DNA from: Antedon mediterranea
Lineage: Eukaryota > Echinodermata > Crinoidea > Comatulida > Antedonidae
DNA: 64,000 nt
NCBI RefSeq assembly: GCF_964355755.1
Contig: NC_092671.1
Span: 9,559,001-9,623,000, forward strand
Direction of reading: 5' to 3'
A program made the position numbers and the translations under genes. Each line of letters opens with the position of its first letter. Position 1 is the first letter of the stretch. The notes beneath the pieces were generated by a model. That model did no database searches. It was not told where the DNA came from and saw only the letters and a program-made list of their open reading frames with translations. Shown piece after piece: positions 1 through 64,000 of the stretch.

Positions 1-228
1 TTTACTGTAAATAGATCCAGATAAAAGAGAATCCCATAAAATTAAAAGAAAACTAACAAAAAAATTGTTAAATTAAATATTTTTAAATGTTTTACTGAAA
101 AGCCAATCAACAATGAACATCCATGCCATCACATAACAGATGAATAATAAACATTAATAAATGATGAAAATTAATTTAATTCAATTAATGAAAAAAATGT
201 ATATATCATGAATAATGGTGAAAAAGCG

Positions 229-3200
229 TTATTTGAGAATTAAAATGCGAATAATGAAAAAAATAATGTTGGAGGTTGTTGTACCATTAGCAGTTGGTTG
301 AGACACAGCCCCTGCTAGTGAAGTTCGGCTTCCTCCACCTAACAAAATAGCGATTTATAGAGAAAGCAGAAAAAACAATCGTGAAAGTAAATTAAACAGT
401 AAATTTTAATTGGCTTATAACATTCATTCATACTATTAACTAATTTTATTATTTTTTTATACTGGGCGATCTCTTCAGTCAAAGACTGGTCTCCCAGAGG
501 GCCCAGTTATGATCAGTGGCTGTGATGTACTAGTACGCTGGGGTATAACCAACAACTCGTCTCGAAAGATGTACTAGGTTCTTTAAAGTGCACATGAGTT
601 AGATGGTTTATATAGTCCTTATCCTAGAAGACTCGATCTACCACCAGAACCATAGAGTGAGTGAGCCTCGAACTCTTGCCAAAGTTATGGCTACGTTATT
701 ACGTTTCTACTGTAATTAAGTTCGAATTGAAATTTAATCTTTGAAATAAATTTTCTAAAATGTATTTATATGTTTGGTTCATTGGGTTACTGTGGTGGTT
801 TGGAAGATTTTTCTTATTTTGTTAATTATCAGCCCTTCATTACAGAATAAGGTGTCACACTTTCTTTTGTGTATAAAAGATAAATAAATAAATAATAATT
901 ATGATTTACACATTCACATAAACAACACTGCCATACATTCACAATTCATCACATTTCATAAACTGATTTCATAAACAAATTCCAAAAACAGTCCCAAAGT
1001 ATCAAGAAAGAAAGCAATTAACAACAATATTCAGCCATACTAATCCACCAACAATACAAATAATTATTAAATAAAGTAAAATTATAATAAATTCTATAAT
1101 ATGTGTATCTATAATCAATAACCTTTATAATCCTAAATTACCAAAACAGTACATAAAAAGACTATGGAAATATCTAGTGGATGGCTTATACATTACACAT
1201 ACTGTATACTGTGTTACGACTCAAAAGTTGGATATACTGACTGACACTGCCACACAATGGAATTGTAGGGTTGAACAGATAGACAAACAGACAAAAAAAA
1301 ATCACAACCTATAAGGGAAATACAAAGGTAGGAACATCTGCAAGACTTGGGAGGATGCAGTGTGACAAAGTTGGTGATGGTAATCGTGATGGTGGTATTA
1401 TTTGTGAACACACTGGTTAATGTGACAATTTATTAAGTGACAAATCAATAGGACAATTCATGTTATTATTAGTCAATGGTGACATTATTCTATTTATAAT
1501 TTATTTTTAATAATTACAAATGACATAAAAGGTCAGTAACTTTAAAGGGTGATATGTTAGTCATGGTGATATGTTTTAGGATCATAATATTTTTTAAACT
1601 ATGAAATAAATATTTGTATATAAATGACATTTTATGGGATGACATTTTTAATACATTGAAATTGAATAATGATGACATTTTGTTGGGGGCCACTATGCGT
1701 GAATATGGGTTTTATGTGAATATTATAAAATAGGGAAAACAAAACTGGGGTAACATCAAACAGCCTACCTATTGAAGCCTTCAACAAGCCTGTAGGTACA
1801 ATATATAAAAATGAAATATATGATGATTTTTCTAAACAAATATCACTCTCCCATTGTAAGATTCACATCTATAATTAATTCTAAGTAAAAATTGCTTCTT
1901 TACCAATCCACTAACAAATCTATAAAGAATACTTTTCACATCTGTTTAAAGTTAAATTTTATTTTCCCATGGAGGGAGAGTTAGGAACATATTTCCTAAT
2001 CCTAACTTATTTCTCCATAGTTTTCCACCAATGTATGGTTTTTTAAAGAATACAAATTTATCCTGATTGACTTGTATCTCAGAGTACTGTATGTACTTCA
2101 GGTTTAGGTCATAAAACAACAATCGATTCTTGACCAAATAGATCCAATAGATAGATTGCTAGTTAAAAGTATTCAGCAACGAAACCATAAACAGATGTGA
2201 AAAGGCATTTTTTAAACAGTGAAGGTTGTTTTCAATACGCATGAACTTGTAGAAATAGACAAAAAAATAGGTAAAACAAAAAGCATGGATGAAAATAATG
2301 ATCAATGATAACAACAAACAATATGATAGTGATCATGATAATGATGATCAAGATAAAACAAAACTTAGTGCAACTAACTAATTACAACTACACAACCTAT
2401 CATAAAATTAAACAAAATGGTATGTATTCGAATTTCCCAAGTAATTATTATAAGGGAGCTTTCGATTTATGATGGACCTAGGAACAAGTTACTTTAGGCT
2501 TTCAATGTGCAAATGCAGGCAATTTGAGACATGCTTTCTCATAATATTCCTAGACATGGCATTTTGGTGGTCTGTCCAGGTGACCAACATCATGATAGGC
2601 CTAGTTGTTAAATTGAAAGCTTCCTGGGGTACACATATTATGTTTGATTACCTTATTTTCTGAATCATTCTGTTACAAAACACTCATCAGGAAATCAAAT
2701 TCTGACATACAAATTATGGGTTTTTTGTGTGAAAATTATATTCCACACAATATGATATATTTAAAATTTAACAGTCACTCTTAATTTGTGTTTAACCTAC
2801 CCTTTTTCCATTTGTCCTCTTTCTTTCCTTTCGTTGTATCATCTTTGTCTTTCTTAGCATCCTTAAAAAAAACAATAAAAAATGCACAAATTATATTTTC
2901 TTTTTAAAAACAGGGAGAATATATTGAAGAAATGCGATGATATCCAAGAAATATTGGATTAGATTTTTTAGAAGAAAACAAAAAGTGCTTTTAATTTAAA
3001 ATAAACAAAATTAGTTTAACTGCAATACACATCATTGCAATTTATGTTTGGAAGCACTTTTGATAGTATAGGAAAAAGAAAATAAATATGCCGAACAGGC
3101 TGGAATCCCAAGGCAAATGCTTATAAAGAATATAGTTTTTAAGATGCAATTAGATGAAATAAATATTGTAGTAAAATTAAGTTTTAGATATTAGTCCCAA

Positions 3201-6200
3201 TGGCCATATTCACCAATCACACTTAAGTGAGATAATTCAAAAATTAAGTACTGTATACCCTTGTATTCACTTAATGGAGAATTTTTAAATTTGTGATTGG
3301 TGGATACAACCACATGGTCCTGGTTCAAGCCCTTTCACCAGTCATTACTTTAATTGTTTGTAGGGGGAAAACAAGTTGGAAAGCTTTTTTTTCATCAAAT
3401 AATCTGTTTACTATTAGCAGAACCATCATAGAGTTTTAATTGGAAGGAGATCTGGATATTAGAGACATATTAAATGATAAATACATTCAGAGTAAGTTAA
3501 TATGCGTGCAAAATGTCATATTACAAAAATGTAGTACAGTGCAGATCATTAGTTGACACATGTCAAATCAAATTAGTACAGTACATCAGTCATTACCGTT
3601 TTACTAGACTTTCCATCCTCTTTTTCACCTTTTCGCCCGTCCTATTATTGATTAAACATTATCATTTAAAGTCTGAAAATATGTAATATAAGGATGCAGG
3701 GTTCTCTTGGAAGCCAAATGATTCAACTAAAACACATTCTGTTCCACGTATTACTTGTGGTTTAACATTTTCCAAATAAATGTTGCCTTTTTTTAAATAA
3801 TTATGTATATTTATGTGTTTTTTCATCGGGCGAAATTGAAAATTGTTTTATACCATAGAATAAAAATTAGATCAAATTAATTTAAACCACCTATAAAGTT
3901 TGTTTGGAGAACCTTTAAAGATAGGCGACCGAAAACGTAGGTATACATGGGGTACAAGAGGCATTTAGATGAGCCATCTGCAATTATTTTTATTTAAAAA
4001 ACATTACACTTTGAACTGAAATGCAAAACTGCAAAAACACTGTTAAGTGCAAAAATGTGCAAATCTGGATGTGTAAACAAAATGTCATTGTCATGCATTT
4101 AATGAATCGTCAATACATGCTTATTTTACTTTAAATATTTGGTAACTAACCAAATCTTCATACAAAGTGCATTTTTAAAACAGAAAGTTACATTGCTCCA
4201 TCAAATCTCAAAAGCCAATAGTTAATTAAATTTATTTTCAAATCAGTTATTCGCATATGCAAATTTGTGCAGTGAGTAAATTACCGCTGACGATCTGTTT
4301 GAGCGGGCATCATCCTTATCCTTTTCACTTCGTTTAGTATCCTGCTAGGGATAAATATTAAAACTTTTAACATTCTAACTAATTATTCAGTGTTCAGTGT
4401 ATTTACAATACAAGAACGTATGGTTTTCAACACCTACTTCTGATAGTAGATTGAAATTTGTGTTATTTATAAAGGTTATTAAGACAACAGTATTACCTTC
4501 TTCTTAGAAGACTTATCCCTCTTTTTATCTGTCTTATCCATATGACTACTACTGCGGACGCTTCCTGGTCTGTCTCTGTCACGTCTGGAAGGTGGAGGCT
4601 ACAAAAAGAGAAACAGAACACACAATACAGCCAATATAATAATTGAATTCTCATTGCTTAGTAAACTCTATATTTGTGACATTTTCTAGCTATAAAATAA
4701 ATAAAATATTAAAACTCACTGATTTTAACAAGCCTTGATCAGGCGAACCCTTCTCGCTAAGAAGCTTCCTTCTTTCCACGACCTCTTCATGCGTAAGTGG
4801 AAACCGCGATAGAACCTCTCCAAGTTTCTTGGCACCCTCATCAGACACGTTATTATTAGCTAGTGACAAAGAGAGTAATACACGATTCATCCGCAATCCC
4901 TGTAGACAAAAACAAAAATTAAATTGTCCATTTGATGACAGTTACTTAATTCAGTAAAAACTCAAAATGTTGTACTCAGGGAAACATCTGTTAGGCTGGC
5001 CAAGTTATAATACCACTTTTTCAAAACTTTCAAAACGATGTGATTATAAATCCAAAAATGATGGTAGGAGGACATTTTAGGCTGTCAAACCTCAATACCA
5101 TTTGGAATTAACTGTAAAATTGTATTCATACTAGTGAGAACCACAGTATGAACACCGTACAACACTGTGTGTAAACAAGACCTATGTATGAACAACTTAC
5201 AACACTGAAGTGTAAACACAACTTACATTTGCAATGGCTACAGCACCAACATCAGTTATCTTATTACCACTTAGATTAAGTGACACTAAATTCTTATTAG
5301 ACGATTTGACTGTGGATAATGCCTTTCCTATCATCACTGCTCCTTTGTCGGTTATACCATTATTTCGAAGGGATAATGATGTTAATCTAAAGAAAAGAAA
5401 CCAATACTTCTCTTATATGATTAAGTTATGATGTTTCGATAGTAGCACTGTTTTGGCTACTAAAAACCAAATCTAAGGCGTGGTCTACACTAGAAAACTT
5501 TACCAAACTTTTGTGTTGGTCATTGTAAAAGGAAAAAATATCGTTATTTGATTTGCCGAGTTCACAGGAAGTTGCACAGCATATATTCTGCAAAAGTATT
5601 CTGCAGTTTACCAAAGTCACTGGTCTTACACTAGACAATTTTGGAAAACTTGTATTGACAAATCCCAGAGCCTAGGCATTTGGACACGTGTTTGTAATAA
5701 TACTCACAAGCTGTCTTCTCCAATAAGCAATGACCATGGTTCCTCTGGGCACCAAGTACCATCTATAACTAAAGTCCTGCAGATTAAAAATTTACAAAAT
5801 AGTTAGTAGTAACAACGGTTTCAGTAAAATCAATAATTGTAATATAAGTACTTTGGAGGATTCATTTATACTATTGTGTCAAATGAGCTTATGATTGATG
5901 ACATTAGTTCGATACAATAAAAACTTCAATGCAATCAATGTTAATTTTTTTCTGGTAATCATGAACTTGCTAGGTTATCATTTCTGAAACTTATTTTTGA
6001 AAACTACTATACAGTACTTACTTCAGATTTTGACATTGTGGAAGAAATGAGGCAAACTCTTTAACCACATCTTCACTTAGATTCACATTCCAAAGACTGC
6101 AAAAAGAATAAGGTATAATTACTGCACACTCAAATGCAATAGAATAGATTTGCTACATTATTAAAAATGACAATACATGCAAAAACAACCAGGAAAGTAA

Positions 6201-9140
6201 GCTGAACTACAGTAAACATGAATTCAAAATATTAATAATTATACACATACTTAACAACACTGAGCTTTTCAATTATTGGCCAGCACTGTTTGAATATTCC
6301 TACCATCAAAGAATCAATCTTCCAGCCTACAAAATAAAAACAAGTAATGAATTTATGATATATATATATAATATATTATAGCTAACCTGTGAAGCAAAAT
6401 TTGTTATTCAAGAATAATAAATATAATACAACATCAACAGTTGAAGACAGACATTTCGAGTATGGATACTAAAAAGACATAAATGTTTACCTCTAATGTA
6501 GATCTCTGTAACAGTTGTTGGTTTGTCTTCATTTTCCATCTCAACTTGGACCACAGGTCGAAAGTAAGCATACTTATCTTTGGTGACATACGTCTTTGGG
6601 GGCGCTTCCTCCTGATTTGCAGCATCCACACCTTCATCTGGTGTAGGGTCTTTTGATGTATTACTGTCTTTTGAATCCTTTGACTTGTTGTCTGGTGGAG
6701 CCTGGGCACATGGAGGTTTCGGTCTGATAACTACAGCAGGAATCTCATTGTCCTTAAGAAGATTGCGACGACAAAACTCTGTAAAATCTGCTTCGAATAT
6801 GCCAGTACATATGTATGGTTCTAAATACAAATGGAAAGACAAAACACTAAAATAAGAAATTTTAAAAGAGATAAGGAAACACAAGTTCACAGTAATTTAT
6901 TAGGTTGCTAAATATTTATAAGAATTCAGACATAGCAAACACAGGAATATCAAGTGCTTCCCTTCTAGGTTTAAGAAAGATGCTAATTAAGCCTGACCTC
7001 TGGGGTTGATGCCTTTCCTAACATAGAAATGTACTCATTAATTATTATTAATAATTATGGTACCTGGTGTTTTGTTTGGGTCATCATCTCCATTATCTTG
7101 TCCCGATGTTGAACCACCTTTGTCTTTGAGCATTTTCTCAACTCTCTTTCCCATCTTCACCTTCTTTACGACACTAAAAAAAGATGGTGCAAGTTTATTA
7201 CAACAAATTTTTTCATTTAATACAAAACCTACGTATATCACTTATTACTTATTGGCAATGAAAAAGTTCCATTGAAATTTTGCGTTAATAAAGATGTAAG
7301 TATCATTTCACAAATTTCAAAACAATTTAAAATGAAATTATTTTGTTTTTTTACAGTGACAATCATGAACTGTGGGAATGAAATAACACAGCAGTCAACT
7401 CAGGTGCAATGTGGAATTTAAGTGAACATTTTAAATTAATATTCTAAATCTAATCTGGTAGAATTAAAGTGAATTATTAAGTAAAAATATAACCAATGCA
7501 TATCTATGCATTCAAACTACAGTTAGAATCTTTAGGACGTGCCCCTATTAAGGGGTACGTAACACCTTATTATTAAATTCACACATTCTCATACAAACAA
7601 GCTGTAATGTACGGTTTAACACTATGGCAAACCACTATTCATTCGGTGGACATCTCTATAAAGAAGACACTTTGTTAGGTCCTAATAGGTGTTTACTTAA
7701 TTTCGGTTTCTACCGCCAGTCATATTATGTACATTTTATCTTTAGTTTGTTGCCATATTAGATTGAACCAAAGACTCTGGTATTGGAAGACAAGCATAAC
7801 TATAAAGCTCAAAGTACCACTATAATAGTACTAAATTATTGATTCTCTTCTGACACTAAATAATGCTATAGCAGGGTCTACAATAGCATAATATTAATCA
7901 AACTATATTAGTTTTTTTAGGATTGTGCTAATTTTTCAAATGTTACGTGTCTAGTGCATAAATGATAATTTTAGGTGTTGAATTGAAAATCAAAACATAC
8001 TGTTAATAATATTAAGTACAGATCTGAATTATTCTCATTATTTTGTTGTATTTGTAACTACTGTATCACGTGTTGAAATTCTGTGCTTAAAAAAACTATT
8101 GAATATATTACCTATTCATCATTTTAGAGCTTCTTTACACTTATTTAAAAAAAAAACACAAATTATAAAATAATAAGTACAATACTTAGATGCCAGTTGA
8201 TATTTTTTAATAATAATTATCAGGAGATGGAGTGTGCAGATTATCTGAGCCTAAATATGGTTAATTCAAAGTGATCCTCATCATTTCTACACTATCAAAC
8301 TAGTTTGACAAATAAAATGTGATTTGCACAAATATGGTAGTGATATGCCCAAATATGGTAGTGTCATGACATCATCTTGTCCATACTGTCTATAGGCATC
8401 ACATTTTGTTGTAACATAAAGTTTGATATTGTAGACAGGGCTTTAGTTCATAATTATAAAAACCTGTTCACACTAATTTCATAATCAAGGAACACTTTAA
8501 TATAAATTGGATTGCTTACAGTATTAAGTTATAAAATTTAAGAAAATGATAAAAACTACACTGTATTTCACAATGTGTGGATTAAATTAAAATGAAAAGT
8601 GATAAATTGTGAATGCTTATCAATAAAATAAATTCAACCACCATAATTGCATTGACTATGTACTGCGTACCCAGAAAAAGTACTGAAAACCATACCATGT
8701 TTGTGAATAAGCATTGCAAATGTTGTACTCTTTTATTAATGCACTACTAAAAACTAACGAAATGAACAATAAAGTCGTATTAAAAAGCTGAATTGTATAA
8801 ATTAAACTATGTACGATAGTGACAAGTGTATTTGTTCAAAATGACATGAACTGGTGTTAGTAAGGGAATCCTTAGGAAGGTGGGACTGGCTGTGTGTATA
8901 ACTAATAGGACATTCCATGCACTTTGATTTTCCTAAAATAAGGTATCAATGTGTATTGTATACAGACAGTTGTTGTGCATAGCAACATTCTAATAATAAA
9001 TTTAATTGTTTACTGCTCCGAGAACCGATGACCAAATGAAATGCATGTGAACTGGAGAAATATTATAATGTTAGACGACTACTGCTCATGTACTGTAAAT
9101 GCAATACTTACCTACCAGATGAACTAGTAGATGAACTCAT
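229..9140 (-). CDS. LRRC71: Leucine-rich repeat-containing protein 71 (LRRC71), 13 exons, 467 aa
   Basis: Exons in transcript order: 9112-9140, 7064-7173, 6491-6820, 6251-6326, 6022-6096, 5708-5776, 5227-5386, 4720-4899, 4497-4598, 4285-4341, 3597-3641, 2811-2871, 229-338. All junctions are GT/AG, phases agree, and the sum is 1404 nt with one stop. Diagnostic family blocks are present: EVEME..TTVTEIYIRGWKI (about residues 144-160), a short LRR run with SLSLRNNGITDKGA and SLNLSGNKITDVGA (about 230-283), and a closing LTHEEVVERRKLLSEKG segment (about 320-335) that is the best family mark. The tail from residue 344 is Lys/Asp/Ser rich and is built from five small exons. LRRC71 is known as a cilium/testis-associated LRR protein of unclear molecular role. 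The terminal exon (229-338) ends in a hydrophobic stretch and is the least certain part. Start ATG at 9140 begins a Ser/Thr-rich MSSSTSSSG. Confidence 0.86.
339..2810 (-). other. LRRC71 last intron, about 2.5 kb, mostly unique AT-rich DNA
   Basis: Separates the penultimate coding exon (2811-2871) from the inferred terminal exon. It holds a SINE-like piece at about 430-720. No further exon with acceptable splice sites and family similarity was seen. The length leaves open that the real last exon lies elsewhere in this interval or beyond the window. Confidence 0.5.
430..720. mobile_element. SINE-like repeat fragment
   Basis: Shares the word series CTCGTCTCGAA..GAT, TCTTTAAAGTGCACA and GGTTTATATAGTCCTTATCC with a second copy at about 22655-22930. 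On the minus strand GAGTTCGAGGCTC near 670-685 resembles a tRNA-type B box. Both copies sit in introns. Exact ends were not resolved. Confidence 0.45.
8286..8444. mobile_element. MITE, TCTACACTATCAAAC family, copy 1
   Basis: Lies in LRRC71 intron 1. The ends are imperfect inverted repeats (TCTACACTATCAAAC left, GTTTGATATTGTAGACA right). The centre carries the family words AATATGGTAGTG and ATGACATCATC. Related copies are at 15040-15200, 46024-46182 and 46393-46507. Confidence 0.72.
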
Positions 9141-10026
9141 ATTGTCTAGAACAAGATTAAATTAATTTAGGATAGGCCTAGTTGGGCTAACGAAACTGTA
9201 ATTGAACAGCAATTTTTATTACACAAACAATTTCAGTTTCAGTTTCAGTTTATTTTCCATTTCAATTTACAAACTGTAAACAAATAGTCTACAGACAAAA
9301 TAAGGCCCCTTTTATACATATTCAAAAATTGAATTTGTGTGTGTTTGTAATCAGTCAGATCACATTCATTTGTGTTTAGTATGCCTATTAAAGGACAACT
9401 TGAACGAGGACCTTATTTTAACAACGTATTAGGGATGTACATATTTCAGAACCATCGCGAGAGATTAAGGATATCGCAGTATGCGTCCGTCGTACAGCCG
9501 TCGCAGTAAATTGCTGTGACGTCACAGGTGCATCGCAAAATTTACGTCATGAGTTTTCTGGCAAAGTGCGAAAATTTCTAGTAAACACACTTTGTAAATA
9601 AATCGTAAAAAAAAAAAAAAAATGTGAATTTTTTATTGTTTAGATTTTGTAAAATAAAAACCATTTCATTTTTATTAATAAATATTTATCGACCAAAATA
9701 AAAATAATTTAGATCATATCGCGAACAAAATTAAAAGAGACCGATTCGAACGCGACCGATATATATCGTAAAATTCTGAGTTATGCGGAGTAATTACAGG
9801 GGTTTCCCCCAGATGAGCTAGAGGATCATTTTGTGCAAGCGACAGTGGAGTAATTATTTTATATGCCGATTGATGTACTGTGACATGAGACTAATAATAA
9901 GTACATGGCGGGGCTTCCCTGTTTATTCTTACACGTTCCCTGTTATTTTGTGTTCAAATTGTGCAATAATAGGCCTATAATATCATTTGCGTAATTTTAC
10001 GCACTTTGTAGCCTATTTTAAAGTTT

Positions 10027-10137
10027 AGGACTTTGCGTTGTGGTGACTTTGCGTTAGGGCGACTTTGTGATGGGGCGACTTTGCGATGGGGCGACATTGC
10101 GACTTTGTTTTGGGGCGACTTTGTATGGGACGCGACT
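10027..10137. repeat. Degenerate 18-20 bp tandem repeat, GGGGCGACTTTGYGAT type
   Basis: About six imperfect copies of a unit close to GCGACTTTGCGATGGG follow one another. They are markedly more GC rich than the surrounding DNA. Confidence 0.8.
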
Positions 10138-10879
10138 ACCGCGCCTCCATACATTACAGTTAGGCTATAATAGGCCCCCTCCTAGTTAGAATACTACCTA
10201 CTACTAGCCTAGTAGGCCTAGCTAGGCCTAGGCTAGATACTATAGTAGGCCTCGCCTAGCTAGGTTATGGGAGCTAAAAAGGCTTAGGTTATGGGTAATA
10301 AAGTAAAAGTACATTAGTAATAAATAACCATACCTAATGATTCTATACGATAAGTAATATAGGCCTGGTTTAAAGTTATTTTCTACGACACCACACTGAA
10401 GTCAACCATTTTAAAAAGATTGTTTACTCCTTGGACTGTTTACACAATGAACAAATCTGTTTCACAAAAATAGTGCTATAATATTTATTATAAATGAGAA
10501 CGTAAACAACCGAAAAATCGACGAACTTGCTTAATATTAATTAATAATTTTGGAAAGACTTTTATATATTAATAAAACTATATATAGAATACAAATATAG
10601 AAAAGGCGTATATATACAAAATGAAAATACAATGGTAATGAGGAAAGTCCGTGTCCATGGCGATTGTGCTGCCCTCAATTGATTCTATAAGATTTAACTT
10701 TTTTAATTGGTAGTAATAGGTCTTTACTTGACTTTTAAGTAGTCAATATCAATATTAAATCGAATCGAAATACGTACACGCATTAAAACAGTTATTTATT
10801 ATCCGTGTGGGCACAATTAAACAATTATTTAAAGTGTCAATTTAAGCACCGAGGATGTTCTATGCTCGGCTAATGCCTA

Positions 10880-11275
10880 TAGTAACCCACACTCTAATAG
10901 TAACTCCCTTCTAATAGTAACCTACCTTATATAAGTCAATCTATAATAATAACGCACTACTCTAATAGTAACCCATTGAGGTTAAGAATCACAACAACTT
11001 TTGATGCAGTCGTATTTTGAAAATAAGGCGATAATGCATGTTGATCTCGGGAGTGGGGGAGGATTGAGTGTTTTGAGTTTATAAAATAAAGTTAGAGTTC
11101 AACCAAATTTGTTTATTCGTAATGTTTTATTATTTTGCTATGAGTTGCTGACCGGAAAAGTTGGGGTATGTTACTATTTTCAGGTGCCTAATTTAAGATT
11201 AGAAATAGTAACCCACACTCTAATTGTAACCCCCTTCTATAGTAACCCACCCTAAAAACCAATAATAACCTAGGG
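10880..11275. repeat. Dispersed TAATAGTAACCC repeat clusters
   Basis: Two clusters (about 10880-10980 and 11165-11275) repeat the words CTAATAGTAACC and AGTAACCCACACTC. They flank about 190 bp of non-repetitive sequence. Confidence 0.65.
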
Positions 11276-11547
11276 TTACAATTAGAAGATTTTGGTATCT
11301 GAATTTAATTAAGTAATTACGGTTTACACCATTAATATAATTAAATCCAATGGATCATTTACTTAGCACCAAACATGCAGCAGGCATAGGCTCAGGCCAC
11401 AATACATACATTGGTGTGTAATTAATTATTATGTACACACGTCATTCGTATACACTAGAGCAAGTCCACTCCTCAAAATAGGCTACACAAAACAACTACA
11501 GTATAAACATTACATAATAATTACAATAATACAGCACGTATGCTTAA

Positions 11548-12030
11548 AGATGTATTGTCCCTTTGACTAATCCCCCCCCCCCCCCCACCCAAAAATAAAA
11601 AGAATTCGACAAAAAGTGGATCATTTTGAAGCATCATAATAGTTATTAACTTTTACCAAAATACAGACGTTTTTTGTTAAAAAAATAACTTTGACTTCCA
11701 GTCAAAGTTTTCGATCAAAACGTATCTCATAATGCAACGCGCTTGTTTGGCTACTCTGTATGCATAATCATAAAACTTCCTCGCGATCTGTGGCAGAACA
11801 CCTTCTCAACCGTGACGAGTTGTAAACAATCCTAATTAGCATCATGCATAAACAACGATTTTCCAGACCAAATGTATTCAAATTAATTTACCTGTTAATT
11901 ACGTATACTTGTTGTTTGTGGCTCGAATTTTCGACTTAAAGGGAATAACTTTAATATTACTTTGATATGGCCAATTTAAATTTAGAATATTTTGACCTTC
12001 ATTTTTTGTGTTTCAAGGGACAATACATCT
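11548..12030. mobile_element. TTAA-flanked MITE, AGATGTATTGTCCC family, copy 1 (483 bp)
   Basis: The left end reads AGATGTATTGTCCCTT and the right end is its inverse, AAGGGACAATACATCT. TTAA flanks both sides (11544-11547 and 12031-12034), which fits a piggyBac-type target duplication. No transposase is encoded. Confidence 0.75.
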
Positions 12031-13460
12031 TTAAGAAGATTGATGTTGTAGTAAAATTCGTTTGTATCGATTCAGCAGTCCAACTGGAAATTACGTAGTC
12101 TGAGCAGCTGCAGTAACGGAAACTACCAACACATAACGCGAGTCGAATACGGCATTTATAACCATGGACATTTGTAATAGTTTTTGTTTCTCTTCGTAAG
12201 GGCGACCCACTTTTATTTCGTTCCAAACTTTCAGTATCATACGGTTTGAAATGTCACTAAAATATACGTTACAGCATATTTAGTAAAGAGAACTTTAAAA
12301 CAAGCTTACATAATATACGGTAGATATTAACATATATAATTCAATAATTGTTCTTCAAAATAATTCGTCCATTTCTTTTTAGCTTTATTTAGATTTCAAT
12401 CAGATTTCTAAAAGTTCAACTTGGAACAAGTTCCAAACCACTCTTGATTTTATTTTTGAATGCTTTTCCACAGATTTAATAAAATTGGATTTATATACAG
12501 TATACAATAAGGGATTAATTCATTTGTAGACATTCTTACTTCTTCTTCCAATAACAATATCTGGCTATGTTTGAACTGAATTAAAAAACCATTGTAGGCC
12601 TAATAGTTATCAATTTTAAATAACGTGAAAATGTTATTTAATTTATTTTATTTTATTTGGCATAATACAAATATTTCAACAACACATTACTGTGTTAAAT
12701 TAATTGCGATGTACTTACTTAACTATTATTATTATTAATTCTGTATCTGTATTTAAAATGTTATTGTTCTTGTATGTCTTTCTATAATCTAAAACAAAAA
12801 AAATGTTTTGTAACTTTTCACTATTAGGCATACATTTATTTTATCATGGACCATTTGTAAGAGCATTATTTTTAATGAAAATGTCATCCATGTAAAATAA
12901 GTTTATAAACTGTCCGATCCGACGAGTCCGTTCCCGATAATATAGTTCCCCACTAATTCGCGGATTTTTTAAATTATCCTTGAAACGGCCGATTAAGTTG
13001 ATTAATACTGATATGATTTACTTAATACGTATAAATATAAATAAGTTTAGGCCTATAATGTAAATAAGAATATGAACTTAATTAGAAGTTATTTTACACA
13101 ATAGTATCGGTAAACATATACTTACATAAATTACAAGTAATGTCAAAATGGAATGAGTTAAATGGCTTTTGTGTACAGCCATTGTTTGTAAATGTTTGTA
13201 TTATCATTTTAGCATTACTGTATATTTTATTAAATTTATATTTCAATGTTTTTTCAATTTACTTATTATCCAAGTCATGAGTGTGCTCAATTTTAACATA
13301 GTCATTTACCTATATCTTAAAAAAATGGAGAAACTCCCAACCACACAGTGAAATATATATATTTATTTTTATAAAATTTATTTTATTTTAAGTTTTCAAA
13401 ATAAATTGTAAAAATAAACCAGAATAAGTATTATTCTACAGTTTCTTTCTGCATATATGT

Positions 13461-13545
13461 TACCAATGTACGGAAGCCCGTTCGGGCCACAAGTTAACTA
13501 TATTTTAGTTAACTTGTGGCCCGAACGGGCTTCCGTACCAATGTA
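13461..13545. mobile_element. 65-bp perfect hairpin element with 10-bp target-site duplication
   Basis: The core at 13471-13535 has two perfect 30-bp inverted arms starting CGGAAGCCCGTTCGGGCC, separated by a 5-nt loop (TATTT). It is bounded by the direct repeat TACCAATGTA at 13461-13470 and 13536-13545. The core is GC rich in an AT-rich setting. A 10-bp duplication is in the range of Mutator-type insertions; that class assignment is an inference. Confidence 0.8.
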
Positions 13546-13597
13546 TCTATATTATTGGATAATTTTTACAAATATCCAATACATGTTAGCGAGTTAA

Positions 13598-13927
13598 AGA
13601 TGTATTGTCTCCAAAAACATGCAAAATAATGTAATAATAAATAAATAATAAAATCAGGCCATTTTGAAGTTTTAATAAAAGTAATCACTTCTGCAGAAAA
13701 AAAATGAATAAAAATAATGTTTTTACTTATAAAAAGACAAAATAAACGGTTAAAGTCAACCAAAACCAATTGTGTGACAGAAAATTTGACTATTTTTTTA
13801 ATTACAGTTTTTTCAGGTAAATATATATTTGATTTTTGATCAAAGCGAATAACTATTATGTGGCATTAAAAAAAAATATGACCAAAAAATGATAAAAATA
13901 ATTTTCTTTCAGGGGGACAATATATCT
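13598..13927. mobile_element. TTAA-flanked MITE, AGATGTATTGTCCC family, copy 2 (330 bp)
   Basis: The left end AGATGTATTGTCTCC and the right end GGGGGACAATATATCT are imperfect inverted repeats. TTAA flanks both sides (13594-13597 and 13928-13931). It is shorter than copy 1 and its ends are more diverged. Confidence 0.7.
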
Positions 13928-15039
13928 TTAAGCAATTTAAGAAACACTTACCGAGCAAATTTTCCATCCATTTTTATCAAACTATGTCACAATTTTTATC
14001 CGATTTTTAAAAATAAGCACCAATTCAATGCAACATGACCAACAGAATAATAGATGTGTTGATGATCAAAAGAATATGTTGCTCATGGATATACAACGTG
14101 AAAATGAATAGTGTTATAGAGATTGAATACGGTGTAAGTTAATTATAAAGAGCCAACTGTTGACGTATCAATTTATCTGTCGATATATTATTATACATGA
14201 CTGAAATAGTTGCATGAATTATTCCACGTGTAAATACGTGACAATGTGAACGCAATGTTTCGCATACGTTATGATGTTGAATATTACCTAGATTTCCTCC
14301 AAATCTTTGATGGCGACAAGAATTAGTCGATTTTCTCACCTGACCAATTTCTTTCAAAGGCGTCTCTGTACAAAAGCTAATAATGTCTGGGGTGCTTCAA
14401 CATGAAATGAATGAAAGCGACCAAAATATAATAGCGAATGAGTTTACCAAAGAACAATAATCAGTTTTCTTTGTAAAATCAAGAAACTTTTTTAAATTTT
14501 AATAATTTAAGTAAAAGTAATATATATATATAATATATAAACAGTAGGTCTACAAAACACATTTAATACGTATTATTATTGCCAAAATGTATTGAAATAT
14601 TATTTTGAAAACCAATCTTTAAATCATTTTTTAAAGTATTCCTGGGGTCTCTGTACAAACCTCCTGGTTTCCTGAGACCCCTTTATCAGTATTTTCTTGA
14701 AACATTGTACTTATTATTTTTACTATGACGGTGATGTGAGGAATGAGATATATTTCAATTTGTATTTGTAAGAGATTGAGCTACGAAACAAAACTTATTC
14801 GTATAGAAGTCCAACAGAACCACACCAATTTTGTAATACAATTGTTTCTATTTTCTAAATCATATCTTTATGTGTATGTATTATTTAATTGTCGAAATTG
14901 TTTTGTTTCGCATGCTTTGTTTTATCTTCTTCATAAAATTTACTTTATTTGATAAATTAATGTTCTTCTTCGCGCTATATTTTTTAAAGCTATACGAACA
15001 CACCTTTATGTATTTAATATATCGACAAACAAACTGTAA

Positions 15040-15200
15040 CGCCTTGTCTACACTATCAAACTTTATGTGTCAAAAAAGTTTGATGTGCCTATATATGGTA
15101 GTGCTATGCTTAAATATGGTAGTGATATGACATCATCATGTCAATATATGGGCACATCACATTTTTTTGACACATAAAGTTTGATAGTGTAGACAAAGCT
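15040..15200. mobile_element. MITE, TCTACACTATCAAAC family, copy 2 (161 bp)
   Basis: This is the best preserved copy. The inverted repeats of about 35 bp run from TTGTCTACACTATCAAAC and end in GTTTGATAGTGTAGACAA. The flanking TAA on both sides (15037-15039, 15201-15203) suggests a 3-bp PIF/Harbinger-like duplication. The centre contains ATATGGTAGTG twice. Confidence 0.82.
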
Positions 15201-17353
15201 TAAAGCTTAGTCTAAGCTAATTTACAGTCCTAATTTGTTGGAAGTCGCTATCGAACATTTTTTTGTCTTAAGAAATGTGAATGAAAAAGAATATTTCGCG
15301 TTATAACAAATACCGTAAATGCGCGAAGACGGCATGAGTACTTAAAGAAGTGACGTAAAGTAAGTAGGCTGTCAAACAAAATCATTCAAATTATTCTCTA
15401 TTGAAATTTGTTTAGAGAGCAATCCGAACTGATAATTGTTATGCAGAACAAATACATGTAGACCTTCAGATTGCACAACGACAGGCCTTCGATTATTACG
15501 ATAAATATTGCCGGACAATGAGCCTCTTAAATGGTTTAGTATTTAAATAATTTAAGTAGTATCCATAAATTATAGTCGTTGTAAGGATTAACGCAGCGTG
15601 ATTTCTATGGGCCTACTCCGGGAAGAGTGAAACTGTTTCAATTTAATTGATTTCCACAATATAATAACATACATACAGGATAATTAATGCAATGAAGTAA
15701 TCATGGGGGGGGGGGGGCATAGGCCTATAAGTCATAAGTGTGACCCAATCCAAGATATAACTGTATGAAATTCATTTATTGTTTCCACACAATTTTACAA
15801 TACATTTATTTACAATTTTTAAAAGACGAATCTACAAGATGAATTCTAAATAAATTACGAAAAAAACGTTGTTTCTTGGCAACAGCCAGTAAATGTAGTC
15901 TATTATGTTTAAAGGAAATAGCACAATCGATTTCTTAGCCGAGTTTCGTTTCTGAATCATAGATCTCGATACTAAAAATACGGACTAGTAGTAGAGGTAC
16001 ATTCGAATTGAATAATGAGGTAAAAAATCTATTTGCGTTAAGTTTAGGTCAAGCAAACTGAAAATAAATACTGTGAAATACAAATGTTCTGCAGTTTCCT
16101 ATTATGCCACATTCGAGACTCTAAATTTAGGCTGGTGGATATTTTTCCAATTGTTTTGTTTGGTAGAATTCTGGGAAGTGCCTAATTAATAATTAACTAT
16201 TCGCTAACTTAAAGGGCTTGGAATGTACGTGTTTATTAATGTATCCATTATGTAATATTATAACAACGTTTTCAGAAAATAAAATGTAGGTAGGCCCATG
16301 CCTACTTACAATTAATAAAGTTGTAATAAAGATTTCACAGGAATACACATGTAAAATAAATATAGGCAACATTATTAAACTTATAAATCCAGTAATCCTA
16401 TAATAATTATATTATATTACCTTAAAGTTTTCAACATGGCTCGTGACGTACTTGCTGAAGACATGGTTAATGAATTAGGTTGGAAACACTTTAAAATTAA
16501 ATCCTGCAAACTATACGTTATAGGCCTTTATAATTATACCGATAATTGTGATCAAGAGGCCTTAGTGAACTCCACATAAAATCAGTTTAGCGTCAGTGAT
16601 TTGTGAAATCAGGCTTTGCAATAATCGTTCCAGATGTACGGAGTTCACAGAAAAACAGCAAAATAATACGATTACATGTGTTGTGTGCATACACCTTCCG
16701 TGTACTTTTCCACAATAATGTTTATATAGGTAGCAAATTAGGACGCTCTGAACGTTCTGATTCGACAGTAGAGCAAGCTGCTTAGGCCTATTTGTTCCAT
16801 TTTGTGCAATTAAAGGCGTTTACGTTGAGCGCCGCATTTGAATTGTTCACAACAAGCTATACTTAAACCTTCAATGCTATTTGTTTCGTAAATGAGACTG
16901 ACAATTCGTCAGGCACAGCTTTGACTTTTTCCAGGTGAATGTACAGCATACCTTTGTTGTACATCAAACGTAGTTACAATTAGTGCGTTTACGTTGAGTG
17001 CGTTTTACCATAAATCCACAGCGACTTTGCTGCTAAAGGTTTTTAATCTTTCGTTTACGTTACGCTTTATACTGTAAAATGGTTCTCGTTTTAACGCCGA
17101 TTCTTAAAAAACAGCTGAAGTAATTAAGCTACGCATGTATGTAAATTAGGTCCGATTTTGAAAGTGATACTTTTCAGTTAGGCGTGCCTAGTCAAGCACA
17201 ACGTACGTAGTAACGTTTCTTGATTGTCGCATTTTTATTGGTTGCTTTACATTAAATTTGCTTGTATTAGCCCGGAGAATTTTAAGACTTTTCTAGTGTT
17301 TCTATTTAATTGCCATTGAGACTTGGTGGTTGACATACATCGTACGGCACTTA

Positions 17354-17532
17354 AGCGTGGTTCCCACTAGCGACGCAACACAAGGACGTAACGCAACGCA
17401 AGTGAATTGACCAATCACAAGCGATGGCTTATTCGCTTGTGATTGCTAACTGTCTATAACTTCGCTTGTCATTGGTTAAAACGCTTGCGTTGCGTTTACG
17501 TCCTTGCGTTACGTTCTAGTGGGAACCAAGCT
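17354..17532. mobile_element. TTA-flanked MITE (179 bp) with about 70-bp inverted repeats
   Basis: The left end AGCGTGGTTCCCACTAG and right end CTAGTGGGAACCAAGCT are inverted. Pairing continues inward through GGACGTAACGCAACGCAAG and CAATCACAAGCGA. TTA occurs at both flanks (17351-17353 and 17533-17535), typical of PIF/Harbinger-derived MITEs. No coding capacity. Confidence 0.83.
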
Positions 17533-17962
17533 TTAGCTTGGGTTTCCCGCCACTGTAAGTGGCAATTCACGTTTTTGCTGTAAAATAGTGTGAAAATGAA
17601 AATACAAAAAATCTCATTCCTTAATTACTAAAGTCTTCCTTTATTCAAAATAGAACACAAAAACACTAAAACTCCAATAATTACAATTTCAACTCCAATT
17701 CAAAATTTATATTCTTAAACATTTTCTCAGCTTTAACAGATTTTAGCAGATTTGTATAGTTTTATCATCAACAATGGAATATGTAATTTCACAAGTGAAC
17801 CAGGTAATGATGTACTCAGTGGAAGTCTCTTATATTATGATTTAAGTATGCCCTAAACTACTTCTAGCCCAATCATATCAGCCTCAAGATGGTTTTGGCT
17901 AGCTGATTTGAACGGCTTTCCTCGAGGCCCCCTCTCTCTTGATGTAGCAGCAGTTACTATAA

Positions 17963-26021
<8,059 letters not shown>

Positions 26022-26496
26022 TTTGACTCAAATACTTTTTGACACGGTTCAGTGGTTTTCACAACAACAAACAGGGTGTATCGTTATTGTGTCTGGACCC
26101 ACAAGACCAACTAACTTTCTTTTGTTTCAAAGATTTTAAATTCATGTTTATTATTATAAATTCCTAATGTGTAATATAAACAAATTACAATCGTGTACAT
26201 CTGATGACCATTTTCGTTTATATTATAATTGTACAATTTAGAATGAAATATGATCATTTTCCTAAATGTGTTATAGGCTAGGCCAATTTAAATATATTTA
26301 AATTGGCCTATAACATATGTAACTCAGGTTAAAATAAATAATCATTCATATATGAATGATTATTAATTTATTATAATAATTATTTATAAAATAATAATTA
26401 TGTTTATGATTAGTAGGCAAGTTAGTATGGCTCTATATCGAATTACGGGATTCCTGTACATTATTCTACCAAGTTCATTTTGTCTCGACGCCTTTC

Positions 26497-29091
<2,595 letters not shown>

Positions 29092-30779
29092 AATTTCATA
29101 GAAATTAGCATACTTCTAATTTCGTAAGTGGATCTGTAAAACTGGAAACAAAAAGAGATATCTTAAAATGTGTATTATTTATTAACTCAACCTAGAGTTG
29201 CTTTAACGTTTTGTATCATTAAATAAAATGTCATAATGTTAATTGTTTTACATTTCCTTTTAAGTTAATTCATACGCAAACTTCAGCAAAAACTTCGAGT
29301 TTGGCAAGAAAGGTGTAGATCAATTCACAAACTGAAGAAAACTAATTTGTATCTTCTTAATAAACTAATTAGCTGACGTTTGTCAGCAACAGCGAATCAA
29401 ATAATAGCCTTTGAATTCATGTTACCCTGCATGTATTCAAACTCGAAAAAGCCAATCTACACTGATTTTTTTCAACTGCAGGTATACGTACACTAGTAAA
29501 CTTTTCTTGACAAACTCAGAGCTTGCTTTAGTTTGGAAATGTAGCAACACAAACTTTTTTAACGTTGCTGGTGTAAACTAGGTCATTTCCCCCATAGTAT
29601 GCGCTGGTTTCCCTTCCTAGTCTCACTAGCAAACTTTACCGAAGTTTGGTTGAAAACTCTGTACATGGACCTATATGGCATTCTATGAGTTTGCCACTGT
29701 GGGTTCGTGATTTATCATGTCTTTAGTTATTATTAGACGCTGTTATTTTTTTTTCATTTCATCAGCTTTTAATTCAGCAATACGAGGCGTCGCCAGAGAC
29801 ATCGTGTAATGTGAACACAATATCCTAACTTTGTCACTTCCTACTATCACCTCGTAGATAGTTAAATATGTAGTGTGTATTGTAGACCTAGGCCTAGGCC
29901 TGGGTTATAAAATGGCCAGCATCGGGCTTCCTTATACCTACAGTCAGTCACACTTTGCTCCTAGACGTTTTCTCTCAATAACATAAATGATATTATGATC
30001 TATTGCGACATAATTTGATTAAAACAAGTGAATATATTTACCATTAACTGAGAAACGTTAAATACACACCAAAATATTTAGAATCATTTTCATAGTTGAC
30101 TTTACCTTAATTCAACGATATAAAAGCATTCTTTCCTTCTGAAAAACCGTTGTTAAAAATCATCAAGGCATGCCATAGTTAACAGCGCCTAATCTTAGCA
30201 TAACAATCCATGCCCACTAGACCATGAACGTATTATTTTTCATCTGAATTGTTACGGTACTTATCATTTATTTTATTCTAGCATACATCTAACTATATAG
30301 TACTAGATATACTTAAACTTTCCGGAATTTCTATGCCTAGCCTACAACTAAAAGTGTAATTATTATTGTATAAAAAGTTTGTTTATTATATCCACATAAT
30401 GGCTTGTAGTATAACTTAACAACAAGAATTTGTGTAAAGTTTTATAGGATAATCAAAAATTATAATAGTTTCCGGTAATACACATAATTATCATGTTCAT
30501 GGAACGTGAGAGATTTTTAAACTTCTTCACGCCCAAATTACGTCACGTTGTCGGAATATCTTTAATGTCATATATTTCTCAATACGTCATTACTGGCATC
30601 CATTTAGACGTTCAGGAAGCGTGTGAATATATTTACATTATCAAAATGTAAAGTATGTACAAACAAGTACATCCTAATTATTAGTAAGCAAAAGTTCAAA
30701 ATAATTTTAAAAAGTGTTGATCACACTTAGTAAACTAGCCGTGCCCAAATGTAGTGCGTCAGAATCAAGAACGTTTTAT

Positions 30780-31060
30780 TTATTTTATTTTTTAAACATA
30801 TTTATACAGGATAACATAATTCAGAATTAAGGTGGTACAACTAGTTTTCAATATGGTCGATCCTGTTTAAAACTAAAACGGACGCTATACTACACAACAA
30901 TGCGATAAAAAAAATCAATAAAGTATAGGACAAATTACAAATATATTTTTTTATATAATAAAATTCGAAACTTTGAATGAAAGTAAATTGTTGAATTTTT
31001 ACATGTATTTTATTCCAGGCATTTGCACTTGCACTTAGCAAACTATTGAAAATAACGCAG
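30780..31060 (-). mobile_element. LINE 3' fragment (C-terminus plus tail)
   Basis: Minus-strand translation ends with a typical non-LTR ORF2 C-terminus (..NAWNKIHVKIQQF.. then a stop). It is followed by an ATCCTGTATAAATATGTTTAA tail and AT-rich end. The same tail word occurs at about 45912-45930. Confidence 0.5.
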
Positions 31061-32310
31061 TTGGGTGTTCCCTCTCATAGGAGATTCCGTGTTAATTCCG
31101 AACGAGTTCGATCATATTATTGTCACTAGGAAGTGTATAATAGAGTAAGAACAATACAATTTACCGAGTTCGTGTACTAATATTAAAAGCAGGGAAGAGA
31201 GAATGTAATCTCACCCTTTCAAATTAAATGTAGTTTTTAAGTGTTCCCTTTACAGGCCTACAAATACATTTGGAGTAAGACCAACTAATTCATATTAGAT
31301 AAATTATAATCAATATTAAATATGATTATAATTCATATATAACAGTAGCTTATTCATTGTTAATATTGTTCAAAATCTTGGAAGGACATGTCAATATTTC
31401 CACTGGAAATGATACTTGGGTACTGACCACGTATATACCTACAATTGAAGTAAGCAAAAGGTCATTATGACAAACACATTGCTTATTATTTACTGTTTAC
31501 GTAGCCGTTGTCAAACCACCTGTAGTAACTCTGCATGGTTTTTATACGAAGGTGCGCAACTGTGTGTTTTGTAATTATGGTGTGCCAACACGCACAAATC
31601 AGCAGATCACACCACGGCCACTTTTGACTGTCACACCCCTATGATTCATTTCGGTATTTTGGTTTATCTTATTTGAAAGCTTAAGCGATATAAATAATCT
31701 CTGGGCCATCATTAAACATATATAAACTAGACAAATCTGGTAAATTGATGGGCGATATATAAGAGTTGAAGTAATTAGCAACTGCATTACAAGAAGAACT
31801 CAACATTTTTAGTAGAAGAGGCCAGACGAAAATTGAATTACTAATTACAGGACATTTTTTACTGACTGACATTGGCTGATCTTGATTACTTTTCTGTTTG
31901 AAATAATATTTCTGGAAAAAGAGCTTTGAGATGGATCATCTTAGATACATCGCATGCGCAATATTATTTTCACACGTAAGTAACTTTTTTTTCAAAAGTT
32001 AAATAAAAGCTGTTATCGTCGTTGATGATGAAAATTATATGTTTAACAAATCAAATAGCACGCATAAATACAAAGTACTCACGCTAGTCAGCTTAATATG
32101 TTGTTTAATTTTAAAATATTGCCTCAGCAAAGAGGTATCATTTTTTTAAAAGGATTATAATTGTATGGCATTGTCTAATCTATTTTCGAAGACGTTTTTT
32201 GTTCATTTCATTTCATTTCATTTTCTTTACTCCACCAATCTTAACAAATGAAAAACAACGGTGAAGAAATATTGAGAGCTAATCTATTCCTAGGTCTCAA
32301 CTTTACAATT

Positions 32311-32790
32311 AACAACAATGAAAGAAGTAACTGGAAAAACCACCCGATATTGTAATGAGGAGGTTGAAAATGAAAATCATATGTTATTTACATGCAAAGA
32401 AGTAAAACATTGCTGGGTAAAATGTTGCGCTATGCTGAAAACATGTTTTGCATTTACTCAGGAAGTTACATGGGAGAAAATTTTACTTGGAAAATATGAT
32501 GTCAAAATTAATGAAATATTTTCCATTTTAACTTTCTGTGTTTATAAAAATAAAGTCAAACACAGACTAGGACTTGTTAAAAAATGTCCATGGTTACTGT
32601 TCACTGCGGAGTTAGAAGATATAATCAATTGTGAGTTTTTAATAAATAAAGAAAAGGCAAAACAAATGTGGTCAGATATGGACCGTAACAATTTAGCAAG
32701 GTATAAAATTAACGTTTATAAAATTGATATTTAGGTAAAGTAAAATATAACCTTTTTTTTTTTTTTTTTTTTTTTTTTTGATTGCCTGAA
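32311..32790 (+). mobile_element. LINE ORF2 C-terminal fragment with zinc-finger-like motif
   Basis: The open stretch 32318-32734 (138 aa) contains RYCNEEVENENHMLFTCKEV, a C-x-N-x8-H-x4-C block of the zf-RVT type found near the end of many non-LTR ORF2 proteins. A 29-nt T tract follows at about 32751-32779. The reverse transcriptase part is absent, so this is a dead fragment. The ATG at 32318 is probably not a real start. Confidence 0.6.
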
Positions 32791-34639
32791 AGAGATAAAA
32801 AGAGTTATAAAATTAAGAATTCTGTGGTAAATTATACGTACATTGTTAAGGATTGAAAAACGTGTAAAGAGTGTATAACATAGAGGAATTTTTTTTTCTT
32901 TCCTTATACAGTACTATTATATATAAAATGCAATGGTAGGAGTGAGATATCAGTTGTACTGAAAGTTAGTTAATGTCAATTATATTGTATTGTATCATTA
33001 CATTACTCATGTGCTCAATGTACTCATTGTAAACGAACATTTTATTGATGAAGAAATAAAAGTGGGTCGATCCTACATAAGACAAAAAAAAAACAACAAT
33101 GAAAGAAGTAACTGGAAAAACCACCAGATACTTGTAGAGACAATAAACTGCGGAAATCTGCAGTTTCTTTTGTCCTGGTTGTATAACCATATCCAAATCT
33201 ATTATCATCTATAGATATAGAACGAACATCGGCTTGAAAGGTTTGATATTCAAACGAATCAGGTCGGAAATTAAATAGAAATGTGTACTCTTATTGATTC
33301 ATTAATTTAGTTTCAATTATTCTCTCAGTCCTACTGTATTTAGTTTTGCAATTAAAACTTTAAATAACTTTTTTCCAAACATAACGATAAAAAACTAAAA
33401 CTTGATACCGAAACGTATGAACATTAGTCAATATTTCCCAGGATGAAACCATGGACCAAGATCCAACACAGATGTGAAAACCTTTTGATACCTAAATTGA
33501 CATAATTATGATTGAATAGATTGTAAATTTAGTATTACAAAAAAAAAATAAAAAACCCTTTATGTCCAACATTAATTTAGCGATCAATTTCTACAGATTA
33601 CTGTAGTTCTCACATAGAAGTAACAAAACCAGTTTTAAAACCAAATGTAAAAGTCATTTCTCGGCTAATGTTTCTTACAATATTCTCAAAGTCCATAAAC
33701 TTGGCATTTATCATAAAACAAAAAACCCTGGACAATTACCCCCCGGACAACCCGGGCCTGAATTACCTTCAAACTGGTTATTTCTATTCTATCAACGATA
33801 AGGTATTGATAAAAAGAAGAATGTATAACCTAAAATTACCACTGAAAATCTATTTTTATATATTTAATATATAATTTAATCGCAAGTTACTTATCATAAT
33901 CTTTATTATCTTAGATAGGGACAATGACAATTCCGGTGTTCTAGTTTGGTTAGTTAGTTTGTGGTGTAACGATTACCGTAAGTGATTAAACGACTGCCGT
34001 TGATCTAGCCATTCCCTAAAATTGAATAACTTTGATACGAATTCCAAAATTATAGAAAAACAAATGTGCTTTTACGGTAGGTTTATACTCGATGAATATC
34101 ACAGCATTCATTTGAAATATAATTTGGGTCAACCTAAGATATACTTTTCAACAATGAGTTTTGAACCCATCGGTATTTCATTTAAAATCGATAATCAATT
34201 AAATATCGATAACAACAAAATATCGTTTACCATTACAGAACTGTGTTTATGTCTAAGTAACATTTATTTTCAATAAGTGTACAACTTTACGTAAGTAACT
34301 ACATAATTTAGGAAATGTACAGCAGTATTTGAAAAATAAGTCCCTGTTTTGAAAGGTAGGCCCATAGTCATTTATCCTTCATACGTACTACAGTATTGAC
34401 ATTGTTGATTATTGTTTCTCGAACAATGTCAAACAAACTATATAGACATAGTATACTGTATGTCAATGTTCTGATCACGTTCTGTAAACATTCAAATAGC
34501 TTTACAATGATTATTAATTCTCATTATCACTAATTTGAAGTATTTGTTTTAAGAACAGTCAAGAAAAGTAATCTTTTTTACTTTTTGTCAAATACCTCAA
34601 GTAAAATTTATTCAATATTAAAATTTCATTTTTTTCATT

Positions 34640-36047
34640 TATTCCACATTTATTTAGTCATCAATTACAGTACATCATAATTACAGTACAACTGAGAACA
34701 GGGATCCTGCATAAAAAAGCTTTAGCTTCGTTTTTTTGTAGGACCCTTTTACATAAGAACAAGTATATAGAACTTAAATAAACAAAGGTGTTGTTAATCA
34801 GCATATAGTGATAAAAAGTATTTTTTAACCTGTTTTTTTATACATTTATTTTGTTTCTTTAAGATAACCGGTTTATTACCACCATTACAAGTGAATTCTT
34901 TCCACAATTTTGGTCCATATATGTGTATAAACTGTTGACTGCAAGTTAGTCTTGTGAAGGGAATTTCGAATTCAGTTTCTGTTCTGAGGTTATGAGTAGG
35001 CCTAATACTGTCACAGTAATTAAAAATATTTAAAATGTGATGTGGTAATTCATTGAATTTTACGTTTGCCATAAATCCTATGACGTTTACTTTGTAAATA
35101 TCATAAACGTTTAATATTTTTAGTTTCTTAAACAGTGGCTCTGAGGCTTGTCTGGATTTAGAGAAGGTAATGCATTTTACAGCTCTCTTTTGGAGTTTTA
35201 GTATTACTTCTAACGTGCTCTTGTATGTATTTCCCCATATTAAGTTACCATACTGAAGGTGAGGTAATACTAAGGTGTTATAAAGACTAATACGGACTTT
35301 ATGAGGAAAGAATTCTCTTACTTTTAAAAGTATACCAATTGCCCTAGACTTTTTTTTCCTAATAAGCTGTATGTGATGTTTCCAGTTAAGATTTTCGTTT
35401 AACATTACACCTAGAAATGTCACATTTTCTTTTCTATGTAATAACACATTATTCATTTTTATTTTAAACTGGTTTTTGTCAAAGTTCTTTTGGCTAGTTC
35501 TAAAAACAACGTAATTAGTTTTGCTGACATTCAGTAACAGCTTATTTGCTTTAAGCCATACGTTTATTTTTTCTAGTTCAATATTCATAGTATGGTTTAA
35601 CATTGTAGGGTCATCTCCCCTTGTTATACAAGTTGTGTCGTCAGCAAAACTAATTATATCTATTTTACTACTTGCTCGACTTATATCATTGATGTAAATT
35701 AAAAACAAAAGTGGTCCTAAAACAGAACCCTGTGGCACCCCTATATTGGTGTCTTTTAAACATGATGATCTACCGTTGGCATAAACATATTGTTTGCGGC
35801 CACTTAAATAGTTTCTAAACCACATTAAAACGATGCCTCTTATACCATAATGCGCCAATTTGCTCAACAGAATACTGTGATCGATAATGTCAAACGCTTT
35901 TGACAAATCCATAAAGGTAGTAAGTGCATATTCCTTTTTTTCAAATGCATTTAATATTTTATGGACCAAGTCGATCATAGCATGAGAAGTTGAGTGTTTG
36001 TTTCTAAATCCATATTGATTGTTGCTTAACACTTGTGTTGAAAGCAG
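34640..36047 (-). mobile_element. 5'-truncated non-LTR retrotransposon (Jockey/CR1-like superfamily)
   Basis: It comprises the reverse transcriptase ORF (34794-36032) and a 3' tail ending in TAAATAAATGTGGAATAAATG-type A-rich sequence. Endonuclease, ORF1 and the N-terminal part of the reverse transcriptase are missing. The frame is closed by a TGA just upstream of 36032, consistent with 5' truncation on insertion. Confidence 0.85.
34794..36032 (-). CDS. Partial non-LTR reverse transcriptase (412 codons)
   Basis: The product copies element RNA into DNA at the insertion site. Visible motifs in order: NNQYGFR (about residues 3-10), FMDLSKAFDIIDH (domain A with catalytic Asp, about 40-52), GVPQGSVLGPLLFLIYINDI (domain B, about 98-117), SFADDTT (domain C, the FADD catalytic pair, about 127-133), a KTNYVVF domain D and FLGVMLNENLNWKHHI domain E. 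The C-terminal thumb-like part runs to the stop without interruption, so the remnant is fairly young. The first codon of the open frame is GTG and only marks truncation, not a real start. The exact clade cannot be fixed without a phylogeny. Confidence 0.9.
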   Translation of the reverse strand: MLSNNQYGFRNKHSTSHAMIDLVHKILNAFEKKEYALTTFMDLSKAFDIIDHSILLSKLAHYGIRGIVLMWFRNYLSGRKQYVYANGRSSCLKDTNIGVPQGSVLGPLLFLIYINDISRASSKIDIISFADDTTCITRGDDPTMLNHTMNIELEKINVWLKANKLLLNVSKTNYVVFRTSQKNFDKNQFKIKMNNVLLHRKENVTFLGVMLNENLNWKHHIQLIRKKKSRAIGILLKVREFFPHKVRISLYNTLVLPHLQYGNLIWGNTYKSTLEVILKLQKRAVKCITFSKSRQASEPLFKKLKILNVYDIYKVNVIGFMANVKFNELPHHILNIFNYCDSIRPTHNLRTETEFEIPFTRLTCSQQFIHIYGPKLWKEFTCNGGNKPVILKKQNKCIKKQVKKYFLSLYAD

Positions 36048-36152
36048 TCACCGATTTTGCACCTACACATAGATTGTTGCTTAATGCTGTAGAGGCGAAA
36101 ATCAAACTTTACAGTATTTTAAATAAAATTAGAAATTTAGGTATTTTTAGAT

Positions 36153-36348
36153 AATAATGATTAGGTAATGATAATAATTCGTTCGGAATAAAGTTAACTT
36201 AATGTATTCAATATTTAGATGCACTTGTGTTAAAAACAATCAACGGTTTTGCCTTGCTTTGCTTTGTCTGTATTATTAGTTAGTTAGTAAGTCTAATGAT
36301 TAGATAATGATTATAATTTGTTCGGAATGAAAGTCAAGTTAACATTAA
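36153..36348 (+). promoter_or_regulatory. Duplicated segment immediately upstream of the DSL gene start
   Basis: TAATGATTAGGTAATGATAATAATTCGTTCGGAAT (36155 on) recurs as TAATGATTAGATAATGATTATAATTTGTTCGGAAT (36294 on), each followed by AAAGT..AAGTTAAC. The spacing is about 139 bp. The second copy ends 4-10 bp before the ATG at 36352. Function unknown; it could be promoter or 5' UTR material. Confidence 0.5.
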
Positions 36349-36351
36349 AAG

Positions 36352-37590
36352 ATGTTTGTATTTCTTCAGCTGATATCTTTGGCTTGGTGTGACGGAACCA
36401 TTTCTGTTCAGTTCATTGAATACAAAGGTAACCAGAAAGATTACAACGACAACAACTGTGATACTTTTGGTGGAAATTGTGACATTTTATTCAAAATATG
36501 TATGGGAAAGACAAGCAGGTAAAGAAACAGATTTAGCAGATACACAGAATGTTCCGGCTCTACAGAGGATCTCTTTACTGTATAGACTGTCTATAGAGCA
36601 GGAACAGTCCGTGTATCACCTTTTAGCAAAAGAAGTCAGTATAAGATAAGAATGCTATAACCTGACCTCAGTTAGAAACTTTTCACTCAAAAGGTGAATA
36701 AGGGTGCTAACGGATATGAATTTTACAGCTTTGGTGGAAACGATGATATAGGAACGTGTGATTACTGGTCCGGAGAAACTGGAGATATGGGAGATAGTGG
36801 ATCCATAACGTTTGGTTCAGATATGGCTGGAGTAGCCAATCCAATAAGTGATACAATAGACATCTACCAGGTAAGACTTCTGACTTATGACTCGGGCTTC
36901 ACGGTGTCTTAGTAGACCCAGATAAATACATTAACTTAATTAATAATGAATGAAAGACATCAATCATTAAACACAAATCTGGCAATATTTTTGGTAACTT
37001 TTAATAATAATAATATTTTTTCATTGAGCGGAAATAAAAATTAAAGTATTACTCAAAGAAGATTTGATTACTGATTCCTAAACCAGCCGAACTCTGGTAT
37101 TGTTCTTTAGTTTTTAACACGATGAGGCGGCTATAAATAACACATCTTTTTAGAAGATCTTTCGGGCTGAATAAGGCCTGCATAAATACTAAAATCAAAC
37201 AGAACAAACAGAAATTGAACAATTCATGGAAACAAACATTTTATTGAAGAATAGCAATAAAGTAGTACCATGGACCTCTATTTATAGGTCCATGGTAGTA
37301 GGCCCTACATTGACTTCTTGGTGACACGCACCAAATGAAGTAAAACAGAAGATCATTTTGAGACTAAAACCAGATTTTTAGAAAAGAAAATTAGTATTAC
37401 CTTTTCGTAAAATAATGGTTGTGTTACTCTTTCTATTTTAGGGAGAATTCCAAATAAAAATCGACGTCTATGATAGTGACAACAACGCAGATGATCTAGT
37501 GGATAAGTATCGTCAGGATGTTATCCAGACAGCAAATGGTATAGCCCAACAATATACTCTTACTGGTCAAAGGAGCCAAGACCAGACGAC
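36352..37590 (+). other. MNNL/C2-like N-terminal module of the DSL protein (exons 1-3)
   Basis: Residues 16-152 show the ligand pattern: ISVQFIEYKG, then CDTFGGNCDILFKICM with paired Cys, then SFGGND..GTCDYW, then IDVYDSDNNADDLVDKY and QQYTLTGQ. In Jagged and Delta this C2-like domain binds phospholipid and contacts Notch. Exon 2 was begun at 36729, after GCTAAC..TTTTACAG, because it alone gives phase 2; the reading from 36694 is closed by phase. Confidence 0.7.
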
Positions 37591-40500
37591 GTAAGATATA
37601 ACACGTTTATTTGCAAATTACTTTCTTACAGGTTGCTCTTTCTCTGTTTCCATCTTTGAGGCAATATTATTTTCTATAGGAAAAAGAGCCAAGAAGTGAG
37701 AAAAATATATGTCGTAGAACTTTAAAATTTCTTATTCGTTGCTCCTGGAACCAAGTGGAATGAGAGATCAATATATCTCTGGCACGCAGACACTGCCAGA
37801 CAAGTAGAATCGTGTCCACAAACTACTCCACGGGACATATAACTCATAATAAAACTAAACCCATTTAAGGGATAATGAATATTTACAGATATAGTTAAGA
37901 AGAGAGAGTATTTTATTTTACTGAATATTATTTGGGAGATAATGTCGTCTTATGGGAACAATCAACGAAACACTAAATGTACACACAAGCCAAACTAATC
38001 AGATAGTGACAGATTATGGTCTTCAATATCGTTTATCGACACTGCAGGCTAATGAATAACCCCCCAATTTCAATAAGATATATCATTATGTTAGTTTTTA
38101 AAATGTTGATTTGATTGTTACATCTTTAATTCTCAACAGGACTCTGGTGTCGGTTACAGTTACATGCAATGCAAACTTTTATAGCAGTGATTGTGGAACG
38201 TTCTGCATTTCTCAAGATTCAGACGCCGATGGCCACTACACATGCGACCAAACAACCGGTGCAAAGATATGCAACGCAGGCTACTCTGGATCAAATTGCA
38301 AGACTAACATTGACGAATGCGCAAGTTCACCATGCGAAAACGGGGCAACATGCAATGACGTTGTGAACGGGTATACATGCACATGTGCACCTGGTTTCGA
38401 CGGTACGATATGCTCGCTAGACATTGACGAATGTAACAGCTCTCCGTGCGAATTTGGAGGTACGTGCAATGATAAGGTAAACGGCTACGAATGTGACTGT
38501 ATGGCTGGCTATGAGGGTGACCGATGTAAGGTGGACATTGATGAATGTTTTTCGTCCCCGTGCTTGAATTCTGCCTCGTGTACTGATAATGTAAATGGAT
38601 ACTTGTGTACATGTGTTTCTGGATACGGAGGTGTACATTGTGAAACTGATATCGACGAATGTGAAAGCAGCCCATGCCAAAATGAAGCAGTCTGTACTGA
38701 CATGATTAATGGCTTTAACTGCACATGTGCAGATGGATATGAAGAAGACTTCTGCCAAACTAATATAGATGATTGTAAAAATCTCCCATGCCAGAACAAT
38801 GCCACGTGCTATGATGACATCGACAGTTTTCTATGCTTGTGTGCTTTTAGTTTCTTTGGAGAATTGTGTGAATTAGAAATAACTGATTGTTCAGGATCGC
38901 CGTGCAAAAATAGCGGTACTTGTGAAGAATCTAATTCTTCAATAGTCTGCCACTGTCCGTCAGGCTATATTGGTGATCTCTGTGAATGGGAAGATGACGA
39001 ATGCGAAAGTATGCCATGCCAAAATGGTGCGACCTGCAATGACATCATCGATGGATTTATCTGTTCGTGCGCACATGGCTACTTCGGTACGACATGCCAA
39101 GAAGAAATAGACGAATGTGATAGTTCTCCTTGTATGAACGGAGCAGAATGCATCGACATGATTGCTGATTTCCTTTGCAACTGTACTGAAGGTTATGAAG
39201 GCAATTACTGTGAGACAGATATTGACGAATGTATGTATTCAGAATGTCGTGGAAATTCAACATGTATTGATGGCATAGGTGGCTACTACTGCGAATGTGA
39301 GGCTGGATACGACGGTGACTTATGTGAATTTGAACTAAACGAATGTTTTAGTAACCCGTGTAGAAATGGCGCCAATTGTACAGACGGTATCGATTACTTC
39401 ACGTGCACATGCGAGCCTGGTTTTACGGGTATTTTATGTGAAAAAGACATCAACGAATGTAACTCCTTTCCTTGTTTAAACAATGGTACGTGTGTAGATA
39501 AGGTAAACTCATTTTCTTGTCAGTGTGCGCGCGGATGGGAAGGTACCGTCTGCGACATAAATCCAGACGACTGTCTGCAGTCACTTTGTACCAACAACTC
39601 AACATGTGTTGACGGTTTCGGTGAATACCTTTGTGAATGCGCTGTAGGCTACCAAGGACTTCTATGTGAACGTGACGAAGAGGAGTGCATAGAAAATCCC
39701 TGTCAAAATGGTGCCTCATGTGTCGAAGAATTCGGCGGGTTCCTGTGCGTTTGTCCTGAAGGTTTTGAGGGCGGACTATGTGAAGTAGACATCGATGACT
39801 GTGAAGTCGTACCATGTGAAAACAATGGGACATGCATAGACATGGTGATTATACTGATTTTCTCATTTGTGTAGATATAGCAACTAAGTCTGAAAAGGAT
39901 GGTGATGAGAAACTGTATGATCAATAATGAAATAAGCCTACTAAAAATAAAAATAATGATTTTTGCATTTTAGATAAACGGATATGAATGTTATTGCCCG
40001 GATGATTGGTACGGTAGCAACTGTACAACTTACATGCCAGACATGTGTAGGTATAACAACTGCACGAACAATTCCACTTGTCAAGGAGAGCTAGACGGAT
40101 TCATTTGTATCTGCTTACCTGGATTTGAAGGTAAGATCATTTTAAATATTATATCATCATAATGTAAGGCGCTTCATACTGCGGCGTTCTATATATAACA
40201 TTGACATTCATGTATAGGTGAACTGTGATTTATGATTTCAAGATTGTTTCCTATTTTTTAGGAGATTATTGTGAAGAAGATATCGATGAATGTTCTTCAA
40301 TACCCTGTAGAAATAATGGAACATGTACGGAGAGCATAGATTTGTACTCTTGTGAGTGCGTTAATGGCTTTATTGGGCGTGATTGTGGCATAAACGCAGA
40401 CGACTGTGTCGATGTAAAATGTCAAAATGATGGAATTTGTCGTGATCTGGTTGCTGACTTCACCTGTGATTGCGTACCAGGATTTGATGGAAGATTATGC

Positions 40501-43500
40501 GAAGTAAACGTTGATGAATGTGATAGTAATCCGTGTAAGAATAACGCAACATGCATCGACGCCGTGAACGGTTACAACTGTACATGCGCAGATGGGTTTC
40601 AAGGGCCCTATTGTGACGAAAATGTTGACGAATGTGTTTCGTCACCGTGTATACATGGAAACTGTACGGATAAAATAAATGGCTACGTGTGTGACTGCCT
40701 AGCTGGATTTTATGGCTTAAGTTGTGACATGGACATCGATGAATGTGCTTCGTCACCTTGTATCCATGGGAATTGTACTGATTACGTAAATGGTTACGAA
40801 TGTAACTGTGACTCTGGTTTTAATGGCATCAACTGTGAACTGAATATCAATGAATGCGCATCTTCACCTTGTGTCTACGGTGACTGTATCGACGACGTAG
40901 ACGAGTACGTATGTACCTGTGATGTTGGCTTTGAAGGAGTCAACTGCGGCATAGAAATCAACGAATGTGCTTCCTCACCTTGTATTTATGGCAACTGTAC
41001 TGATTTGGTCGGGGAATATTTTTGCAATTGCAGCGCTGGCTTTACTGGATCAAACTGTGAAGAAAACATCAATGACTGTGACGGTATTGACTGTAATAAT
41101 GGACAGTGCGTTGACGAGGTAGATGGCTTCATCTGCCAATGTCTGTCCGGATTTGTAGGAGAATTCTGTGACGTCAACGTTGATGAATGCTCATCAAATC
41201 CGTGTTTAAACAATGGAACATGCGAAGATGACATTGATAGCTTTTACTGCGTCTGCCCAATCACCTTTTTGGGAACCATGTGTGACCAGGACGTGGATGA
41301 ATGTGCAGTTGACAACCCTTGTCCTAATAACGCTGTTTGTAATAATACATTTGGCGCATTCATCTGTGTCTGTAACCCTGGCTACTCTGGAGAAAACTGT
41401 AAGACAGTCGATGATCAGTGTATACTTGAACCGTGTAAAAACGGTGGAACATGTGTAACTGAAAACAAACAATACAGGTACAGCATCAATTATTACCCAA
41501 GCTTTCAATTACATGCCACTACGATATTTGTATTCTCAAGTCCCTTGTCAAGACCTTTACAGTGGTGGAGAAGAATGGGAGAGGGCATAAATCGTAATAA
41601 GCACATTTATCATCACTTTTGCTGCTGCTGGTCTCAAGTTTGAAAAAAGCACTTCAAGAACATTTTACCCTCCTGCCTACAGATTCCACAATGTGTCCCT
41701 TACTAACACTAACTACATATACACAATTCTTACTATGGGCATGTTTTCCCGAGTTAAGAAACCAACGATCAAATGTACTATCAAACTTTCCAATATTATT
41801 TCAATATAGATGTGAATGTGGAAACGGGTTTGTAGGTACGGATTGTGACGTGATTTTCAATCCATGCAGTTCATCACCATGCTTCAACCAGGGAGAATGC
41901 AAAGAAACGGACGGTGGAAGTTATACCTGCTCCTGTGCTCAGGAATTTACCGGTGATCGTTGTGAAATAGGTAAGAGGGTATTATACAAATATTGACCAG
42001 GTTGAGGGGCATGGTTCTAATTATAGCCCAAAGCGATACTTCAAATTGAGGAATATTATAATATCCTGCAGATTACCGAGGGCTATAATTTGAACCATAT
42101 CGGGATATAAACGCATGTCAATATTTGTTTTATACCCCACATAAAAAATAGCTTATTATAATCCTACTCGTTTAGACCGTGTATTAAAACTGGCTGTTGA
42201 ACTTTTCATCAACACAATTGTTGAAATCGAGTATTCTCATTAGTTGATTGATGTTAATAAGAGCCACGTCACGCCCCTTATATTTAATGCGCGCTCTTTT
42301 AAAAAGAAAGGCTTAATTTTGGGAGGAAAATAGAAAAAAAAGACTGGAGAGTGGAGTTGAGGTTTGTGGGTAGGATGCTCGCCTCGGCTACCGAATCCCG
42401 GGTTCAAATCCTTTCTCATGCCAAAAAAGAGACTTGTTTGCTGGATTGCTGCCGGTACATTTAAAAGGAAAATATTTGCTTGTGGTTATCTATCTCTTTT
42501 CCACTAACCTCGTATGTTTCTCGTCATGATTGCATTTCATAATATTGTATCATTACTTTTAGTTTAAGAAATAATTTTGTTTTGCTTCTACCCAAATCTC
42601 TATCAAGCCGTTCATTATTTTGTTTGTTTTTCTGTTTTAGAAATCTCTACTTCGTCATATACATTTTTCTTGGCGGGAAGCGTATCAAATCAAAATGAGT
42701 TGGCAGACGATATCTCAGAAATATACAGCTACTCGTCACAGACAAATGACGAAATTAACGTTGAAATACTCTCTGTAGAAGAATATGTTTCTGTTGAAAC
42801 TGGGTAAGTTACCGTATGTGTAAAATTGTGATGATTGCTGAAACACTGCGAAGCTTGCCAATAATGATAAAGAGATGATGGGATCTGTAATTCATAAAAT
42901 ATCGAAGGTGACAAAGAATGTTTGATTGTAGGCCTAAGACGCAGTTCGATCATCATTTAGTATGTTAATGATAACAGAATTTATATACAACAGCCAGAAG
43001 AATAAATCTTTTAATTGAATTAATTGGAGTGGAGTGAACACAGATTCTTCACTCACGCGGCGAAGAAAATGTGAATAACGGATTATGATTAGGTCTACTA
43101 CAACCATTACACTTTTTCTACACTACTGCTATTGTATTGTCTTTCTCATCTTTAGAGAACCTGTCAGTAAAGTGCAATTCATAATAATTGTTAACAACAC
43201 TGCTCAATCTAGTGACGAAATCGAGTCAAAGGTGGCAGAAACACCACCGGAAGTCATTGAAGAAAGTTTGGGAGCAAATCTATTCACAGGAGAAGCGGTG
43301 CCAAAGGATGAATATACAGAAGATAAGGTATGGAACGCACACTAAAATACTGACTATTAACTACACTACCATAGCTACAATTGTCGTTGTTAATTTTTTT
43401 TTTTTTTTTGAGTATTTCCAAAGAAGTGAAACTGAAGTGCGCCACCTTCTTTAGGATAAAGTTGCCAAACTTGGGCAACATTACAAAGTGAAGCCATTGA

Positions 43501-46500
43501 GCCGTGACGGTGCTGACTAAATTTTACAAAGCATTCCACTACAGGATGTCAAATTATTAGATAATAGGCCTACCCTTTAATTTCTTTTATTTGTAATCTT
43601 TTTTAGGGATGGTTTGAAGAAAATTGGATTTGGTTAATGTTTCTAATTTTTGGGTTGTCAGCAGGAACGGTGTTTATTGCGATATTTGTTACCAGAAAAA
43701 ATAGGTACAGGTAACTAATAATAATTTTTATTCATTATACACATCAATGATTAATACAAAATGTACATTGTCCTATGGTATTATCATATGGATAAGTGTC
43801 CTGGGGGTAAATATTTTTTTTTTATTTATTATTTTTTTTTTATTCTCATTTTAGGCAAATTGCCAAGGATAACCACAAGTGAATTCATTCACTATCCTTC
43901 TCAAAGGTGGCAATCCCATTCACAAGACAAACATATACACAAGGTGCTCTACATAAACAAAGAGTGGAGTTATTAATTGTCATGAGAAAAAAACCCTGAC
44001 ATATGACAGGACTTGAACCCAGGACCCTTAGATTGGTAGCCAAGCATCATAACCACCAAGCTACATTATTCTAAAAAATCCAAATCATTCAAATAAAAAT
44101 AATAATAATAATAATAATAAGTTAAAATGTATTAGTCTTAACGATAGCAAATAATGACTTATATAAATCAAAGATTCCCTTCAGGTGGAATGGCATCCTG
44201 AGATGAGATCGCGTCTTCTTGTACTTAACAGTACAGTTTTTATTTTTGTAACGTTATTATTATTACAGGGAAAAAAATATCAAAGTATCGATTAATTTGA
44301 GATATGATTAGCGCTCACTGGCTAACCCCAGGGGCCCCGGAGCTTATGGGGGGGGGGGGGGCAGTGTTAATAGGAAAAAAAACAGGCATTAAAATATATA
44401 TGCCAAAAAGTCAAAAAACGCCCGAGGGCTTCAACGGTTAGAGGGCAACTTAAGTTTCCCAAACCAGGGTCTTCGAGCCTTTTTTGCGTTACGCCACTGG
44501 ATGATTATACATTATTATTCCCAATATACTGAAAAAAATACAATTCTCGTTGCATTATTTTCCGTTCACTCTAGATTCATGGTTTAACATTAATTTAATA
44601 AGTAAATTAAAAATGTTTCAGTTTATATTTAGATTTTTCTAAAACTTATATAGGCCTAAGTTGTTTTTAAGTGTGTTTGATTCAGTATGACACTGATATT
44701 GCCGTCATATTAATGAACAAATAAAATATATATATGCTTTTAGGATATAATATAAAAAATAAAATGCAGTTGGTTGTGAGGTTCGATTCATAAGGGAACC
44801 TAGCCGGCCCAATGCGCGCATACTGTACACAACCCACATGACGTTATTATAATACGTTAGTAGTTTTATTTGGGAGGAACCTTGCAGGCCCAATGCGTGC
44901 ATCACAACCCACACGAAGTTAATACGTTTGTAGTTTTATTTGGTTGGGACCTAGCCGGCCCAATGCGCACATCACAAGCCACACGACGTTAATACGTTAG
45001 TAGTTTTATTTAGGGGAAACCTAGCCGGCCCAATGCGCACATCACAAGCCACACGACGTTAAAACGTTAGTAGTTTTATTTGGTAGGAACCTAGCCGACC
45101 GAATGCGCACATCACGACCCACAACACGTTAATACGTTAGTAGTTTTATTTGGGAGGAACCTAGCCGGCCCAATGCGCACATCGCAACCCACACGACGTT
45201 AATACGTTAGTAGTTTTATTTGGGAGGAACCTAGCTGGTCCAATGCGCACATCGCAACCCACGTGAAATTAATACGTTAGTAGTTTTATTTGTTTCATAA
45301 TTTTATAACTTTACCGGAAACTAGCAACAATACATATCGGATTAATGAATACAATGACAAAGAATTTGTTGATTCGGTTACATGGGCAGCAAATGCTATT
45401 CTTCAACACCGGTAATCAAAGGAAAATATTTAATAACTGACGGGTGACGTGTTTAGCACGATTCACACGACTATAAAACCGGTGTAAACAACACACCCAA
45501 GTCGAGTTCATTGATTTAACGGTTTTAGAGTTCATAGGATATTAATATTATCTTGGCGTTATATAGTTTATGATTATATTTATTATAATTCAATTGTTTT
45601 GGGATTATTTTTAATAATTCCTTTCCGATACGCACCTATCGATCGATGATTGTATTTGGGGATTCATTTTAGAAATTTTCATTTTTTTAAAAACTATTGC
45701 CTCTTTTTAAGTCCGTGCTTAGGTCAATTACAAATTTGTTTTATTCCTTTTTGCATTTTTAATCCTTTTATCGTAAATGTACATATATGTTTGTATTGTT
45801 ATTTTATTGTTTTAGCAAGTTTTAAAGATTGTTGTTAACCTTTCATTTTTTATAAACAGGACCATATGTAAAACAGGTACTACATATACAATACCTTATA
45901 TGTTTTTATCCTGTATAAATATGTTTTTAAATTTTTTAAATAAATTAATTAAATTAATCGATTCGCACCTCTATCGAGGGAAAAGTCATTGTGCGCATTA
46001 TCAGAAACACGGCGCCAAATGCAAGCTCTGTATGTATCAAACTAGTTTGACAAAAAAAAGTGTGATGTGCCTAAATATGGTAGTAATATGCTTAAATGTG
46101 GTAGTGATACGACATCATCATGTCCATATAATATGGCCACATCACATTTTATTGTCACATAGTTTGATAGTGTAGACAAAGATTAGGTTGCTCATGCATA
46201 TACGGGTCGCCAACTGAAAGAAAATTTGCCTTTTTAAAAGAAGGATCATAAACAAAATATGATTTCATAATTCGATGGAGAAAGACTAAGTACCTTGAAC
46301 TAAGGTTCAAAATCCTACATTGTGAATTAAAAGTGTTATTGTTTGCGTGGGAACATAAGCGTCAAATAGTTCAATTAATCTGTATTATATAAAGCTCTGT
46401 CTACACTATAGTATCAAGGTTTGTGTGACAAAAAATGTGATGTGCCCATATATGGACATATCACTACCATATTTGGTCAAGTCAAACGCTAGTTTGTAGA

Positions 46501-47004
46501 CAGAGCTTAGGAAAAACCAATTTACATTGTAAAAATGCAATATGTTGATAGAAATATTGAGAAGGTAGCGAAAATAAATTAGATTTTGACATTATGATAT
46601 TGACTGCTTTCCTTCTCAGTGTATTTTAAACTGTTAAATTCTATTAACATAGGTAGGCCTACATGGTTTCATCCTGCCCACAACTTATCCATGTCTAGGC
46701 AAAATTATTATTATTTTTTTTAAATAAAAGGCATTTACCATTTATGAGATAAACCGAATAATAATAATAATACAATTTTTTTTTTGTCGACAGGTCTAAA
46801 GATGTTAGTGATGTACTTGATGATGACTACACGGACGGTGCACTAAACAGTGGTTTTAGCATGGCTGATGTACCAGTAGACAATCAAGAAACAAAGAAAA
46901 ATCACATAGAATTTAACAATCAGGCGTATGAAACGTCAGTCAATGAAATACTAAATGACGGTTATGCTGAAATAGACGAAAATAGATATGATAAAAGGGA
47001 ATAA
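36352..47004 (+). CDS. DSL-domain transmembrane protein with 27 EGF repeats (Notch-ligand-like), 11 exons, 1448 aa
   Basis: Exons: 36352-36518, 36729-36870, 37442-37590, 38140-39844, 39974-40130, 40262-41477, 41810-41970, 42641-42803, 43156-43327, 43607-43710, 46794-47004; total 4347 nt, one stop, all phases consistent. Residues 1-15 form a short signal peptide. Residues 16-153 resemble the MNNL/C2 module of Delta and Jagged. The DSL domain is at 162-206, EGF repeats 1-27 at about 210-1231, and a Thr/Glu-rich membrane-proximal segment at 1233-1344. One membrane helix lies at about 1351-1373, with a 75-residue acidic tail ending DKRE. Canonical ligands signal to Notch on neighbouring cells. 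Here the two atypical EGF repeats that normally follow DSL are absent and the repeat number exceeds Jagged (16). Whether it binds Notch is open. The start is supported by the hydrophobic MFVFLQLISLAWC; an alternative is an upstream exon joined at the TTCAG at 36365-36369. Confidence 0.87.
36871..38139 (+). other. Introns 2 and 3 of the DSL gene, with a 32-bp hairpin
   Basis: No extra exon was seen apart from exon 3 (37442-37590). A short inverted repeat TACCATGGACCT / AGGTCCATGGTA lies at 37266-37297. Confidence 0.5.
38165..38299 (+). other. DSL domain
   Basis: Six cysteines are spaced as in the Delta/Serrate/Lag-2 domain: C-NANFYSSD-C-GTF-C, then GHYTCDQTTGAKIC, then C in GYSGSNC. The GHY-C-D core is kept. 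The loop between the third Cys and GHY reads ISQDSDAD, whereas human JAG1 has RPRDDFF there. Confidence 0.85.
38300..41970 (+). repeat. 27 tandem EGF repeats of the DSL protein (exons 4-7)
   Basis: Repeats 1-14 begin in exon 4 without an intron, repeat 14 crosses the exon 4/5 join, 15 the 5/6 join and 26 the 6/7 join. Most start with the calcium-binding consensus (I/V)(D/N)(E/D)C. At least 15 carry the O-fucose consensus C-x4-(S/T)-C between Cys2 and Cys3 (for example CENGATC, CKNGGTC). Repeats 19-23 are one residue shorter there and lack the site. Confidence 0.88.
42350..42560 (+). mobile_element. tRNA-derived SINE candidate in DSL gene intron 7
   Basis: GTGGGTAGGATGCTCGCCTCGG resembles an A box and CGGGTTCAAATCC is a near-perfect B box, correctly spaced (about 30 bp). 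The intervening arm does not fold as a normal tRNA and a non-tRNA body follows, so a SINE is more likely than a tRNA gene. Confidence 0.55.
43607..43710 (+). other. Transmembrane-helix exon of the DSL protein
   Basis: Encodes about 35 residues: an acidic GWFEEN lead, a 23-residue hydrophobic helix (WIWLMFLIFGLSAGTVFIAIFV) and a basic stop-transfer TRKNRYR. Two donors 6 bp apart (after AATAG or after TACAG) keep the same phase. Confidence 0.85.
43820..44075 (-). mobile_element. tRNA-like SINE (minus strand) in DSL gene intron 10
   Basis: On the minus strand TAGCTTGGTGGTTATGATGC (A-box-like), CTACCAATC (anticodon region) and GGGTTCAAGTCC (B box) are in tRNA order at 43998-44062. The body that follows, with the word CACTTGTGGTTATCC, is shared with 22655-22930. 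Confidence 0.65.
44310..44502. mobile_element. MITE, TGGCGTAAC family, copy 1
   Basis: Starts at GCGCTCACTGGCTAACCCCAGGGGCCCCGGA and ends GCGTTACGCCACTGG. It is collinear with 48332-48517 but interrupted by a G tract (44349-44362) and more diverged; the left inverted repeat is lost. Confidence 0.7.
44794..45291. repeat. Tandem repeat, 7 copies of a 68-82 bp unit
   Basis: Unit: GGGAGGAACCTAGCCGGCCC AATGCGCACATC followed by AACCCACACGACGTTAATACG and TTAGTAGTTTTATTT. Copies begin near 44794, 44871, 44941, 45009, 45081, 45150 and 45218. Lies in the 3.1-kb intron 10 of the DSL gene. Confidence 0.9.
45640..45950 (+). mobile_element. Possible LINE 3' untranslated remnant
   Basis: AT-rich stretch ending ATCCTGTATAAATATGTTTTTAAATTTT, a word shared with the LINE tail at 30780-30810 (inverse strand). 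No coding remnant was identified. Confidence 0.3.
46024..46182. mobile_element. MITE, TCTACACTATCAAAC family, copy 3
   Basis: AGCTCTGTATGTATCAAACTAG at the left and GTTTGATAGTGTAGACAAAG at the right, with AATATGGTAGTAATATGC and ACGACATCATCATGTCC in the centre. Confidence 0.75.
46393..46507. mobile_element. MITE, TCTACACTATCAAAC family, copy 4 (short, 115 bp)
   Basis: AGCTCTGTCTACACTATAG and its inverse GTTTGTAGACAGAGCT at the ends. The interior keeps only one half of the usual centre. TAA lies at the left flank and TAG at the right. Confidence 0.75.
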
Positions 47005-47226
47005 TTTATAGTAGTTACATTAAAATATACATAATACATTTATATATAAAGCAAAATATTTTGATACTGTATTATATTATGCTGAGTTATACCCTACGAA
47101 AAGAGATATGACGATAAAAGGGAATAAGTTATATTAGTTCAAATTTACAGTAAAATATATATTATACATTTAATATTTAGGCCTAAAACAAAGTATTTTT
47201 ATATTGTACTATATTATGCTGAGTAT
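46981..47226 (+). repeat. Tandem duplication of the DSL gene's last codons, stop and 3' UTR
   Basis: 46981-47093 (AATAGATATGATAAAAGGGAAT AATTTATA .. TATTATGCTGAGTTATACC) is repeated at 47099-47226 (AAGAGATATGACGATAAAAGGGAAT .. TATTATGCTGAGTATACC). The second copy follows the stop codon and is not translated. Confidence 0.82.
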
Positions 47227-47387
47227 ACCGTACGTTTGTACATAGACTGGATTACAAAACGGATAACACACGGTGTGTTTTTCTACTAAGGCTCGTTTTG
47301 GTTGTTCTGTACACCTTATACAACGCATGTACATCATAATTTTATAAAATAATATATAAAATAGTTGTCCTATGAAAATTGCCCTAG

Positions 47388-47550
47388 GGTAGTTTGTTCT
47401 AGTCACTGGGTAGTTGTCCTAGTGGGTAGTTGTCATAGGAGGTAGTTGTTCTAGGGGGTAGTTTTCCTAGGGGGTAGTTGTTCGGGTGGTAGTTATCCTA
47501 GTGTAGTAGTTTTCCTAGTAGTAATTGCCCGGTGGTAGTTATAGTTATAG
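47388..47550. repeat. Minisatellite of about 17-20 bp, GGGTAGTTGTCCTAG
   Basis: About eight imperfect units with the core GTAGTTNTCCTAGG run head to tail. Confidence 0.8.
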
Positions 47551-47994
47551 GAACATATGTACATTTTTATCAATGGTAAAAAATAAAGAAAAAAGTGGTA
47601 ATATATAACAATGAAACAATACAACAATACCATTAATAGATGATCTTGCAAAAAGATATTTCTTGTCACGCAAGACCCATAGACGAAATAAAAAGATATT
47701 GTAGATAGTGTATACAAACGACTCATGCAATGCAGCATATGCCACGTAGTAGTTTAATGACTCAAAGGTATCTGGTGGTATGGTTCTATATTAGTGCAAT
47801 TATTTCGCTTTCGAAATTATTCGAATACTGTCGTTAGAATATGGTGCTTTTTTATTATAGCGGTTCGATTCTACCTATAGACAGTCAAACACAATTCAAT
47901 CATGTGTCATAATTGACAACATATTATTATTCATAATTATAGTTTATGGATGTTTGGGAAAGACAAATGATGAAAATCTAAATTTAGTTTTATT

Positions 47995-48070
47995 AGATTT
48001 TTGTGAGAATGAGAACAATCCTCCCATCCGAGATTCAAACCCGGAATTTTCTTCTTGATATGCAAATACC
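47995..48070 (-). mobile_element. tRNA-like SINE fragment
   Basis: The minus strand carries CCGGGTTTGAATCTCGG, a B-box-like segment. No convincing A box at tRNA distance; a degraded copy. Confidence 0.35.
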
Positions 48071-48331
48071 CTAAATGGTATGGTTCGGATTGATAGCCAC
48101 TCTTTCGACGTGTTACGTATAATGTACATTATTTACTCGACGTAGAGGCGTTTAGGCCTACTGACAGCGGCGATTATGAACAAGTTTCGGTTGTTGTACC
48201 TAAAGCTTGGTTTCAACTATAGTCGAAACCAAACTTTAATTCGACAGCGGTTATGGGGATAACGTTTGTCTCGTACGTTATTTAACCGACAGCAGCACTT
48301 GTTTCATCATTAATGACGGTGGTCTGTGCAT

Positions 48332-48517
48332 TGGCGTAACTGCTATGAGCGCTCACTGGCTAAATCCAGGGGCCCCGGATCTTATGAGGGCCTCTGAGCA
48401 GTGTCCAGAGAGAAGACACTGGCATGTCGAAACGGCCAAAAACACTCAAGACCTCCCGCGTTGGAGGGTCACTTGGGGTTCCTAAGCCAGGGGCATCAGG
48501 CCTCTGCGTTACGCCAC
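48332..48517. mobile_element. MITE, TGGCGTAAC family, copy 2 (186 bp)
   Basis: Left end TTGGCGTAACTGC and right end GCGTTACGCCACTG are inverted repeats. The body CGCTCACTGGCTAA..CAGGGGCCCCGGA..CTTATG is collinear with 44310-44502. Confidence 0.78.
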
Positions 48518-48701
48518 TGCTGTGTTACAATGTTGTCTCAGGTATAAGTAAATCTATCTAAACAATGAGTTAGTTGCTTTAGTATTGTAAATATCGTTTT
48601 AATGATTTTGTTATTAAAAAATACTGAACTGTAATAAACAGCTGATGTCAAAATGTTGTTATTTTCACTTGCCAAAGCCACACCACAATTAAATACATTT
48701 C

Positions 48702-48874
48702 GTTGATATAAAGTTTGTTTATATTTAGTTCTGTTGAGTTTATAATATATTTCCAGTTACTGGCCGGACATTCTGCATTCTCACTCCCGAGGACAATCAA
48801 GGCATATTGATCCGATCGAGATGTCAGTCAGTCAGAACTAAATATACGTTGTGTACCGCAAACTTTATATCAAC
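48702..48874. mobile_element. Foldback element with GTTGATATAAAGTTTG ends
   Basis: Left end GTTGATATAAAGTTTGTTTATATTTAGTTCTG pairs with the inverse CAGAACTAAATATACG..AAACTTTATATCAAC at the right. About 40-bp arms with a small internal gap. Confidence 0.72.
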
Positions 48875-49189
48875 ATAATTATTGAGTTCGCCATGCACAC
48901 CTTCTGAGAAATAAAAACATGCGTGTAGACCGTGTGCAACCATTCCTGTAAATTGCTTTTACAATGTCATACTTTATTTTAGCTTATGTGACCACGGAGG
49001 AAATAATCTTCGAGTTGTTGGCCGGATCACAAACGTTACATTTGTAACGTAAATATTACTAAATAAGCGAGCGTAAAAAATACCACAGGGTTTAACACGA
49101 ACCGTGTTACTCGATTCTCGTATACGGTATCAAGTTTATCGACAACAAACATATCCTACAGTTGCTTGTCTGCGGACTAAAAACGTCAC

Positions 49190-49320
49190 CTACATGGGTT
49201 ACTGTTTATGCCTGTTACCCCCGCTTGATTTTCCCCGTGTGCGGAGTTTCTTGTTTGACACCGTACGCGAATCGGTTGCTTGTTAGATGTGTAAGCGCTC
49301 TACCATTAGACCACCTTACG
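49190..49320 (-). mobile_element. tRNA-derived SINE head candidate
   Basis: Minus strand GTAAGGTGGTCTAATGGTAGAGCGCTTACAC is a good tRNA A-box and D-arm match (TGGTCTAATGGTAGAGC). A degenerate B-box-like ACCGATTCG follows. It does not complete a functional tRNA. Confidence 0.5.
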
Positions 49321-49937
49321 ATTTACAAAAGACAATAAAATGATTACGCTTTCATAATTTATCGTTCAGAACAGAGAGTTGTACGTAATACCATTGTCAA
49401 GTAAAATACCATAGCAACACCGAAAAGCAAGCACAACGCCCAACGGACAAAACTATTAGACCTAAACGGATATAAAACCAACCCAAACTGTCAAAAATAT
49501 TTGTGACAGAAGACAAAACAATTTAATGAAAAAAAAATATTGATGATGCCTCTGTTTTTACAGATCTCAATTACGTCAATTCTCAGTGAATGGTTTTCTT
49601 TTGATCTTAACATAATCCATTGACAATGCTCACTCAGGTGTCTCAATAGTCAATAGATAGGAGGCGTGATGGCCCTTATGTACTCGAGAAAACACAAAAC
49701 TTAGTAACTCCGCAAACCACACGACTGAGAGTGCATACGGGATATATTGCGCATTTTGTATGACAAATAGTTTGACATATTATTCATCAGAACAACTGTA
49801 CCTGTATTTTACTTCAACCTGCAAATTATTATGGATAAACAATTGGATATAATTTGTTAACACTGCTTTAAAATATTTTATTAAATTTAAAAAGAAACTT
49901 CTTGATCGTTTTATATTTCGTGCAAAAACTGTTTACA

Positions 49938-52900
49938 ATGGAGATCGTGTCGTGGAGCCAGACATTATTTATAAAACACATGATAATAATATTAACTTTA
50001 CTGCCATGCTGTGTATTAGGTAAGTAGATTTTCGTACTCTTCTTTTTTCTATTTTTTATTTATTGTCATTAATTATTGTAAAACATTTCACAATTAATTA
50101 ATTGTTATTTAAAAATTAAGTAAGTCCTCTTTTATCAATACAAAATTAATAGCCATTTATTATTTTAGTATTACATTTTCAATGACAACGAATAAATCTT
50201 TGGTAATTAAATTCTACGTTGCATATTTTAGATAAACCAATTTATAAGAGTGAGAAAATAGAGATTGAACTTTTTCGCAATTATTTGAGACATAGTGTAT
50301 AGAACTTATTATTGAATCTCATCTATTTAATTTGTAATACTTATTCAGCCATTTTCCTTAGAAAGATAATGATGGTCAGAAAATTCCAACTAGGACAAAT
50401 CCCTTTGGAGACCCATATTAAGGGACACTTTCCCGTGACACGAACGAACGGCAATGTATAGACGTTTAAACACTGCGGCCAGAAACGTGTGGTACACTTT
50501 AGATACCGACTATGTCTTAATATAATATATAGAACATAATATTATCATGTTCTGTGATAATTCTATTTATAACATTAAACTACTAATAGTTTTATTTATA
50601 CTATGTAAATCTGTTGGCTTCTTCTTAAATAAACCAGGACTTTTACAACAGCTTACTGCATTCCAATAGAAACCTGTAAGACGATGTTCCTTGTTGAAAT
50701 TGTTTACCTATTGTTGGTCTATTATTGTACGAAAATGACTCGTTCACACATAGAGGAATTAGTAAATCATGTATGGTCCGCAGCAATGTGAAGAAGGTCA
50801 AAGAAAACAAAAACGATTAAATCTAACTCATTCACAATTATACAATAGTTGAATGCATTATTTTCAATGGCCTATCGGTCTACGCCCATGCCGGTTTTCA
50901 AGTTTTTACAAGAATCTTTAAAATCACCAGCGAGAAACATCGTATAAATATTTCTATCTTTAAGCCGATTTTCCATTAGGCGAATTTATTCGCGCGAATC
51001 GAAAGCGTCAGCATATACGCTTGCGTAGAGAGGGAATTGGAAGATGTAATACATGAATACGCATGCGTATATTAAGCTGGCGCTTTCGATTCGCGCGAAC
51101 AAATTCGCCTAGTGGAAAATCGGCTTAACGTCCTCTTATGCCACAAAATGTTTTCAAAAAGTTTATCATGCTCGGATGTAGGTGGAGTGGTGTTTTTATT
51201 TTGTGTATATTATTATATATATATTTAATTTGTTTTTCACTGTAAACCAGTTATTTTTAACGAAGGCGCTATTTATTACAATGTCTTTATCCATCGATTT
51301 AATTTTGTCAAGTCATAAAACATAGGATGTAAAATCGATGATTTTCTCATGGGGAGGGAGTGGCTGTGTTTTTTTTTATAGTTTGGTAACTAAATAAATT
51401 AACTACGGAATGGGCCAGGTGAAAATATATAGGTTTGTATATGAAAGTATTCAATAGTGTTTTCAAACTACATACGTAAGGTTTGAAATTTGAAAAAGGC
51501 AGCACTTGCACGGCCGCCGGTTATGGAACGCCTAATTCATATCACTAGAATCATAGACAATTTACAACCTTTCATGCTTTTTTACGGAATTTTCCTATGT
51601 TATACCGTTTAATTATATAGAATCGGGTAATTTTTGCAACGACGTATAGGAAAATACAAAATATAAAACTTGCCGTGTGGAGCTTAATTGACCAAGACGA
51701 TCGTTGACGAGGTATAACGAAAGTATAATAATACAATTCCGTATACGCATTGCATTATAAACTACCATCATTACATTCATTTATTCTTTGACAGAAACAA
51801 CCGTATATGAATCAACTACAATGGATTTATACACTGAAGGGGTTACGGACGTTACAGAATCAACAACTCCACAAGCAACAACAGAAGGTAGGTGCAACAA
51901 AAAGCCCGAATTTCGGTGCGAATTTCTGACCAATGTGGAGTACTACTACTACCATCTTTTCCAACAAAATAGATTTTGAAATGTTTACACACGTATACAG
52001 ATCATGTCATATTTGACATGAAACATTATTGGTATTATTGTTAGAAAGTCCAATCGGCCGCTAGGTCGTTGTCGCAACAGTTTTATCCATACCACCAAAC
52101 GCGCATTTTACATTCCACTCATTATCCACAATATTATTTGTTAAAACACATGAAATAATGTTAAAAAATCTCTCCCCCGTTCTACAGTTCAAAGTACAAC
52201 TATACTAATCTGAAGAAAAAACATGATATATAATATATGATAATTGAATCACAAACGTTGTATTATTATTTATAATGGTTAGCCTAAAAAATGTGAGATT
52301 TCTTCAATGCATTGTCATTTTTTTTCTTTAAAATACTGGCGACACATTATCGTCTAAGAAACTTTTCTATATTTATTTACGCCCATCTCAATACAATATT
52401 TGAAAGAATAACATATCGTGTGATACCACAAAGTTTTCACTGAAATATTATATTCAACCAAGAATCTTTCAAGAAAGCATTAAATGTTGTCAATCAAAAT
52501 GATCTATACAAGTTGGCGACAACGCGGTCTGTTCACACGTAAACGCATTCGACCATGAATACGTTCAAAAGAAACGCCCATTTGGGCGACCATGAAAAAA
52601 CGTTTCATAAGCGCGGTCTTACGCAATTACTATGAAATAATGAATGGCATTGCACCACCGTTTAGTCGCTTTTCATTGTTCGTGTGTCATAGGCCCTGTT
52701 CAGACCCATGGCGTTAGACCGTTTTAGCGTACGACGCTAAAAGAATGTGTGTCTGAACAGTTGGGGATTAGCGTACAACGCGTCGTACAACGGTTGTAGC
52801 GTTGTAGTGGAAAACGGTTGATAGTACCGTTTTAGCGTACGACGCTACTGTAAGTCAACGTTGTATCCAATCAGAACGTTTCCTGTTATGACGCCAAACA

Positions 52901-55900
52901 AGGTTTGACCTAGGCTGACATCTTGTATCGTCAATGTGTGAGATGGATTTCAATAACAAAAAGGCCAGAATAAATAAGGCCTAACTACACTACAAATACA
53001 ACTGTTACAAAGGCTACAAACTATTATCAACTGATTACCATTATATTTTCTAACAAATGACATAAATACATGCACCTTGTATTTAAACATAGGGACTACG
53101 ATCCCATCCGCTTTTAGGCCTAGCTAGGCCTAGAGCCATTCACGCATTTCATTCAAGCTAAAAACTAGCGTGGGACATCAAAAGTCACTCATTCATACAA
53201 GGCAGACTAGACTGGACAAGTTTAATGCTGAAAACCCCCTAACTCCTAAAAAAAACAGTAAACAAACAAGGGGAGCTGTGTCCCTTTTATTAGCAAGTTA
53301 AGGGTTATTTTCAACCGACTGGACCAAAGAATATATATCTTTGACTGGACTGGATAGACTAATCTCAATCTTTTTTTTCTTCATCATTACGAGGACGAGG
53401 CCTGCTTTATTTTCGTAACACAAGAGCCTGGGGAAAATGTTTTTTACTACAAAATAAAAACAATAGAAACAGAAATTTGACTTTACTATATTTTTCTTAA
53501 ATAAATGCTGAGGTATGTTTTATTTACGGCAAATTTTGTCATAATATTGTAGGGCTGAGATCTAGGCCTATATACAGTGGAAATAATGATGAAAACACGT
53601 GGGTAAGAGCACATGAATATGCAACTAGAAACAACCTGGATGACGTACTTCCGTTGTAACGATAATCGTACGCTATGGGTCTGAACACCTCGTTTTTTTC
53701 TCTGCGGTTTGTAACGTGACCTTGATAGTAACGTTGTACGCTAAAACGGTCTAACGCCATGGGTCTGAACAGGGCCTAAGCTTATAGGCCTATCCAAGAG
53801 ACAGAATCACGTAAATAGTATATATATGCAACTAGAGCACGAATATGAATAAACTATTCTTTCCATTCAACGAATACAAAACATTAATTATTTGTTTTAT
53901 AACATGGCACCTACATTTATTCAATTTATCCACCATGCCGATGATAGTGCGATTTTGTATCCTCACACCAAAGTAATATCTTGATCTCATTTACCAGTGT
54001 TTTTAAGTATGTTGAATCATGGAGAAATAATAACTTGTTTCTCTGTGGTTTAATGTATTGTCAACTTTTTGTCTTTGTTTTTATAAAAATTTGTTCTTCT
54101 ACGTCTTGAGTCCCACACCGAGGCTTTCATGGGCTATTCTACATCTCTTTTTAAAATTGTAATTGTATATATTTATATATCTTGTATGTGATATTTTGTA
54201 TGTTTTTAATGAGATGCAAATAAATCAAATCAAAAAGGTCATTGACGAATGCTAGGCCATTTAAAAAGGCATTTTTGGGTTGACAGTACAGTAATGGATT
54301 ATCAATATGACCGAACTTGGTACCGAGAATTTAACTGGAATTAAGCAACAATTAAATACCTTAAGTAACACATTTTTATACTATACTATGGTATAGCTTT
54401 GTTTCTCAACACCAATATTTGGTTGCGTTTCATGCTTGTTTTAAATTGAAATACTGACATGTTATTTACATATAGATACATTGCTGTGTCCTTTATTCTT
54501 TATCACGGCCTACAAAAGCGTAATTAAATAAAAATAACTAATATTTGATTTTTTTTGTAGACCCCGATCAATGTTCTTTCGAAGTATTAAATAGTTGTGA
54601 TTTAGTTAATGGATATTGTCAGGATACAAGTAGTGGGTACACGTGCGGGTGTAACAATGGCTTTCAACTCGCAATGAATCATTTCGATTGCGAAGGTAAG
54701 TTAGGCCATAATATAACCGGTATTATATAATTATGTGTTGTATCATAGTACAGATTCCGTAATATAAGATTTCACATGCGATGTACTCTGTATTACGGAA
54801 GGTTAGGTTAAGGATTTTGATGATACAAGCCTCACATACTGTAGTTTCACGTGTGACACTGTATAACGGAATTTGCCGATGATACTGGCGAAAGACAGCT
54901 ACAGTACCGAAAACCAGTTAACAATTTAACTTATACCATGTAGAAATAATTTTCTATTATTATACTTACCAAAGAATAACAAATATGTGCACATTATAAT
55001 GGACTGTAAGATATAAGAATGTTAGTTGCTGTTTATTGTCGAGAATTTGGTGACTAAAAAAAGTGCTTTATTTTGTTTATCTAGACATAGAATCACCGCA
55101 AATTACCTACTGTTTTGACGCTACGTTATTAGTTGGTACGGATGAAGGAGTGAAGAACGGTACAGCCATGTGGATGGAGCCACAAGTGACTGATAACGCT
55201 GGCGATTCCGGGATCACAATGACGCAGAATTACTATTCAGGAACGTCTTTTCCTATAGGATATTATGAAGTTATTTATACATTCTCGGACGAGGCTGGGA
55301 ATACAAACTATTGTTCATTTAATGTCTCTGTATTTGGTATGAATAACTTTTATTGTTTATTACACAGTTAATTTCAACCATTTATTCCCCAAAACATAAT
55401 TTACAGTTGACCTAAACATCATTAAAGAAATATTTTCTATTATGCCTATTAACACACCTATTATGTTTATTCTTGTCATTGGTTCATTTCGTAGCATTAG
55501 TAATGTTGTTATACAGAAAGTGATTATTCAATGCTTCTATATGCAAAAACCAAGCTGCCTCCTTGTGAACATTTCCACGTGATATAATATTATGCGACAA
55601 AGAAAAACATGTTACATGTTTTCGCGCTCTTAAAATCCCAACGCCGCCTTATTGCGTAGCCTAACCTTTGCCATTTTATTCTACTTGTATTAACTGCAGA
55701 TGATGAGGTACCAAGGCTTAACTGCCCAAGTAATCAAGCTTACAGATTATCTGTGGGCGAGTCAACTGTGTCTGTTAACTGGACAAGCGCTACTGCAACG
55801 GACAATGTGCAAGTTGAAGATATTTATAAAAGCTCGAACATCACACCAGGAGACTTCGACGTTGGAACGTACATGGTAACATTTGAAGCAGTTGATATTT

Positions 55901-58900
55901 ATGGTCTCGTGGGCATGTGCACATTTTCAATAGAGGTTGGAGGTACTGTTGTTTGCTGTTGTTCTTTTTCATAACTGTATCAATAATTATAACAATCACT
56001 TTGCAAACTCTATCGTGTACCATTTTTTCAATGTCCACTCTATCTTTTTAGATGTGACATGTCCAAGTTCCTTTCGCCGTTGTCCAGTAACCGATGGTGA
56101 ATGCATTTCGGAGCACAAGTTTTGTGATTTGGAAATGGATTGTCCTAATTGGTCAGATGAAAACGAACTTTCATGTAGTAAGCCAGTGTTTTGATGATTT
56201 TTTAAACGATTAATTTCGAGAAGCATAATTTTGTTTGTATAATTAGATATCTTAACTTAAGGAAATTAAATTGTTAATTATCTGATTCAAAATGTTTTAT
56301 AATGATTTATTAATATAAAATAATGCTTTTTTTTAGGCGAGTGTACGTCAACACAAACACGATGTGGAGACGCCTACTGCATCGAGACAGATCGCTTTTG
56401 CGATGAATTTCACTATGATTGTCCATACGGTGATTTTGATGAGACATCTGCAATATGTGAGGGAAGCTGTCTTTCCCCAAACCCATTAAGGAATGGCGAA
56501 CAGACATACCCAGAAATACACCGAAGAAGATATCTTAACAATCAGGTGATACGGTACGCTTGTAATACTGGTTTTACCATGGTAGGCGATTCGGAACTTA
56601 CTTGTATCGACGAAAGTTTTGGAGATAACTTACCCGAATGTTTTAGTAAGTTGGAATTTTCATTTGTTCGTTTTTAGACCTTTTCTCTCAGTTGCTTATG
56701 CAGATAGAATACATGTATAACACTCCGAATATGTCTCTTTTATTGGGTTCTACTATGCGTTATATATTATCTTCATTTAAGTTTCTATGTTTTCTTTTTT
56801 AATTTTGTATAGCTATGTGTACTAGGCCAGATGCACCGGGAAATGGAGCTGTGACGGGCAGTTCAGCAATCGACCACGGTGAAACAATTCAATTCAGCTG
56901 TAACGATGGATATGACCTGCAGCCCGCGACCCCCATCACGTTTACATGTGATGACGGTTCGTTCGGTGAAGGTATATCTAAACGCTGTTTAGGTAAGCTT
57001 ACTTTGAATACAGTGTACTAAGTAGCCTATCCTCTTACTGAGTGTCTCCTGAATAGGAGATCTTTGGTTTTAAAACATAATATATTGTCCCTGATTTATT
57101 AATAAGGGTATTTTCCCTAAGAAAGGATTGCATATTAAGCGTCAGCTTCAGTAGAATTCTTTGAGTTTTGTATATTGCTAATTACTTTGTGTAATTTATA
57201 GAAATGTCTGTGGTATGTGACTCTAAAAAATAATATTGTGTACACTTAAAAGTAGCATTAATCTTATGCATAAAAGAATCCGTCTTATACTATTATACAT
57301 CTTAAAGTCTAATAATAGCATACATTAAAAATATACACTGTATATACCGTATTTACCCACGCTAATACACTGTGATAGGCCTATAGATATTAATACGATT
57401 ATGTAAGATTATGTGGTTTGGGTGTGGGCTCGGTGTCTCGGTAAAATATCCTGCTAATAGTTATACAGTACAATGTTATAAACAGTATCATATAAATCCT
57501 GATAATAAATAATAATTTGTCAAAACCAAGTTGTGATCACAACTTGGTTTTGACAAATTATCATTATTATCTGGATTTGAAACACACCTGATGAAAATAT
57601 TCTCCGATATAGGCTAAATCCTATTGATAAATGATGTATATTTATTTGGTTTAGATATTGATGAATGCCAACAGCAGGAAACATGTGATAGCAATGCAGA
57701 ATGTACTAACATAATTGGTTCTTACTCCTGTGATTGCGTAGCAGGATATGAGGGTGACGGTTCGACATGTATAAGTAAGTTGACGCGTTTAACATTTAAA
57801 TGACGTAATGCGTCATATTTCTTGGTAAACATATCAAGCGTTTGTCTCAAACGCTTGATACAATTTCCGTAGAGTGTAGTATGTCAGATCAATCAGTATC
57901 TCCACCCATAGTATGTATAAGGAAAACAAAAGGTCCTTAACACTCGTAAAGTATTTCACACAAAACATGTTTACAAGCGCTTGATGTTACGATATTCCTA
58001 GGATGCAAGTTTAACATTTAAACCATAGAGATATTATAGTTCACTATAATATCTCTATGTTTAAACACGTAGGCCAAATCTCGACAACTTAACCGTGAAA
58101 ATAGAACCACAGCTCCAAGCCAACTCCCGCTACAATTCAGAACGTCCTTGAAATGGCTTGTCCTAGAATCGCGCGGTGACGACTCCGCATTCAGATGCCT
58201 AAGGACATTTGAAGTGGAACTATAAAATGGGTGTAACCACAAAATTACTTCATGCCACAACATCAGAATTATAAATTAAGTCGTAAACAATAAATTCTTG
58301 AAGCTGATCCGCTAATCACAGTCACGATAGTCAACAGACGTCTTTCCTAATTCCTACTATTGTTATTCTTGCCTTTAGGGAAGGCCTATATACCAGAAAA
58401 TCCACAAAATAATCTCATATGAAATCAAACAAACCGGAGTAACTTCAAACAGAGAAACAAAACACATTACGAAATTCAATGTCTCTATATATGGAGTTCC
58501 CCTTGTTTTATTTTATCTTTTCATTTAGCTTAATGATTAATTTGGGAAGGGTGATATATTAATTGTTACTTATACATATTGTTTGTGTTACTTTAATTAA
58601 TTGAGACGGATCAAGTGTGAACGACGTGGGAGTGGAATAATCAATTTATATCACGCACATTAAATTTTAACTCCTTTGATTCGTAGATCCGTTTGCTAAG
58701 ACCAAATCACCTTATCCCGATTTTATCCCATTGTCATTATTTTCTTTTGTATTTCGGGCTTCCCGCAAGGATACGAAATATTTGTGGTTTTCGAAATTGT
58801 ATTATTTATGAAATTAGCTGAAATGAAATTATCAATGACATCGCGAAAAGGCACACAGTTGATGGGCGCGTCAACAAATTGTGATTTTTCATGATAACAC

Positions 58901-61900
58901 GTTTTTCGCAGATACTGCTTTTTGTATGCTCATCGCCAACTTTGAGTTTTTTCATGGCGGTGACAAACATGTATTCCTTAAACCTCTATTGAAATGTAAT
59001 GCGTTAACAGAGTAGAGATCGTAATTTAATCAAATGTAAACAACTGTATTACAAAATTCAATATTTGTGTCAAACTTCTTCCATTATCAAAATTGAAGGA
59101 ATGCTTATGCGTATACTAAAGCAATTGTTGAATACGTAATATCTAATAGGGGTGGGTTGTATCATATTTCGAATTTGCTGGGTCGGTATATCTTTTGGCT
59201 TGACCCGCTGTTAACTATTCAGTTGTATTTGACAAATAGGTTAGCAAATACTTCTTCTTTCTTGGAGATCCAAGAAACATTTATTATATATGGCCTTTGG
59301 CCCAAATAATATACAATGTAATACAATATTAAATAAATATCAGTTGAGTGCGTTTAGAAATTCTGTTCTACGTTTAAATGAAAAGAATAAATATTTTCCA
59401 AGTTTAACAATAAGATCAGTATTTGTGGCAGACATAAGATAAATATATTTTAATTTAGTTGGGTTGTTTGTATAAAAGGAACACATATATTTAGTTCTAA
59501 TATCTGAATAAAATGGACAAACTAAAGTGAAATGATATTCATCTTCAAATACAGTAGACTGTTATTTTTAGTATCACTATTTAAAGGAATTATGGTGCTT
59601 TTCATTATTATATCTATACTCAATAATAAAATAAATAATAAATTTTGCTGACTCGCCGCAAGGAAAAAATAGACAACTAATATATATTAGTTACCTGGAT
59701 ACGAACACCAATTTGCCAGCGATCTGGATACCTGTTTCCGATGATATTATGTAAACGATATTCGAATCTGCACAAAATAAAAATCAAAATTAAAGAGTTT
59801 AAAAGGTGACATTTAAGATTGTTTTGGAATGTTAAAATTAGTCTGTAAAAACAGGTTTTATTTTAGAGAAGTAAGAAATATTCGCCAAAGTCATTGGAAA
59901 TTGTGGATATGAATTCTATTGGTTCTTTTCAGCCAGTTCAAATTACATAGTTATATAAATCGACGTAATAAATAGGCCAAGTCTACATTACATAATGTCT
60001 TTAGGCCTACATGAAATGTTTTTAGTAACTACTTTTTAAGACTAGGACAATAACGACCGACGATAAATAGTAATTTGATCTAAATGATATTTTCACACGC
60101 CCAATCAAATGACGTCATGATTCAATAATATTGTGACAATACAACGATTTTACTGACGTCATTTTTATTGGGTTTAAAATAATATTATTAGCATAAATGA
60201 TTATACTTTAGTTCTTGAACGAAAACTTTCAATTTTTTTATTTTTTTGCTTGTAAGAAAAATGTATCTATTTATCGTCGATCGTTATCGTCCTAGTGTAA
60301 ATTGACTTTAGACGTAATGTGAAAGTTTAACAAGTTTCGGATAAGTTTTATAGCAAAGTGGGTGGGTATAGCAATCGATTAAGTCAAGGCAATCTAACAA
60401 CAAGACACTAAGCTCGCCTTGCCAATATAGGAACTCGTAACAGTCTTTTGATCTTATGTCTGGCTGCAACAAAATAACAATACATGTAGTTCTAAAAGTA
60501 AATATTCTCCGCGGCACGCGTTTTCTATTAAGGGGCGTGGAACTGATGGTGTCGCAGCCACAGATAAACCATTTGAACTCTCTTTCGCCTATAATATTAG
60601 CATTTTAATTTGTATTAGACATAGACGAATGTGCACTAGGCTCGAGTAGCTGTGACGTGAACGCAATTTGCACAGACTCTGAAGGAAGTTACACGTGTGC
60701 TTGTGATGAGGGTTACAGTGGAGATGGATTCGAGTGTACCGGTAAGTTAGTTACTAATGAAAATAAATACTGTACCAGATTCTCGTCAATGTGCTTTTTA
60801 AATACTGTATATAGCACCAAAGGGTCCAGTAGGGGTTAAACTTTAAACACATTCGTGTGTTATGGATGACATAAAACAGAAACGCAGTTTATTCTTTCTC
60901 TCGTGTCATGAAAACACACGAGACCCGCCTAAATTAATGAACTTGACCATACTAAAATAGTATATTTATTTTCGTAATGTAGAGATATTATACGAAGACT
61001 ACGGAACGGACGCTGGCGATACCACCATCAGACAGCCTACAGCACGTTCTGTTCAAAGTACTCTTAATGAGTTAACTTCACCGTTATTTAAACCGCCTTC
61101 TGGATTCCCATACGGATCACAATTTTTATCCAACGTTTATGTAAGTATTTTCTTTATATTTTTATTGAAATTAATTCACGATTTGTACTTGTGATTTGTG
61201 TGAAAATAAGTGATAAGGAAAGACAGTGAAGTATGGGGGATTCGCCCTCGTCGCTAACCAGCGTTCGACCTAATGCCCTGGTTAACACAGGTTGCGTCAG
61301 GGCCTTCGTAATACTCGGGCGCCTCATATCCTAGTAATGAAAACAGGTATGAATGAAAAACAATGACTGAACTGACAATAATCGCTCTCTCCGCGTGAGA
61401 TTGAGGGGAAGGAGGTTACTCGCTCCTGAATTTAGGTTTGTGGTCAGTAGCCAAATCATTTTAAAAATGCACTTCATCACTCACATCTACTAAAACAAAA
61501 CAAAAATAGGCCTATTAAATCGACACAATTATATTTCTTCCTTTTAGATAACTGAGAATGGGATTTTCATTTTGGTGAATGATAATGACGACATTATGAC
61601 GTATCCAAATCCACCTCTTGCGGGCTTTGAAAGCGACGACTCGAGAAACATAATAGCTCCGTTTTGGGCTGATGGTGACCTATCTGCTGGCATTGGTGAT
61701 GTCTATTTCCAGGTAATAATTGCTACTTTTATAATAATAATAGTAATAACATGGTTTTAAATTACAATAAAGATACTAAAATAAACACTTCTGTTATTTA
61801 ATAAACTCAGTAGTATTAAAAGGACCATTTAATATATTATTACAATACGTAACTAGAAACAAGACTAATATCTAGTTTTAGATACGGTCAATCCCCTTAG

Positions 61901-63954
61901 ATTTTACAGCATGCCAACTCCCTACCCTCCCCCGCAGATACGGTATGTAAACATTTATTTAATTTATTTATGCTTATCATTATAGGAGTACACGTCTGAT
62001 GACCCTGCTGACGATTCATTTCTAGCAGAAATATTAGTAAAGCTAACCTCTCTCTACCAAGATCCTCTGCCGACAAACTTTAAGCCAACATGGGCTTTGA
62101 AAGCTACTTGGAGCGATATACCTCAACGACCGGCTGATGCCAGCGTAGATAGGGTATGTAATCACATTCAGGTTCATTTATATTACGCTTTTTTATAGTC
62201 TTAAATACTTGACAGACTCAAAACTCAAAATGGTACTCGTAAAGTTTCACCCTGTCTTTTTGAAAAACAAAACCTAATCTCGACACAAATGAACTTTCAG
62301 ACCTCACTTAATATGGCGTAAGTTTAACTTTATACTTTTCATTTTTTTTTTATAGCGGAACACATTCCAGTCGATTATAATGACGGACGGGTTATACAGT
62401 TTTGGAATGTTTGTTTACGAAGGCGGTGACATGCGGTGGGATTCTAGTCTAGAGGACCGTCAAGACGCCACGATCGGCTACAATATTAGGGATGAAGACC
62501 CAGTGAATTTTCTACAGGGCCAGTACAGACCGGATGAGATTATAGGAAATACAGACCAGTATGGCCAGTGGGTATTTCGGCTTGAAGGTAACACCGAAGA
62601 CACTATCAACCCGAAGCAACGATGTCGTGAGTGGTATGCCAATGACGTCATGGAAGACTTTAACACAGATAATTTGGGGACCTGTCCCTGTAGTTTGTTA
62701 CAGGTTGTTCTGGACGGGCGCTACTCACAGAGTCCAGTCATTTCTATTAGCAACACTCCGTTTGATACACTCGTAAATTCTAATCTAGAAGAAGTTGGAA
62801 TATCATCCTCTTTGTTTGCAGATGTTGTAACCCTGCTAAATGAAGGTAAGATTTTATGCCGTTACTATGTATGTTTCACTATTTTATTCAATACTATAGC
62901 TTCTTTACCAGGAGACGGTTGCGCTAAACGATTTAATATGTTTATTCACTTGGTATACAACATATTCTATTTGTTTACATTGATTTGATAGCTTCTTCAT
63001 ACGCATGGTGTTTCCAGTCATCGACTCCTAACTTCTTTCTATCCCGGACGCAGTGCTGCTATCGCCTGAATGGGTTTTCTCTAATTGAAGGCTACCTTGG
63101 TATTGGCTCAAGTAGCTTCGTTGTGAAATATGGTTACACTTTTGGACGATGGCTGATTTTTGATCAATATATCAAATATATAGGTAAGTTATAACTGTAA
63201 TTTCATTAAATTTTCATATCCTCAACAGACTGCGTAAACTAATATTTAATGTACACATGTGTTAACTTGTTTTCCGCTGTTGTGGCGTTACTGACGGTAT
63301 TACAAAATGGAAAAGCTCTACTTGTTACTTGCACAACGCTTTGTGTGAACGCGCATGCACGATGACACTGATACTCTAGTATAACCTTTGCCATTCGCAA
63401 CTTACAATGTACAATTTCATCATCTCTTTCTAAATATTATGTTCTAGAAAATGATCTGATGCCACAGTATTATTGCTGCAAAGAGTCACAGGATGAGGCG
63501 ATGTGTGATCTGTATTATGAGCGACGACCTCCGAGCAATTGCCAAGCATATACACCACCAGCCATATGTAAGTAATAGTTCGGCTGCCACTACTCGTAAA
63601 CGAATTACGTTGTATTTCTATATTCAATGCACAACTCCGTCCTCTTGGTAAACGCATTTATCTGCGCATGAGAAAATTAGAGCACGTGGACTAAATCATT
63701 CACTGATGAGTCATGTGACCAATACATTTTTACCGTTGTTTCTTACAGCTTGGATGTTCGGGGACCCCCATATCGTCACTAGTGATGGGTATCAGTACAC
63801 ATTCAATGGCAAAGGAGAATATATCTGCTCTGATGTAGACAACGGTCTATTTCAACTACAGTGTCGAATGGGAGAACCGCTATCAGAGGAGCAGGTTGAT
63901 GCCACCATATTCTCTGCTTTCACAGGAGTACATACAGGGAACAGTAGCACTTAC
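49938..63954 (+). CDS. NIDO-AMOP-VWD mosaic protein, MUC4/SUSD2-like, partial at 3' end (at least 1054 aa, 17 exons)
   Basis: Exons: 49938-50019, 51795-51887, 54561-54695, 55085-55336, 55700-55942, 56052-56177, 56337-56645, 56813-56992, 57655-57774, 60619-60741, 60983-61140, 61548-61712, 61986-62153, 62356-62845, 62992-63183, 63448-63567, 63749-63954 (then a GTGAGT donor). All phases agree. Order: signal peptide (1-27, ending LLPCCVLG), Ser/Thr-rich spacer (28-58), EGF (59-103), two HYR (104-268), two LDLa (269-345), two sushi (about 346-473), two calcium-type EGF (474-554), NIDO (555-798), AMOP (about 808-985), start of VWD (GDPHIVTSDGYQYTFNGKGEY, from about 989). NIDO-AMOP-VWD is the core of MUC4, SUSD2 and invertebrate mucin-like proteins. 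Those are usually membrane anchored and act in adhesion or surface protection. The C-terminus is beyond the window. Confidence 0.87.
50964..51124. mobile_element. TTAA-flanked MITE (161 bp), GCCGATTTTCC ends
   Basis: Left GCCGATTTTCCATTAGGCGAAT and right ATTCGCCTAGTGGAAAATCGGC are inverted, and arms extend through TTCGCGCGAATCGAAAGCG to about 45 bp. TTAA lies on both sides (50960-50963, 51125-51128). Confidence 0.83.
52691..53777. mobile_element. 1.09-kb foldback element with long AGGCCCTGTTCAGACCCATG termini
   Basis: The left arm AGGCCCTGTTCAGACCCATGGCGTTAGACCGTTTTAGCGTAC is mirrored at 53737-53777. Sub-terminal degenerate copies (CCGTTTTAGCGTACGACGCTA near 52832-52852, CGTACGCTATGGGTCTGAAC near 53667-53686) extend it. 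A TA dinucleotide flanks both ends. No transposase was seen in the interior. Confidence 0.85.
53990..54236 (+). mobile_element. Possible LINE 3' tail
   Basis: Ends ATGAGATGCAAATAAATCAAATCAAA, a short-word repeated terminus typical of CR1-like elements. No coding remnant. Confidence 0.35.
57512..57561. repeat. 50-bp perfect palindrome
   Basis: TAATTTGTCAAAACCAAGTT-GTGATCAC-AACTTGGTTTTGACAAATTA, no loop, symmetric about 57536/57537. It continues imperfectly outward through ATAATAA/TTATTAT. Confidence 0.88.
58024..58059. repeat. Perfect hairpin, 16-bp arms
   Basis: CATAGAGATATTATAG and its inverse flank a TTCA loop. Confidence 0.8.
59340..59552 (-). mobile_element. LINE ORF2 C-terminal fragment
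   Basis: An in-frame minus stretch reads VFEDEYHFTLVCPFYSDIR, then KLGKYLFFSF and a TGA stop at 59340-59342. The E-x-HF-x3-CP-x-Y-x2-R block is typical of the end of non-LTR ORF2 proteins. A 3' tail with CCAAAGGCCATATATAATAAATG follows toward 59260. Confidence 0.7.
60983..62580 (+). other. NIDO domain exons (11-14)
   Basis: Shows the nidogen N-terminal pattern: FPYGSQFLSNVYITENGIF, IIAPFWADGDLSAGIGDVYFQ, LKATWSDIPQ, NTFQSIIMTDGLYSFGMFVY and the closing GQWVFRL. In nidogen-like proteins this domain is extracellular and adhesive. Confidence 0.85.
62620..63567 (+). other. AMOP domain exons (14-16)
   Basis: Starts CREWY, contains TCPCSLLQVVLD, WCFQSS, QCCYRL and ends YYCCKES..CDLYYERRPPSNC, matching the AMOP cysteine order of MUC4 and SUSD2. 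Confidence 0.82.
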
Positions 63955-64000
63955 GTGAGTGTTATTTATCCTTTTCAGAGTAATTTGACCAATCACAAAC
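63749..64000 (+). other. Beginning of VWD domain
   Basis: WMFGDPHIVTSDGYQYTFNG is the standard VWD entry motif. The exon ends at 63954 and the domain must continue beyond the window. Confidence 0.85.

Follow-up and report, generated by a model that had tools for sequence, protein, structure and literature searches.

A DSL protein of Notch-ligand build with a very long EGF stalk, from an expanded DSL gene set in a crinoid, as a possible modulator of Notch

The window analysed here, a stretch of 64,000 nucleotides of the Antedon mediterranea genome (C2:9559001-9623000; the genome searched comprises 354 Mb in 18 contigs), contains a gene for a membrane protein of Notch-ligand build with a very long EGF stalk, in which a hydrophobic leader, a C2/MNNL head, a DSL domain, 27 EGF repeats, a cysteine-free stretch, a transmembrane (TM) helix and a cytoplasmic tail follow one another. 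Judging from its sequence, this gene is a member of a small DSL family expanded in this animal, mostly on one contig, and may encode a contact-dependent modulator of Notch. The statement as a whole, i.e. an expanded DSL set with this anatomy and a modulating role, is given a probability of about 0.5, the anatomy being far surer than the role.

The window gene comprises 11 exons on the plus strand (36352-47004; Table 1), which join in phase across introns that are all GT-AG into an open frame running for 1448 codons to a stop. Rebuilding this exon chain and counting EGFs by regular expression reproduced the coordinates, the protein length and the 27 EGFs of the initial annotation, made from the same DNA. 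Because the model was built from genomic DNA alone, exons 1-3 and exons 4-11 could in principle belong to separate genes fused in the model, but this is very improbable, as a single phmmer alignment to fly Delta spans exons 1-4, and the exon order and junction phases (summed by hand from exon lengths) repeat at the paralogs. As far as DNA allows, the treatment of exons 1-3 and 4-11 as one gene is thus supported. A 70-base minisatellite of 6.3 copies (44850-45292) lies inside intron 10. Elsewhere in the window, a reverse-transcriptase open frame (RVT_1, E 2.4e-29; 34794-36047, minus strand) lies approximately 300 bases upstream of exon 1 in the opposite direction, an MFS_1_like transporter open frame (E 8.4e-58) occupies 27679-29115 on the minus strand, and plus-strand exons at 55054-62988 match HYR (twice), sushi, Ca-EGF and NIDO, with an AMOP match below the cut-off, and perhaps form one extracellular nidogen/sushi-type gene.

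Table 1. Exons and DSL domain of the window gene, in positions of the window
Feature	Position	Strand	Evidence
Exon 1: start codon, hydrophobic leader, beginning of C2/MNNL head	36352..36518	+	Frame; exon recovered by spliced aligner as control
Exon 2: C2/MNNL head	36729..36870	+	Frame; phmmer; spliced alignment to paralogs
Exon 3: C2/MNNL head with D-x-D...DD loop (DVYDSDNNADDLVD)	37442..37590	+	Frame; phmmer; loop comparison
Exon 4: end of head, DSL, EGF 1-13, first part of EGF 14	38140..39844	+	Pfam DSL; frame
DSL domain	38165..38305	+	Genome Pfam DSL match C2:9597165-9597305
Exon 5: end of EGF 14, most of EGF 15	39974..40130	+	Frame
Exon 6: remainder of EGF 15, EGF 16-25, first part of EGF 26	40262..41477	+	Frame
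Exon 7: end of EGF 26, EGF 27	41810..41970	+	Frame
Exon 8: first half of juxtamembrane domain	42641..42803	+	Profile tests against paralogs
Exon 9: second half of juxtamembrane domain, linker	43156..43327	+	Profile tests against paralogs
Exon 10: transmembrane helix, with aa 1354-1372 as most hydrophobic 19-residue window	43607..43710	+	Mean hydropathy 2.51
Exon 11: most of cytoplasmic tail and stop	46794..47004	+	Frame

The DSL domain scored 35.2 bits against a Pfam cut-off of 24.2 in a search of the 1448-aa product, the check that had been proposed for it, and 39.5 bits in the Pfam search of the whole genome. The Pfam MNNL model, proposed for the same check, matched neither the protein nor its locus in the genome search, and the head ahead of the DSL is therefore called by homology to fly Delta and to the paralogs. 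A phmmer search aligned aa 40-207 (exons 1-4) with fly Delta (7alk) in one alignment at E 1.3e-10, the best solved-structure match, followed by JAG2 (4.4e-8), DLL4 (2.3e-7) and Serrate (1.4e-6). Fly Delta was also the best solved-structure match of paralog A over head and DSL (2.4e-22; then DLL1 3.7e-20, JAG1 6.4e-19, rat DLL4 1.2e-17 and Serrate 3.6e-10), the order below fly Delta being mixed for both genes. Spliced alignment placed residues 14-155 of the window gene upstream of the DSL in six paralogs (A, B, D, E, F5 and F6), where not one of 40 shuffled queries did as well at any of them (weakest at D, Z 3.7); the alignment failed at paralog C, where 10 of 40 were as good, and one of 40 reached the real score at the genome's own Delta. 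MNNL matches above the cut-off lie less than 5 kb from the DSL exon in paralogs A, B, E, F5 and F6, the weakest being that of E (E 0.0086, with one stop within the matched stretch). Junction phases before the DSL exon are 2-0-2 in the window gene and in the same five paralogs, where they were summed from aligner exon lengths with tiny exons omitted, and where an added junction in the F5 model and short pieces in the B model were taken as aligner noise or extra introns. The paralog peptides come from an aligner guided by the window sequence, some with a few residues from doubtful tiny exons, so that likeness among them is favoured. Taken with hydropathy, these matches confirm the ligand-type MNNL/C2 start, DSL and single membrane helix of the initial annotation. 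An AlphaFold prediction of the exon-4 piece (DSL, EGF 1-3 and part of EGF 4) with two paralogs gave a mean pLDDT of 61.4 and a pTM of 0.27, with the first half of the DSL below a pLDDT of 50, and a fold search for this piece was dropped because of the low confidence.

The spacing in EGF 1 and EGF 2 is 4-5-8-1-8, as it is in 20 of the 27 EGFs, which bears out the claim that the two short atypical repeats expected after the DSL are absent. Of the 27 EGFs, 18 match a Ca2+-binding consensus, 16 an O-fucose consensus and 16 an O-glucose consensus. Tandem units of 111 bases occupy 40630-41005 in exon 6, at about EGF 19-22, and paralog C (L008, 3119-5467, reverse strand) carries eleven near-identical EGF units, counted by a common seven-residue string, which suggests recent tandem lengthening of its stalk. 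Measured against Delta, the window gene lacks the DOS-type short EGF 1-2, which the genome's own Delta has, but missing DOS repeats alone do not make a ligand non-canonical, since Dll4, a Delta, is described as also lacking the DOS motif (PMC6986876). The ancestral form of Delta is given as a nine-EGF array with an ATEV end (PMC5356439), whereas the window gene has 27 EGFs and ends in DKRE. Against the rule for Delta in the same source (signal peptide, MNLL, DSL, at least nine EGFs, TM, intracellular part), the EGF number, TM helix and tail of the window gene fit, with MNLL present by homology only and the signal peptide judged by eye.

Exons 8-9 encode a juxtamembrane domain that the initial annotation had overlooked: its statement that there is no Cys-rich region holds in that aa 1231-1345 contain no cysteine, but the same stretch holds a conserved domain. 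Leave-one-out profiles found this domain downstream of the EGFs in paralogs A, B, C, D and E, at scores that none of 60 permuted profiles reached in any of the five (Z 11.1, 10.4, 4.9, 13.8 and 12.1, respectively, C being the weakest), subject to a mild circularity for A, D and E, whose profiles include B, itself found by a profile containing them. From the window sequence without a profile it was found in A, D and E (0/40 shuffles each) and not in B (7/40 as good) or C (28/40). It is thus common to the six long DSL genes, all on contig C2. An additional copy at C2:20005779-20005919 (0/30 permuted profiles as high) is accompanied by a four-EGF open frame, but a DSL exon was not found within the 30 kb retrieved, which suggests a broken or DSL-less relative. 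The profile gave no clear match to the end of the genome's own Jagged (2/30 permuted profiles as high) and was not found at the end of its own Delta (20/30), in F5 (25/30) or in F6 (29/30). A SEA-like or Notch-HD-like identity was unsupported by these Jagged and Delta tests, by Pfam (best E 0.011, in one of the six members, to a DNA polymerase model and taken as chance), by PDB sequences (no match to the profile at E up to 10) and by hhalign against the genome's own Notch heterodimerisation region (no similarity). None of the 61 VWC matches listed for the genome, by a search that scores best candidates only, falls in the window, and the window gene lacks the VWC/Cys-rich region of Jagged/Serrate. 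A single TM helix is indicated by the eight most hydrophobic 19-residue windows listed, which all start at aa 1350-1357. The 76-residue tail that follows has five lysines and an FNNQAY motif, and TM and tail together aligned with those of paralog E only (0/40 shuffles as good, compared with 7, 4, 8 and 25 of 40 for A, B, C and D).

Across the genome, ten DSL exons exceed the Pfam cut-off, corresponding to one Delta, one Jagged and eight genes of the window-gene kind, namely the window gene and A to E on contig C2 and F5 and F6 on contig C7. The Delta (L001) has two short repeats after its DSL and best matches DLL1 (E 1.1e-65); the Jagged (L002/L003) best matches JAG1 (E 2.1e-30), with a VWC match 32 kb downstream on the same strand and a Cys-rich stretch and TM helix in L020. 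As there is one NOD and one NODP exon, approximately 0.4 kb apart on contig C4, the genome appears to hold a single Notch as far as these searches see. Counts by regular expression in open frames, as lower bounds, gave at least 27 EGFs in A, 21 in B, 20 in C, 19 in D and 31 in E, and there are three each in F5 and F6. An ordinary EGF follows the DSL directly within the same exon in seven of the eight extra genes; the exception is B, where this EGF was recovered incompletely and ordinary EGFs are present in the exons found next. A DSL-like match at C5:12134024 was dropped, being absent from the ten Pfam DSL matches and having an aligner head that, on inspection, looked like noise. The presence of eight such genes in the one genome searched fits the earlier description of the protein as lineage-specific.

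To place this set relative to Delta and Jagged, a tree was built from 209 columns of head and DSL, with seven extra DSL rows (paralog C was omitted because its head was not recovered) and seven canonical rows (fly Delta, DLL1, DLL4, own Delta, JAG1, Serrate and own Jagged). All seven rows with a head fell on one side of a branch with 100/100 support, opposite the Delta and Jagged rows, with support for Delta of 80/94. The tree program warned of long branches for D, B, own Jagged and the window gene and, in this first tree, of an odd letter make-up in the window gene; when B, D and own Jagged were removed, the remaining five again grouped at 100/100, while support for Delta fell to 48/32, and the window gene was a long branch in both trees. 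In topology tests of groupings chosen post hoc, placing the window gene alone with the Delta rows was rejected (p-AU 0.00015), whereas uniting the clade with Delta as one group against Jagged was not (p-AU 0.566), for which reason the clade is perhaps an offshoot of the Delta line. The initial view of a DSL protein apart from Delta and Jagged therefore holds as far as the 100/100 split and the first of these tests go, and is tempered by the second. Sequence comparison thus points to a real group that may be an old or young offshoot of the Delta line, and the anatomy and grouping of the window gene are regarded as highly probable.

Two features of the head were compared between the clade and the canonical rows. 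A C2 loop of the form D-x-D...D-x-[V/I]-[D/A], a pattern written after inspection of the clade, is present in all seven clade rows with a head and in none of the seven canonical rows. Its first Asp aligns, by eye, with Jagged1 D140, which is reported to bind Ca2+ in the beta5-beta6 loop, and the D140A/D144A mutant to retain Notch binding but to bind liposomes and activate Notch less well (PMC3888931); these aspartates are reported to be absent in human Delta-like1 and 4 (PMC5538765). In the DSL, the conserved face is described as F199, R201, R203 and F207 in Jagged1 numbering (PMC3415683), and F207A is reported to reduce binding to background (PMC3888931). A Phe equivalent to F207 is present in six of the seven canonical rows and in none of the eight clade DSLs, as judged from the loops by eye, with the F207 place approximate in the window gene, B, C and D, whose loops differ in length from the canonical eleven; in D there is a Phe closer to the next Cys. 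The window gene keeps F199 only of the four residues, with the loop ISQDSDADGHYT. The canonical exception is the genome's own Jagged, which keeps R201 only and whose DSL (L002 1496-1822, reverse strand) has the shortened loop RPHNVSRHFT, while the own Delta has E at the F199 place. Residues of the DSL face therefore drift in this genome in proteins presumed active, the criterion discriminates poorly, and loss of F207 is not taken as proof of lost Notch binding; the DSL-EGF11 site has also been described as more variable than the C2-EGF12 site (PMC5538765). The altered DSL face thus points weakly to a possible antagonist role.

The explanation preferred here for this combination of features is that a long stalk, partly stiffened by Ca2+, would keep the C2-DSL head well away from the cell; the head would contact the membrane through its Ca2+-dependent C2 loop, and the changed DSL face would allow only weak engagement of Notch, or of another EGF protein. 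The protein would then modulate the single Notch in a contact-dependent way, either through competition with Delta and Jagged in trans or through binding in cis, rather than activate it strongly. This role, proposed from sequence features, is tentative; in its favour are the Asp-rich C2 loop of the clade and the F207-equivalent Phe, missing throughout the clade as judged by eye and present in most canonical rows, and there is a precedent in DLL3, for which action in cis and no binding in trans are reported. Against it, the tail lysines and NxxY-like motif are what an endocytosed activating ligand would need, and the grouping of the clade with Delta was not rejected. These same points, together with the presence of head, DSL and TM helix and the position of fly Delta as best solved match of the window gene and A, would suit a divergent but ordinary activating ligand, i.e. 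a long-stalked Delta offshoot signalling in trans in certain tissues, and ligands without a DOS motif can reportedly be active (Dll4; PMC6986876). Such a ligand is nevertheless rather unlikely given the rejection, post hoc, of the window gene alone with Delta, the changed DSL face in all eight genes and the tail without an ATEV-type end.

The head may alternatively have been reused on a long EGF rod as a non-Notch adhesion or recognition molecule, with the juxtamembrane domain serving for shedding or packing. The expansion of the gene set mostly on one contig, the variable EGF number with some units that look recent, and the occurrence of the juxtamembrane domain in six long members and one locus where no DSL exon was found are consistent with this, and DLK1, which is Delta-like, may not bind Notch at all (PMC12216052). 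It is considered unlikely, since the DSL has been kept in all eight genes and the C2 head in seven of the eight over a long divergence, which argues for some use of the head. Returning to modulation of Notch, a further step would be to place the set beside Delta and Jagged as a third class of Notch-ligand-type proteins, defined by a C2-DSL head with a Ca2+ loop, a long EGF rod and its own juxtamembrane domain, and comprising dedicated Notch modulators (or recognition receptors) kept in this animal's lineage; this is doubtful. Notch has few canonical ligands. For the question of how extra DSL proteins tune it, and of whether ligand-type proteins evolve into antagonists or adhesion molecules, this genome offers a defined set: besides a single Delta, Jagged and Notch, the searches found eight more DSL genes, of which seven were tested as a group and six share a domain that Pfam does not recognise.

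DSL genes beyond Delta and Jagged are already known, with Delta-like and DSL-like genes described in an annelid (PMC5356439), fast-evolving DSLs in tunicates (PMC5882950) and five Deltas in a sponge (PMC10970066). In the portions of the open-licence literature covered, no description was found of this juxtamembrane domain or of an array of more than 20 EGFs after a DSL. With Delta (fly Delta, DLL1, DLL4) the window gene shares the C2/MNNL head, six-Cys DSL, EGF array, one TM helix and lack of VWC, but it differs in its 27 ordinary EGFs without short EGF 1-2, its Asp-rich C2 loop and its extra juxtamembrane domain, and stands apart in the tree, although an offshoot of the Delta line is possible. 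With Jagged/Serrate it shares a long EGF array and an Asp at the C2 Ca2+ loop, as aligned by hand with the loops described in PMC3888931 and PMC5538765, but it has neither a VWC/Cys-rich region nor short EGF 1-2, and no clear counterpart of its juxtamembrane domain at the end of the own Jagged. The lophotrochozoan expansions, for which 138 DSL genes were screened, likewise include DSL genes beyond Delta and Jagged; growth there is described mainly as DSL tandem repeats in bivalves, some without EGFs (PMC8166818), whereas each gene of the present set has a single DSL, set on an EGF array. DLL3 is a DSL-family protein that is reported not to bind in trans and to act in cis (PMC4391858), but it is an amniote relative of Delta, and the likeness would be one of property without a sign of common origin.
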